This document shows positions 1 to 49,707 of a stretch of DNA of 49,707 nucleotides, piece after piece. The stretch spans positions 1-49,707 of IMG/VR virus record IMGVR_UViG_3300031673_000080. The stretch is one strand, 5' to 3'. Origin of the DNA: a virus. How positions within the stretch are numbered: position 1 is the stretch's first letter; every line of letters starts with the position of its first letter. The translations under genes were made by a program, and so were the position numbers. Below the pieces are notes generated by a model that was not told the DNA's origin, did no database searches, and saw nothing but the letters and a program-made list of their open reading frames with translations.

Positions 1-219
1 CCGGACGGTCGGGTGTATTTCTGGGGCAAAGATGCCGTCCAGATCACGTCCCCCGACAAGGCGGGCCTCGACTGGCTTCCCGGAGATTCCGGGAACGTCC
101 TGTCGCGGGTCCAGGGCAAGGACGAGTACGCCGCGAACCTGCGGTGGTACTACAACATGACGGCCAGGAAACCCCGGAACATCGGCGTCCTTCGGTACGT
201 CAAGCACGCGAGTGCTTAA
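1..219 (+). CDS. Major capsid protein, C-terminal fragment (second allele)
   Basis: The reading frame is open from base 1 and ends at the TAA at 217-219. It encodes the last 72 residues of the capsid protein found complete at 46443-47762. Only one residue differs (Tyr for Trp in the KDE-Y/W-AAN stretch), with a few silent changes. The window therefore starts inside this gene. It is not a free-standing small gene. An AAGGAGAT ribosome site for the next gene overlaps its stop. Confidence 0.9.
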   Translation, partial: PDGRVYFWGKDAVQITSPDKAGLDWLPGDSGNVLSRVQGKDEYAANLRWYYNMTARKPRNIGVLRYVKHASA

Positions 220-229
220 GGAGATTGCC

Positions 230-577
230 ATGCTTGAATCAGCGGATCAAATCGTCAATAAGCTCAAGGTCGGCAGCCTCATCAGCAAGGTTCTTCTCAG
301 CGCGGTCGATGCGGAGAGCATCGCGCCCGAGGGTTACTCCGTCGTCAATCTCACCCAGGCCGGGGCCGCGGAAACGCGCGGCCTAGCCAACGGGACCGAG
401 GGACAGCGGCTTGTTATCGTCAACACGGCCTACGCCGCCGACACAGTCATCACCCCCACGGCGCTTGCCAACGCGACGGCCATCACCTTCAATGCCGTAG
501 GCGATGCCTGGGAAGGCATCTTCCTGAGCGGCGAGTGGTGGACGATCAACCTCTACGGGACCGCCGCCATCGCCTAA
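230..577 (+). CDS. Putative capsid decoration or head-stabilising protein, haplotype A
   Basis: This is a 115-residue protein starting at an ATG 7 bases after AAGGAG, directly downstream of the capsid gene. It is homologous to the 118-residue product of 47773-48129 but strongly diverged. Shared landmarks are the AVDAE stretch near residue 30, LTQAG/LITQAG near 48, AETR and the EGQ-x-x-IVNT/INT core. The composition is Ala/Thr/Val-rich and beta-prone, with no signal peptide or membrane segment. Position after the capsid gene and before a hairpin suggests a capsid accessory role. That role is inferred from context only. Confidence 0.6.
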   Translation: MLESADQIVNKLKVGSLISKVLLSAVDAESIAPEGYSVVNLTQAGAAETRGLANGTEGQRLVIVNTAYAADTVITPTALANATAITFNAVGDAWEGIFLSGEWWTINLYGTAAIA

Positions 578-604
578 GTCCAAAGGCACATAGAATGGAC
601 AAAC

Positions 605-644
605 GGGGCGGATCGGATATCCTAAAGGCCGACCGCCCCTTTTT
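605..644 (+). terminator. Rho-independent-type hairpin between the two decoration genes
   Basis: GGGGCGG (605-611) pairs with CCGCCCC (633-639), extended by TCGG/CCGA, with a conserved 12-base loop. Five Ts follow. The other haplotype (48157-48191) keeps the structure through compensatory changes, so the RNA hairpin is probably selected. It may act as a partial terminator that sets the ratio of capsid/decoration 1 to decoration 2. Confidence 0.8.
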
Positions 645-673
645 CTCTCGCGCTACATAGGAGTGCGCATAAA

Positions 674-1480
674 ATGAGTATTCTCAAAGGTAACTTCAGC
701 AGCGGTTTCCTCTTGTCTTCACAGCGCGTCAAGCTGAACGTCGCCATGAAGGGCAAGAACACGGACAGCGTCCTTTGGCTCTACGGAGAGCCCGCCAATG
801 GCCAAGTTGCTGGCGGGGCCGATGGGTGCGAGCTCGCCCAGGGCGTCCTGAAATGCGAGTTCTATCGCCTTTCCGGCCAGCAGTTCCTCACCGCAGACGC
901 GTCCAACGCGGACTTCGACTGGGGCGGGGCCTACGACGTGGCCGCCCGGATCAGCGTCGGAAACTATGCGGCCAACACGTCGTCCTACGGCGGCATCCAG
1001 GCGCTTCGGGTCTATTGTCGCCAATACTCCGGCGGGTCGATCGCCAACATGCTTGGCGCGGAGATCTCCGTCGATGAGCGCGGCACGGGCAGCCCGTCCT
1101 GCGCCAATATCGTCGGTTGTCTCGTCACCATGCGGGTGAACAATATCGTTTCCGGAAACGCCAACGTCCTCGTCGTCGAGGACAACTCGCAGGGGAGCCT
1201 CACGGCGACGACCTGTACGGCAACGGCCATGGTCAAGATCCGCGGGGTTCAGACCATCGCCAGCGGAGCGCGTGCCACGGCCATCCACTTCGAGGCCGCC
1301 GCGGTCTCCGGGTGGACGAATGCTTTCTCTTTCCAGACGGCGGCCGGGAAGGAGGGGTTCACCGGAGGTTTGACAACGGCGGACGTGGCAGCCACCGATG
1401 TCGGTGGGTACATCAAAGTCTACGATGTCGCTGGAGCTAGAACGCTCTACATCGCCTGTCGGGTGAACGCTCCGGCTTAA
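674..1480 (+). CDS. Putative decoration or head-fibre protein, haplotype A
   Basis: This 268-residue protein starts at an ATG after a GGAGTG site and lies in its own segment between two hairpins. It is rich in Gly, Ala, Ser and Thr with short beta-type segments, for example around GGAYDVAARISVGNY (about residue 85) and FSFQTAAGKEGFTGG (about residue 220). No transmembrane segment or enzyme motif is seen. The homologue at 48223-49029 has exactly the same length; its N-terminal third and C-terminal 50 residues are well conserved, while residues about 130-210 vary. I infer a surface-exposed virion protein from its position just after the capsid and small decoration genes. The family was not recognised. 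Confidence 0.6.
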   Translation: MSILKGNFSSGFLLSSQRVKLNVAMKGKNTDSVLWLYGEPANGQVAGGADGCELAQGVLKCEFYRLSGQQFLTADASNADFDWGGAYDVAARISVGNYAANTSSYGGIQALRVYCRQYSGGSIANMLGAEISVDERGTGSPSCANIVGCLVTMRVNNIVSGNANVLVVEDNSQGSLTATTCTATAMVKIRGVQTIASGARATAIHFEAAAVSGWTNAFSFQTAAGKEGFTGGLTTADVAATDVGGYIKVYDVAGARTLYIACRVNAPA

Positions 1481-1490
1481 CGGAATTCAC

Positions 1491-1512
1491 GGGGGGAGGT
1501 TTTTCTCCCCCC
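1491..1512 (+). terminator. GC-rich hairpin after the second decoration gene
   Basis: GGGGGGAG and CTCCCCCC form an 8-bp stem with a 6-base loop just after the stop codon. The T-run (1521-1527) lies 9 bases downstream rather than directly after the stem, so this may stabilise an mRNA end or act as a weak terminator. The same stem occurs at 49040-49061 with a changed loop only. Confidence 0.55.
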
Positions 1513-1538
1513 TATCTCTAATTTTTTAGGAGGAACAG

Positions 1539-1913
1539 ATGAAAAAGGAAAACGTGAAGAAAGAGAACGTGGCCCCCGTGGCCCCCGCGGCGCCTACGGT
1601 CATCCTGACCGTGAAGGACAGGCTCCTCTTCCAGGAGTTCTTCCCGGAGAGGGGGAATCTGGTGACGAAGATCATGGAGAAGGACATCGCCGAGAAGGTG
1701 GTCGTCGGACAGGAAGAGTCCAAGGAGATCGGCCTGACGGTTCGCCCCGGCGGTCAAGGCGTGACGTGGAAGGACGACAAGGCCAAGGATAAGGCTTTCA
1801 CCTTCACGGCCGCCGAGATCATGTTCCTCAAGGACCAGGTCGAGCGCCTGGACAAGGCCAACGCCTTCACGGCTGACACAGCGCAGGTCGCAAAGAAGAT
1901 CAAGGCAATGTGA
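1539..1913 (+). CDS. Small virion-region protein with Lys/Pro/Ala-rich N-terminus
   Basis: This is a 124-residue protein preceded by TTAGGAGGAACAG. The N-terminus is a charged near-repeat (MKKENVKKENV) followed by an Ala/Pro stretch, probably disordered. The folded part (about residues 25-124) begins VKDRLLFQEFFPERGN and ends in helices with many Lys and Asp. The homologue at 49090-49455 has a three-residue shorter linker and an otherwise nearly identical core. The stop overlaps the next start (TGATG), so the two are translationally coupled. The function is unknown; a head-completion or assembly role is only positional inference. Confidence 0.7.
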   Translation: MKKENVKKENVAPVAPAAPTVILTVKDRLLFQEFFPERGNLVTKIMEKDIAEKVVVGQEESKEIGLTVRPGGQGVTWKDDKAKDKAFTFTAAEIMFLKDQVERLDKANAFTADTAQVAKKIKAM

Positions 1914-2350
1914 TGTTCAAGCCGAACGTGCCGAAGGGATTTGCTAAGGCCCTGGCAAGAATTGATAAAACTTACCGCTGTGAGGATACCGAGGACCATA
2001 ACGGCTATTTCATCATCAAGGACATCGACCTGAGCATTAAGGAGAACGACGGGAAAACCCTTCCGATCATAGGCCGTGACCTCAAGACCCTTCGCGTTCG
2101 CGGCCCCATGCCGATTCTCTGGATCTCCGGATTCGATGAGCAATGGCTTGAAGTCTTGAGGGCCATGAAGCTCAAGGGCATAGAGTTGAGAATCTTCGAT
2201 AACCCTCTAGCAGAACTGGCCTATTACCAGAAACTCAAGCGAGAGGCGAAGGCGAAAAAGGAAGAATTGGCCGTGGACATGGTCTCCGAAGGGCTGATGG
2301 AAGCGGATCGGCTCTCGCGGAAGAAATCATTCTCCTACGGCGGCTCATAA
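1913..2350 (+). CDS. Conserved 145-residue protein of the head-connector region
   Basis: The protein starts at the ATG of a TGATG overlap; an in-frame GTG one codon earlier is the alternative. The N-terminal half is mixed alpha/beta with LSIKENDGKTLPIIGRDL near residue 42. The C-terminal 45 residues are a Lys/Glu-rich helix. Haplotype B (49455 to the window end) is identical except for a short block around residues 24-32. No domain was recognised. Between the decoration genes and the adaptor it may help complete the head or join head and tail, which is inference. Confidence 0.7.
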   Translation: MFKPNVPKGFAKALARIDKTYRCEDTEDHNGYFIIKDIDLSIKENDGKTLPIIGRDLKTLRVRGPMPILWISGFDEQWLEVLRAMKLKGIELRIFDNPLAELAYYQKLKREAKAKKEELAVDMVSEGLMEADRLSRKKSFSYGGS

Positions 2351-2369
2351 ATCGTAACAGGAGGCTATC

Positions 2370-2693
2370 ATGGCCAATGACATCACCACCCATCCGCGTC
2401 TCTGGTCGCTCGACACGGTCGAGGCGGTCAAGGCTGCGGGGAATAGGGTATTCGTTCGGCACGTCCATTATCAGCCGGCCGAGGTCGACAACGCCCTGGT
2501 CATATCCGAATATGGCCCGGACGGAACGACGGCCCAGAACGTGATCCGCATGAAGGCCGGCCCCGCGGTCGTTCTGCCGCTCGACCGTCACTACGATCCG
2601 CCCCTTGACCTTAACGGGCTCTACCTGAGCACCATCACGGCCGGGACGGTCTACCTGACCATCGACAAGGTCCAGCCGAAGATTACGGAATAA
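2370..2693 (+). CDS. Small virion-region protein, beta-rich
   Basis: This 107-residue product is preceded by AGGAGGCTATC. It is predicted mostly beta (YLSTITAGTVYLTIDKV near the C-terminus), with no Cys cluster, signal peptide or membrane segment. It follows the 145-residue gene by 19 bases. The next gene is an HNH endonuclease that appears inserted, so in an ancestor this gene probably abutted the adaptor gene. The function is unknown. A head-tail joining or decoration role would fit its size and place. Confidence 0.65.
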   Translation: MANDITTHPRLWSLDTVEAVKAAGNRVFVRHVHYQPAEVDNALVISEYGPDGTTAQNVIRMKAGPAVVLPLDRHYDPPLDLNGLYLSTITAGTVYLTIDKVQPKITE

Positions 2694-2703
2694 GGAGGTC
2701 GCC

Positions 2704-3150
2704 ATGACCAAGGCTCTCTCGCCTGGACAGCGGGGGTTCAAGCACTCTGCCGATACGAAAAAAAAGATCAGTATCGCTTTGTCTGGCAGAAGACTATCCC
2801 CCGAACACAAAAAGAATTTGAGTGCGGCAAAAATAAAAAGCGGCGAAGCCAAAAGAGAAAACAATCCCGCATGGAAAGGTGGAAAACACCTCAATAACGG
2901 ATATGTTTGTATTTTGGCAGAGGGCGATACGAGAACAGGGTTGAGCAAAACAACCAAATATAGGCACGAACATACTGTCATAGCAGAAAAAGCCCTAGGG
3001 AGAAGGCTTAGAAAGAACGAAATGGTCCATCACGTTAACGGGAAAAAGGACGACAACAGAAACTGCAACCTTCTTGTTTGTGACCATTCGTTCCACAAGT
3101 GGCTTGAAGCTAGAATGTGTCGCTTATATCAAAAGGAGCATTTCACATGA
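2704..3150 (+). CDS. NUMOD3-HNH homing-type endonuclease
   Basis: A 148-residue protein. Residues about 15-50 carry NUMOD3-like DNA-binding repeats (SADTKKKISIALSGR, then SPEHKKNLSAAK). The C-terminal half has an HNH core with EHTVIAEKALGR and MVHHVNGKKDDNRNCNL, where the His-His and Asn are the expected catalytic and metal residues. The DNA is visibly more AT-rich and Lys-rich than its neighbours, as expected for a mobile gene. Its stop overlaps the adaptor ATG, and its last bases supply the adaptor's AAGGAG site. Its first four residues (MTKA) match those of the adaptor. Confidence 0.9.
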   Translation: MTKALSPGQRGFKHSADTKKKISIALSGRRLSPEHKKNLSAAKIKSGEAKRENNPAWKGGKHLNNGYVCILAEGDTRTGLSKTTKYRHEHTVIAEKALGRRLRKNEMVHHVNGKKDDNRNCNLLVCDHSFHKWLEARMCRLYQKEHFT

Positions 3151-3863
3151 CGAAAGCTCAAATATTGCAAGCAGTAAGAGACCTCGTAAATGAACAGTCC
3201 GGCGACAGCGGCGCATCATTGGACGACGCGGGAAATCTCGAGGGATTCGTTGGTGATGCAGTCGAACAGGTCGTTCTGGACCTCGTAGACACCTATCCGA
3301 ACGAACTCCTGACCTACGAGGACGTGAGCATGGTCGCGGGCGTGAAAACCTACGCCCTCACGAAGGAGTTCTGGCAGATACTCAAAATCGCCAAGACCGT
3401 TGCCGGCGAGAACGAGACGGAGATGGATGTCATCGACCCGCTCTCCCATCAATACGCCGAGACGCACGACGAGACGAGCGCGAGGCCTTGCGGGGCGAAC
3501 ATCATCAACGGGACGCTCTACATCCACCCGACGCCATCGACGGCGATCACGGACTACATCCGAGTCTGGGGGATCCGGCCAGAAGCCACATCTATGCCCG
3601 ACCCGACCGGACCGGCCTATCTTCCCCGGGTGACGCACCGCCTCATCGTCTTTTGGGCGGCCTCGCTCGTCGCGGAGACGTTCGGAGCGAAGAAAACGGC
3701 CGGAAGGTTCCTCGCCCTCTATTCGAACCGGCTCGAGAAGATCAAGTCCATGCAGAAGGGCAAATTTCAGCAAGCCCCTCGCTTTGTCCGCGAGTCCGTT
3801 GTGGAGAGAACTACGAGAGACACAAGAGAACGAGTTTTCTACGATCTTGATTGGGATGGATAA
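3147..3863 (+). CDS. Head-tail adaptor (P22 gp4-like)
   Basis: This 238-residue protein starts at the ATG overlapping the HNH stop, 10 bases after AAAAGGAG. The N-terminal helices (about residues 1-50, ending in LVDTYPNELLTYED) and the following beta part with alternating polar residues (VKTYALTKEFWQILKI) resemble short-tail adaptor proteins that bind under the portal. The C-terminus is basic. Its place between head genes and the 934-residue hub gene supports a connector role. Family assignment is by pattern, not alignment. Confidence 0.65.
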   Translation: MTKAQILQAVRDLVNEQSGDSGASLDDAGNLEGFVGDAVEQVVLDLVDTYPNELLTYEDVSMVAGVKTYALTKEFWQILKIAKTVAGENETEMDVIDPLSHQYAETHDETSARPCGANIINGTLYIHPTPSTAITDYIRVWGIRPEATSMPDPTGPAYLPRVTHRLIVFWAASLVAETFGAKKTAGRFLALYSNRLEKIKSMQKGKFQQAPRFVRESVVERTTRDTRERVFYDLDWDG

Positions 3864-3877
3864 CTTAGGAGATTCTT

Positions 3878-6682
3878 ATGATCGAGAGTATTGAGGGCCT
3901 TAAATCGGTCCCTATCTCGCTGTCCGGCGGGGTCGATGAAATAAGCCCATCCGACAGTCTTGCCCCGGGCGATTGTGTCAAGATGACCAACTGGCGTCTG
4001 ACCAAGGACGGGAAGAGAATCCAGAAACGCGGCGGACTCCAAGAAGAGGCCACGGCGTTCGGGGAGGACGTCTACGGCTACGCTACCTATTTCGATACGA
4101 CCCCTGCGTTTTGCCAGCTCGCCGTCCTCGAGACCGAGATTCAGCGGAAGGTCGGGGGTGCGGCATGGGCGAACATCTACGACTGGCCGGCCGCGGCGAC
4201 CATCGACCATACCGTCAAACCTCTCGAAATCCAGGGCAAGCAGTTCATCATCACGGAAAAGGGAAGTCGCGTCATCCTGGCAGACGGGACCATCCGGCAG
4301 ATTGGGATAAGTCCTCCCCTGACCCTTCCCACGCTTGCCGCAAATTATGTGACAACAGCTCCGTTCTCGATTAACGAATTATTCCCCTACGCTAACACCG
4401 CGGCCTTAGATGCCGTGTGGACAGACGATGATTCTGGGGGCGGGGTATCGACGCAGGAGACCGCAGACCCGTATGGTGCTCCTGGGCCTGACGCCGATGC
4501 TCATTATGTGAAATTCTCTACTCCCGCAGGTGGGGGAGTCATAGCGAAGAGGTGGAGAACAGGAGCCGTCGACATCGGATCTGTTTATTCTATTAATTTC
4601 GCTACCTACTTTAAAACGCTGAACGCCTTCCATGCGTTCCTGATGTTCCACAACGGGTTTAGGGTTGCTGTCTACAATGGATCATTCCTCGTTGAACTCC
4701 ACATATGTAAAGACGGAATCTTTCTTACGGGGAATAACGATATCCCACGAAGAATATCTACTGACGTAACTCCTCTCGAAAAATGGATTACCTGGAATGT
4801 TTCTGTCGATGGCTCCGATCATCAGAAAATTATAGTCACCGTTTACAGGACGGTTGACGGAACTCCCACTTCGGTAACGATACCCAACCACTATCATCCG
4901 GACACCAATTTTCCCAATGACGTTTTTTTGGAGTTGGCGAACAGGATCGCTACCGATGCTCAAGAAGCGTGGGTCGATTTCATCAAGGTTGTTCCCGTCG
5001 ACGAAGACGCGGCCGTGATTACCGGGGCATACCGATATGCCGTGTCTTTCGTTAGAACGGGGAACTACGGATGTGAATCCAATCCAATAAAATCGGTAAT
5101 CGGAACACCTGCGTTCAGCGTGGCTCCAGGTCTCGACGACATGACCGTGAGTGCAGAGTCAACGTATACCGGGAACGTGAACAGAACCATTCGCGTCTAC
5201 GTCAAAACTGCCGCATCCCCCCAGGATACAATCCAATGGTCAGACGATGCCGGGTTGACCTGGAGCGCAGAGATCAAGTTGGCAACGAAGGTATACCTTG
5301 GATTCGGGATCACCGTAAACTTCGCCGCTATAACAGGGCATACGGCAACGAACTATTGGGAAATCGTATGTTCCGCATGTTCTGTGGTAGCGACCGGGCA
5401 ACAAGTCACCTTGACGAATATCCCCGTCCCCTCTCCTGCTGATACCCAAGTTACGGCGAGGAAGATCTACCGGACAGATGCCGGAGGGTCTATCTTCTAC
5501 TACCTGACGACAATCTACGATGGGGCAGTAACTACCCAGATAATCGACAACTTCCCAGATACGGGCGGCCTTGGCGAAGAGATGGAAGAGGACCGCGACC
5601 TGTTCACCGAGGCCACCACAGGACAGGCCGGCAGTCTTTCGACAACGATCGGAAAGTTCTCCGAATGGTGGGATGACCGGCTCTGGATTGCAGACCACGT
5701 CCAGAACCTCATCTATTACTCAGCGGTCAGATCCGGGGGCGGGGTCCCCGAAGAGTTCTCGATCAGCGAACGGTTCGTCCCTATTCGCAGAGGCGACCAG
5801 GGCGATGTCATCACGGCCATGAAGGCCTACAAGGACGCCCTCTACGTCTTCAAGCGGAACGACATCTTCATCATCCAGAAATCCATGAACGGGTACGGTG
5901 TCTACCACTTGAACAGCGACGTGGGTTGCATCGCCGACGGTTGTGTCGAGGTCGTCAACGATTTCCTGATGTTCCCCTCGGAGCGAGGACTCGAGGTTTA
6001 CGATGGGGTAAGGACTTACTCACCGGACTTTTCCGTGGCCATCAACAAGACCTTCCTGACGGCCGACCCGGCCGGCTACAAATACACGAGTATCGTTCAC
6101 GACAAGGAGTATAACGAGGCCTGGCTGTCGATCTCGAGCCGCTTGGATGGAGCGGCGGCCATCACGATCGTCTGGAACTACATCAAGAACAAGTTCTTTT
6201 TCTTCCAGTTCTACAAGACGCCGTCCTGCCTCGTCTCCTGTAAGGATTCGACCGGGAAGCGCGTCGTGAAGATGGGGACCCAGGACGGGTTCGTCCTCCT
6301 TTGCGACTACGGCACGGCTGACCACACGACGGCGATCACCGCCACCTACCGCAAGGGCTGGCTGGACATGGGCGCTCACGGTATCGGGCGGCTCATCCAG
6401 ACAAAGTTCGAACTCCCCGCCACCAAAACGATCACGCTCAACGTCTACGTCAACATGGAATGGGACGTCTTCCGAACGGCGGCACTTACGGGGGTTACTC
6501 CAACGGCGACAGACATCGAAATCAGGCGGGTGATCGGGGACAAGGCGGAGCTGGGGACCAGGCATCGCTGGATCGCAGTCGAGTATGTGAACGCCGAAGA
6601 CTGCGGCGGGGACTGCAAAATCAACGAGGCTAACATCATTGTCCGTCCGGACGTGATAAAGAAAAAGACCTATGCCGACTAA
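3878..6682 (+). CDS. Tail hub / stabilisation-type structural protein with lectin-like insert
   Basis: This 934-residue protein is preceded by TTAGGAGATTCTT. The N-terminus (LSGGVDEISPSDSLAPGDC, then NWRLTKDGKRIQKRGG) resembles phage proteins that bind the connector and carry repeated beta modules. Residues about 165-373 form a beta-sandwich-like block in visibly lower-GC DNA (4370-5000), which may be an acquired carbohydrate-binding domain. The C-terminal half has repeated propeller-like strands (YKDALYVFKRNDIFIIQKS, near residue 650). It follows the adaptor and overlaps the fibre gene by 11 bases. Probably the tail nozzle or hub. Confidence 0.6.
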   Translation: MIESIEGLKSVPISLSGGVDEISPSDSLAPGDCVKMTNWRLTKDGKRIQKRGGLQEEATAFGEDVYGYATYFDTTPAFCQLAVLETEIQRKVGGAAWANIYDWPAAATIDHTVKPLEIQGKQFIITEKGSRVILADGTIRQIGISPPLTLPTLAANYVTTAPFSINELFPYANTAALDAVWTDDDSGGGVSTQETADPYGAPGPDADAHYVKFSTPAGGGVIAKRWRTGAVDIGSVYSINFATYFKTLNAFHAFLMFHNGFRVAVYNGSFLVELHICKDGIFLTGNNDIPRRISTDVTPLEKWITWNVSVDGSDHQKIIVTVYRTVDGTPTSVTIPNHYHPDTNFPNDVFLELANRIATDAQEAWVDFIKVVPVDEDAAVITGAYRYAVSFVRTGNYGCESNPIKSVIGTPAFSVAPGLDDMTVSAESTYTGNVNRTIRVYVKTAASPQDTIQWSDDAGLTWSAEIKLATKVYLGFGITVNFAAITGHTATNYWEIVCSACSVVATGQQVTLTNIPVPSPADTQVTARKIYRTDAGGSIFYYLTTIYDGAVTTQIIDNFPDTGGLGEEMEEDRDLFTEATTGQAGSLSTTIGKFSEWWDDRLWIADHVQNLIYYSAVRSGGGVPEEFSISERFVPIRRGDQGDVITAMKAYKDALYVFKRNDIFIIQKSMNGYGVYHLNSDVGCIADGCVEVVNDFLMFPSERGLEVYDGVRTYSPDFSVAINKTFLTADPAGYKYTSIVHDKEYNEAWLSISSRLDGAAAITIVWNYIKNKFFFFQFYKTPSCLVSCKDSTGKRVVKMGTQDGFVLLCDYGTADHTTAITATYRKGWLDMGAHGIGRLIQTKFELPATKTITLNVYVNMEWDVFRTAALTGVTPTATDIEIRRVIGDKAELGTRHRWIAVEYVNAEDCGGDCKINEANIIVRPDVIKKKTYAD

Positions 6683-9600
6683 CAGACGACGACGGAAAGA
6701 GGACCAGGGAATATCCCCTTTCATGGATCCTGCTTTCCGCCGCGCCTCAGTCTATTTCGACGACATCGAATACCAGCGTCGGTTCGAGCAGAACCTCATT
6801 CGCTATGACCTCAAGGGGGGAACCCAGATCACAAAGGAGATCAGGGTCGCCGTCAGCGGCGGCGGAGGCGGCGGCAACGGCCATGCCTTCTGCTACTGGA
6901 CGCTGGAAGGCTCCAACATCGTTCGCTATGGGGGGAACGTCGGCGTCGGCGTCCATCCCCACTCCAACGACTTCGAGGTCCGCGGCAACGTCCTTGTCGA
7001 GGCCATCGCGGAGCAACCCTACGTCGAGATTAGGAACTGGTCGGACACGGAATACGACCCCGTCATCCATTGGTCACTCGGAGCCACCCCGGTCAAGAAA
7101 TATACGATGGGAGTGGACGACAGCGATAGCGACGCCTGGCTCCTCTGCTCCGGCGACATCCTGACGAGCGTGGAGGCCGCGGCGACCTATGTGATGAACA
7201 GGGATTACGACGGGTTCCTTTACGTCGTAGACACCCTCAACCATAGACTCAAGAAACACCTGTCCGCCGATGCTATGACCTATGTTTCAAAAATCGGCTC
7301 AATCGGAACCGGGAACGATAATTTCAACACGCCACAAGCAATTTGCAATGACGGGACATATCTGTATATCTGCGACCGAGTCAACCACCGGATAGTAAAG
7401 CGGAAGGTTTCGGACCTTTCTTACGTTACGGAGATCGGTAGCAACGGGTCTGGGGATGACCAATTCAGCAATCCCTGGGGCATTTGCACGGACGGGACGC
7501 ATGTTTATATCACCGATATGGGCAATAACCGAATAAAAAAGCACCTGTGCGCAGACCTGTCCTACGTCTCAAAAGCGACCGTCTCCAGTTCCAGCGGAGC
7601 CCCTATCGGCCCCCATAATTTCAACCAGCCAAGGGCAATCTGCACAGACGGGACATATCTTTACATCACCCAGAATGGCGGGATAGTGGCCAGGTTGGTA
7701 ATTCTCTTTTGCTCAACGCTTTCCGACGTTCTCCATATTCACGATGATGGCCACATCGACTCCTGTACCCTGCTTGGCATCTGCGTGACGGGCGGTTTTC
7801 TTTATATCCTCAACCAGAACAGCACCAGCACCCTGAAGCATGTTTATAAATATACCGCCTCGCTTCTTTCCTACGTCACTCATTGGGGAGTATACGGAAC
7901 GGGCGTCGGGCAGATGACAACCCCATTGTGCATCGATACGGACGGGACAACCCTCTGGATTTTTGACTATGCCGCTCCGCCGGACGCCAACAGGCTCATG
8001 AAATTCCTCCTCGACGGAACCTACGTTGCAACCTATGGCCAGTATGGGACAACCGGAGATGACAAGTTTTATTATGCCTACGGATTGTCGTTAGGCGGAA
8101 CCATTTCTTTCTCAAGCACGCTCTACCGCGCCCCCATCCTGAAGGTCGCCCTCGACGGTTCCTACATTGACGCCTATCCGCTATTTCGCGCCAGGGACGG
8201 ATTTCAGCTCATGGAGGATGGGACGGTCGGGGCGACAGATTACGTCGGCCTCTACGCTCCAGCGGCGATCACCGCATCGTACTCGCTGACGTTCCCTGGG
8301 ACGGGTCCGGCGGCGGCAGGCCATTTCGCCGTTGACGCGGCGGGGCTGATCACTTGGGGCCAGAGCCTCATTACGACGGCCAGCCCCACGTTCGTCGGCC
8401 TCACCCTCTCCGGCCTGACCGCGAGCCATCCCGTCTTTACGAACGGGAGTAACGTCCTGGTTTCAACCGGGACGGTTCCGGTTGACCACGGCGGGACGGG
8501 GCTCGCCGTTTATGTCATCGGAGACTTGATCTACGCTTCCGCCACGACGACCTTGGCCCGACTTGCCGACGTAGCGGTTGCTTCGTATCTGCGGAGTGGC
8601 GGGGTCGGCGCGGCCCCGCTTTGGTCTACGCTGAAACTCCCCAATGCCGCGACCGCGTTTCGGCTGCCGGTTGCCACGTCTGCGAACACGATCGGAGAAG
8701 TGGCCGCGGTCGGTGCTACCGGGCAATATCTCGCTGGGGCTACGGGCGCGATCCCTGCGTGGGCGACACTCAACCAGGCGGCCATATCGGGGTTGACGAC
8801 GGCTGATAGCCCGACCTTCAATTCTCTTTACCTTACGACCTATCTCTACGCCGGAGTAGACGATACTACGAGGGGATATCTTCATGCGTATGGCCCAGGC
8901 GTAGGGGGCGGGGCTTTCGGCGGGACGCTCGCCTGCTATACGGGCGCAGACCACGACAGCACAATCCAGAACTACGGGTTTATGGTTTATGAGGATGATC
9001 TTCTTATTGGGCCAGACACAGATACCGATGCCCTGAAGCTCGACAGCAACCTGGACCTTTACATCACGGCAGGCTCCCTCATTCTCCCGGCATCCGAATA
9101 TTTGAATTTCGGTGGGGTTATTGGTTCCGGTTCCTACGGTCTACGGGACAACGCCGGAGTCGTAGAAATAAAAAATAGTGGCGGGGCGTGGGCTTCTCCT
9201 CTCACGGGGGTCACGGTTCACAACCTACTGTCTGCCACGCATGGCGATGTCTTCGTGGGCGTCGTGGAAGAGGGAGACATAATTTATGGCATCTCGCCCC
9301 TTCCCGGCTGGCCCTACTGCAAGCGCATCGACCTCCCCATCCCGACGGCGAACCTGACGGACTTCCCAGAGAAGGTTCCCATTATTGCCGACGCTGACAT
9401 CGGGGCGGAGTGCCTCGCCTCGGGCTACGACATCCGCTTCACGGCGGCTGACGGGGTGACGCTCCTGCCCTATGAGCGGGAGTCCTTCGCCGTTGCTGGC
9501 GGTGAGGCGACGGGCATCTTCTGGGTCAAGACGAACGTTTCGATGGCGGGGACGTATATCTGGTGCTACTTCGGGAACGCGGCGGCGGCGGATGTATCCA

Positions 9601-10253
9601 CGACGATTGACAAGTCATTCCTCCGGACGGACGTTGATGCCTGGACGACAACCGGACAATGTGTTGTAAACAGTCCGACGGAGATTCAGAAAGTTGGAGG
9701 GGCCACCGGCTGGGATTCCTCGGCATACGGCACAAGCGGGCGGGTCTGTGGGTGTGCCGCTTCGTTTCAGGCCGGCCAAACAGACAAACATTGTGCGATA
9801 GGATTCACGGATGCCCCCCCCTCAACCCCCGGAGATAATCTGGCCTATTATTGGTATTTCCGCGACGACGGGGTTTGTCGAATCGATGTTTTAGGCTCTA
9901 TTGTTGGGACTTACGGGGCCTATACAACAGGCACGGTTTTTCTCATGACCTATGATGGCTCCTATATAAGATTCTATAAAGACGCAATTCTGCAACATGA
10001 GGTTGCCCGTGCAACCGGGGCCGCGCTTCATGTTAATTCAGGATTTTATAGCGTCGATGGTATTATTAACAATATCGCCTTCGGCCCGACTGAGACATGG
10101 GATAATCTGGCAATAGCAAATTACATCCCCGCCGACGGCGGGTTGACCTGGGGGGAGGAGGAGACGACAGCAAGGTGGACAAGGTTGGCGAAGGGTGCGG
10201 CGGGCCAAGTCCTTACGATGGTCTCTGGACTTCCGGCGTGGGTAACGCCATAA
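6672..10253 (+). CDS. Tail fibre / host-recognition protein with NHL-type propeller and DUF2341-like domain
   Basis: A 1193-residue modular protein. Residues 1-170 are a tail-attachment part with a Gly-rich linker (near 60). Residues about 178-480 hold repeated units such as ICNDGTYLYICDRVNHRIVK and ICTDGTHVYITDMGNNRIKK, typical of NHL/beta-propeller blades; this segment is AT-richer than its flanks. Residues about 490-860 are fibre-like repeats with a GGTG motif. Near 879-985 a DUF2341-like stretch appears (GYDIRF, WCYFGNA), followed by a lectin-like C-terminal domain. It overlaps the hub gene by 11 bases. Receptor binding is the likely job. Confidence 0.75.
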   Translation: MPTNRRRRKEDQGISPFMDPAFRRASVYFDDIEYQRRFEQNLIRYDLKGGTQITKEIRVAVSGGGGGGNGHAFCYWTLEGSNIVRYGGNVGVGVHPHSNDFEVRGNVLVEAIAEQPYVEIRNWSDTEYDPVIHWSLGATPVKKYTMGVDDSDSDAWLLCSGDILTSVEAAATYVMNRDYDGFLYVVDTLNHRLKKHLSADAMTYVSKIGSIGTGNDNFNTPQAICNDGTYLYICDRVNHRIVKRKVSDLSYVTEIGSNGSGDDQFSNPWGICTDGTHVYITDMGNNRIKKHLCADLSYVSKATVSSSSGAPIGPHNFNQPRAICTDGTYLYITQNGGIVARLVILFCSTLSDVLHIHDDGHIDSCTLLGICVTGGFLYILNQNSTSTLKHVYKYTASLLSYVTHWGVYGTGVGQMTTPLCIDTDGTTLWIFDYAAPPDANRLMKFLLDGTYVATYGQYGTTGDDKFYYAYGLSLGGTISFSSTLYRAPILKVALDGSYIDAYPLFRARDGFQLMEDGTVGATDYVGLYAPAAITASYSLTFPGTGPAAAGHFAVDAAGLITWGQSLITTASPTFVGLTLSGLTASHPVFTNGSNVLVSTGTVPVDHGGTGLAVYVIGDLIYASATTTLARLADVAVASYLRSGGVGAAPLWSTLKLPNAATAFRLPVATSANTIGEVAAVGATGQYLAGATGAIPAWATLNQAAISGLTTADSPTFNSLYLTTYLYAGVDDTTRGYLHAYGPGVGGGAFGGTLACYTGADHDSTIQNYGFMVYEDDLLIGPDTDTDALKLDSNLDLYITAGSLILPASEYLNFGGVIGSGSYGLRDNAGVVEIKNSGGAWASPLTGVTVHNLLSATHGDVFVGVVEEGDIIYGISPLPGWPYCKRIDLPIPTANLTDFPEKVPIIADADIGAECLASGYDIRFTAADGVTLLPYERESFAVAGGEATGIFWVKTNVSMAGTYIWCYFGNAAAADVSTTIDKSFLRTDVDAWTTTGQCVVNSPTEIQKVGGATGWDSSAYGTSGRVCGCAASFQAGQTDKHCAIGFTDAPPSTPGDNLAYYWYFRDDGVCRIDVLGSIVGTYGAYTTGTVFLMTYDGSYIRFYKDAILQHEVARATGAALHVNSGFYSVDGIINNIAFGPTETWDNLAIANYIPADGGLTWGEEETTARWTRLAKGAAGQVLTMVSGLPAWVTP

Positions 10254-10271
10254 ACTTAGATGGAGAACGAA

Positions 10272-10550
10272 ATGACAGATATACCGAAGTTGAACGGAAA
10301 GGGTTCCCTGGCCAAAACCCTGGCCTACGCCATCGTGGTTCTTGCCCTGGCTGGTTATAGCCTTGTGAAAACGATAGAGGGCGGTTCGGATCAAAATGGA
10401 ATCGCCCTCGAGAAGCGTTTGGTCACGCTCGAAACGGTCATGGAGTCGTTGAAAACAATCCCGACCGACGTGGCCGGGATCAAAGTTTCCATCAGCGGCC
10501 TTAAGGAATCTGTTGACAAACTAGAGAGAACAGTCAGTTCTCTTAAATAG
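10272..10550 (+). CDS. Small membrane protein with coiled coil
   Basis: The ATG at 10272 is preferred because GGAG lies 6 bases upstream; an ATG at 10260 is the alternative. The 92-residue product has one hydrophobic segment (about residues 15-33, AYAIVVLALAGYSLV) and then a heptad-like helix to the C-terminus, with a short cytoplasmic-type basic N-terminus. It lies between the fibre and ejection-protein genes. It could be an ejection-associated or lysis-related membrane protein. No family was recognised. Confidence 0.65.
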   Translation: MTDIPKLNGKGSLAKTLAYAIVVLALAGYSLVKTIEGGSDQNGIALEKRLVTLETVMESLKTIPTDVAGIKVSISGLKESVDKLERTVSSLK

Positions 10551-10559
10551 GAGGCTATC

Positions 10560-11204
10560 ATGCCACTTCCAGCTTTGGCTTGGGGCGCAATAATGGCGGG
10601 GAGTTCGCTCCTCGAATCTATCCTTGGCCAACTCTTCAAGAGAAAGCAATCCAAGGACGTCAAGGGATTCCAGAGGGAGACGACCGCGAAGGGTCGAGAG
10701 CTCATGGCCAGCCCGGGTTTCTCCCAAGAGGAAATCGACGCCATCTTCGGCAAGAGCTTCGAGAACGTCCGGGCTCAGGGCAAGGGAGTCCGCGAGTCCA
10801 CGACGGGGACGCTTGGCCGGGCTGGTATGCTCGGAACCGGGGCGGAAGTCGGGGCGGCCAGGAAGAACGCCTGGTCGAATGAGAGCTTGGTCACAGAGGC
10901 CATGCGCGACCTCCTCATCACCGGAGAGGCGAAGAAGAGTGCGGACATCGCCCTGGCGACCCAGATGTTCGGAGTCGCGTCCGGAGCGGACGTGCAACAA
11001 CAGGCCATGGGGCAGGGGCAGGGGCCAGCTCTAAGCGAAATGCTCATGATGGCGATGCTCATGGGGAAGGGGGGCCAGGGGAAGTCGGCACTCGGAGACG
11101 AGTCCTACCAGGCTTTGAGAAACCTCACCGGGGTTTTTGGCCAGAACGACCCGACATCTTGGCAAACTTTAGGAACCAACCCAGTCTCTATCGGCGAGTG
11201 GTAA
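10560..11204 (+). CDS. Putative internal virion / ejection protein (small)
   Basis: A 214-residue protein preceded by AGGAGGCTATC. The N-terminus is short and hydrophobic (LAWGAIMAGSSLLESILGQL), followed by a basic stretch, long helices and a Gly/Met/Gln-rich region near residues 155-180. This is the composition usual for the smallest of the three ejection proteins of short-tailed phages. It precedes the 387- and 2181-residue genes, a typical three-gene ejection set. The role rests on composition and order. Confidence 0.6.
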   Translation: MPLPALAWGAIMAGSSLLESILGQLFKRKQSKDVKGFQRETTAKGRELMASPGFSQEEIDAIFGKSFENVRAQGKGVRESTTGTLGRAGMLGTGAEVGAARKNAWSNESLVTEAMRDLLITGEAKKSADIALATQMFGVASGADVQQQAMGQGQGPALSEMLMMAMLMGKGGQGKSALGDESYQALRNLTGVFGQNDPTSWQTLGTNPVSIGEW

Positions 11205-11214
11205 GGAGAAACCC

Positions 11215-12378
11215 ATGGCGATCCAATTAGATTTTTCAAGATCGAATCAGACGCTCGCCCGATTCAATCAGTTCCTCGCCTATGATCTACTGGATCAAAA
11301 GAAGTCCGAAAGAGACGTTGCCCTCATGGGTATCCAGGACCGGCTCATGCGCGAACGACAAGTCCAGGCTGGCCAGATTGACATAGGCGTCGCCGAATAC
11401 AAGTCTGCCCTTTCGAACGAGGAGTCCTGGACGAAGGCGAAGCTCGAAGCCGCCAAACAGCCGTGGTTTGAATATCTCAACATGTGGGCCAACATGGCCA
11501 TAGACGAAACGGTGCCCCAGAAGTATCACGGAACGATTAGAAATGCGGTCAAGCTACGGGGGGAAATAATCGGCAGAATGGCCGACGCCTTCCAGCAAGC
11601 GAGCCAGGGGAAGATGTCTTGGGAGAACGCATACGCTATCGCTGACTCGTCCGGCGTTAAGGGGCTAACGGAAATGACCCAGGAGGCGGGTTCGGGCAGG
11701 AGGGCGAACTTGGCCGCAGAAGTCGACCGCGAAAAGATGGACATTGAGGAGAGGAAACTCACCGACGTAGGGGCGGGAAGAACCCAGGCCGCCGCAGAAA
11801 AGATGACCGACCGCTACATCAAATGGGTCGATGACACGGTCAGTTACCTGGTCGGAGAGGGCGTCCAGAGCCAGGCAATGACGGGGGACATGCCGATATA
11901 CCTCGAATCGAAATCGAGGGATCCGCTTTCATCGCAAGACCGGGGGTTCGCTCTCACGCATCTCCAGAACATCAAGACGCAGATCCTTCGCCAAGGATAT
12001 GAAAGCCTCACGGACGGTCAGCTCGCCTTCATCTCCAAGGTCTACAACACCCCGGCCGTCCAAGGGTTCGTGTCGGAGAAGCTGAAGACAACCCCGGCCG
12101 CTGGAACAAGGCCGCCTCGCCCAGGAGGGGCGGGGGATCTACCTCCAGCCATGGGCGGGACGCAGGGAGGCCTGAGTCCGGCCACGGGAGCGACCAATCA
12201 GGAATACGACCAGGCCCTCGGGTCCGTCCGGCAGACCTGGATCAATCAGAAGGCGGAGGAATTCATAAAGGCGGTCTATGGCGAGGCCGCCCCAACTCCA
12301 GAAATCCAGCAAGAGGCGATGCGATACGCCACGGAGTATGTCGACACAAAGATAATGCCGTCGCTCATGAAGAGGTAA
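11215..12378 (+). CDS. Putative internal virion / ejection protein (medium)
   Basis: A 387-residue, mostly helical protein with an AAGGAGAAACCC ribosome site. The N-terminal 190 residues are rich in Gln, Ala, Lys and Glu with coiled-coil character. A Pro/Gly-rich linker follows near residues 298-325 (TRPPRPGGAGDLPPAMGGT), then a short helical tail. No signal peptide, membrane segment or enzyme motif is seen. It abuts the giant gene by 3 bases. Size, helix content and place match the middle ejection protein of podovirus-like phages. Confidence 0.6.
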   Translation: MAIQLDFSRSNQTLARFNQFLAYDLLDQKKSERDVALMGIQDRLMRERQVQAGQIDIGVAEYKSALSNEESWTKAKLEAAKQPWFEYLNMWANMAIDETVPQKYHGTIRNAVKLRGEIIGRMADAFQQASQGKMSWENAYAIADSSGVKGLTEMTQEAGSGRRANLAAEVDREKMDIEERKLTDVGAGRTQAAAEKMTDRYIKWVDDTVSYLVGEGVQSQAMTGDMPIYLESKSRDPLSSQDRGFALTHLQNIKTQILRQGYESLTDGQLAFISKVYNTPAVQGFVSEKLKTTPAAGTRPPRPGGAGDLPPAMGGTQGGLSPATGATNQEYDQALGSVRQTWINQKAEEFIKAVYGEAAPTPEIQQEAMRYATEYVDTKIMPSLMKR

Positions 12379-12381
12379 GAA

Positions 12382-15300
12382 TTGTCCACCCAAGAAGCAG
12401 AGGTCCAGGTTAAGCCTCCAGCTCAGACGTTCGACCCGGATTTCATGTCCTTTCTCGAAGAGAAGGGAGTCATCCGCACGTCCTCCCTGGATCCGGCCGC
12501 TATTCCTAGCACGATCAAACAGGACCTCCGCGACGACTTCCTCTATTTCATCAAGCAAAAAGGATACGCCATTCTCGATGAACCCCTGCCCTCGAAGGAA
12601 GAGGCCGCATCCAGACTTTCCCAAAGCACAGAAGAATTGCGCCAACTCTACCTCAAAAGATTCGGGGCAACAATCGGACCAATCGAAAGGGAGAAAATCT
12701 ACGAGAGGCCAATGGTTGCGCCGAGTTATGGTGGCCGCGATACTATCGGCCCTCGCAGGCCCGGCGAAAGGGATCTGTCCGGGCTGGAACAGCTCGAAAA
12801 GAAACTAACGAGAGAAAGTTCTCTTGTGAAACAAATGGGTGACGCCCTCTCGCTTATACCCAAGGGGAAGATCAGGGAGGCGGGGGGGATGTTGGCCGAA
12901 GCGACGGCGCGAGCCCTTAGTCTTGGGATGGTTGGCCCGGGCCTTCTTGATAAACTGGATGATTTATTTGTAAGCGCTGGTATTTCCGGGCCGGGTTACA
13001 AGACGATGAAACAGCGGCGCGAAAACGTCGTCAAGGAACTGGGCTATTATCCAGAGAAAGCTACGAAGCCGTTCGAATTCGTCCTTTCTGTTCTTCCGAT
13101 TGCCAAAATCTTAAGGGTCGCGCGCGGGATAGGGGCCTCCGCAGCAGTCGCTCCCATCCTTCAGCGTTTTATAACCGCCATTGTCGCCGGCGGGGTCACG
13201 GGAACGGCCCAGGTTGTTGGGGAAAAGATAGCCGGGGAGCCCTTCGACCTCGAAGCGGACCTGAAGAAGCTCCCGACGCACATGCTCTATTGGTCCCTAT
13301 TTGAAATGGGAATCCTTGGTGCGGAGACGGCCGCGAAGATCGTCAACTGGAATCTGAAATACGGTGGGAAGATTTCCGGCACGGGCAAGCGTGGAGGTTA
13401 CGCCGCCGCTCAAGGTATCGAGTTCGAGACGCAATACGCTCCGGGCCGGGGCCCGACGACCAAGGCGAATTTCACAGCCGAAGAGATTCGGGACATCTAT
13501 CGAAGGGCAGACCCGAATTACACCGGCGCTGGCAAGGTTTCCGCAGACCCGGGGAACTGGGAGCGCCAAGCCTATGAGTCCATTACGGGAGCGAACGGTT
13601 GGCGAGAGGCCGTGCGCCGCGGCTGGATTCCCCCGCGTCCAATCGCGGTCCCGGGCGAGACACCAATCGTCACGGGGAGAACCATTCGCCCGACAGGGAC
13701 CGTGCCTCCCGAGTTCGGCGGCCAACCCGTCCCTCTCAAGCCTGAGTTCGGCGATGTCTTCCGTACCACCCCAAGGCAATATCCGGCCCCGGGTATCGTC
13801 GGAAAGCCCCCCGTTACCCCCGGAGCACCGTCCACGACAGCGCCTCCGCCCATAGCGGGGGCAGGGGGAACGGCAGAAGCCCCGCCACCGCCGGGCACAG
13901 CCCCTCCGGCCGTCGCTGGAGCACCGAGGCCAGAGCCGCCACCGATCGTCACCCCTCCGCCGGCGGCCGCGGCACCCAAGGCCAAGCCCAAGATCAAGGT
14001 CACGCCGCAAGAGGATGGGTCATTCACGGTCGAGACGGTCGAGCCAGAAATCGAATACGTCCCGACTCCCGGGAAGGCCAAGCTGGCCATGAAAGACAAA
14101 GCGACGGGGAGGGTCTACCCCGGAACCGCCGGAGAACAAATCCACGCCGACATGATGGATCGATTGGCTAAGGCGGGAGTCCAGGACGACAACATGATCC
14201 CCGGATGGATCGCGCCGGATGGACTTTGGACAACGAGCCTTGCGAAGGCGACGCCACCCATAACCGAGAAGCCCATCACGGGACCTCCACCCGAGAGTCC
14301 GTATGCCGGGATACCGCCGAGAAAGCCGATCGAACCAGAACCCCCGAAGGAAGAGATACCGCGTCCGGCGAAGGCCCCCGTGGACGAGGCCAAGCCATAC
14401 GCCCGGAAAGAAGACGCCCTCCGCGAAGCGATCAAGCGGGTCCAGGCCGACGAAGGAACCCCAGAGGACGTGCGCCTTGTCCTCCAGGCTGCGCGTCGAA
14501 ACGAACGCCTCAAGAAAGTCACCGAGGCGCTCAAATCCAGGCAGAGAACCGACCTCCTCACGGGCGTCGGCAGCGATCGCGCCCTGGCCAAGGTCCGCGA
14601 CTGGGAGAAGCGACCCGTCATTCTCTTTGACCTAGCCGGTGTCAAGGCCGCCAACAACGACCCGAAACGCGGCTACCAGTGGACGGACAAGAACATCTTT
14701 ATCCCGGCCGGCCGAGTTTTCAGAGCCTTCGGAGACGATCGGATCTACCGGCGCGGCGGCACGGCAGATGAATTCCCCCTCATCGGAAGACCCGGACAGA
14801 CTCTCGAAGACCTGACGAAAGACGCCGAGTTGATTTCCCAAGAACTTGACAAGACCGGTGTCGCCCATCGGTTCTCTTCCGGCAATAACTTTTCCGAGGC
14901 CGAGGTCGGCATGGCTGGCCTCAAGGACAAGGCCAGAATCGAGGGAGTGACATCGCCCGTTGTCCCCGAGACGCTACCCGAACTCGAGAAGTTCATCGTC
15001 ACCGAGGCCGGGGAAGAACGCCTGACCATGACCGGAAAGCCGGGGGACGCCGTCGCCACCCTGACCAAAAGTGATGACGGCTATTTCAGGATTCAAAGGA
15101 CGGCAGATAAGACTTTCGTCAAAAGCCCAAGAACCGGATTCCCCGATTTCCCGAACCGAGACGCGGCATGGAAGGCCTACCTCGAAGAGCGCAAAGGCGG
15201 AGGCCTTCGGGACGCGTCGCTGGCCGAGCCTTCTCAGCGGTTCATTAAGAGCCTGGAGCCGCCGGAAGAAAGGGCTCGGCGTATCCTCCAGTCTCGCCGT

Positions 15301-18300
15301 GCGGCCCAGGCCAAGCGCGGCCGAGTTGGTATGCCCAAGAACCCGCCGAAGATCTGGAAGGACATCATGGAGATAACGGGCGGCGTTGGGATGCGCCCCA
15401 TGTTCACCTCGACCGGGGCCGTGGCCGAAGAGTACCTGGTCAACGTCCCGAAGTTCATGAAGAACAAGAACGGAAAGCCGCCCGACGAGATCATCGATGC
15501 CCTAGAGCGGGACTACGGCTACACCTTCGTCGAAGAGGATATGTGGAGTCTCCTCTCAAAGGCCAGATACGAGACGCCCGGAGATTACGGAGATGAGGGG
15601 CCGATTCGTCCAGGCCATCCGGACCCGGAGGCCATCGAGGCCGAACTCGCAAGACAGAAGAAAGAATACGCCCCGCTCATGAAAGAAGGCGAGACCCTTG
15701 ACGCCTTCCTCGGTCGCATGGCCCAGGACGCCGCGGAAGATGGATTCGGAACACGACCGGAGGACGTCGACGAATACATCAGCCAGATGATTAAGAACAA
15801 GAAGGGCGGCGGAGAGCCGGAGGGCGGAGCGCCGACAGAAGCGGTCCCGTTCGAGGTCGCCGAAAAGCCAACGCCGTATAAAAAGGCCGAGCTGGACATC
15901 GCCGGAGAAGTCCAGCGTCTCACGTCTGGGGATTTCTTCCCGAAGGAATGGCAGGGAAATACTGACGTCGAGATCCAGGACAATCGCCAGAACCTTTTCC
16001 GTTTCGTCTGGGAGAACTACACCCCAGACAAGGGGCCGCTTGAGAATTACATAAATGCCAACAAGGGGTTCTTCATCCGCGGGGAGTCCGGTCGGAAGGG
16101 CATGGCCAAGCTGAAAAGGGAACAGCAATTCCCCAAGACCGTCACCGGCGGAGAGAAAGACTTCGGCGAGGACAAGTCGGTCTTTGGCCCCGAGTCGCAG
16201 CCGAAGGGCAAGAAACCGCCCGAGCCGGAGATTCCCGGCGACAGCATGAAGCCGGACGTCTTCGGGGCTGAGGAGATACGGGTCATGAATGCCCTGCGCT
16301 CGACGGCCCAAGTCTACACGAAATCGCTCGGTGAGGCACCTGGGTTCGAAGACAAGGCCGTGGAAATCCTCAAGTCCCGCCTCCTCGCGTCGACGCCTGA
16401 GTCCTTCCGGTCTATCGGCGAACGCCTCGGATACAGCAAGAGCTACGTCAAGAAGCAATACGATGCGATGCTCGAGATCCTTAAGGACAGCCCGGCCATA
16501 AAGGAGATTATGGCAAAGCGCATGGTTTATCTGAATATGGGGCCGCTCCCGTCAGAGCAAGACCTCAAGCACCTGGCCAAGATGCTCCGAAAGTATTTCT
16601 CGTCCTACCGCGGGGCCGACAAGATCATCGACCAGCAGAACGACCGACGGATCGGCGGCAGGATGGCCGAGATATTCGACCAGACGATTGACGCCTCGAA
16701 GATCAACAAGTGGCTCAAGGATCAACCAGAGGGAACGAACGAATTTCTGGCCCAACTCATGCGCGGGACGATGAGCGGCGACGGGATGGAGGACATCCAG
16801 AATAGCGCCCTCCCCGCGGACATCAAGGAGGCCATGCTCAACACTCGGCAACGGGTCGACCGCCTCTCGGACCTCGTCATCACTCACGGCGGCCTGGCCG
16901 AAGAGACGCGGGCGGCCTTCGAGAATAACATCGGGAGGTACCTGGCCAAGTCTTATCGCCTCTACCAGGACAAACATTGGAGCCCGACCGACGCGCAGAA
17001 GGACGCCTTCAAACGCTGGCTGATGAACGAGTATACGATGACAACCGAACAGGCCGATGAGTTCATCGAGGCCGAACTCGCCTATGGCAGGAACGACGAG
17101 GGCATACGTCCGCAGCGGAGCCGGCGGACACGCCGTGTCCCGACCGAACATTTCATCCGCCGGAAGGTCCTGTCCCCAGCATGGAGGGAATTCGCCGGAG
17201 AGATCGAGAGACTACCCTGGCTGGCCATGCACACCATCACGAAGCAGGCCACCATGGCCTACAACGCCAAGTTCCTCGACTGGATCTCCGAGTATCTGCC
17301 CGATCATTGGACGGCGGATTACCGAGAGGCGGCCCAACGCGGATGGCAGAATTCCCAGTTCCCTGAGCATGGTTATGCCTACGGAAAGCTCGCCGGCAAG
17401 TGGGTCCACCCCGAACTCCACCGATACATTACGAAGGAATTCGACATGGCCCGTTCGGATATGGAAGAAGTGATCCAGAAATTCATTACTAATCCTTTCA
17501 AGTGGACGAAGACCATCGGGTCTTTGCCATCTCACTCCCGCAATTTCCTTAGTAACTTCGGGTTCTCTATGTTGCTTAGAAACAGCATCTTAAACCCCCT
17601 CAACGCCAAGTGGTACATAAAGTCGCTGAATATTCACCTGAACAATCACGGCTCCGCCAGGGACGCTTGGTCGAAACTTATCTCCGAAGGCGTCACGGAG
17701 ACGCAGTTCTACGGTGCGGAGATCCCGCGCATCCATAAGGACGTGATGAGGTTCGATCCCGCCACCTGGCCGGAGAAAATTTGGGATAAATTCGTAGCAT
17801 GGCCGATCGACAAGCTCGGAGAACTCTACAATTTCGGCGACTCCCTCTACCGTGTCTCGTCTTACCTTAAAAACACGGCGCCGAAGAGCGAGGGTGGGTT
17901 CGGGATGACGCCGACGAAGGCGGTCGAAGAACTCAATGCCGGCTTACAGAACTACCGCAAACTCCCTGTCGTGGTCGATTTCCTTCGCCGCTGGCCGGTT
18001 CTCGGGCCATTCGTTTCATTCAAGGCCAACACCGTCAAGATTATCAAAAGACAGTCTGAGATGGGATACGAGGAAATCACTAACCCTGCGACGCGCAGCA
18101 GGGGAATTGGCCGGATACTTCGGATTGCCCTCTTCCTGTCCGTCCCGGCCATCCTTTCGGAGGTCTCCAAGAAGGTCTTCGACGTTGACGACAAGCAGAT
18201 CAAGGAACTCGAACGCTGGTATCCTGAGTATCGCCGGAACGGAACGTTCCTCTATTTCCGCGGGGAGGGCGACAAGCTCAAGGTGTTCGACTTTTCTTTC

Positions 18301-18927
18301 CTCTGGCCGACGGGCGACATAGAGCGTATGTTCAAATCAATCCTAAAAGGAGACATCAAGGGGCTAGCAGACGCTCTTGATTTCTTCTCGCTCCCGCTCC
18401 TTGATGCCTGGTCTATCGCCATCCAAGGCCAGGACCCTCAATGGGGGACCAAGTATCGGACGATCGTCGATCGCGCCAAGGCCGCGGCCGCATACCTCTA
18501 TCTGCCGGCATCCATGCCCATCCCGAACCTCGAGGGGTTGCTCAAGGGCGACGTGCGCCCGGGGAACCTGACCGGCCCGCAGATCAAGGCCGTCATCGAT
18601 GCCTACAACGGTCAGCCGGACCAGTATGGCCGGGTGAAACAGCTCCCCGAAGAGATCAAGAACTTCTTCTCGGGCATCAGGACGTGGGACGTTGACCCGG
18701 AGAAACTTCTGGCTCAAGCCGCCATCCAGCGGAGTGGGCAGATCAGGGAACTCCAGGGAGAGTACGCCAGGTGGCTGAGAAAGAATACCTTGGCACCTCA
18801 ATGGGAGAAGGACGCGAAGCAAAAGGCCTTCGTAGAAGGGGTCGAGAAGATCAGTGCCGAACTCAGGGACATCGGAGCCCTCGGCAGGGAACTCAGGGCC
18901 GGCGGATTCAAGGCTAAGACACAGTAG
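12382..18927 (+). CDS. Giant 2181-residue ejection / polyvalent protein with GGDEF-like and sigma-like modules
   Basis: The start is a TTG preceded by AGAGGTAAGAA. Order of parts: helical N-terminus; hydrophobic block (about 230-320); Pro-rich linker (about 430-560); GGDEF-like module with DLLTG at 724-728, a VILFDLAGVKAANN strand and RGGTADEF at 791-798; a stretch with ITGGVGM near 995, similar to modules seen in large phage polyvalent proteins; a sigma-factor-like region (about 1175-1375), with YTPDKGPLENYI and an HTH-like IGERLGYSKSYVKKQ; then a long helical C-terminus with one hydrophobic segment near 1915. By order it is the largest ejection protein, likely delivered into the cell. GGDEF similarity is fairly clear; activity is uncertain because two residues are inserted in the signature. 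The sigma similarity is weaker. Confidence 0.75.
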   Translation: MSTQEAEVQVKPPAQTFDPDFMSFLEEKGVIRTSSLDPAAIPSTIKQDLRDDFLYFIKQKGYAILDEPLPSKEEAASRLSQSTEELRQLYLKRFGATIGPIEREKIYERPMVAPSYGGRDTIGPRRPGERDLSGLEQLEKKLTRESSLVKQMGDALSLIPKGKIREAGGMLAEATARALSLGMVGPGLLDKLDDLFVSAGISGPGYKTMKQRRENVVKELGYYPEKATKPFEFVLSVLPIAKILRVARGIGASAAVAPILQRFITAIVAGGVTGTAQVVGEKIAGEPFDLEADLKKLPTHMLYWSLFEMGILGAETAAKIVNWNLKYGGKISGTGKRGGYAAAQGIEFETQYAPGRGPTTKANFTAEEIRDIYRRADPNYTGAGKVSADPGNWERQAYESITGANGWREAVRRGWIPPRPIAVPGETPIVTGRTIRPTGTVPPEFGGQPVPLKPEFGDVFRTTPRQYPAPGIVGKPPVTPGAPSTTAPPPIAGAGGTAEAPPPPGTAPPAVAGAPRPEPPPIVTPPPAAAAPKAKPKIKVTPQEDGSFTVETVEPEIEYVPTPGKAKLAMKDKATGRVYPGTAGEQIHADMMDRLAKAGVQDDNMIPGWIAPDGLWTTSLAKATPPITEKPITGPPPESPYAGIPPRKPIEPEPPKEEIPRPAKAPVDEAKPYARKEDALREAIKRVQADEGTPEDVRLVLQAARRNERLKKVTEALKSRQRTDLLTGVGSDRALAKVRDWEKRPVILFDLAGVKAANNDPKRGYQWTDKNIFIPAGRVFRAFGDDRIYRRGGTADEFPLIGRPGQTLEDLTKDAELISQELDKTGVAHRFSSGNNFSEAEVGMAGLKDKARIEGVTSPVVPETLPELEKFIVTEAGEERLTMTGKPGDAVATLTKSDDGYFRIQRTADKTFVKSPRTGFPDFPNRDAAWKAYLEERKGGGLRDASLAEPSQRFIKSLEPPEERARRILQSRRAAQAKRGRVGMPKNPPKIWKDIMEITGGVGMRPMFTSTGAVAEEYLVNVPKFMKNKNGKPPDEIIDALERDYGYTFVEEDMWSLLSKARYETPGDYGDEGPIRPGHPDPEAIEAELARQKKEYAPLMKEGETLDAFLGRMAQDAAEDGFGTRPEDVDEYISQMIKNKKGGGEPEGGAPTEAVPFEVAEKPTPYKKAELDIAGEVQRLTSGDFFPKEWQGNTDVEIQDNRQNLFRFVWENYTPDKGPLENYINANKGFFIRGESGRKGMAKLKREQQFPKTVTGGEKDFGEDKSVFGPESQPKGKKPPEPEIPGDSMKPDVFGAEEIRVMNALRSTAQVYTKSLGEAPGFEDKAVEILKSRLLASTPESFRSIGERLGYSKSYVKKQYDAMLEILKDSPAIKEIMAKRMVYLNMGPLPSEQDLKHLAKMLRKYFSSYRGADKIIDQQNDRRIGGRMAEIFDQTIDASKINKWLKDQPEGTNEFLAQLMRGTMSGDGMEDIQNSALPADIKEAMLNTRQRVDRLSDLVITHGGLAEETRAAFENNIGRYLAKSYRLYQDKHWSPTDAQKDAFKRWLMNEYTMTTEQADEFIEAELAYGRNDEGIRPQRSRRTRRVPTEHFIRRKVLSPAWREFAGEIERLPWLAMHTITKQATMAYNAKFLDWISEYLPDHWTADYREAAQRGWQNSQFPEHGYAYGKLAGKWVHPELHRYITKEFDMARSDMEEVIQKFITNPFKWTKTIGSLPSHSRNFLSNFGFSMLLRNSILNPLNAKWYIKSLNIHLNNHGSARDAWSKLISEGVTETQFYGAEIPRIHKDVMRFDPATWPEKIWDKFVAWPIDKLGELYNFGDSLYRVSSYLKNTAPKSEGGFGMTPTKAVEELNAGLQNYRKLPVVVDFLRRWPVLGPFVSFKANTVKIIKRQSEMGYEEITNPATRSRGIGRILRIALFLSVPAILSEVSKKVFDVDDKQIKELERWYPEYRRNGTFLYFRGEGDKLKVFDFSFLWPTGDIERMFKSILKGDIKGLADALDFFSLPLLDAWSIAIQGQDPQWGTKYRTIVDRAKAAAAYLYLPASMPIPNLEGLLKGDVRPGNLTGPQIKAVIDAYNGQPDQYGRVKQLPEEIKNFFSGIRTWDVDPEKLLAQAAIQRSGQIRELQGEYARWLRKNTLAPQWEKDAKQKAFVEGVEKISAELRDIGALGRELRAGGFKAKTQ

Positions 18928-18936
18928 GAGGAACCA

Positions 18937-19506
18937 ATGGCGATCGACACGAAGAAATACGACGACATCTTCAAACGGGCCGCAGAGAAATACAAGATGG
19001 GGGCCAAGATGGTCCTCGTCCTGAAGTCAATCGTCATGATCGAATCCGTGCCGCCATTCAATCCCCGATCCTACCGTTTTGAACCAGCGTTCTTCAAGAA
19101 ACTCAAGGTCAAGGAACCATATTGGGCAGACAAAGACCCGTCGATCGTCTCCGCTTCCTATGGTCTGGCCCAGATCATGTTCACGACAGCGTGGGCGCTC
19201 GGCATGAAACCGACAAATTGGAAAACGCTCAATCACGCTGGGTTCCAGGCTCTTGCGGAACGCCTCTACGATCCGGAGGTCAATATTTTCTACGAGGCCC
19301 AACTCGTTCGGGCGTTACTGGACAAGGTCTGGAAGGACGAAATCCCGATTAAATTCGAACACATCAGTGCCCTCAATTGTGCGCTAAGCCGCTACAATGG
19401 TGGAAGTTATAAAAATCCCGACGAGGCTGGGGTCCTCGATGAGCAGAAATACGTGGACAAGGTCTGGCGAGCGCACAAGGAAATCCTGGCTAAGGAGAAA
19501 CCATGA
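18937..19506 (+). CDS. Lytic transglycosylase-like endolysin
   Basis: A 189-residue protein with an excellent TAGGAGGAACCA site. The fold signature of soluble lytic transglycosylases is visible: the catalytic Glu in IVMIES (about residue 33), SYGLAQIMFTTAWALGM (about 73-89) and a late SRYNGGSYKNP (about 150-160). There is no signal peptide, so it needs a holin to reach the wall. The next gene, overlapping by 4 bases, encodes a holin-like protein. It could also be a virion-associated wall-opening enzyme, since it directly follows the ejection genes, but the lysis cassette context favours endolysin. Confidence 0.8.
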   Translation: MAIDTKKYDDIFKRAAEKYKMGAKMVLVLKSIVMIESVPPFNPRSYRFEPAFFKKLKVKEPYWADKDPSIVSASYGLAQIMFTTAWALGMKPTNWKTLNHAGFQALAERLYDPEVNIFYEAQLVRALLDKVWKDEIPIKFEHISALNCALSRYNGGSYKNPDEAGVLDEQKYVDKVWRAHKEILAKEKP

Positions 19507-19739
19507 AGAGCGTACTTGGTAAATGGATCAATTCGGAGTCCGGCTTCGTCATGGGTCTCGTCGCCCTGTGCTGGGCTTACTCCAGAACGTCGGCCCTAGA
19601 CGTGAACACTTTCCTCATCTTTGTCCAGGGGCTCCTCGGTCTATGCGGCGGCTTCTGGTGGAAGCGATACCAGAATTATAAAATCGGCACCCAAAATGGG
19701 GCGGCAACGCTGGGAAAGACAGGAGATATCCCCAAATGA
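19503..19739 (+). CDS. Holin-like membrane protein
   Basis: A 78-residue protein overlapping the endolysin by ATGA. Two hydrophobic segments are seen (about 14-30, GFVMGLVALCWAYS; about 35-52, FLIFVQGLLGLCGGFWW), followed by a charged tail. Length and topology fit a class II-type holin, which would release the endolysin to the periplasm. Its stop overlaps the spanin-like gene start by 4 bases. Confidence 0.7.
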   Translation: MKSVLGKWINSESGFVMGLVALCWAYSRTSALDVNTFLIFVQGLLGLCGGFWWKRYQNYKIGTQNGAATLGKTGDIPK

Positions 19740-20401
19740 AAACGATTATAACTTGGCTTATCGTCGGCGTCCTGGCCGGCCTCATTGGCGGCTATTTCTA
19801 TTCGTCCTGCAAGGATGGACCACTCAAGAGAGAGAACGCCGCGCTCAAGGAAGAGATCGCCGACATGAAAGTCGTCCAGACCGAACTCGAGGCGCACTCC
19901 CTTGGCGAGATCCAGAAACTCCTCGAACAGATCAGGGGCCTCCAGGGGAACATCGACAGCCTCATGACCGTCAACGTCGACCTCGAGAATGATCTCGCGG
20001 TCGCCCGGGGCCGGGCCACGGAGATCGAGGCCCAGGCCGGCCCGCTGCTGGCCGAGGTACAGCCGGTCCTCGATGCGAACCCGCGGGTCAAGGAGCTCGT
20101 CATGAATCTTATGGCCCAAGTGGCCACCGGGAAGGACCAGATTTTCACTCTATCGAAGCAAGTTGAAACCTGGAAGGCGGCCTTCTTCAATTCAGCATTG
20201 AAAGGGCTGGACTACAAAAAAGGGATGGACGTTTATAAGGCTCTGTGGGAAGGCGAGAAGGCTCTGCGTCAAAAAATTGAAATACGGTTGAATCTTCAAG
20301 ACAAGAGGGTTGGAATTTTGGAAGGGCGGATAAAGCTGACCTCCATGGCTGGCGCTGCATTAGGAGCGGCAGGGCTCGCGGCCATTCTGTTTCTTCGTTA
20401 A
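19736..20401 (+). CDS. Spanin-like coiled-coil membrane protein
   Basis: A 221-residue protein starting at an ATGA overlap. It has an N-terminal membrane anchor (ITWLIVGVLAGLIGGYFY, about 4-21), a long heptad-rich helix (about 27-190) and a second short hydrophobic segment at the extreme C-terminus (AGAALGAAGLAAILFLR). An inner-membrane spanin has the first two features; the C-terminal hydrophobic end could make it a unimolecular spanin-like protein or an unrelated membrane protein. Last gene of the late block. Its 3' end overlaps the leftward operon's last gene by about 215 bases. Confidence 0.6.
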   Translation: MKTIITWLIVGVLAGLIGGYFYSSCKDGPLKRENAALKEEIADMKVVQTELEAHSLGEIQKLLEQIRGLQGNIDSLMTVNVDLENDLAVARGRATEIEAQAGPLLAEVQPVLDANPRVKELVMNLMAQVATGKDQIFTLSKQVETWKAAFFNSALKGLDYKKGMDVYKALWEGEKALRQKIEIRLNLQDKRVGILEGRIKLTSMAGAALGAAGLAAILFLR

Positions 20402-20582
20402 ATCGCATATCCCCCGGCGGGCCAAGTGGCCGGGCCGTAAGTTCACCGCACTTGAAACAGCCGAGCTTCGGGAACACGGCGTCCCATTCTTCCTTCACCA
20501 TCGCCGGCCAGGTGTTGCCGCAATTATCACACAGCAAAAATCCGTACCAGATCCAGTTCACGTCAAAACGCCTCGTAGGCAA
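20187..20582 (-). CDS. Zinc-ribbon protein, last gene of leftward operon
   Basis: The start is a TTG at 20582 or a GTG a few codons later, within the end of the upstream nuclease gene. Near the N-terminus CDNCGNTW and CFKCGEL give a four-Cys zinc ribbon. The C-terminal 70 residues lie antisense to the spanin-like gene and look like filler, so the functional part may be only the first 60 residues or the end may be mis-framed. The function is unknown. Confidence 0.5.
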   Translation of the reverse strand: MPTRRFDVNWIWYGFLLCDNCGNTWPAMVKEEWDAVFPKLGCFKCGELTARPLGPPGDMRFNEETEWPRALPLLMQRQPWRSALSALPKFQPSCLEDSTVFQFFDAEPSRLPTEPYKRPSLFCSPALSMLN

Positions 20583-20985
20583 TCTTCCCGCGGGTGATAG
20601 TGGCGATCTTTAGAAGGGTTTTCTCGGCCGTGTATTTCAGAATATCGATGCGGCCCGGCTCTCTCTTGACCCAGACCTCGACGCCCACGAAGAGCGGCCA
20701 CGGAACCTTCTTGAGCTCCGTGAGCTTTCTCCCGATGCCCGTGTCCATCGTGCATTGGATGAAAAGGATCCGATCGCCGGTGATCATGGCGATGTCGATG
20801 CAACCGAAGAGGTCGTTGCGCTGAGAAACCCACCGATCGACAAGTTGGCCCGTCTTGGGGTCGCGCATCTTGATCGTCTTGGCGACGGCGACCTGATTAT
20901 GAATGGCGGCGTCTGGGTATTGTTTTGCCAGCCACTTCACGCACCAGGACTGGAAGGCATTGCCCTTCTGGCTCTTACTTGGCAT
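20563..20985 (-). CDS. PD-(D/E)XK / resolvase-like nuclease candidate
   Basis: The ATG at 20985 follows AAAGGGGCGGGGG; an in-frame start at 21033 would add 16 basic residues. The 140-residue product has the layout QKGNAFQSWCVKWL, then DLFGCIDIAMITGDRILFIQ. The Asp-x(n)-Gln-x-Cys/Thr pattern recalls small phage nucleases and Holliday-junction-resolvase-like proteins, in which Gln can replace the second acidic residue. It lies at the end of a recombination and replication operon. Role is a fold-level guess. Confidence 0.6.
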   Translation of the reverse strand: MPSKSQKGNAFQSWCVKWLAKQYPDAAIHNQVAVAKTIKMRDPKTGQLVDRWVSQRNDLFGCIDIAMITGDRILFIQCTMDTGIGRKLTELKKVPWPLFVGVEVWVKREPGRIDILKYTAEKTLLKIATITRGKIAYEAF

Positions 20986-21283
20986 CCCCCGCCCCTTTCC
21001 CCTGGCTCTTCCTCTTCCCTTTGAAAACTCCATGCTGGACAGCCACGGGGAGGAAGGATGCCACAGAAAGTCCCATAGCCTCGACCTCTTTCCTCTGTTC
21101 CCGCCGGGTTTCCCAGGCGGTCTTGACCCGGTCGTGGTATCTTGGGCTGCGGGGGTTGAGTCCCAATCGGTAGGGCCACAGGGGGCAATCCTGGATTTGG
21201 CAGAGGGGGACCTCCTGGTTCTGGCCTCCCATGCAATCGATGCAGTTCGCTTTGATGGCCATAAGCGGAGATGTTCGTTTCAT
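20975..21283 (-). CDS. Small Cys-rich zinc-binding protein
   Basis: A 102-residue protein. CIDCMGGQ and CQIQDCPLWPYRLG near residues 14-40 form a four-Cys cluster of a type common in small phage proteins, followed by a basic C-terminus. It overlaps the downstream nuclease by 11 bases and the upstream 60-residue gene by 4 bases. Function unknown. Confidence 0.7.
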   Translation of the reverse strand: MKRTSPLMAIKANCIDCMGGQNQEVPLCQIQDCPLWPYRLGLNPRSPRYHDRVKTAWETRREQRKEVEAMGLSVASFLPVAVQHGVFKGKRKSQGKGAGDAK

Positions 21284-21462
21284 TTCTTTTTCCCCTTCTC
21301 GTAGAGATACATGCCGCGTTGGATATACGAGTGGACGAGCCGGGCCGGCATCCCGATCACGAAAGCCGCCGGCATCCTGGCCACGGGCATTAGGGTGACG
21401 ACCGCCCTCCTTCTTCGCGCCGCCTGCATAAGTCCTTCGAGCGATCTGATTCTTCCTTTCAT
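21280..21462 (-). CDS. Small basic protein
   Basis: A 60-residue, Arg/Met/Ala-rich product in the middle of the operon, coupled by 4-base overlaps on both sides. A moderately hydrophobic stretch (MPAAFVIGMPARLV) may be amphipathic rather than membrane-spanning. No family was recognised. Confidence 0.6.
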   Translation of the reverse strand: MKGRIRSLEGLMQAARRRRAVVTLMPVARMPAAFVIGMPARLVHSYIQRGMYLYEKGKKK

Positions 21463-21740
21463 TTTCCTCCTCCTTCGTTGACCGTTCTCTTCCCGGGGAT
21501 CTTCGGGCGCAGATGCTTGCCGCGCTCCTCCTCGATCATGTTCGAGAACTGGCTCTTCAACAGCTCGAGGATAAGGTCGTCCATCTCATGTAGGATCTTC
21601 ATCTGGACGTGACCCCTCGTCTTCTCGTCGTTCAACAGGTGATAGTTTTCCCTGGGGATGACGCGGTCGAGGGTTTCGACGATGTCATTCGCGTTAATGG
21701 GTATCACTTTGTCGCCATATTGGATGGACCACTCCTTCAT
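21459..21740 (-). CDS. Hypothetical helical 93-residue protein
   Basis: The ATG at 21740 overlaps the upstream stop as ATGA and follows AAAGGAGGATAAA, so longer in-frame extensions antisense-shifted over the replication gene are rejected. The N-terminus has short strands (WSIQYGDKVIPINANDIVE) and the rest is helical and acidic, ending in a basic tail. Directly downstream of the replisome organizer; a replication accessory role is possible but unproven. Confidence 0.65.
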   Translation of the reverse strand: MKEWSIQYGDKVIPINANDIVETLDRVIPRENYHLLNDEKTRGHVQMKILHEMDDLILELLKSQFSNMIEEERGKHLRPKIPGKRTVNEGGGK

Positions 21741-22720
21741 TTTATCCTCCTTTGGCTCTCGGAAATTTCCTGAGTTTCGTTCATCAGGGGTTTCTCTGGC
21801 TCCAAGCTCCACTCTCCGGACTCCCTCTTCTTCTTGAGGAAGATCTTGAGGAAATTCTCGAACGTGGGGGCCTTCTCCTTCAAGATCAGGTTGTACCAAT
21901 CTTCCTCCGTCTTTGCGCCATGTGCGGCCATGCACTCGGCCTTCCGGAGCGCATATTCGACCTTGGCCTCGGCCTCGTATTTCGCCCGCTCCTCTGGGAA
22001 GACGCTCAGGCTGCCGGCCCCTCCGATGGCGCCTTGCTGGACTATCATGCGTTCCTGCCGGTAGCCATCGAAGTATTTTGCGGCGAACAAGGTTTCCGGA
22101 CGAAGGTAAGGCTCCATCTTCTGATTGCCGATCCATTTTTGGCACTTGACCTCGATGACGTGCTTGAAATCCTCCCATCGGTAGCCATCGTCGAACCTGG
22201 CCGAGACGTGGCTGAAGGAGGCCTTGCACGACAACTTGAACTTCGTGCCGGCCGTGTCGTTCAGGTGCTTTATGACCTGGGCGAAGAGGACGGCCTTCTC
22301 CTTTTCGATCCCGCGGAGGCGGAGCTCTTCGTCGACGGTCAGCCCTCGGAGGCGTGCGTCCTGGCTGTGCTCGTGTCCGCGAAAGCCTTTTGCGGATCGC
22401 CTTGTCCAGTCCCGGATGATGATGACGTTCTGACAGTCGACGTCGATCTTGCCGGCCAGGATGAGCTTTTGCTTGCAGTTTTTCCAGACGTTCAAATAGA
22501 CGCCTATTGTCGACGCGAATTCCGCATCCGTGAATCCGACCAAAGGAGATTTACAGATGGCCGGCTGGAGGCTCGACATGGCGCACATGCCCATGAGCAC
22601 ATACCAGCACAACCGCTCCTGCGGCTCCAAGTCCTTTCTCGCGTCGAACCCGTCGGGATCCGGAGCGAACATGTCCTTGGCCCATATCCGGAACCACCTA
22701 TTTATCAGCGGGCGGGCCAT
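21737..22720 (-). CDS. Replisome organizer / replication initiation protein
   Basis: A 327-residue protein. The N-terminal part (about 1-110) is winged-helix-like, as in phage replisome organizers. Residues about 145-230 match the conserved phage C-terminal pattern: IKHLNDTAGTKFKL, ARFDDGYRWEDFKHVIEVK and PYLRPETLFAAKYFDGY. The Lys/Glu-rich tail may contact a helicase loader. A role in loading the host helicase at the phage origin is the family expectation; no phage helicase or polymerase gene was seen in the window. Confidence 0.8.
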   Translation of the reverse strand: MARPLINRWFRIWAKDMFAPDPDGFDARKDLEPQERLCWYVLMGMCAMSSLQPAICKSPLVGFTDAEFASTIGVYLNVWKNCKQKLILAGKIDVDCQNVIIIRDWTRRSAKGFRGHEHSQDARLRGLTVDEELRLRGIEKEKAVLFAQVIKHLNDTAGTKFKLSCKASFSHVSARFDDGYRWEDFKHVIEVKCQKWIGNQKMEPYLRPETLFAAKYFDGYRQERMIVQQGAIGGAGSLSVFPEERAKYEAEAKVEYALRKAECMAAHGAKTEEDWYNLILKEKAPTFENFLKIFLKKKRESGEWSLEPEKPLMNETQEISESQRRIK

Positions 22721-22806
22721 TATTCATTGCCCTTGATGCGATTCCAGAGTCCGAGGAGAAAGAAAATGGCTGCGAGCCAGAGGAGAGCGATCTGCCACCA
22801 GTTCAT
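22720..22806 (-). CDS. 28-residue single-pass membrane microprotein
   Basis: It reads MNWWQIALLWLAAIFFLLGL followed by WNRIKGNE. It starts in an ATGA overlap with the upstream gene and ends in a TAATG overlap with the replisome organizer. One strongly hydrophobic segment fills residues 5-20. The exact coupling on both sides supports a real gene. Function unknown. Confidence 0.6.
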   Translation of the reverse strand: MNWWQIALLWLAAIFFLLGLWNRIKGNE

Positions 22807-23528
22807 TTGTCCTCCGGTATCGCCGTGAGGAGGTCATATAGTCCCCCATCTAAACCGTGAACGATGTCGCTATTCGCCAACTCTTGCCAAGCCACTCGCT
22901 TATCCACTCCCCGAGCCGCCTCGATGAGGGGACGAAACTTCTCGTTTTGTGCCATAGCAGAACGAACTTTCTCTATGAATTTTTCCCAGGTTGCGGCGGC
23001 GTTTTTCTCATCCAGGGGCATGAACTCGTCCATGAAACTGTTGATTCGCCGTTGTTCTTTCTCTTTTTCCTCCACCTCGGCCTTGACCTTCTCTAGTTCG
23101 GCTCTCGCTTCCTCCAGCTGTTTCTGCTTGATGACCCAAGCCGCGTCCGTTGCCGCGAGTTCGGCCTTGAGCTTGCTTACCGCCGCGTCTTTGGCGACTT
23201 CTTTTTCGCCCCAACAATCAAGGCATTGATAGTTCATGTCTTCGGGGATTTTCAGTTGATTGCAGGTCCAGCACTCCACCCGATTATCGGCATCTTGTAG
23301 TTCTTCTAGTTCGGCCTCGGCTTTCTCGGCCTTGTCATGGTATTCGTTCATGTCTTTGGTCAGGTCTGCTATGAGCATCTTGTCCAGTTCATTCTCCTCG
23401 GCCATCTCTTGAAGGTGGGCGAGGGCGGCCATTTCTCGTTTATAGTCGTATGGCTCAATTGGTGCGCCGATAATATGCCGAGTTAGATGATAGACAATAT
23501 CCAACGTTTCTTTCGTTTTCTCGTCCAT
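22803..23528 (-). CDS. Coiled-coil protein with zinc ribbon
   Basis: The start chosen is the ATG of MDEKTKETLD, in a TAATG overlap and after GGAGGAAAAG, rather than the longer frame antisense-shifted over the next gene. The 241-residue product has a CWTCNQLK...CLDCWG zinc ribbon near residues 85-105 and long Glu/Lys/Ala coiled coils on both sides. The N-terminal MDEKTKE is shared with the adjacent upstream gene. Function unknown. Confidence 0.7.
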   Translation of the reverse strand: MDEKTKETLDIVYHLTRHIIGAPIEPYDYKREMAALAHLQEMAEENELDKMLIADLTKDMNEYHDKAEKAEAELEELQDADNRVECWTCNQLKIPEDMNYQCLDCWGEKEVAKDAAVSKLKAELAATDAAWVIKQKQLEEARAELEKVKAEVEEKEKEQRRINSFMDEFMPLDEKNAAATWEKFIEKVRSAMAQNEKFRPLIEAARGVDKRVAWQELANSDIVHGLDGGLYDLLTAIPEDK

Positions 23529-23881
23529 TACTTTTCCTCCTTCGCCTTGTACTCGGCGGCTTCCATAGACCGAGTTTCCCAATAATCTATATGGGCCGAG
23601 AATCCACAATAGGGACAAGCTAAAATATCGTGGCCCTTATAAACTTGATGCTTTTTTCCATTTTCGTGTAGCATCGCTCGGAGTCGGTCTATCAGGATTG
23701 TCGCGCTCAGAACGCCCTTGTCGTAGTCGGCCAACGAGAAGGACAGAACATCGAAAGAGGCTAAGTCCTCCAGCGCGGCCTTGAGGGTGGCGAGGGCGGC
23801 TCGGTCATCCGCATTGATTCCATCGAGTAAGTTCATCGTTCCTTCCAGATGGTCCAACGCCTCTTTCGTTTTCTCGTCCAT
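23528..23881 (-). CDS. Small protein with C-terminal Cys pair, paralogous N-terminus
   Basis: A 117-residue product starting MDEKTKEALDH in a TGATG overlap, with the same GGAAAAGTGATG leader as its neighbours. Near residue 89 ACPYCGFSAHIDYWE gives a CxxC...H knuckle. The first seven residues and leader match the downstream gene, suggesting local duplication of a start region. Confidence 0.65.
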   Translation of the reverse strand: MDEKTKEALDHLEGTMNLLDGINADDRAALATLKAALEDLASFDVLSFSLADYDKGVLSATILIDRLRAMLHENGKKHQVYKGHDILACPYCGFSAHIDYWETRSMEAAEYKAKEEK

Positions 23882-24060
23882 CACTTTTCCTCTAATTCGC
23901 AATCTTTTATTCGCCCATCGCATTGGGTGAGCATCTTAGACGGGTCATCTTCGTTCTCTGGTTTCAACCCACACCTGCCAAAATTCCCAAACTCCCAATT
24001 ATAATGGGGACATCTTGGATCCACTACCTCCAATAGCAGTCTGAGCTTGATGGTATCCAT
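23881..24060 (-). CDS. Small Cys-containing protein
   Basis: A 59-residue product from the ATG at 24060; a GTG at 24063 is possible. Four Cys are spread along it (CPHYNWEFGNFGRC, later QCDGRIKDC), so it may bind zinc. Its leader, GGAGGAAAAGTG before ATG, repeats before the two downstream genes. Confidence 0.6.
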   Translation of the reverse strand: MDTIKLRLLLEVVDPRCPHYNWEFGNFGRCGLKPENEDDPSKMLTQCDGRIKDCELEEK

Positions 24061-24122
24061 CACTTTTCCTCCTCAACCGTTATGCCGAGGTCACGGAGCC
24101 GCTTTACTTTGATAACCACCAT
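24060..24122 (-). CDS. Possible 20-residue leader-type peptide
   Basis: An ATG with an AGAGGAGG site 7 bases upstream opens a 20-residue frame (MVVIKVKRLRDLGITVEEEK) that ends in a TGATG overlap with the next gene. It overlaps the end of the PAPS-reductase-like gene. The good ribosome site is the only support; it may simply couple translation. Confidence 0.3.
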   Translation of the reverse strand: MVVIKVKRLRDLGITVEEEK

Positions 24123-24817
24123 TCCATTACCTCCTCTGGCGTCTGCCATTCTGTTTTAAGATTTCTTCTCTTGCGTTCCTCAAGCATCCGCCCGAACGCC
24201 CTGAGATAAGCCCCCCTTATTTTGGGGTATCGCTCTAATTCGGATTTCCTGTGTGTATTCATAGGGCATCCGACACATCCGAGTCGTTTATATCCTTGGT
24301 CATAAAGTTCGCAATATGGGACATTCTCGGAACGGATGAATCCCCAGACTTCATCATCTGTCCAGAAGAGAATCGGATTGACCTTCACCGTCCCCTTCTT
24401 CTCACATGGATTGATAACCTTCCACGACTTCCGCCTGGGAGACTCAGCCCGACGAACTCCCATGATGACCATGCGCCCTTCGCCCCCGCGCTCCTTGAGG
24501 TGTTCACAGCAATATCTAGCAAGTCTGGTCGGGGGCATGAGGTGTTCCGGTATAAGTTGCCATATCGTTTTTTCTGGACGTTCATGCGCCACGGTTGGAT
24601 AAGACGCCCGGATAAATCTCACGAGTTCGGGCATGTCGCAGGTCGTCACGTTGTAGTGTGCATCGAACTTCACCCCGGCCATCTCTGCAAGACGATAGAT
24701 AACGACGCTATCCTTGCCCCCGGAGAACGCGAGATAATACCCCTCCTTCGGCTCCATCATGCGGAGCAGTTCGATGCTGTCGCTGACGGACTGCGCGAGG
24801 TAGAGGGGTTGGTTCAT
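24104..24817 (-). CDS. PAPS reductase / PP-loop sulfurtransferase-like protein
   Basis: A 237-residue protein with the PP-loop AFSGGKDSVVIYRLAE (about residues 29-45), the family signature for ATP pyrophosphatases of the PAPS reductase/DndC type. Towards the C-terminus GCVGCPMNTHRKSELERYP gives a Cys pair, and another pair (RYCCEHLK) lies mid-protein, as in Fe-S or thiolation members. Phages carry such proteins widely and their substrate is mostly unknown; base or tRNA sulfur chemistry is possible, sulfate assimilation less so. Confidence 0.8.
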   Translation of the reverse strand: MNQPLYLAQSVSDSIELLRMMEPKEGYYLAFSGGKDSVVIYRLAEMAGVKFDAHYNVTTCDMPELVRFIRASYPTVAHERPEKTIWQLIPEHLMPPTRLARYCCEHLKERGGEGRMVIMGVRRAESPRRKSWKVINPCEKKGTVKVNPILFWTDDEVWGFIRSENVPYCELYDQGYKRLGCVGCPMNTHRKSELERYPKIRGAYLRAFGRMLEERKRRNLKTEWQTPEEVMEWWLSK

Positions 24818-25008
24818 TTTCCCTCACCCTGACAGTCCCCGCTGGTCTTATCGCCACTTGGCGAGGATTCGATGAGGTCCTCTATGGCGTCGCACTCAAC
24901 ATCGAACTTGCATGCCCCGCAATCGAATCCGTCGCCATAGTGACCCCGGCACTCTGCCCGGACCATCTCGAACCGCTCAAGTTTCCGTTCCTTGCTAATT
25001 TCACTCAT
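24814..25008 (-). CDS. Small Cys-rich protein
   Basis: A 64-residue product with Cys at about 20, 30, 33 and 39 (AECRGHYGDGFDCGACKFDVEC), a likely metal site, and an acidic tail with one more Cys. It overlaps the PAPS-reductase-like gene by 4 bases. Confidence 0.65.
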   Translation of the reverse strand: MSEISKERKLERFEMVRAECRGHYGDGFDCGACKFDVECDAIEDLIESSPSGDKTSGDCQGEGK

Positions 25009-25193
25009 GGGGTTGGCTCCTTTCCTTCGACTGGATTGTATTGAATGGCAAGGCCTACCTCGACATCGACAGTATGGCCCGTTAGTTTAGCGTGGCGTGC
25101 GCCAACGGCCTGGGCGTTTTTGTAATTCTCCCAGTGTTTTCCACACGTCTGACATTCGGCGATACAGTGAACAACCCCGGCCCTGCGCTTCAT
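25005..25193 (-). CDS. Small C2H2-type zinc-finger protein
   Basis: A 62-residue product. CQTCGKHW followed by ARHAKLTGHTV about 15 residues later gives a Cys2-His2 arrangement often seen in small phage proteins. Coupled on both sides by ATGA overlaps. The partner is unknown. Confidence 0.7.
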   Translation of the reverse strand: MKRRAGVVHCIAECQTCGKHWENYKNAQAVGARHAKLTGHTVDVEVGLAIQYNPVEGKEPTP

Positions 25194-25801
25194 CCCCCGC
25201 TCCTTTCTTGATAGGCATGGGCGGCTTGGTAGTCGGCGATTAGGGAGCGGAGGTGGGCGAGGGCTTCTCTAGCCCCGCGCTTGAAACAGTGCGGGTCATG
25301 GACAACATCGTATAGAGTATCCAACGCCCGCTCGTCGGCTTCGGAGCCGGGGGAAGACGCCTCGGCCAACGGCTTGAGTGCCGATACTTTACTGCCTTCC
25401 CCGGCCCTTGTTTCCTGTGCTTGCGTCAACCCACCGGTGACATCGGCTATCATCATGGCGAAGTTGGCAACATCGGCGGCCTCGCGCCCGACCGAAATTG
25501 GCCCCTTCGTATGGATGGCTTTTATGAGTTCGGCAGATTCATCTTTGAGACGCGAAAAAAGCCATTGAACATCTTCGTTTTTCCACCCCGGCCTATCATC
25601 GTGCTTTCGTAATTCCGCTTCCATGATTGCGGCGAACGCGCCCACTTCGGGACGCAGATGATAGGCCATAGCCCCGGCCCTCGTTTTCTCGGCCTCATCG
25701 AGGAGGGAGAGGAGGTCGGCCATGTCCGCAGACGTGAGGGCCATCTCTCCCGGCCAGCTTTTCAATTTGTCTTTCAAATAAGCAATTCGTTCTTCGTTCA
25801 T
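25190..25801 (-). CDS. MazG-like nucleotide pyrophosphohydrolase domain protein
   Basis: A 203-residue protein. Residues about 53-122 form an all-alpha NTP pyrophosphohydrolase pattern: AFAAIMEAELRKH, then LKDESAELIKAI and VGREAADVANFAMMIAD, with the Glu-x-x-Glu and Glu/Asp clusters that bind Mg. The flanks are helical. Family members hydrolyse (d)NTPs or alarmone-like nucleotides; the substrate here cannot be told from sequence. Confidence 0.7.
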   Translation of the reverse strand: MNEERIAYLKDKLKSWPGEMALTSADMADLLSLLDEAEKTRAGAMAYHLRPEVGAFAAIMEAELRKHDDRPGWKNEDVQWLFSRLKDESAELIKAIHTKGPISVGREAADVANFAMMIADVTGGLTQAQETRAGEGSKVSALKPLAEASSPGSEADERALDTLYDVVHDPHCFKRGAREALAHLRSLIADYQAAHAYQERSGG

Positions 25802-26010
25802 GGTTGCTCCTTCGCCGCCTTGATGGCATCATGTAATTCAGCCGATGGCCAATCCTCCGTGGTCAGATCGAACGGAGTGATCTTCTCCGCGGCCTCGAGG
25901 ATCGGCAGGATGACCTTCATCGCATCGACCCTGGCCATGTAACCACGGCTCATCGTGCCGGCCCCGAATAGTTCGCCCCGGATGATCTCGAGTGCTTCTG
26001 AGATTGTCAT
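25798..26010 (-). CDS. Hypothetical 70-residue protein
   Basis: A helical, acidic product (MTISEALEIIRGELFGAG...) with ATGA overlaps to both neighbours. No motif was recognised. Confidence 0.6.
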   Translation of the reverse strand: MTISEALEIIRGELFGAGTMSRGYMARVDAMKVILPILEAAEKITPFDLTTEDWPSAELHDAIKAAKEQP

Positions 26011-26642
26011 TTCGGATACTCCTGAATCAGCGGACCATTCCAGATTTTAGCGAGGTTGTTCTTGAGAAAAACCGGGACGCCCTGCATTTGGAGTCCGAAC
26101 TGAATTGCCTCCAGGGTGGCCCGCGCTGGGTCACGACGGTTGCCGTGGCCCGTGAGTCTGCCGATGATGAACCAATCGAGCCAGCGGGTGTCTTTGGGGA
26201 AAAGCCCGAGGAATGGTTCCAAGGAAACGAACCGGACTCGGGCCTCTCTCTTTTTCAGTTCAGCGATACGCCAAGAATCCCTGTTCCCCTCCACACTCAC
26301 TCCGAGCCAGACGTTCGGCGGCATGGCGCGGTCGATGAGTTCGGGCCGCTTGGTCAGGATGATGAAAGTGAGGTCGGGGTGTTTCTCGATGTCCTCGAAT
26401 ATCCAGCGTCGCCAACGCTCAGAAATTCCGGGATGAAATAACTCCATCGTTGAACAGACGAAAATTTTGGAGCCGCCGGGGATTCTCTGAAATTCGGTAG
26501 GTTCCTGGTTCCATGATAATTCAGGCGGCCACCTGAAGCGGTGATACATGGCCCGCCCGTAGCAATACCAGCACGCCTCGGGACAGAGGCCCTTGATGGG
26601 ATTCCAGGAATGGGTTGCCCACTCGATCTTTGTGTGGTTCAT
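26007..26642 (-). CDS. Phage Gp37/Gp68-like (DUF5131) protein
   Basis: The start is the ATG of MNHTKIEWATHSWNPIKGLC. The 211-residue product has the family hallmarks: TKIEWATHSWNPIKG, a C-x3-C-x2-C cluster (CPEACWYC, near residue 20) resembling a radical-SAM iron-sulfur motif, VWLGVSVEG, and FVSLEPFLG. The family is common in phages and its activity is not established here; a radical-SAM-like role is an inference from the Cys motif. Coupled to a membrane microprotein upstream. Confidence 0.8.
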   Translation of the reverse strand: MNHTKIEWATHSWNPIKGLCPEACWYCYGRAMYHRFRWPPELSWNQEPTEFQRIPGGSKIFVCSTMELFHPGISERWRRWIFEDIEKHPDLTFIILTKRPELIDRAMPPNVWLGVSVEGNRDSWRIAELKKREARVRFVSLEPFLGLFPKDTRWLDWFIIGRLTGHGNRRDPARATLEAIQFGLQMQGVPVFLKNNLAKIWNGPLIQEYPK

Positions 26643-26806
26643 TTGAACGGGATCTCCTGGACGAATGGCTCCGCCATGCCGACCATCTCGTCGTCGTCCA
26701 CCCACCGGCTCACTTTGTCGACCGTGATGTTGGCCCAGACCCCGAGGAGGACGGCCAGGACGATGAGCTCGAGGACGAACTTGGCCAGCCGGCGGGGGAA
26801 TTTCAT
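26639..26806 (-). CDS. 55-residue single-pass membrane microprotein
   Basis: A basic start (MKFPRRLAK) is followed by a membrane segment (FVLELIVLAVLLGVWANI, residues 10-27) and an acidic tail. The start and stop overlap neighbours as ATGA on both sides. Function unknown. Confidence 0.7.
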   Translation of the reverse strand: MKFPRRLAKFVLELIVLAVLLGVWANITVDKVSRWVDDDEMVGMAEPFVQEIPFK

Positions 26807-26991
26807 GCCTTCTTCCCCTTGGTTACATACCCATCAAAGGAATCCTCTCCCTCGACGTAATCAAACTTCTCTTTCCATGCCGCATGGGCGATTTCTTTGA
26901 GCTGGGGGAAGGTGGCCAGAAACAATTTCATGAGTTCCGAGGCGCAGCTTTGGCAACCGCCATCTGCCTCGACTAAAATCTCCGCAATCAC
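26803..26991 (-). CDS. Hypothetical 62-residue protein
   Basis: A GTG start at 26991. A Cys pair near the N-terminus (GGCQSCASEL) and a helical, aromatic C-terminal half. It overlaps the membrane microprotein by 4 bases. A short ATG frame (eight codons) ends in an overlap with this GTG and may couple translation. Confidence 0.55.
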   Translation of the reverse strand: MIAEILVEADGGCQSCASELMKLFLATFPQLKEIAHAAWKEKFDYVEGEDSFDGYVTKGKKA

Positions 26992-27010
26992 CTTGGCCTC
27001 TGTGCGTCGG

Positions 27011-27217
27011 TCATGGTTTCTTCTCCCCGCACTCGCAGACGTCGATCGCCTTCTCGTTCCACTTGCCGCAGTCCCCGCATTGATACACCCCGGCGCAGTC
27101 GGCGTGATAGTATTCCCCGTTCTCCTTGAACGCCTCGGATGCCAGGACGCCCTCGTTGCAGCTGGCGCACTCCTCGTAGAGGTCGTCGGTCTCGAAGATT
27201 TTCTTGAAGCGGGTCAT
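27011..27217 (-). CDS. Small multi-Cys zinc-binding protein (LIM-like spacing)
   Basis: The ATG at 27217 starts MTRFKKIFETDDLY. The 68-residue product has three Cys/His clusters: ECASCNEGV, EYYHADCAGVYQCGDCGKW and DVCECGEKK. This suggests two zinc sites in the style of LIM or ribbon proteins. The longer upstream frame is the shadow of the Cys-rich gene before it. Confidence 0.7.
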   Translation of the reverse strand: MTRFKKIFETDDLYEECASCNEGVLASEAFKENGEYYHADCAGVYQCGDCGKWNEKAIDVCECGEKKP

Positions 27218-27417
27218 GGTTTCCCCGCCAATCCACAATAGCCCTCGTATGTTAAGTGGGACAGCGCTCCTCCATCGTAAACCGTTCTTTTGTCTATTGT
27301 CCCTTCCCGCCACATGGCGCACTTGTTCTCTACGCAGTCCCACATGCCTGACACAAGGTCTTGATCAACACACGCAACTCCGTTTTTTATGAACGGACAC
27401 AGTTTAGGTTCGCTCAT
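27214..27417 (-). CDS. Small Cys-rich protein
   Basis: A 67-residue product with CPFIKNGVAC, WDCVENKCAMW and a late YCG, a spacing seen in small phage proteins that probably bind zinc. Its AGGAGG site lies inside the end of the upstream membrane-protein gene. Confidence 0.7.
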   Translation of the reverse strand: MSEPKLCPFIKNGVACVDQDLVSGMWDCVENKCAMWREGTIDKRTVYDGGALSHLTYEGYCGLAGKP

Positions 27418-27539
27418 TTTTTCCTCCTGTAAAGATCAACGACAAAGAAGGTGAGAATAAAGAGCCATGCAAGTAAAACCGTGACGACCCAGGCCAATCG
27501 CTCGACCATACCAGCTAGGACGTGAATTGCTTCGCTCAT
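27414..27539 (-). CDS. 41-residue single-pass membrane microprotein
   Basis: MSEAIHVLAGMVERL leads into a membrane segment (AWVVTVLLAWLFILTFFVV, residues 16-34) and a basic end. AGGAGGAAATC precedes the ATG. The stop overlaps the next start as ATGA. Function unknown. Confidence 0.7.
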   Translation of the reverse strand: MSEAIHVLAGMVERLAWVVTVLLAWLFILTFFVVDLYRRKK

Positions 27540-27548
27540 GATTTCCTC

Positions 27549-28421
27549 CTAAAAAGATGAAGGGAAGCCGCCGGCGAGGGGTTGCGATGGAGGCGCGTCC
27601 CCGAAGGAGGGTGAAGGTGTGACATTATCGTCCGGCAGCTCCCCTTCGTCTGGTTCTTTCTTCTTCCATTCGACTTCGAGGTCGACGTATTTCTTGAGGG
27701 TCAGGAACATCTCGATCGCCGGCTCGAGCTCGGGCCGCTTGTAAATCTTCCAGCGCGGCACTCCCGTTTCTTTGTCAAGGTAGACAACGATCCCGCCGTC
27801 CATCTTGCTCCTCGTCATCTCCTCGTTGGCGATGGCGTAAGCCCCTAATTGCATTATAGTTGCCGGGTCCGGGTTCCCTGTCTTAAAATCAGAAACAACC
27901 CAATAGGTTGGGGCGTCTTCACCGTAATCCTCAGCCGGGAAAACAACGTCGGCTTCTAGATCGAGGGTTCCGGCGAATTCGTGCTGGAATGAGAAGACCT
28001 GTTTTTCGGCGGCCCGCGGCTTGACGTGGAACAACCGTTCCCACTCCAAGAACGCCTTGACGCCGCGAGAAATTTCCGGGTCGAGACCTATCAGGCGGTC
28101 GAGGAGGGCCTTGTCCTGACCAGCGCGATAGTAGTCGTGGATGGCCTTGTGGACCTTGCGGCCAATGTCCTGCGCAGCCTTCATCCGCTTTCGCGATTCG
28201 TCCAGCGCGGCCTTGCGGGTCTTTTCAAGGTCGGTTTCTTTCAGCTGGTCGATGGACATCCAGCCCTTCTGGAGTGGGTAAAAGAGTTCTCGCATGAGGA
28301 AGTCGATAGCACATGTCGTGGCCCATTCGTCGAGTCCGAACCGCTTGAGGTGGCCGAGGATGGAAGTGACCCTGCGAAGGGGAACACCAAATACGTCATA
28401 ATATTCGTTATTTTTTCTCAT
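27549..28421 (-). CDS. PD-(D/E)XK exonuclease, partner of RecT
   Basis: The start chosen is the ATG of MRKNNEYYDVFG, 14 bases inside the HNH gene end. The 290-residue protein shows the Cas4/RecB-type nuclease core: a conserved His near residue 90 (GRKVHKAIHDYY), FAGTLDLEADVV, SDFKTG and MQLGAYA. A Pro-rich acidic tail ends it. With RecT upstream it would form an exonuclease/annealase recombination pair, making 3' single strands for RecT. An HNH gene lies between the two. Confidence 0.8.
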   Translation of the reverse strand: MRKNNEYYDVFGVPLRRVTSILGHLKRFGLDEWATTCAIDFLMRELFYPLQKGWMSIDQLKETDLEKTRKAALDESRKRMKAAQDIGRKVHKAIHDYYRAGQDKALLDRLIGLDPEISRGVKAFLEWERLFHVKPRAAEKQVFSFQHEFAGTLDLEADVVFPAEDYGEDAPTYWVVSDFKTGNPDPATIMQLGAYAIANEEMTRSKMDGGIVVYLDKETGVPRWKIYKRPELEPAIEMFLTLKKYVDLEVEWKKKEPDEGELPDDNVTPSPSFGDAPPSQPLAGGFPSSF

Positions 28422-28899
28422 GGCGTTTCTTGCCGTGGAAGCTCGCGTGTTCACCGTTAGATGGGAAAAGGGCGAGGTTCCCAATGCGGTTGTCGTCCGG
28501 ATTCCCGTTGATATGATGAACGACTTCGGAACGCAAGAGAAGCCGGCCTAAGTAAGCCGCCATAACGAGACGATGCTCTGAAGCATATCCCCTACAATCG
28601 GCGAGAGGATGGCCGGTTCGGAGCAAATGGACATATCCATTCACAATTTGCCGGCCACCATTCCAGTGATGATTTTCTTTCCCCTTCTTCGCCGACGCCG
28701 ACATCTTGGCCCTATGTTCTGCGCTAAGTTTGACGCCAACGTGTGCCGCTGACATTTTTTCACGAGATTCTGGGCTACGCTTGGCTCCACGGTGTGCTGC
28801 CGCAGTTTTTGCGCAACGCTCGGGGCTAAACCTAACCCCGCGATGAGCCGCTGAAATCTTGGCTCGGTGTTCAGGAGAAAGCGGCTTTCCGAGAGTCAT
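28408..28899 (-). CDS. NUMOD3-HNH homing-type endonuclease
   Basis: A 163-residue protein. Four NUMOD3-like units of about 17 residues (SPEHRAKISAAHRG, SPERCAKTAAAHRG, SPESREKMSAAHVG, SAEHRAKMSASAKKG) fill residues 8-72. The HNH core has EHRLVMAAYLGR and VVHHINGNPDDNRIGNLALF. It sits between RecT and the exonuclease and overlaps the exonuclease start. It is more like the 30590-31084 copy than the 2704-3150 copy. Confidence 0.9.
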   Translation of the reverse strand: MTLGKPLSPEHRAKISAAHRGVRFSPERCAKTAAAHRGAKRSPESREKMSAAHVGVKLSAEHRAKMSASAKKGKENHHWNGGRQIVNGYVHLLRTGHPLADCRGYASEHRLVMAAYLGRLLLRSEVVHHINGNPDDNRIGNLALFPSNGEHASFHGKKRHEKK

Positions 28900-28902
28900 A
28901 GC

Positions 28903-29928
28903 TTACTTCTTCGCCGCCTGGCTCTGCGCGTGCTTAAACACCGCGATCGCGCCGCCGAGCTGGGCCTTGAGGTATTCCAGGTCCTCGCGGACGGCCCCAT
29001 GGAACCGGAGGGCCTTCCCCAGTTTGACGACCATGCAGGGGTGGAGTTTCATCCGCTCGTCCTTCTGGAACTCAAACAACCACGCCTTGAACTCTCTGTC
29101 GTCTATGCCCTCGGCCTCGATCGCGGCCTTGAGCTCGTCGACAAGGATATCCTCGTCGGTCTTGGACTCGGCGTGCTCGGCCATCGCGGAGATGTCGTCC
29201 GGCTCGGCCTCAAGCTCGAATCCGCCCTTGGGGGCCTCTGCCGCCTTCGGACGACCCGGTTTTTTGACCGGCGTGGCCCCCGGCGGAGCCGTGGCGGGCT
29301 TTTCCGTCTTGGGGGAGGCCTCCGGTGTGGGGGAAGCCTGTTTCGGGGCCTCTAGGGCCTTGTCCGGGGCTTTTTCAGGCTCGGGCTTGGCTACCGTGTC
29401 CTCTGGGAGTCCGTTCGGGTAGTCCTCCATCTCCTCGGTAGTGATGATGCCCATGGATGCGCCGGGGTCGAATACTTTCTGGCCGCCGGAGATTGCCCGG
29501 TAGAGGAGCATGGTCTTGCGCCGCTTCTTCCAATTATCTTTATTCCAGAGCTCTTCGGCGATGGCGTCCTCTTTTGTGTACTCATGGACGTAGGTTTCCC
29601 ATCCTGGCCGGGAGAACTCGACGCGGGCCCGCTCTTCGCTCCGTTCCAGGATCTTGATGCGACCCCCCCTCTTCTGGAAGAGGGCCTGGAGGACGGTCGT
29701 GCTGATGCACATGCGGCCGTTGACGATGGAGATCGTCTGGAGGGCGACGGTCGGGGAGAGCCCGATCTCCTGACCGTGGAGAATGATGGCAACGGCCTGC
29801 GGCACCGCCGAGATGCCTTTAAAGAATGCCGAATTGATGAGGTCTGTCGCCAAGGTTCGAATGTTTAACGCATCCGGCAGATTTGCCGGGGCGAGGACGA
29901 GGGCGTCCGTTTTCTTTTGATCGGTCAT
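28903..29928 (-). CDS. recT: RecT-family single-strand annealing protein
   Basis: A 341-residue protein. The N-terminal 180 residues match the RecT family pattern: AVPQAVAIILHGQEIGLSPT, ALQTISIVNGRMCISTTVLQ, WNKDNWKKRRKTMLLYRAIS and FDPGASMGIITTEEM. A long Pro/Ala/Lys linker follows, with an AT-hook-like KKPGRPK near residue 237, then a helical C-terminal domain. It anneals single strands during phage recombination. Downstream is the HNH gene and then its exonuclease. Confidence 0.85.
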   Translation of the reverse strand: MTDQKKTDALVLAPANLPDALNIRTLATDLINSAFFKGISAVPQAVAIILHGQEIGLSPTVALQTISIVNGRMCISTTVLQALFQKRGGRIKILERSEERARVEFSRPGWETYVHEYTKEDAIAEELWNKDNWKKRRKTMLLYRAISGGQKVFDPGASMGIITTEEMEDYPNGLPEDTVAKPEPEKAPDKALEAPKQASPTPEASPKTEKPATAPPGATPVKKPGRPKAAEAPKGGFELEAEPDDISAMAEHAESKTDEDILVDELKAAIEAEGIDDREFKAWLFEFQKDERMKLHPCMVVKLGKALRFHGAVREDLEYLKAQLGGAIAVFKHAQSQAAKK

Positions 29929-30593
29929 ATTGACCTCCTTTTACTAGCCATAATGGGTTTGTTGTAGATCCGGATTCCCGGAATGAGATTCTTGACCGAT
30001 TCCTCGGTCTTGTCCTTTTGGGCGGCGATGGCGTTGTCGATCGCGTCCTTGTCCGGAGTCAAGAACCGACGCGGGACGAGATCGAACTCCTCGAGCTCCC
30101 ACAGCCAATGGTCCCGGAACTGCGCGTCCTCGACCACGGGCGCGACCGGAGCCGGGCCCAGGTCCTCATGCGGGATCTCGGCGATGGCGGCAGCGGCCTC
30201 CTCGAATCCGCTTGCGGCCTCGACCTTCTTCTCGGCCTCCTCGACCTTCCGCTTGGCCTCCCATTCGGCCCGCTCGCGGTCCTCCTTGGCCTTACGGAAC
30301 TTCTCCCGCTCGGCGTAGATCCACGCCGCGGCCTTTTCGGACAGGCGGACGATGACGGGCTTGACCCTCTTTAGAAGCTGGCCTTCACGCTCACATAAAA
30401 GAACATGAGCTGCCCTTGCCTTTTCTTTGGGTTCACGCCAGTAGGATTCCCACTCTTTAACCTTTGACTTAAGGGCCGCAACCAGAACCCCCGCAGCGTC
30501 AGCCGAACCTTGGTCAACAACCTCCAGCATCTCCGCTTGCCTCAACAGCCCGATAGCGTAATTCTCGAGTTGAATCTCTTGGTTTTCATTCAT
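29925..30593 (-). CDS. Coiled-coil recombination-associated protein
   Basis: A 222-residue protein with a long Glu/Lys/Ala-rich helix (about 60-140), then RDHWLWELEEFDLVP, KDAIDNAIAAQK and a terminal IPGIRIYNKP. This C-terminal pattern is familiar from proteins encoded next to RecT in many phages. It overlaps recT by ATGA, so a structural or loading role in recombination is likely. The name of the family is not certain. Confidence 0.7.
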   Translation of the reverse strand: MNENQEIQLENYAIGLLRQAEMLEVVDQGSADAAGVLVAALKSKVKEWESYWREPKEKARAAHVLLCEREGQLLKRVKPVIVRLSEKAAAWIYAEREKFRKAKEDRERAEWEAKRKVEEAEKKVEAASGFEEAAAAIAEIPHEDLGPAPVAPVVEDAQFRDHWLWELEEFDLVPRRFLTPDKDAIDNAIAAQKDKTEESVKNLIPGIRIYNKPIMASKRRSI

Positions 30594-31084
30594 GACTTTT
30601 TGCTTTCAATTCTATGATGACCAAGGTGTTTTGTATTGGAAGGAAATAACGCCAGGTTCCCAATGCGATTGTCATCCACCCGGCCGTTAATATGGTGAAC
30701 GATTTCCGTGGGCAAGAGCACTCGGCCCAAATATGCCTCCATAATCAACCGGTGTTCCTTGACATAACCGCGATTGTTAGCAAACGGATGGCCTGGGCAA
30801 TAAACCAAATAGTATCCCCTGCCGTTAGTAATCCTGCCGCCCTTCCAGTTCCCGTTCTTCTCCCCTTTTTGCGCCAAGGACATACTTGCCCGAGTTTTTG
30901 GGCTTTTCTTGCGGCCCCGAAGCGCGGCTGCTATTTTGGCTCGTTGCTCTTGGCTTATTTTAACACCTCGCCTTGCCGCAGTCATCTTCACCCGTGCTTC
31001 TGGGGTTTGTTTCCAGCCTGCCCGAGCGCGATTTGCGGCCGCTATCTTGGCCGTGTGTTCCGAGGTATGTTTTGGGGCTGTCAT
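30590..31084 (-). CDS. NUMOD3-HNH homing-type endonuclease
   Basis: A 164-residue protein with NUMOD3-like units (TPEARVKMTAARRG, SQEQRAKIAAALRG, SPKTRASMSLAQKG) followed by an HNH core (EHRLIMEAYLGR, IVHHINGRVDDNRIGNLALF). Closely related to the 28408-28899 copy. Its stop overlaps the ATG of the coiled-coil gene, so it sits exactly before the recombination module. Confidence 0.9.
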   Translation of the reverse strand: MTAPKHTSEHTAKIAAANRARAGWKQTPEARVKMTAARRGVKISQEQRAKIAAALRGRKKSPKTRASMSLAQKGEKNGNWKGGRITNGRGYYLVYCPGHPFANNRGYVKEHRLIMEAYLGRVLLPTEIVHHINGRVDDNRIGNLALFPSNTKHLGHHRIESKKS

Positions 31085-31086
31085 TT

Positions 31087-31281
31087 TCAGACCACCTCCC
31101 AGAATTTGTTCTTGATCCGGAACTCGCGGTACATCGCACTCGCCATTCTGCCGTAGCCGTCCAGCAGAACGAGCCTGGGATTACCCTGATAGAGCAGGGC
31201 TACCTTCGCAAAGGCCTTGAGCGACGCCCGCATGTAACAGCGGGCCTGCTCAACCTTCTTTTCATCGGTAATTTCAATCAT
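31087..31281 (-). CDS. Hypothetical 64-residue protein, first gene after an internal promoter candidate
   Basis: A helical product (ARCYMRASLKAFAKVALLY...) ending in basic and aromatic residues. GGAGGGACAAAAAC precedes the ATG, and a TGGATATAAGG element lies 21 bases upstream of the ATG. No family was recognised. Confidence 0.65.
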   Translation of the reverse strand: MIEITDEKKVEQARCYMRASLKAFAKVALLYQGNPRLVLLDGYGRMASAMYREFRIKNKFWEVV

Positions 31282-31302
31282 GTTTTTGTCCCTCCTTCGT
31301 GT

Positions 31303-31321
31303 CCTTATATCCAGACTGTCC
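31303..31321 (-). promoter_or_regulatory. TGGATATAAGG element, copy 2 (leftward)
   Basis: It reads GGACAGTCTGGATATAAGG on the minus strand. It matches the copy at 36133-36151 in 17 of 19 bases and the one at 34606-34624 in 17 of 19. It contains a -10-like TATAAG and lies in a short gap upstream of the 31281 start. Candidate phage promoter or regulator site. Confidence 0.55.
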
Positions 31322-31329
31322 TTGGCCCC

Positions 31330-31629
31330 TTACCACGGGGCCGCGTCCTCGGGCTTTCCGAACCCTTCGAAGCCGCCCGGGGGCCGCTTGATCTGCGTCA
31401 CCTCGGGATCTTCGCCGCTCCCCTCCGGCCGCGTGTCCGGGGTCACGAGATGATACGGCGGGCTGTTCTCGTTCTTGGGCTTCTTGTTCTTGAACATCAA
31501 GAGTTTCGCGCCATCCTTGAGCTCGAATCCGGGGGGCAACTTGAGTTTTCCGCTGAAAAAAACACCCGCCCCCTGGCTTTCTTTCTCCCATATGCCAGCG
31601 ATGGTTATGAGTTTTTCTTTTTCTGGCAC
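31330..31629 (-). CDS. Small DUF736-like protein
   Basis: A 99-residue product. The first 60 residues (LITIAGIWEKESQGAGVFFS, FELKDGAKLLMFKNKK) form a beta-rich fold reminiscent of small DUF736-type proteins found in phages and plasmids; the rest is a Pro/Gly-rich tail. Upstream of the recombination genes. Family call tentative. Confidence 0.6.
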   Translation of the reverse strand: MPEKEKLITIAGIWEKESQGAGVFFSGKLKLPPGFELKDGAKLLMFKNKKPKNENSPPYHLVTPDTRPEGSGEDPEVTQIKRPPGGFEGFGKPEDAAPW

Positions 31630-31769
31630 AGCTCGATCTCCTCGCCCTTCTTCTTGTTTCGGCCCATGTTGTCAGCCCTGCCCCGGACGAAGGCTCCGAT
31701 GCGGGAGTAGGCAAAGCCTACCACGACGACAACCAGTAAGGAATAGAGAAAATACCGAAGCGCCGTCAT
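31605..31769 (-). CDS. 54-residue single-pass membrane microprotein
   Basis: MTALRYFLYSLLVVVVVGFA gives a membrane segment (about 5-21), then a Lys/Arg-rich tail. GGAGGAGGG precedes the ATG, which overlaps the upstream stop. The end overlaps the next gene by 25 bases. Function unknown. Confidence 0.7.
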   Translation of the reverse strand: MTALRYFLYSLLVVVVVGFAYSRIGAFVRGRADNMGRNKKKGEEIELCQKKKNS

Positions 31770-32059
31770 CCCTCCTCCATGTCTCGCTTGAGTTCGGCGG
31801 CCGTATCCTCGGCGAGCTCATCCACGTCGAAGATTATCGGGTCGTTGCCCTTGGCCTTGGTATCTAACCACTCGTGGAGAAGGTGCTTCCCCTCGGGCAT
31901 GGCCACGCCTTTAGGCCCGGACTTGACCGCTTCCTCGGTGTTCTGGCTGGCGATCATCCTCGCCTCGCCCCTGTCCTCAGCCTTGACCAGCGACCTCCCG
32001 CTGGCCGTGACCCAGGTCACTTCAAACCACTTTAAGACTTTGGGGGTTTCGTCGCTCAT
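31766..32059 (-). CDS. Hypothetical 97-residue protein
   Basis: A short beta segment near the N-terminus (KWFEVTWVTASGRSLVKAE) is followed by helices and an acidic tail. The Trp/Val pattern and AEDRGEARMIA suggest a small domain for nucleic acid or protein contacts, but no family is recognised. Coupled to neighbours by 4-base overlaps. Confidence 0.65.
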   Translation of the reverse strand: MSDETPKVLKWFEVTWVTASGRSLVKAEDRGEARMIASQNTEEAVKSGPKGVAMPEGKHLLHEWLDTKAKGNDPIIFDVDELAEDTAAELKRDMEEG

Positions 32060-32271
32060 TTGGGCTCCATTTCGAAGGTGAAGAATGGGTCAACGTCAAC
32101 CTTGGTTCCGGTGTGGGTCCGGCTGACGCTGACCCGGAACAAGGTGTTTTCGCGGTCGGGATCTTTGGCCCTGCGTCGCCGTGCGCCGCGAATCCTATTC
32201 CTCTCGCTTGCGTAGGGCCCGGTCAATAGCGGGTCCACGCCATCCCAGATCTCCAGAATGTATCGGTCCAT
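32056..32271 (-). CDS. Small basic hypothetical protein
   Basis: A 71-residue product with an Arg-rich centre (RNRIRGARRRRAKD) flanked by strands, possibly nucleic-acid binding. Overlaps the next gene by 4 bases. Not recognised. Confidence 0.6.
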   Translation of the reverse strand: MDRYILEIWDGVDPLLTGPYASERNRIRGARRRRAKDPDRENTLFRVSVSRTHTGTKVDVDPFFTFEMEPK

Positions 32272-32273
32272 GT

Positions 32274-32522
32274 TTATTGCTCCTGTCTGATTTTCGATAT
32301 GCGCTCTGCGGCCTCGACGCCGTAGAACGCTGGATTACCGAACCCGAACCGCTCGGCCCAGAGGGCCCCCCGCTTGGAGCGGAAGGGCCCGATGACGTAG
32401 GAATAGATCCGCCCCTGCTTTCTCTCGCTCGGGACGTAGGCGCATTGGAAGGCGCGGTAGCCTTCGCGGGACTTGGCCGGGACGCCGACCCACCAGCGCC
32501 GGCGGAACTTGAGGGGCCTCAT
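32274..32522 (-). CDS. Hypothetical 82-residue protein
   Basis: A basic, aromatic product (FRRRWWVGVPAKSREGYRAF, then YSYVIGPFRSKRGALWAERF). It is mixed alpha/beta, with no Cys cluster. ATGA overlap with the upstream gene. Confidence 0.6.
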   Translation of the reverse strand: MRPLKFRRRWWVGVPAKSREGYRAFQCAYVPSERKQGRIYSYVIGPFRSKRGALWAERFGFGNPAFYGVEAAERISKIRQEQ

Positions 32523-32803
32523 GGCTTGGCCTTGGCTATGGCGGCCCCAAGGCGCTTGATTGCTTCCCCGTCCATAATAAAAGCACCGGACCGTGCCATC
32601 AGGCGCATGGCGTCCTCAAGAGCCTCCAGCAAGTCCGGCGCGGCATAGATGAGGTTGGCATTTGCCACGACCTGAGCCCACGGCCCGCCCGCCCCGCGAG
32701 CCTCGGCAACGAGCATCCCATCCCTTGAAAGGATTCGCATGGCGTGAGACTCAGGAACGCGCGCACCTCTGACCCACGGCCCGGGGGAGTGCTTGGCGTT
32801 CAT
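32519..32803 (-). CDS. HTPGPW-type small phage protein
   Basis: A 94-residue product starting MNAKHSPGPWV and containing VVANANLIYAAPDLLEALE. Both patterns are very common in small phage proteins of unknown function. No catalytic motif is seen. Confidence 0.7.
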   Translation of the reverse strand: MNAKHSPGPWVRGARVPESHAMRILSRDGMLVAEARGAGGPWAQVVANANLIYAAPDLLEALEDAMRLMARSGAFIMDGEAIKRLGAAIAKAKP

Positions 32804-33024
32804 CGCTTCGCCTCGTTCTCGGCCATGCCCTCAACAAGATCCTCCGGCCAGCCGGTAGACTTCATCCACTTTTTCCAGGCCTCGATACTCGCCCCTTGGC
32901 CCAGGACGGCCCGCCCGATATACTGAGATATCCGGGCAGGGCTGATCGGGAGGCTCGTCCTCGACATCTCGACCTTGATATCCCGAACCGCCCGGGCGAT
33001 CCGGTCAACCTCGCGGCGCGTCAC
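32800..33024 (-). CDS. Hypothetical 74-residue helical protein
   Basis: A basic N-terminal helix (REVDRIARAVRDIKVEM) and a Trp-rich second half (AWKKWMKSTGWPEDLVEG). ISPARISQYIG may be a short helix-turn-helix. Not assigned. Confidence 0.6.
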   Translation of the reverse strand: MTRREVDRIARAVRDIKVEMSRTSLPISPARISQYIGRAVLGQGASIEAWKKWMKSTGWPEDLVEGMAENEAKR

Positions 33025-33218
33025 TTGCCGACCTCGGTGAACACGTTGAGCCCGACCATCAGCGGAGCTCCGGCGCCGTCCACCTTGGCGATGCCGTCCG
33101 TTGAACCGATGATCTCCGTCTTGCCGCTCTTGCTCGGCCCGCAGCGCTTGGTCAGGTCAACCTTGATCGTCAGCACGCTTCCCTTGACCTCGAATTCGAC
33201 GTTTCTCATGTCCTTCAC
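33021..33218 (-). CDS. Small beta-rich hypothetical protein
   Basis: A GTG start at 33218 or ATG at 33209. The product (NVEFEVKGSVLTIKVDL...) is predominantly beta with a Gly-rich middle. It looks like a small single-domain protein. Not assigned. Confidence 0.6.
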   Translation of the reverse strand: MKDMRNVEFEVKGSVLTIKVDLTKRCGPSKSGKTEIIGSTDGIAKVDGAGAPLMVGLNVFTEVGK

Positions 33219-33307
33219 TCTCCAGGCGTTTGATTTCGCTCGGCTTGGGACGAGCGATGCGCCTTACGACGGGGGGAGGGGAAACCCCCGCCGCCCTCGG
33301 CTTTCAT
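33215..33307 (-). CDS. Possible 30-residue basic peptide
   Basis: An ATG at 33307 opens a 30-residue Gly/Ser/Arg-rich frame ending in a GTGA overlap with the next gene. No strong ribosome site of its own is seen apart from the GGAGG in the end of the RadC-like gene. It may be only spacer. Confidence 0.3.
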   Translation of the reverse strand: MKAEGGGGFPSPRRKAHRSSQAERNQTPGE

Positions 33308-33317
33308 CGAGGATGTT

Positions 33318-33827
33318 TCATGGCCTCCGACCTCCTGCGGATAAATCCACAAAGGAGTTTTCGTCCATAATCCCGTGATCGGCGAAACTGTAATAGGCCT
33401 GCTTGCCGTTGATCTGGGGGCCTGCGACGACATGATCGAGGAGCTTGATTTCAAACAGGGCTAGGGCGTTGAATATGGCCCGGGTGATTTGCTTGTCACA
33501 AAGGCTCGGCTCGGGATCTCCGCTCGGGTGATTGTGTGCCAGAATGACGGCCAGGGCGTTGAACTGGAGGGCGTGCTTAGCGATTTCCCGGGGATAAACC
33601 GCCGACGAATCAGTCGAACCAACGAACTCTAAAACGCGCTCGATCAGCCGACGTTTCTGATCAAGATAGAGTGCTTGGAGCCATTCCCGGTCTGCTTGGG
33701 CGTCCTTCTTGATGAGATCGAAGACCGCCGCCGCAGAGGAGAGCGGGGGGCCGAGTGGCCGATCCTCGCGGACCATGCCGAACAACGGCCCGAAGGGGAC
33801 AAGGTGAAGGGTCGGGTGGAGGGCCAT
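33318..33827 (-). CDS. RadC/JAB-domain protein
   Basis: A 169-residue protein with the JAMM metal motif HNHPSGDPEPSLCD (H-x-H-x7-S-x2-D) near residue 98 and a Glu at the start of the domain (about residues 65-69). The family, often called RadC, is common on phages and islands; its activity is unclear, with roles proposed in DNA repair or anti-defence. It lies near the front of the leftward operon. Confidence 0.8.
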   Translation of the reverse strand: MALHPTLHLVPFGPLFGMVREDRPLGPPLSSAAAVFDLIKKDAQADREWLQALYLDQKRRLIERVLEFVGSTDSSAVYPREIAKHALQFNALAVILAHNHPSGDPEPSLCDKQITRAIFNALALFEIKLLDHVVAGPQINGKQAYYSFADHGIMDENSFVDLSAGGRRP

Positions 33828-33828
33828 G

Positions 33829-33978
33829 TCAGCCCTTCCGCCTTGGCCGGTCGAGCAATCCCCCCGACCAGCTCGTCAGCTTTTCAAGGGCCATGCCAGC
33901 CAGCCCCATCAGCCCACCGGCCGCACAGCCGATCAGCAGGACGAGGCACAGAGCGCCGAAGAGGTTGAAGGCGATCAT
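33829..33978 (-). CDS. 49-residue membrane microprotein, possible lipobox
   Basis: MIAFNLFGALCLVLLIGCAA gives a membrane segment whose LIGC could be read as a lipobox, then a Gly-rich stretch and a basic tail. GAGGTGAGGAG precedes the ATG. No basic residue precedes the hydrophobic core, so a lipoprotein reading is weak. Function unknown. Confidence 0.65.
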   Translation of the reverse strand: MIAFNLFGALCLVLLIGCAAGGLMGLAGMALEKLTSWSGGLLDRPRRKG

Positions 33979-34373
33979 CTCCTCACCTCGGGACAGCCCG
34001 CGAACAGGGGCCCGGAGTCAGGGAGCTCGAGGCAGGCTTGAGCGGTCGCCTCCCCTCGGCTCTGGTCGGGCCGGTAGGCCTCGGCCGGGCGGAAGGGCTC
34101 CGGCTCGGGGTCGGGGTTCTTAAGGATGGGCTCGGACCCAGGCCCAAAGTCTCCATAAACCGTTCGGCCCGGTTGACCACCGACAGGGGGGATGTAAATC
34201 CCCTCTCGCCGGGGGTCGGGGTGCCCAAATGGCCTCGAACAGTCGGGGTCGCCACATGGGCAAATGGCGTCTGATTCATCCCTAGGTTCAGTCAGGCCCA
34301 AGCAAGACGGGCAAAGGCCCTCCCCCTCCGGGCGGATCAGCCGGCAACCAGGGCAACGCGTGAAGTCGTTCAT
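33975..34373 (-). CDS. Zinc-ribbon protein
   Basis: The ATG of MNDFTRCPGCRLIRPEGEGL at 34373 is used. The 132-residue product has CPGC...CPSC and CPCGDPDC clusters (about residues 7-50), then a Pro/Gly-rich acidic stretch. A likely small zinc protein near the front of the operon. TGATG overlap with the first gene. Confidence 0.65.
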   Translation of the reverse strand: MNDFTRCPGCRLIRPEGEGLCPSCLGLTEPRDESDAICPCGDPDCSRPFGHPDPRREGIYIPPVGGQPGRTVYGDFGPGSEPILKNPDPEPEPFRPAEAYRPDQSRGEATAQACLELPDSGPLFAGCPEVRR

Positions 34374-34588
34374 CAGTAGCCCCCTCCCTCGGCTCGGTCG
34401 GCGCAGGCGTCGCATTGGTAGTGCCGCGCCGCGTCAAGGCGGGTCAGCGCGTTCCGGGCGCCGCACGTCGGGCACGGGTGACAGCGGGGGTTCGATCGGG
34501 TCGCGGCCCGCAGGGCGGATCGGCCCCCAGGGTCAGCGAAGCCAACGCCGTCAATAAGGAAGTCGTCTCCGTCGTCGTCGTAGTTCAT
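34373..34588 (-). CDS. Small zinc-ribbon protein, first gene of leftward operon
   Basis: A 71-residue product. The acidic N-terminus (NYDDDGDDFLIDGVG) is followed by CHPCPTCGARNALTRLD and YQCDACADR. The ATG lies 18 bases from a TGGATATAAGG element with GGAGG between. As the first gene it is probably an early regulator or adaptor protein. Confidence 0.65.
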   Translation of the reverse strand: MNYDDDGDDFLIDGVGFADPGGRSALRAATRSNPRCHPCPTCGARNALTRLDAARHYQCDACADRAEGGGY

Positions 34589-34605
34589 GTCCTTAACCTC
34601 CAGCC

Positions 34606-34624
34606 CCTTATATCCAGAGTGTAC
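34606..34624 (-). promoter_or_regulatory. TGGATATAAGG element, copy 1 (leftward operon)
   Basis: GTACACTCTGGATATAAGG on the minus strand, 17 bases before the ATG at 34588. The -10-like TATAAG sits in the same place as in the other two copies. GTGTACAC within it is palindromic and could be an operator. Confidence 0.6.
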
Positions 34625-35303
34625 ACAGGGGGAGGGCGCCGGAGCGGACCGGCCAGGGCCCCCGGTGGATCGAGGCCCCCCCCGGTGAGCTATATGAGTT
34701 AATATATATGTATTAAGTAAGTAAATGTAAGTGTAAGCGGTGCCGGTCAGGATCGACCCGAGACGCTTAGGGGATTCTATTCCTTCTTTTAATTAAGGTA
34801 AGCGGGGGGCGTCAAGCGAGTTAGCGATCTTGGTGGAGCGGGAGTGGCGGGGGTTGATTTTTTTATGCCTGTTTTGGGGATGTGGGTAACGGCTTACCCA
34901 ATGCCTCCGCCTCCCCTCATTCTAGGTGCGCGTCCAGGCTCCGGCGCAGGCTGCCGGCCAGGGCTCGAGGTGCCGGCGGGCCGTGGATCGGGTAGGTCAG
35001 GCTCGACGATGGGCAAGGGCGCGAACTGGGGAGGGCTGGATCCTCGGGTTCGATGGTCACGGTGGATCGGGAGGGCGAGGGCAAGGCCGGGAAGGAAGGA
35101 AGCGCGAGCAGGCGGGAGCGGGAGGGCGGCCGGGCGAGGGCGCGAGGGCGGGTGCCTCGAGCAGGGGGGGGGCGGGGCGTGGGCGCGGACGCCTTAAGGA
35201 GGAGTGTGAGGGACGATGGGGTATGGGGCCGGAGCCGTCGGCGCTCGAGCGAACCCTATCGTTGATTTCCACGTCCATTTTTCCTATTTTTTCATATCAG
35301 GGC

Positions 35304-35331
35304 TTGACAAAGCAAGAAAAGGTGTTATATT
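35304..35331 (+). promoter_or_regulatory. Sigma-70-like promoter for the rightward early genes
   Basis: TTGACA (35304-35309), 16-base spacer, TATATT (35326-35331). An AAAAGGAGG site and the ATG at 35355 follow. The -35 context TTGACAAAGCA is shared with the late promoter at 40441. Confidence 0.75.
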
Positions 35332-35354
35332 TAGAAAAGGAGGTTATTAAAACA

Positions 35355-35540
35355 ATGAACGATTCAGAGTTGTTGAAAAATCGGGTAAGTGAGTCTAAGG
35401 AGAGAACTCGCCAGTTCCAGAAAGACAAGTACCAGCTTGCGAAATCGCTCGGATTCTCTGGGGTGGAGGCGGCCATTCTCCAAAACTGGAGCGAAGAGCG
35501 GATCAGAACGCTGGCAGAATCCAAGGCGAAGGGTTTTTGA
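35355..35540 (+). CDS. Small helical protein, first rightward early gene
   Basis: A 61-residue product with AAAAGGAGG 10 bases upstream. The sequence is charged, with a C-terminal LAKSLGFSGVEAAILQNWSE that looks like a small helix-turn-helix or UBA-like unit. First gene after a strong promoter, so a regulator is plausible. The long frame running in from 34926 has no support. Confidence 0.7.
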   Translation: MNDSELLKNRVSESKERTRQFQKDKYQLAKSLGFSGVEAAILQNWSEERIRTLAESKAKGF

Positions 35541-35541
35541 A

Positions 35542-36084
35542 ATGAAGAAGCCACTCACCTGGGTACCGTGGTATGTCGATTCTTGGATTTTCGGGTCATC
35601 GCGGATTGAGTTGACTCGGGCGCAGCGGTCGGATTTTCTTGATCTGGTGCTCTTAGCTGGAAAGGACGACGGCTACATCCGGGCAAACCTAACGACCCCG
35701 TATCCCTTAGCCCAGTTGGCGGGGTTGCTTTGCATCGATCCGCCTGATCTTGAGGAAACGATTAATAGGTGTGTCGAGGTCGGGAAGATCAGCCGACTCA
35801 GTAATGGTGTTCTCTACGTATGCAACTGGGAAACGTACAAGTTGACTGACCGCTGGCGGCGGAAATTGGGAGAGAGAGATTCTTCTGCTGAAGAGAAGGC
35901 ATCGCCTGAAGAAGAAGCTACTTATCCCCTAAAAGAACAGTATATAAGAGTAAAGGAAACCGGAACACCGTTCCGCAAAACCGGAACTGACACTCCAGAC
36001 GCTATGGATTTGGCGCTCGACAAGGCCTTGGCGGAACAACGGCTGGAGGCGGAGAAGATCGAGGCCGAACGGCCTAAGAAGTAG
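35542..36084 (+). CDS. Replisome-organizer-like winged-helix protein
   Basis: A 180-residue protein starting one base after the previous stop. Residues 1-110 resemble the N-terminal domain of phage replisome organizers: WYVDSWIFGSSRIELTRAQR, LDLVLLAGKDDGYIRAN, LAGLLCIDPPDLEETIN and VCNWETYK. The rest is a charged linker and helix. Unlike the 327-residue protein on the other strand it lacks the conserved C-terminal domain. Probably replication-related and near the candidate origin. Confidence 0.7.
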   Translation: MKKPLTWVPWYVDSWIFGSSRIELTRAQRSDFLDLVLLAGKDDGYIRANLTTPYPLAQLAGLLCIDPPDLEETINRCVEVGKISRLSNGVLYVCNWETYKLTDRWRRKLGERDSSAEEKASPEEEATYPLKEQYIRVKETGTPFRKTGTDTPDAMDLALDKALAEQRLEAEKIEAERPKK

Positions 36085-36132
36085 GCTGAGGGCCGCCTAA
36101 TACACGGCACAAATGAACCGGCTTCTCGGCGT

Positions 36133-36151
36133 GGACAGCGTGGATATAAGG
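36133..36151 (+). promoter_or_regulatory. TGGATATAAGG element, copy 3 (rightward)
   Basis: GGACAGCGTGGATATAAGG, 17 of 19 bases shared with the 31303 copy. It is followed by a GGGGG...CCCCC hairpin and lies 94 bases upstream of the 36246 start, in a 161-base gap that otherwise holds no supported gene. Confidence 0.5.
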
Positions 36152-36245
36152 GGGCTGAGACCCCCGAACCAGGAGTGACCGAACCGTCGGGTGGCCGAGC
36201 CGAGGATCCAGGGTAGGCCGGTCAAGATTCTGACAGGAGGAACAA

Positions 36246-36611
36246 ATGAAAAAGAAACAGGTTGTGCCCAAGGAGAAACTGAGGAGCCAGGTGAAACGGC
36301 TGGCGAATTTCATCATGGCGCGAGTTCCGGGCGAGCCGTCGAAGAGCCAGGGGGCCATCGACACGGCGATCCGGATTATCGAGGCCGGGTTGGCGCCCGA
36401 GGTCAAGGTCGGTGACGTGGTTCGCCTCAAGTCTGGAGGGGCCGAGATGACGGTCGCGGAGATCAGGCATGGCCTGGTTGATTGCGTCTGGATGGGAGGA
36501 TACGAGAAGGCCATCTCCAGCACCCTGGTCCCCGCCATAGTCCTGTCCGTGGTCGAGAAGAAGAAAACCCAGATCCAGATAGACGAGGGATTCAAAACCA
36601 AGATGAAATGA
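36246..36611 (+). CDS. YodC/DUF2158-like protein
   Basis: A 121-residue product preceded by ACAGGAGGAACAA. The N-terminal half is helical and basic. Residues about 55-100 (VGDVVRLKSGGAEMTVAEIR, then DCVWMGGYEKA) match the small beta-barrel YodC-like family. Function of the family is unknown. Confidence 0.75.
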   Translation: MKKKQVVPKEKLRSQVKRLANFIMARVPGEPSKSQGAIDTAIRIIEAGLAPEVKVGDVVRLKSGGAEMTVAEIRHGLVDCVWMGGYEKAISSTLVPAIVLSVVEKKKTQIQIDEGFKTKMK

Positions 36612-36781
36612 AGATCGCCCTGGCCCCGATAGCCGAACGTGCTCGCATGCCGGTCGGTCGGCCAACGCCAGGGAAAGGTCAGGGATGGAAGAGTCGGGAT
36701 ATTCCCTGGCCGGTCATAATTTCAACAGGAGGAACAAGATGGACGAGAACACGGGAAAAGCGCAGATGTCGGAAAGGCTGA
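36608..36781 (+). CDS. Possible 57-residue basic protein
   Basis: An ATGA overlap with the previous gene opens a frame MKIALAPIAERARMPVGRPT... that runs 43 bases into the next gene. The Gly/Pro/Arg-rich sequence has no family. Coupling supports it; the overlap with a better start at 36739 weakens it. Confidence 0.4.
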   Translation: MKIALAPIAERARMPVGRPTPGKGQGWKSRDIPWPVIISTGGTRWTRTREKRRCRKG

Positions 36782-37029
36782 ATAGGGTGGGCGGGCCAAG
36801 GACCACGACCTTTCGGGAGCGGGAGATCCCGCTGGCAAGGATCGTAATGATTGATGAACACTACGTCGTTCATGCCGGTTGTATGACGGGGGTATTTCAT
36901 ACTCCCCAGGAAGTCGAGAAATTTCTCCATCGGCTCCTGACGGAGTGGGTCAACAACAATCTGGGGGGAGGCGAGGCTGAAAAGAACCCCGTTGAACCCC
37001 GCATGGTGGCGACGCGGGGCAGACTCTGA
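36739..37029 (+). CDS. Hypothetical 96-residue protein
   Basis: Strong ACAGGAGGAACAAG site. The N-terminus is charged; the middle (ARIVMIDEHYVVHAGCMTGV) is beta-like; a helix follows. TGATG overlap with the next gene. Not assigned. Confidence 0.7.
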   Translation: MDENTGKAQMSERLNRVGGPRTTTFREREIPLARIVMIDEHYVVHAGCMTGVFHTPQEVEKFLHRLLTEWVNNNLGGGEAEKNPVEPRMVATRGRL

Positions 37030-37271
37030 TGCCCACCATCCAATACCGGATCGAGGTCAAGAAAAGAGACCAGAAAATTTTTTGGGCACCCCCTGATCAC
37101 AAGTGGAATTGGGCCATCCATGTTTCTACCAATAGGCGCAGGACGTTCATTTTTTCCCTAGGCCTAGCGTCCAAGGCGGAGGCCATCCGCATCGCCCGGA
37201 AACTCTTTCGGATCAACCGGGAGCCGGATTTCTCGGGCAAGGGCCTGGCCCAGTGGGTAGAGGAGAGATAA
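37029..37271 (+). CDS. Hypothetical basic 80-residue protein
   Basis: Trp- and Arg-rich (KRDQKIFWAPPDHKWNWAI...), mixed alpha/beta with a helix AIRIARKLFRI. May bind nucleic acid. Not assigned. Confidence 0.65.
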   Translation: MPTIQYRIEVKKRDQKIFWAPPDHKWNWAIHVSTNRRRTFIFSLGLASKAEAIRIARKLFRINREPDFSGKGLAQWVEER

Positions 37272-37272
37272 G

Positions 37273-37566
37273 ATGACCGACACAAATCCCCTTTTCGACA
37301 AGAAAGAGATCGAGGCCGGACCCGTGAAGATGGTTCTTGAGCCAACGCACGTCCCGGGAAGAGACGTCGTCTATCAGGTAATCATCAGTTTTCCCCTGGA
37401 ACAGATGCGTCTATACTGCTCCAAGTGGGTAAATCCGTTGAGGGTGGCGCTCGAGGCCGCGGACGAGGCCCTGAACGCCCTCAAGTGTGAGATTTACGCT
37501 CAGGAACTCAATGAGGGAAAACCATATGAGAAGGCCAAGGACGAGGAGAAGAAAGATGGCCAATGA
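37273..37566 (+). CDS. Hypothetical 97-residue protein
   Basis: A beta-rich first half (GPVKMVLEPTHVPGRDVVYQ, then ISFPLEQMRLYC) and a helical, Glu/Lys-rich end. One base separates it from the previous stop. Overlaps the next gene by 11 bases. Confidence 0.65.
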   Translation: MTDTNPLFDKKEIEAGPVKMVLEPTHVPGRDVVYQVIISFPLEQMRLYCSKWVNPLRVALEAADEALNALKCEIYAQELNEGKPYEKAKDEEKKDGQ

Positions 37567-37771
37567 TGTTGTCGGGCAAGCCCCCGCCCAGAATTTCACC
37601 ATGGCCATTGATTCCGAGGCGGTTTTGATATGCCCGATTTGCGGAGACACGAGAGGGATGTGGGGTGACTGTCTCGACGTTACTATCCCCCTCTACGAGG
37701 GGAAATATTGCATAAAATGTTGGGCCAAGTGGATCTCGGAGAACATCCCGAAGATGGAGAAAAAGCCGTGA
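37556..37771 (+). CDS. Small zinc-binding protein
   Basis: The ATG of MANDVVGQAPAQ follows AGGAGAAGA, so the longer frame is rejected. The 71-residue product has CPICGDTRG and CIKCWAKW, a likely zinc ribbon. GTGA overlap with the next gene. Confidence 0.7.
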   Translation: MANDVVGQAPAQNFTMAIDSEAVLICPICGDTRGMWGDCLDVTIPLYEGKYCIKCWAKWISENIPKMEKKP

Positions 37772-37974
37772 GCCGAACCGTCGCCAACGCCGCCCTGATC
37801 GAGCGGGCCACGGCCATATTCCGCGAGTGGGGCGGACGTGCTCCTACGGGGGCCGGCGGCCTGACGCGGAAGGAAATGCGCCTACTCGAGAGGGCGGGGT
37901 ACATCGAGGGCAAAATCACAAAGCTCCCGAGCGGTAGTCTGGTCACGGTTTATGTCTGGAAGGGGTCGAGATGA
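37768..37974 (+). CDS. Hypothetical 68-residue winged-helix-like protein
   Basis: A GTG start in a GTGA overlap. Helices (NAALIERATAIFREWGG, LTRKEMRLLERAGYIEG) followed by a beta turn (LPSGSLVTVYVWKG) look like a small winged helix. A DNA-binding role is possible. Confidence 0.6.
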   Translation: MSRTVANAALIERATAIFREWGGRAPTGAGGLTRKEMRLLERAGYIEGKITKLPSGSLVTVYVWKGSR

Positions 37975-38174
37975 AAAGAACAAACTGGAAAGCCAAGTGG
38001 GTCGATAGAGAGTGTGTCTTTATTCCTGGGAAAACAAGAATTGTCGGTCCTAGGAAAGAGTACCACAGGTGCATAAGCGCCAAACCGATGCCGAACGGAG
38101 AGTTTTTGGTCAGACTTTGGCGTTATCCGTTCAGAAAATACCTTGCAGAAAACGTCATTATAGGTCCCCGATGA
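37971..38174 (+). CDS. Hypothetical basic 67-residue protein
   Basis: Lys/Arg/Trp-rich (MKRTNWKAKWVDRECVF...), beta-prone, ATGA overlaps on both sides. Not assigned. Confidence 0.65.
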   Translation: MKRTNWKAKWVDRECVFIPGKTRIVGPRKEYHRCISAKPMPNGEFLVRLWRYPFRKYLAENVIIGPR

Positions 38175-38296
38175 AAATATGTTCCAAATGCGGCAAGAAC
38201 ACGCGAAAACCGAGGATTCGAAACGGGAAGGCCATTTGCCCTAGGTGTTATAAGGCGCTTTTGAAACGGTTGATAAATATGCTGGCCCGGGCGTAG
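38171..38296 (+). CDS. 41-residue zinc-ribbon protein
   Basis: MKICSKCGKNTRKPRIRNGK then ICPRCYKALL: two CxxC pairs 17 residues apart in a very basic small protein. ATGA overlap with the previous gene. Confidence 0.7.
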   Translation: MKICSKCGKNTRKPRIRNGKAICPRCYKALLKRLINMLARA

Positions 38297-38305
38297 GAGA
38301 CCCCG

Positions 38306-38503
38306 ATGACCAAACCAAAACTCAAACCGTGTCCATTCTGTGGGGGAAGTTCCGCGCCTTTCGCCCCTTATCACACCAGGGTCGTGATGGAAATTCATCA
38401 CAAAGAGAACTGTTTTTTCAAAATAATAGCACGGACATCTGGGCCACGCCTTCTGTGGAGTCAAGCTGGAGAATATGTCGCCTGGAACAGGAGAACAAAA
38501 TGA
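38306..38503 (+). CDS. Lar-like small zinc protein
   Basis: A 65-residue product starting MTKPKLKPCPFCGGSSAPF with a later Cys and a terminal VAWNRRTK. This is the pattern of Lar-like restriction-alleviation family proteins, though many phage members are untested. The preceding GGAGACCCCG contains the ribosome site. Confidence 0.7.
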   Translation: MTKPKLKPCPFCGGSSAPFAPYHTRVVMEIHHKENCFFKIIARTSGPRLLWSQAGEYVAWNRRTK

Positions 38504-38745
38504 GCAAGAAAAAAGACCTGAAGGTTTACATGGTGATTGCCCTTGACCGAAATAAGGTCGAGAAGAACTCCGTCAAAGATTTGATGAAAACTCTCGATTT
38601 TGAGTTTGGCTCTCTCTCTTATTTCGTCAAAAAAAGCTTCAAGGGAGCCATCGAGACGGTAAAGAAGACCGGGAAGATCCGTTGGCCATCCAAGAATTCT
38701 GTTTATGGCTTATCCAGAGGAAAAAAACGGTCAAAAAGACCGTAA
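38500..38745 (+). CDS. Small basic protein, paralogue 1
   Basis: An 81-residue product, MSKKKDLKVYMVIALDRNKV at the N-terminus, then helices and a Lys-rich tail. Similar to the next gene over the first 50 residues. ATGA overlap upstream. Confidence 0.65.
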   Translation: MSKKKDLKVYMVIALDRNKVEKNSVKDLMKTLDFEFGSLSYFVKKSFKGAIETVKKTGKIRWPSKNSVYGLSRGKKRSKRP

Positions 38746-38761
38746 ATCATTGTATTGAGGA
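38743..38761 (+). repeat. Intergenic repeat, copy 1
   Basis: TAAATCATTGTATTGAGGA, 18 of 19 bases shared with 39437-39455. Both begin at the stop codon of a gene and hold the ribosome-site region of the next. Confidence 0.6.
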
Positions 38762-38765
38762 CATC

Positions 38766-38948
38766 ATGACCAAGAAAAAAGACGTTACCGTTTACTGTCG
38801 AATCGTCCTCGACCGGAAATTCATTGAGACCCACACGGTCGAGGAGTGCAAACAGGCCTTCCAGATCGAACTCGAGACCGGGATCCCGCAACTCAAGAAA
38901 GTCGCTCTTGAAAAGGTCATCCGGATCAAAGAAAAGGGGCGATTGTGA
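38766..38948 (+). CDS. Small basic protein, paralogue 2
   Basis: A 60-residue product (MTKKKDVTVYCRIVLDRKFI...) clearly related to the previous gene. GTGA overlap with the next. Confidence 0.65.
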   Translation: MTKKKDVTVYCRIVLDRKFIETHTVEECKQAFQIELETGIPQLKKVALEKVIRIKEKGRL

Positions 38949-39166
38949 CCCGCGACTTCACTACATGCGGCTGGACACGCCCCGAAAGCAACGGCGCCCG
39001 GTATTGCAAGCTGAAAAAGACGTTTTTGACCGAGGCGGACCGCGGAATCGGCATCTGTCCGTGCTTTTCATGGGTAAAACGAAAGGAGGTCAAAAATGGC
39101 GAGGCCAGCAAGAAAAAAGGGGAAGAGGAGACATCGCTCTTCGGGAAACCAGAGAAGGAAACGTAA
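38945..39166 (+). CDS. Small Cys-containing protein
   Basis: A GTG start in a GTGA overlap. The 73-residue product has Cys in TTCGWTRP, RYCKLKK and ICPCFSW, followed by a Lys/Glu-rich tail; it may bind zinc. Confidence 0.6.
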   Translation: MTRDFTTCGWTRPESNGARYCKLKKTFLTEADRGIGICPCFSWVKRKEVKNGEASKKKGEEETSLFGKPEKET

Positions 39167-39439
39167 ATGAAAGAAAAAAAGCCGTTTCTAACAATAAAAT
39201 GGAATGGGACTAATTTTCCCGTCTCAAAAGAAGAGGCCATAATCCTCGCTCAAAAGGGATACGATTATACCCAAAAGACGCAGAAATTGTGCGAAGAGCG
39301 AAAAGATTTCATTGAACAACTTGGCTCCCTTCATTTTTCATTGGAAAAATCACGGGTTGAGAATAAAAGTCTTTTACGGAGGATAAATTCGCTCAAGGGA
39401 GTTATTACAAAACTCAAAAAAGGTGGAAGTCACGCCTAA
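39167..39439 (+). CDS. Coiled-coil protein sharing a motif with the scaffold
   Basis: A 90-residue product immediately after the previous stop. FLTIKWNGTNFPVSKEEAII then LAQKGYDYTQKTQKLCEER resembles PYKTIKHQGKMVPVATEAEY and LASQGLDYTKKTQGLADDR of the scaffold at 45302. A coiled coil follows. It may interact with the capsid assembly pathway, or the motif may be a common phage helix. Confidence 0.65.
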   Translation: MKEKKPFLTIKWNGTNFPVSKEEAIILAQKGYDYTQKTQKLCEERKDFIEQLGSLHFSLEKSRVENKSLLRRINSLKGVITKLKKGGSHA

Positions 39440-39455
39440 ATCATTGTTTTGAGGA
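39437..39455 (+). repeat. Intergenic repeat, copy 2
   Basis: TAAATCATTGTTTTGAGGA; see copy at 38743-38761. Confidence 0.6.
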
Positions 39456-39462
39456 GGTTACG

Positions 39463-39639
39463 ATGTTTGTCGGATTGATGGGAATTAAAAACGACGGGAA
39501 AACGCTCGTTTCCCCGAAAGGAAAGGTTCTCTTTTCGGTTCCGTCGTGGCTCGCCCGAAGAATCCAACGTATCCAGCATTGGATTGCTTCAAAAACGTGG
39601 GAACTGGATGCAAAAACCCAAAAAGGAGAAAAATCATGA
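39463..39639 (+). CDS. Hypothetical 58-residue protein
   Basis: GAGGAGGTTACG precedes the ATG. The product reads MFVGLMGIKNDGKTLVSPKG at the start, then a Trp/Arg-rich helix (SWLARRIQRIQHWI). ATGA overlap with the membrane protein downstream. Confidence 0.65.
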   Translation: MFVGLMGIKNDGKTLVSPKGKVLFSVPSWLARRIQRIQHWIASKTWELDAKTQKGEKS

Positions 39640-39959
39640 GTTTCTTCGTTTTCATCCTGATTTTGGCCTTCGGGACGATCTTCGCCCTCGTCTCAATCCA
39701 GGCAAGGCGAATGGCCCTCCTCGGGCTGTCCCCCTGGAGCACCGTGCCCGTATTCCTGGCCCGCAAGCTCTCGTCGAACGCCTACGCCGGCCTCTGCGTA
39801 GCACAAGGGTGGATTCTGGCCATCGTGGCTGGGATGATCTACAATTCCGACGCGAAGGAGCCGGGCGGACCGTTCTGGGCCGGGACCTACCTTTTCGGCC
39901 TGGCCCTCGGATACTTCTCGCTCTGGCTCCGAAACCGCCACGAAGAGTTGAAACCATGA
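39636..39959 (+). CDS. Integral membrane protein
   Basis: A 107-residue product with AAAAGGAGAAAAATC before the ATG. Three hydrophobic stretches: FFVFILILAFGTIFALVSI (3-21), AQGWILAIVAGMIY (about 56-69) and TYLFGLALGYFSLWL (about 84-98). Function unknown; not near the lysis genes. Confidence 0.7.
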   Translation: MSFFVFILILAFGTIFALVSIQARRMALLGLSPWSTVPVFLARKLSSNAYAGLCVAQGWILAIVAGMIYNSDAKEPGGPFWAGTYLFGLALGYFSLWLRNRHEELKP

Positions 39960-40342
39960 GGGACTCCATCTGGGGTGCTGAATTTGAACACGAACGCAGG
40001 ATGAGCGAAATTAGGGGCCGGAGCTTCTGTGTTAAGATCCCGAAGGCCATCCAAGACGCCCAGAGGGAGTTTAATCGTATGAACGAGGTAATCTACGAAA
40101 AGCGGTGCCCGGTGTGGGGTCGAAAGGAGAAAACCATGAATCTCTACGAAATCTTCGTCGTCTATGCCGTCGAGGGCTTACAGCCTATCATCCGGCTTCC
40201 CAAAGCCCCGTTCTACTACGGCCGGAACGAGGAAGAGGCCAAGATCTATTCCCGGGCGATCGAGCTCATCGAGCCCGAATGGGATCCCGAGGGCGTCACC
40301 GTCATCTGCCACGAACTCGGTTCTTTCAAAGTCAAAAAGTAG
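39956..40342 (+). CDS. Hypothetical 128-residue protein with internal start
   Basis: ATGA overlap at 39956. The first 60 residues are helical and basic. An AAAGGAGAAAACC site precedes an in-frame ATG at 40136, so a 68-residue product (MNLYEIFVVYAVEGL...) may also be made. Last gene before a strong terminator. Confidence 0.6.
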   Translation: MRDSIWGAEFEHERRMSEIRGRSFCVKIPKAIQDAQREFNRMNEVIYEKRCPVWGRKEKTMNLYEIFVVYAVEGLQPIIRLPKAPFYYGRNEEEAKIYSRAIELIEPEWDPEGVTVICHELGSFKVKK

Positions 40343-40380
40343 ACGTCCGAAGGAGAGTTTTCCGACAGGTTCGCTCTTCT

Positions 40381-40417
40381 GGGCCGGCGGCGAGCTCACC
40401 GACCGGCCCCGTCTTTT
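40381..40417 (+). terminator. Rho-independent terminator ending the early rightward operon
   Basis: GGGCCGG and CCGGCCC form a 7-bp stem extended by CGG/CCG inside, followed by CGTCTTTTT. It separates the early operon from the late promoter at 40441. Confidence 0.8.
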
Positions 40418-40440
40418 TCCCCGCCTAAAAAAATTCCCGC

Positions 40441-40469
40441 TTGACAAAGCATCTCTTAGGGCGTATTTC
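40441..40469 (+). promoter_or_regulatory. Sigma-70-like promoter for the late block
   Basis: TTGACA (40441-40446), 17-base spacer, TATTTC (40464-40469). TTGACAAAGCA is shared with the early promoter at 35304. It lies directly after the terminator. Confidence 0.7.
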
Positions 40470-40519
40470 TTTACACGATGGGTAAAGAGTTACCCAAACC
40501 GTCCGTTGTGGAGGCCCCT

Positions 40520-40666
40520 ATGCCTTGGGACGTGATTCGACGCGGAGACAAGTGGGTCTGTGTCGACAAGCACGGAAAAGTGTACGGGACATTCGCCTCT
40601 AAGAAAAAAGCCCGAGAACAGCAGATGGCCCTCTACGCGGCCGAGGGCCGTAAACACGGTAAATAG
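40520..40666 (+). CDS. Small basic protein at the head of the late block
   Basis: The ATG at 40520 (MPWDVIRRGDKWVC...) has GGAGG 5 bases upstream and leaves a leader of about 40 bases after the promoter. An ATG at 40478 would add 14 residues but would fall on the predicted transcription start. The 48-residue product (GKVYGTFASKKKAREQQMAL) resembles small proteins found before terminase genes. Function unknown. Confidence 0.65.
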   Translation: MPWDVIRRGDKWVCVDKHGKVYGTFASKKKAREQQMALYAAEGRKHGK

Positions 40667-40675
40667 GAGGAACGA

Positions 40676-40987
40676 ATGGACGAGATTTTAATATCGGTCA
40701 AAGATTTCTTCTCGCAGATCGCCGCCCCTCGCGGACTACAACTGGAGAACATCGAGAGGACCTTCCGCGAAGAGATCGCCGCCGGCAAGGACTTCGGGAT
40801 TTTCGTTGGCCTTGGAAAGCACTACACCATCCCGCTGGAGGCCCTGAAGAAATACTTCGAGGACAAGGCTAGGCCGAAGGATGTCGTCCCTGAGGACAAG
40901 GATGCCTTCGCAGATTTCATGAAGGAAGTCCCGGAAGTGCCCGAGGCCCCGGCCCCGAAGGAAAAGGAAAAGAATGTCCGGAAATAA
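40676..40987 (+). CDS. Hypothetical 103-residue protein upstream of terminase
   Basis: TAGGAGGAACGA site. A helical product with a Glu/Pro/Lys-rich tail (VPEVPEAPAPKEKEK). Overlaps the small terminase gene by 14 bases. Confidence 0.65.
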   Translation: MDEILISVKDFFSQIAAPRGLQLENIERTFREEIAAGKDFGIFVGLGKHYTIPLEALKKYFEDKARPKDVVPEDKDAFADFMKEVPEVPEAPAPKEKEKNVRK

Positions 40988-41495
40988 TGGAGCGGATAGG
41001 GACCGGAAGTTCGTCGAACTTTGGTCTGGGACCGGCTTTGACTCGCTCGAAAAAAACAAATGCGCCGTTGCCGCGGGGTTCACCCCGAAGGGCGCCAGCC
41101 AAGGAAGCAACCGCGTCCTCAACAATCTTGTCCGCAACAAGAAAATGCAGAAGAAGCTCGACAAGCACGGCGTCACGATGGATCGGCTGGCCGCGAAAGT
41201 TGACGAATTACTCGACGCTCCGCACCCGCTGGCAAAGCGGGAATTCAATCCGTTCACGAAAGAGCTCATGCCGCCCCCGCCGGACAATTTCATCCAGTAT
41301 AAGGCCGCGGAGCTGGGCATTAAACTCCACGATGCCATGCCTCCGACGCGGATAGCCGAGGACAAGACCGAGACGAAGCAGATCATCTTCTCCGCCGAGG
41401 TCATCCAGAGACTTGAGCGTTACGACGAACAGACAAAACTCATTGAAAAAGGGGCAGTAATCGATGTTGAGTCCGTCCCCGTTGACCAAGACTGA
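40974..41495 (+). CDS. Terminase small subunit (candidate)
   Basis: A 173-residue protein. The N-terminus has CAVAAGFTPKGASQGSNRVL, which fits a small DNA-binding helix-turn-helix with a Gly turn, followed by charged helices and a coiled coil (VIQRLERYDEQTKLIEKG). It directly precedes and overlaps the large terminase. It would recognise the packaging start and regulate the large subunit. Assignment by position and helix pattern. Confidence 0.7.
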   Translation: MSGNNGADRDRKFVELWSGTGFDSLEKNKCAVAAGFTPKGASQGSNRVLNNLVRNKKMQKKLDKHGVTMDRLAAKVDELLDAPHPLAKREFNPFTKELMPPPPDNFIQYKAAELGIKLHDAMPPTRIAEDKTETKQIIFSAEVIQRLERYDEQTKLIEKGAVIDVESVPVDQD

Positions 41496-43011
41496 CCTCG
41501 GCAACCGTAACTGGTGGCGATGGAAGTCGACCAGTCTTTCCTGGTTCAATGCGAACATCATGCCCCACGCATGGGACGAGAAGTTCCATGATTTCGGGAT
41601 GATCCAGCGGGCGATGTGCGACCATCTCGACCCCTCCGTGAATCCGAATTCCCAGATTTACCTGTCGGCCTTCCGCGGTAGTCATAAATCAACGCAACTC
41701 CTCGGCCTGATCTGCTATTTCCTGTGCTGGAATCTGGCCAAGAAGAACACGAACTCGCTCGTCTACAACACCGCGACGAAGGACAATGCCTTCAATATGT
41801 CCGCCGATGTCAAACACTCTCTCCTCCACAACGAAGTCCTTCAGTGGGTTTTCCCCGAATTGCCGAGGGAAGAGAGCGGCTACGACGATATGACCCAGAA
41901 GCGGATCCAGCACCGGCACGTCAAATTGGACTTTTCCTCGCTTGAGACAACCCTTGTTTCGAGGCATTATCCGGTCTGGCTCAACGACGACTTGGAGAAC
42001 GACGAGAACGCGAAGACCGAATACATGCGCGAAGAGCTCAAGAAGAAGTGGAAATACCAGAAAGCCATTCTGACCAAGATCCAGAGCCGCGGGATCGGCC
42101 TTGAGTATGAGATCGGAACACCGTACAGCGTCAACGGCCTGACCTGGATGATCCGGAACCTCCCCCGCTATTCGAAACTCGAGATCCCCTGCTACGTCAA
42201 CCGCGACATCAACCAGGGCGTCACGTTCCCCGAACTCTATGCGGTTGAGGATTTCGAGGGCAAGCGGGAAGAGATGGGAAATTCAATATTTCAAGCTCAA
42301 TACCTTCTCAGGCCAATAAGCGAAGAGGACGCCCTTTGCCCGGAGGCATGGATGCGGAAATGGAACACGCTACCTGACCTCCGGTGGCGTTCAATGGTAG
42401 TGGACCCCGGCGGTTCCTCCCCGGGAAAATCCGACGCCACCGGAATTACAATATGCGACACCGATGAGAACGGGGTCATCTACATAGTCTTTGCCGACGA
42501 GTTTTTCCTTACCCCGGAGAAACTCATCGACTGCATCGTGAATCTGAAAAACACCTATGATCCGGACGATGTTCGCATCGAAAAAGAAAGGTACGCCACG
42601 ACAATCGCCGACACCTGGCAACACAAGTATCCGCTCTTGAACATCTCGTTTGTCGAACACAAGGGCCGGAGAAAGGGCTGGTCGAAGGGGACGTCGGCGA
42701 ACATGAACGACAGCCGGATCTGGCGTCTGAAACAATGGTTCGAGACGCGGCAGATCCTCGTCGGTCCGAACATGCCGGCTTTCGAGAAGCAACTGCTAGA
42801 GTACCCGGATTCGACCCGTGATGATATGCTCGATTCTCTGGCCTACCAGCTGGACATCCGCCGACTACCGAAGCGGAGGGGGAAGATCATCCTTCCGTCT
42901 GGCCGGGAGTTCGAACCCTCGATCGGAGAGGCCTTCGAGAAAGAGATGGACACATATTACGAACGAAAAAGGGAACGCGAAGAGGGGAGGAACGCAGATG
43001 CTATCTTTTAA
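41464..43011 (+). CDS. Terminase large subunit
   Basis: A 515-residue packaging motor. The Walker-A-like AFRGSHKST is near residue 69, with His where GK[ST] usually has Gly. A Walker-B-like HYPVWLNDDLEND lies near 167. The nuclease domain has MVVDPGG with D near 317, IEKERYATTIAD, and DDMLDSLAYQ near the C-terminus. AAGGGGCAGTAATCG precedes the ATG, which lies inside the small-subunit gene. Drives DNA into the capsid and cuts it. Confidence 0.85.
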   Translation: MLSPSPLTKTDLGNRNWWRWKSTSLSWFNANIMPHAWDEKFHDFGMIQRAMCDHLDPSVNPNSQIYLSAFRGSHKSTQLLGLICYFLCWNLAKKNTNSLVYNTATKDNAFNMSADVKHSLLHNEVLQWVFPELPREESGYDDMTQKRIQHRHVKLDFSSLETTLVSRHYPVWLNDDLENDENAKTEYMREELKKKWKYQKAILTKIQSRGIGLEYEIGTPYSVNGLTWMIRNLPRYSKLEIPCYVNRDINQGVTFPELYAVEDFEGKREEMGNSIFQAQYLLRPISEEDALCPEAWMRKWNTLPDLRWRSMVVDPGGSSPGKSDATGITICDTDENGVIYIVFADEFFLTPEKLIDCIVNLKNTYDPDDVRIEKERYATTIADTWQHKYPLLNISFVEHKGRRKGWSKGTSANMNDSRIWRLKQWFETRQILVGPNMPAFEKQLLEYPDSTRDDMLDSLAYQLDIRRLPKRRGKIILPSGREFEPSIGEAFEKEMDTYYERKREREEGRNADAIF

Positions 43012-43294
43012 GGCCCTTATAGAACGTCGGGACATCGAGAAGAAATACCTTCCTCTCATCTACGCCGAACTCCAGAAGCTCAACGACAAGGAGGGCCAGC
43101 AAGCCCACGAGACCGTCGCCGTCTTCAAGGACGTCGTCCGCGAACTCAAGGCCTTGGCCATGAACGAATCCAACTTTATCGAGGTCATCCGGCATTTCTT
43201 CGCCATTGAAAGAGGGCAACGGGACGAGGCGGAGAAAGCGCGACTTCAATCGGCAGAGGACGCCAAACCCGGGAAGGATGATGATCGGTTCTGA
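42998..43294 (+). CDS. Hypothetical 98-residue helical protein
   Basis: GAGGGGAGGAACGCAG precedes the ATG inside the terminase end. A helical product (LIERRDIEKKYLPLIYAELQ), acidic tail. Between terminase and portal, so a packaging or portal accessory role is possible. Confidence 0.65.
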   Translation: MLSFKALIERRDIEKKYLPLIYAELQKLNDKEGQQAHETVAVFKDVVRELKALAMNESNFIEVIRHFFAIERGQRDEAEKARLQSAEDAKPGKDDDRF

Positions 43295-43302
43295 GGATAA
43301 CG

Positions 43303-45276
43303 ATGGACTATAAAGACGCGACGATCCTGCCGGAGGAAAAGGAACAGGAATTCCTGGCGTTCATCCAGAAACAGATACTCACCCACCCGGTCGTGAAGGT
43401 CCACCACGGGAAGTGGAAGGAACTCATCGAGTGGGAGAACGGGAATCAATTTTCCGAATGGGACGACACCGCTAACAAAATGATTCCCGTCCAGCTCAAG
43501 CGCCGGAAAAAGCGCGTCGTCATCAACCTTCTAAAGCCTCTCGCCGAGGCCATCGAGGGCAAGCTGAATTTCACCGCCCAGTTCGAGGGAGTCCCGAATT
43601 CGTCCGAGCTCCGGGACATCAACGGGTCCCAGGTGGCGACGAAATTTATCTCCCACAACGACTACCTCAACGACATGGACGCCCTGAACGAGGATCTGAA
43701 ATACGACCTCATTCGCACCGGGAACGCTTTCCGAAAATGGACGTGGGAGACGGGTCGGTTCGGATATATCGAAAATAGTAAGGGCGTGAAGACCAAGGAA
43801 GATGGCGAACTCGTCGGTTGCGTCCCGTCCGTGTTCAATATCCGTCTCGACCCGGCCGCAAGGGGCATCGAAGACGCCCGCTGGATTATCGAGATCGAAG
43901 AGGTCACGGAAGAGGAAATCTGCGAGACGTTCGGGATTACCGCCGAGGACATCAGGGTCGCTCAGTCGGACCCCACGGGGAAAGTGGGGTCGGGAGTGGA
44001 CAGCCTGAAATACAAGGGGATGAACGAAAGGGAGGCCGAGAAAGACAGAGATGAACCGACCCATATCGTCGCCTGGTATTGGGAAAGAACGTCCCCCGCA
44101 TACCCCGAGGGCCGTCACATCATCAGTATCCCCGGCACGATTCTCTGGGCCAAGCAGAACCCTGCGCTCGGAAAACTGCCGTTCTTCAAATACGGATACA
44201 AAAGATACGGGAGCTCCCCCTGGTTCACGGGCCCGCTCCATCACGTCCAGGACATCCAGCGCGACTTCAATCGCATGATCTCGATCATCTCCGAGCACGT
44301 CGAAGGGTGGCGGGCCAAGATGGTCTGCGACAAGAATCAGGGCCTCAAGGAAGGCGCCTTCACGACCGATTCGTTCGAGATCCTGGAAGTCGATATGAGC
44401 AAGGGAGCCCCAGTCCCCGTGAGCATGCCGGTCCTCAGCCCCGAGGTCATGAACCACAGGGATTTCCTGATCGGCGCGAAGGACATGGTATCGAACGTCC
44501 ATGAGGTTTCCTACTCGCAGTTGCCGGAACGGGCCTCCAGGGCCCCGGCGTCACTCTACGCGATGATGATCGAGCAGGAGAACATGAAGATCGACCCGAT
44601 GATCCGCCGACATAACAGGACGCTCAAGAAAGAGGTCCAGTTCCGGCTCGAAATGATGGGGAAATACTACAAGAACGCGCGGATGGTCAAGATCATCGGT
44701 GTCAACGAACGGTCGACGATTGCCTATTTCTCCGGGTCAAAGATGGAGGGGAATTACGATGTCAAGCTCGTCGTCGGCGTCTCCATCCATCAGTCCAAGA
44801 CGATTCAGCAACGCATGATGCTCGACCTCAAGCAAGCCGGAGCGCCAATCGAATGGAACACGATTTTCAAACTCCTTTGGGAAGGGGACATCTCCGAGAA
44901 GATCCGCGGGGACATCGCCGACGAGCAAAGGGCGTCCCGCGAGAACCAGTGTTTCCTCGAGAACACCTACAAGAAGAAATTCAAGGACGGAGGCGTCCTG
45001 ATATTACTCTGGGACAACCACGCCGTTCATCTGGACATGCACACGAAGCTCGCCAAGACAGAAGAGGCGCAACGGTGGGACGAGGAAACGTCCGCGGCCA
45101 TGAACAAGCATATCCTCGAACACATGGGGATGCTGAAACAGCAAATGCAGGCCGCGGCCGCCCAAGCCGCCATGACCCAGGGCGCAACCGTTGGCGCGGG
45201 GGCCGGAGGCGCGGAGGCGGGCGGTGGACAAGCGACAGACGAGACGCAAGCAACGGAAGATGCACTTCCGTTCTAA
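43303..45276 (+). CDS. Portal protein (P22-like)
   Basis: A 657-residue protein in the portal position. N-terminal helices, a central part with SSPWFTGPLHHVQDIQRDFN and MISIISEHVEGWRAKMV, then ASLYAMMIEQENMKIDPMI, and an Ala/Gly/Gln-rich C-terminus. Length and order fit P22-type portals. It forms the dodecameric ring through which DNA is packaged and to which the adaptor binds. Confidence 0.8.
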   Translation: MDYKDATILPEEKEQEFLAFIQKQILTHPVVKVHHGKWKELIEWENGNQFSEWDDTANKMIPVQLKRRKKRVVINLLKPLAEAIEGKLNFTAQFEGVPNSSELRDINGSQVATKFISHNDYLNDMDALNEDLKYDLIRTGNAFRKWTWETGRFGYIENSKGVKTKEDGELVGCVPSVFNIRLDPAARGIEDARWIIEIEEVTEEEICETFGITAEDIRVAQSDPTGKVGSGVDSLKYKGMNEREAEKDRDEPTHIVAWYWERTSPAYPEGRHIISIPGTILWAKQNPALGKLPFFKYGYKRYGSSPWFTGPLHHVQDIQRDFNRMISIISEHVEGWRAKMVCDKNQGLKEGAFTTDSFEILEVDMSKGAPVPVSMPVLSPEVMNHRDFLIGAKDMVSNVHEVSYSQLPERASRAPASLYAMMIEQENMKIDPMIRRHNRTLKKEVQFRLEMMGKYYKNARMVKIIGVNERSTIAYFSGSKMEGNYDVKLVVGVSIHQSKTIQQRMMLDLKQAGAPIEWNTIFKLLWEGDISEKIRGDIADEQRASRENQCFLENTYKKKFKDGGVLILLWDNHAVHLDMHTKLAKTEEAQRWDEETSAAMNKHILEHMGMLKQQMQAAAAQAAMTQGATVGAGAGGAEAGGGQATDETQATEDALPF

Positions 45277-45301
45277 ATTTATGAGGAGGAGCTAGAACAT
45301 T

Positions 45302-46438
45302 ATGACCGAAGAAGCAAAAGACCAAGTCACCGAGGCCAAGCCCGGCGAACAGTCTGAAGAGAAACAGCTGTCGATGGATGAGCATTTCGACAAAGGCTGG
45401 GATGAACTAGAGCTCGTCACGGCACAGGAAAACGCCGCCAAGGCCAAACCCAAAGAGGAAGCCAAGCCGGCCAAAGAGAAAATTGAAACGGGAGATTCAA
45501 CCTCGAAGCCCTACAAGACAATAAAGCATCAGGGCAAGATGGTCCCCGTGGCGACGGAGGCGGAGTATGATACTCTCGCCAGCCAAGGCCTCGACTACAC
45601 CAAAAAGACGCAGGGACTCGCCGATGACCGGCGGGCCGCAGAAAAGGAAGTCCAGAAAAAGGCGGACAACCTGGCGGACGAAGTCGCCAAGGTAGGCGCC
45701 CAACTGGACAAGCTCATCGCAGCTGGGGTCCTCCCAGAAAAAGTCGGGGCTTCTATAAAGGCCAAGGTCGCTACGGCGGAAGAGACGGTCGACGACGCGG
45801 GCAAGGTAGACGAAGAGGACAAGGCGATCTACGCGGAATTCCAGATCGATCCTGCCAACGCCTACCCCCACGAAAAGAAGACCGTCAAGGCCATCGCCGA
45901 AATGAGAAAGGAGCTCCAACAGCTCCGCATTGAACGGGCAACGGAGGTCGTCGAACAGGCGGTCGCCGCAGAGCGAGAGAATTTCCCTTACGAAGACATC
46001 AAGGACGACCAAGGCGAAGACCTTACCAAGAAACAGCTTTGGGCGGCCGTCGTGGCTAAGAAGCAGATGGCCGGGGTAGCGAATCCGGACGTGAAGACCA
46101 TCGTCGGTTGGGCGAGGGAGGCCGTTCGTGACCTCCACGACAAGCAGAGAAACGGAAAGCCCGCAGAGATAACCGATGACATGGATCCGGCCGAGTTCAT
46201 GAAGAAATTCCCGAAGTTGGCCCAGACCCTTAAGGTTACGGCCGGGGCGCAAGCCATCGAAGAAGCCGAAGCTGAAAAGGCCAAGGTTCCCCCGTCACTC
46301 AAAACGGCCGCAAGGCCGGCGGACCTGACGCGGAAACCAAAGGCCGACGCGGGTCAACACAAGTCGTGCCATGATTACATCGACGAAGGTTTCGCTAAAC
46401 TTGATCCCGAAACCATCAGATCACTAACCGGAGGCTAA
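45302..46438 (+). CDS. Scaffolding protein
   Basis: A 378-residue, highly charged protein dominated by Lys, Glu and Ala helices. Near residue 80, KTIKHQGKMVPVATEAEY is followed by LDYTKKTQGLADD, shared with the 39167 gene. The C-terminal 30 residues are basic and helical, as expected for a capsid-binding end. It lies directly before the capsid gene. GAGGAGGAGC lies upstream. Confidence 0.75.
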   Translation: MTEEAKDQVTEAKPGEQSEEKQLSMDEHFDKGWDELELVTAQENAAKAKPKEEAKPAKEKIETGDSTSKPYKTIKHQGKMVPVATEAEYDTLASQGLDYTKKTQGLADDRRAAEKEVQKKADNLADEVAKVGAQLDKLIAAGVLPEKVGASIKAKVATAEETVDDAGKVDEEDKAIYAEFQIDPANAYPHEKKTVKAIAEMRKELQQLRIERATEVVEQAVAAERENFPYEDIKDDQGEDLTKKQLWAAVVAKKQMAGVANPDVKTIVGWAREAVRDLHDKQRNGKPAEITDDMDPAEFMKKFPKLAQTLKVTAGAQAIEEAEAEKAKVPPSLKTAARPADLTRKPKADAGQHKSCHDYIDEGFAKLDPETIRSLTGG

Positions 46439-46442
46439 TCCT

Positions 46443-47762
46443 ATGTCAGTTGCATCACTCTCCACGTCCGGCTTGAATAAACTCTTCCTGGAGGATATCA
46501 AGAAGGGCCTGGAAGTCGCACTCTACGAAAACACCTCCGTCTACGACAGATTCAAGACCAATACCGAGGACGTCAAGGGCAAATGGGGCGTTACGAAGGT
46601 CCTCACGGCCACCCCCAAGTCGTTCCGCGCGTCTTCGACATCGACGTTCCCCACGGCGGACCAAGGGACCTACAACGAGTTCATCTACTACATGAAGAGG
46701 GGCGGCTACGGCACTCTTCAGTTCGATGGGCTTGCCATGGCCTGCGGCAAGGGCGTCGGTGCGGTCAAGGAACTCGTCAAGGCGGAAATCGACGCCATGA
46801 TGCTCTACATCCCCTCGAAGCTCAATAAGCAGTTCTGGGGGGATGGGTCAGGGCGTCTGGCCATCATCGGAACCGGCGCAGCCGGCGGAGTCACCATCAC
46901 CGTCGACGGCGACACAACCCTGGGGCGGTTCGGCATCGACGCCAACGAATACACCGACCCCTCAAACTACCTCTTCGAAGGCATGTCGGTAGACATCTAC
47001 ACCGCAGCCGGAGTCCTCGAGGCATCCGACGTCAAGATCTCGAGTATCGCTCTCGGCGGGGCCGGAACCGACACGCTCACCATGGCCTCGGCCATCACGG
47101 CCACCGCCCAATCCTACCTCTACGACCACGACACCTTCCCGACCGGCGGGACGGAAGCGGCCGGGACGGGAGTTCCCATGGGCCTCTACGGAATCTGCGA
47201 AAGCGCCAACCCCTACATCGGGGGAGTGCTCTCGTCGGCTTTCCAGGGCGTCGACAGGTCCAGCAACACTTGGGCCACCGCCCAGATGTTCAACATGGGC
47301 ACGGCCATCGGATCTCCGGCGGTCATCACGGACCAGGCCATCCTCAAGGTCATCCAGAAGGTCGAGCGCTACGGTGCCATCGACGTCATCATGACGAATG
47401 GCGCAATTTGGCGCGCACTCTTCACCATCCTCAAGGCCGACAAGACCATGCCGAATGATCCCGGCTATTGGGGCGGCCTGACCGGCATGAAGTTCTACGC
47501 CGGCAAGGCCAAGTCCATCCCGATCGTCTTCGACGACGACTGCCCGGACGGTCGGGTGTATTTCTGGGGCAAAGATGCCGTCCAGATCACGTCCCCCGAC
47601 AAGGCGGGCCTCGACTGGCTTCCCGGAGATTCCGGGAACGTCCTGTCGCGGGTCCAGGGCAAGGACGAGTGGGCCGCGAACCTGCGGTGGTACTACAACA
47701 TGACGGCCAGAAAGCCCCGGAACATCGGCGTCCTTCGCTACGTCAAGCACGCGAGTGCGTAA
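46443..47762 (+). CDS. Major capsid protein
   Basis: A 439-residue protein directly after the scaffold. GGAGGCTAATCCT precedes the ATG. The N-terminus is helical (LEDIKKGLEVALYENTSVYD); the middle has GGYGTLQFDG and a Gly/Thr-rich beta region; the C-terminus (VYFWGKDAVQ, ANLRWYYNMTARKPRNIGVL) looks like the final strand of a capsid P-domain. Position is the main argument for an HK97-fold capsid. A second allele of its end is at bases 1-219. Confidence 0.8.
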   Translation: MSVASLSTSGLNKLFLEDIKKGLEVALYENTSVYDRFKTNTEDVKGKWGVTKVLTATPKSFRASSTSTFPTADQGTYNEFIYYMKRGGYGTLQFDGLAMACGKGVGAVKELVKAEIDAMMLYIPSKLNKQFWGDGSGRLAIIGTGAAGGVTITVDGDTTLGRFGIDANEYTDPSNYLFEGMSVDIYTAAGVLEASDVKISSIALGGAGTDTLTMASAITATAQSYLYDHDTFPTGGTEAAGTGVPMGLYGICESANPYIGGVLSSAFQGVDRSSNTWATAQMFNMGTAIGSPAVITDQAILKVIQKVERYGAIDVIMTNGAIWRALFTILKADKTMPNDPGYWGGLTGMKFYAGKAKSIPIVFDDDCPDGRVYFWGKDAVQITSPDKAGLDWLPGDSGNVLSRVQGKDEWAANLRWYYNMTARKPRNIGVLRYVKHASA

Positions 47763-47772
47763 GGAGATCACG

Positions 47773-48129
47773 ATGGATCAACCAGCAGATTCAATCTTCA
47801 CGAAAATCGTGGCAAAAGCGCTCATGCTCGGGGTCGACACTAGCGCCGTCGATGCGGAGCACATCACTTGCGAGAACGTCGTCACTCTCATCACCCAGGC
47901 CGGGGGTGCGGAAACGCGAACCCTCGACAGGGGGGCAGAAGGCCAGATGAAGATCCTCATCAACACGGTCTTCGCCGCCAACACAGTTGTCGCGGCAACG
48001 CTCCTCTCCGGAACGGGGATCACTTTCTCCGCGGCCGGGCAGGCTTGGATCGGCGTTTTCGCTGGTGGCGTGTGGCACACTATCGCCACCGCTCTCATCA
48101 CGGGGGATGGCGGTCCCGCGGTCGCCTAA
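47773..48129 (+). CDS. Putative capsid decoration protein, haplotype B
   Basis: A 118-residue product with AAGGAGATCACG before the ATG. It shares AVDAE, LITQAG and AETR with the haplotype A protein but differs at most other sites and has small indels near both ends. No membrane segment. The divergence, against near-identical flanks, suggests that it is exposed to selection or was exchanged by recombination. Confidence 0.65.
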   Translation: MDQPADSIFTKIVAKALMLGVDTSAVDAEHITCENVVTLITQAGGAETRTLDRGAEGQMKILINTVFAANTVVAATLLSGTGITFSAAGQAWIGVFAGGVWHTIATALITGDGGPAVA

Positions 48130-48156
48130 GTCCAGAGGCGAATAGAATGGACAAAC

Positions 48157-48191
48157 GGGGAGGTCGGGATATCCTAAAGGCCCGCCTCCCC
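48157..48191 (+). terminator. Covarying hairpin, haplotype B
   Basis: GGGGAGG (48157-48163) pairs with CCTCCCC (48185-48191), extended by CGGG/CCCG. Compared with 605-639 the stem differs by an A-T for C-G exchange. A T-rich stretch follows. Confidence 0.8.
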
Positions 48192-48222
48192 TTCTTCTCT
48201 CGCGCAATAGGAGAGCGCAACA

Positions 48223-49029
48223 ATGTCTATACTCAAGGGTAACTACACAGACGGATTTCTTTTAACCTCTCAGCGGGTCGCGCTGAAGGTCGCCATGAAA
48301 GGCAAGAACACCGACAGCGTCCTCTGGCTCTACGGAACCCCGGCCAACGGCCAGGTCGCCGGCGGGGCCGATGGGTGCGAACTCGCCCAGGGCGTCCTGA
48401 AATGCGAGTTCTACCGCGGTCCCGGCCAGCAATTCCTCACCGCCGACGCCACCAACGCGGACTTCGACTGGGGCGGGGCCTACGACGTGGCCGCCCGGAT
48501 CAGCGTGGGAAATTACGCGCTCAACACCAACGCCCTCGGTGGAATCCAAGCCCTCCGTGTCTACTGTCGTCAGTATTCCGGTGGGTCGATCGCCAACATG
48601 CTCGGTGCGGAGATCTCAGTGGACGACCGTGGAAGCGGCCAGTCTGTCGCTAACATGGTTGGTTGCCTCGTCACCATGCGTTCAAGCGGGGTCTGCTCGA
48701 CGCTCAACAACATCCTAGTTGTCGAATGCGTAGGCCAGGGATCGTTGACGCCGACGACCTGCACGGGAACGGCCATGCTCAAACTCCGGTCGACCCTGAC
48801 CTTGGCGACTGGCGCAAGGGCAACGGGCATCCACTTCGAGACCTCGGGAACCGGGGCGGGATGGACGAACGCTTTCTCGTTCCAGACGGCGGCCGGGAAG
48901 GAAGGGTTCACTGGAGCTTTGACGGGAAAGGAACAAGCAGACGCCGACATCGGCGGATACATCAAAATCTACGATGTCGCCGGAGCCAGAACGCTCTACA
49001 TCAACTGTTTTGAACACGCTCCGGATTAA
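48223..49029 (+). CDS. Putative decoration or head-fibre protein, haplotype B
   Basis: A 268-residue product, same length as haplotype A (674-1480). Residues 1-130 and the last 45 are mostly conserved; a middle block (about 130-210) differs more. A leader with AGGAGAGCG precedes the ATG. Virion role inferred from position. Confidence 0.65.
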   Translation: MSILKGNYTDGFLLTSQRVALKVAMKGKNTDSVLWLYGTPANGQVAGGADGCELAQGVLKCEFYRGPGQQFLTADATNADFDWGGAYDVAARISVGNYALNTNALGGIQALRVYCRQYSGGSIANMLGAEISVDDRGSGQSVANMVGCLVTMRSSGVCSTLNNILVVECVGQGSLTPTTCTGTAMLKLRSTLTLATGARATGIHFETSGTGAGWTNAFSFQTAAGKEGFTGALTGKEQADADIGGYIKIYDVAGARTLYINCFEHAPD

Positions 49030-49039
49030 CGGAATTCAC

Positions 49040-49061
49040 GGGGGGAGGCTTTTCTCCCCCC
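49040..49061 (+). terminator. GC-rich hairpin, haplotype B
   Basis: The same 8-bp stem as 1491-1512, loop GCTTTT instead of GTTTTT. Followed by TATCTCTAATTTTTTAGG. Confidence 0.55.
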
Positions 49062-49089
49062 TATCTCTAATTTTTTAGGAGGAACGATT

Positions 49090-49455
49090 ATGAAAAAGGA
49101 AAGCATGAAGAAAGAGAACGTGGCCCCCGAGGCCCCCGCGGTCGTCCTGACCGTGAAGGACAGACTTCTCTTCCAGGAGTTTTTCCCGGAGAGAGGGAAC
49201 CTGGTGACGAAGATCATGGAGAAGGACATCGCCGAGAAGGTGATCGTCGGCCAGGAGGAGGCCAAGGAGATCGGGCTGACGGTTCGCCCCGGCGGTCAAG
49301 GTGTGACGTGGAAGGACGACAAGGCCAAGGATAAGGCTTTCACCTTCACGGCCGCCGAGATCATGTTCCTCAAGGACCAGGTCGAGCGCCTGGACAAGGC
49401 CAACGCCTTCACGGCTGACACCGCCCAGGTGGCCAAGAAGATCAAGGGAATGTGA
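49090..49455 (+). CDS. Small virion-region protein, haplotype B
   Basis: A 121-residue product; the Lys-rich N-terminal repeat reads MKKESMKKENV and the Ala/Pro linker is three residues shorter than in 1539-1913. The folded part is nearly identical. TGATG overlap with the next gene. Confidence 0.7.
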   Translation: MKKESMKKENVAPEAPAVVLTVKDRLLFQEFFPERGNLVTKIMEKDIAEKVIVGQEEAKEIGLTVRPGGQGVTWKDDKAKDKAFTFTAAEIMFLKDQVERLDKANAFTADTAQVAKKIKGM

Positions 49456-49707
49456 TGTTCAAGCCGAACGTGCCGAAGGGATTTGCTAAGGCCCTGGCAA
49501 GAATTGATAAAACTTACCGTGTGTCGCCCACCGATGACGGCGACGGGTATTTTATTATCAAGGACATCGACCTGAGCATTAAGGAGAACGACGGGAAAAC
49601 CCTTCCGATCATAGGCCGTGACCTCAAGACCCTGCGCGTTCGCGGCCCCATGCCGATTCTCTGGATCTCCGGATTCGATGAGCAATGGCTTGAAGTCTTG
49701 AGGGCCA
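49455..49707 (+). CDS. Conserved 145-residue protein, haplotype B, cut by window end
   Basis: The first 84 residues of the 1913-2350 homologue. It differs mainly in residues 24-32, then is identical to the end of the window. The 3' end is missing only because the window stops. Confidence 0.75.
   Translation, partial: MFKPNVPKGFAKALARIDKTYRVSPTDDGDGYFIIKDIDLSIKENDGKTLPIIGRDLKTLRVRGPMPILWISGFDEQWLEVLRA

Follow-up and report, generated by a model that had tools for sequence, protein, structure and literature searches.

A diverged compact GGDEF-type domain in a giant, very probably virion-carried phage protein

Does a giant phage protein contain a genuine GGDEF domain of the diguanylate cyclase type, and could such a domain act on nucleotide signals in the host? 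The question is raised by a viral record of 49,707 bases (the window, that is, the whole stretch of DNA that was analysed), in which an open reading frame with a TTG start encodes a protein of 2181 amino acids, referred to here as the giant. The original prediction placed a GGDEF-like module within this protein, at 14545-14900. The motifs quoted for residues 722-798, RTDLLTG, DLAGVKAANN and YRRGGTADEF, were confirmed in the translation, as were the two extra residues in the signature (GGTADEF). The domain runs slightly past the proposed interval, to about residue 860 (position 14961). The gene and the features of its domain are as follows.

12382-18927 (coding to 18924), plus strand: putative giant virion/polyvalent protein of 2181 aa (open reading frame, PHROG match, C-terminal homologues in phages).
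14524-14961, plus strand: compact GGDEF-type domain, residues ~715-860 (independent profile; AlphaFold2 model and Foldseek).
14545-14565, plus strand: RTDLLTG, the counterpart of DxLTG, residues 722-728.
14629-14658, plus strand: DLAGVKAANN, residues 750-759, with the metal-type Asp D750 and the guanine-type Asn N758.
14671-14691, plus strand: GYQWTDK, residues 764-770, in which D769 is the counterpart of the guanine-binding D344 of PleD.
14746-14775, plus strand: YRRGGTADEF, the signature, residues 789-798, in which TA is a two-residue insertion and D796 and E797 are kept.
14872-14937, plus strand: FSSGNN (831-836), K848 and, tentatively, R852, in the final strand and helix.

The signature of the giant is interrupted, reading GG-TA-DEF (residues 792-798) in place of an uninterrupted GG(D/E)EF, and this insertion was seen in the giant only, among all relatives examined. 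A DNA pattern for RGGTADEF gave just two chance matches, both in unrelated short frames. The part of the domain that follows the signature is shorter than in canonical GGDEF domains. The RxxD allosteric I-site, which is common and not required, is absent, and FGDD (residues 783-786) occupies its position.

The Pfam GGDEF model (PF00990) did not match the giant when the whole protein, the excised piece or the record was searched, and a single-sequence PDB search with the domain returned nothing credible. A single sequence lacking a direct Pfam or PDB match would be in keeping with a chance resemblance, with coincidental motifs in a protein that lacks the GGDEF fold. Since the single-sequence searches were uninformative, profile evidence was needed. 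An independent profile was built from seven GGDEF proteins, with the giant and its nearest relative, L009, left out. This profile scored 43.5 bits against residues 690-870 of the giant (E 3.7e-12 in the test set), far above the noise: the highest score among 2000 shuffles of these residues was 6.4 bits, and reversed giants and the other frames of the record scored below 6.4 bits. In the other direction, a profile of the giant and L009 only retrieved the diguanylate cyclase of T. maritima as its best PDB sequence match (4urs, 4urg and 4urq; E 2.9e-4 to 5e-4), followed by GcbC at E 0.002. The alignment of the same pair by hhalign with L051, a second giant relative, and two YuA-type phage proteins gave a probability of 97% and an E of 1.2e-10. 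Chance resemblance was rejected by the shuffle control and, given the matches in both directions, the Foldseek result and the colinear GGDEF stretch of L009 described below, is highly improbable. Identity with mCpol (minimal CRISPR polymerase, Panoptes OptS) was also rejected, as the same profile gave E ~0.5 for mCpol vs 2e-19 for the best GGDEF match.

The fold was predicted with AlphaFold2 from the giant's stretch and five relatives, and the model was of moderate confidence (pLDDT 71, pTM 0.63). In a Foldseek comparison with the PDB, the top 50 matches were all GGDEF structures (best E 2.4e-6), and 5llx gave a TM of 0.70 on the query. The best viral match was the GGDEF protein of Bordetella phage CN1 (E 1.7e-8). 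The domain is thus predicted to adopt the GGDEF palm; because the predictor's alignment held bona fide GGDEF rows, the fold counts as supporting evidence but not as a fully independent proof.

When phages were searched by tblastn with the domain, eight weak matches were obtained (E 0.005-0.4), six of them in Bordetella phage records with proteins annotated GGDEF; the other two were a hypothetical protein from Pseudomonas phage Epa38 and a fecal-phage protein with a GGDEF domain at its end. The proteins of FP1 and Epa38 are above the PF00990 cut-off (~3e-15) and align with the giant through all motifs at 33% identity. Close relatives of the whole giant or of its domain were not found in the viral contigs searched. 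The nearest relatives among named phages are YuA-type GGDEF proteins (~33% identity to the giant's domain), a set comprising Pseudomonas phages YuA (gp44), MP1412 and Epa38 and Bordetella phages FP1, CN1, CN2 and MW2. These proteins have a shortened C-terminal part and the active-site residues in common with the domain of the giant; however, they are small, standalone products of an early-type gene region with an intact xGDEF and no fusion to a virion protein. YuA-type phages commonly encode such standalone compact GGDEF proteins (L001, 7980-8450; L002, 5838-6302), and many of them are annotated as hypothetical.

The active site was compared with that of PleD, in which the metal ligands are D327 and E370, while N335 and D344 contact guanine, and E370, K442 and R446 contact the phosphates (PMC7288161). 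The residues D327, E370, N335, D344 and K442 correspond to D750, D796, N758, D769 and K848 of the giant, and R852 may match R446, where the alignment is uncertain. The expected metal-binding Asp is thus present, at residue 750 and not at about 748 as first proposed. D750, N758, D769, D796, E797 and K848 are invariant in the giant, L009, L051 and three standalone phage relatives, at ~20-30% identity to the giant (~20% between the giant and L009 or L051). The nominal hypergeometric p for this conservation (~1e-7) overstates the surprise, because the alignment was anchored on the same motifs. Taken together, the profile searches in both directions, the predicted fold and the conserved active-site residues support the identity of the domain, which is almost certainly a true GGDEF homologue.

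The T. maritima enzyme, tDGC (TM1788; 4URS/4URG/4URQ), and the giant have the same metal and guanine residues (PMC4215984). The enzyme reads DLAGFKAIND where the giant reads DLAGVKAANN, so that the third-position Ala of DLAGVK is also found in an enzyme that makes c-di-GMP (PMC4215984). In contrast to the giant, with its GGTADEF and without RxxD, tDGC has the canonical GGDEF motif as well as an RxxD I-site, and it has been shown to produce c-di-GMP. In hybrid cGAMP-making enzymes, a serine contacts guanine in place of Asp (PMC6456294). D769 of the giant is the Asp typical of diguanylate cyclases, and c-di-GMP is therefore the likelier product, if the domain is active.

The insertion of TA, unique among the relatives examined, lies within the signature itself and could displace D796 and E797, and the RxxD inhibitory site beside the signature is absent as read from the sequence. 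Both features favor a catalytically dead domain, which would bind GTP or c-di-GMP as a sponge or receptor, or else provide a surface for docking to host proteins. Catalytically dead GGDEF domains are common in bacteria. Nevertheless, all six positions that contact metal, base or phosphate have been kept while the three giants have diverged to ~20% identity. This points to pressure on the nucleotide site, although it is also compatible with a sponge that uses the site. A dead domain is considered rather unlikely. Judging from the retained residues, the GGDEF domain probably binds GTP or a cyclic dinucleotide, and it is possibly, as a more tentative reading, an active cyclase.

Next, the protein surrounding the domain was considered. 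Known Pfam domains, including those of polyvalent proteins, were not found in the giant by Pfam search. L009 (3105 aa), its nearest relative, shares three colinear blocks with it.

12742-13734, plus strand: L009-conserved block upstream of the GGDEF domain, residues 121-451 (25% identity, E 3.7e-9).
15271-15801, plus strand: L009-conserved block downstream of the GGDEF domain, residues 964-1140 (40% identity, E 2e-26).
15895-18918, plus strand: C-terminal carrier module, residues 1172-2179 (52% identity to L009).

As in the giant, the GGDEF stretch of L009 (SRYGGDEF) lies between the first two shared blocks; it scored E 0.03 with PF00990, below the cut-off, and E 6e-6 with the independent profile. 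L051 (1517 aa) has the same carrier, and its GGDEF domain is above the Pfam cut-off (E 2.4e-9, 37.6 vs 23.8 bits). L009 also contains a histidine kinase/HSP90-type ATPase domain at residues 1342-1466 (PF02518, E 9.4e-7), in a large segment that is absent from the giant. Right after its GGDEF stretch, the region 4883-5603 of L009 (residues ~716-955) appears ADP-ribosyltransferase-like by eye (YHWT, LYFT), and Pfam finds nothing in it.

Carrier residues ~1475-2110 are common to many phage giants, and over residues 1516-1989 the giant is similar to proteins from phage Y3 (E 1e-19), from phage 023Pt_psg01 and from Cellulophaga phages. In IMG/VR, 333 candidate carrier relatives were confirmed and the best 80 of the 333 were kept; the GGDEF profile scored in only two of these 80 loci (L009 and L051), which is a lower bound, as some loci are incomplete. 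The domain is therefore an optional, occasional cargo and not a needed structural part. A scan of genome contigs gave no close prophage relatives of the carrier, and a second scan gave 17 distant carrier relatives, none of which (0/17) has a GGDEF domain by profile. Elsewhere, carrier-bearing proteins contain ART-PolyVal, InPase (pyrophosphatase), MuF_C, LPD1, LPD3 and LPD5 domains. These are the usual inventory of polyvalent proteins, and the giant fits the pattern of a large multidomain protein whose relatives bear variable enzymatic cargo.

Whether the giant is carried in the virion was judged from its homologues and neighboring genes. The carrier is common to the giant, Pseudoalteromonas phage vB_Pun_Y3 WPJ21803 and Cellulophaga phi18:3 gp123, and the last of these is recorded as a virion structural protein, with 'annotation based on experimental MS/MS proteomics analysis'. 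Residues 1809-1965 of the giant match a PHROG virion structural protein (E 3.7e-4). The neighboring features of the window are given below.

3878-18927: large structural-type genes, including the giant gene, at the record end opposite the terminase, portal and head genes.
41464-43008: terminase large subunit, at one end of the record.
43303-45276: P22-type portal (PF16510, E 2.7e-11).
46443-47762: major head protein, at the same record end as the terminase and portal.

The original prediction of delivery with the virion thus gains from the homology to phi18:3 gp123 and from the position of the gene among structural genes, whereas packaging in this phage is what we infer from them; the giant is very likely carried in the virion. 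Two other structural-type genes lie nearby. The 1193-residue product of 6672-10253 has an NHL repeat (E 3.2e-9) and weak TolB-like propeller and DUF2341 matches, and is probably a tail or spike-type protein. The 934-residue product of 3878-6682 is matched by PHROG families of virion structural proteins, internal virion proteins and amidases (E 1e-12 to 7e-9), and may be another internal virion protein, one that bears a cell-wall enzyme.

A domain embedded in a large virion protein and so diverged (22-26% identity to L009 in the GGDEF domain vs ~52% in the carrier) might also be a relic, or have a purely architectural function in the ejection apparatus that involves no nucleotide. The conservation of the nucleotide-site residues and the presence of the domain in so few carrier loci, as befits an optional cargo, speak against this, and such a role is unlikely.

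A further segment of the giant, residues 1172-1390 (15895-16551), is common to L009 and possibly sigma-70-like. In hhalign comparisons of the giant and L009 profile with E. coli FliA, RpoS and RpoH, a region-4 helix-turn-helix was aligned at a pairwise E of 0.0014 and a probability of 17%. The model of this segment was of low confidence (pLDDT 51), and its 16 best Foldseek matches in the PDB were sigma chains or sigma-containing transcription complexes, individually non-significant (best E 0.27). Direct Pfam and PDB profile searches of the segment gave no sigma family. The resemblance is suggestive only; an ejected protein with a sigma-like portion would merit attention for that alone. That one ejected polypeptide combines a working cyclic-dinucleotide synthase, with its GG-TA-DEF, and a sigma-like segment is a long shot; if true, both host signalling and transcription would be targeted by a virion protein before phage gene expression.

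GGDEF domains in polyvalent proteins were described by Iyer et al. (2017) as 'not very widespread', including that of a prophage giant of Acetonema longum (PMC5512222); the giant therefore belongs to a known kind. For these proteins, a role in nucleotide signalling was predicted from sequence, and they were proposed to interfere with host responses based on similar nucleotides (PMC5512222). Like the GGDEF polyvalent proteins of that study, for example the Acetonema longum protein (WP_004096050.1), the giant is a multidomain (pro)phage protein with GGDEF among unrelated cargo, encoded beside virion genes. Unlike them, it appears to have a different C-terminal carrier, in a phage with a P22-type portal, and its domain is beyond Pfam detection, with the signature GG-TA-DEF. 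Cargo differs also among carrier homologues: in the Y3 protein, an ART-PolyVal-like stretch close to the N terminus takes the place of the giant's GGDEF cargo. Neither an ART-PolyVal domain nor an EAL phosphodiesterase domain was found in the 49,707-base record.

On balance, the giant is best read as a polyvalent protein that is carried in the virion and has a GGDEF domain for handling nucleotides, its conserved C-terminal carrier being joined to variable N-terminal cargo that here includes this compact domain. The protein would enter the host with the DNA on ejection. Because the metal- and GTP-holding residues are kept, the domain would most likely bind GTP there, and it would probably make c-di-GMP or a related nucleotide, or sequester such nucleotides. 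Host cyclic-nucleotide signalling, or a nucleotide-triggered defence, may thus be perturbed early in infection.

In summary, the finding adds to the phage GGDEF proteins a diverged subgroup that lies below Pfam detection and is missed by profile libraries, together with the carrier of that subgroup, two relatives that are giants as well, and a modified signature. D750 and D796 are the residues that bear on whether such GGDEF domains are enzymes. Proteins that enter with the DNA act before phage gene expression, when host defences based on cyclic nucleotides could first react. If a virion-borne nucleotide-signal enzyme is indeed present, host signalling would be a target at the earliest step of infection.
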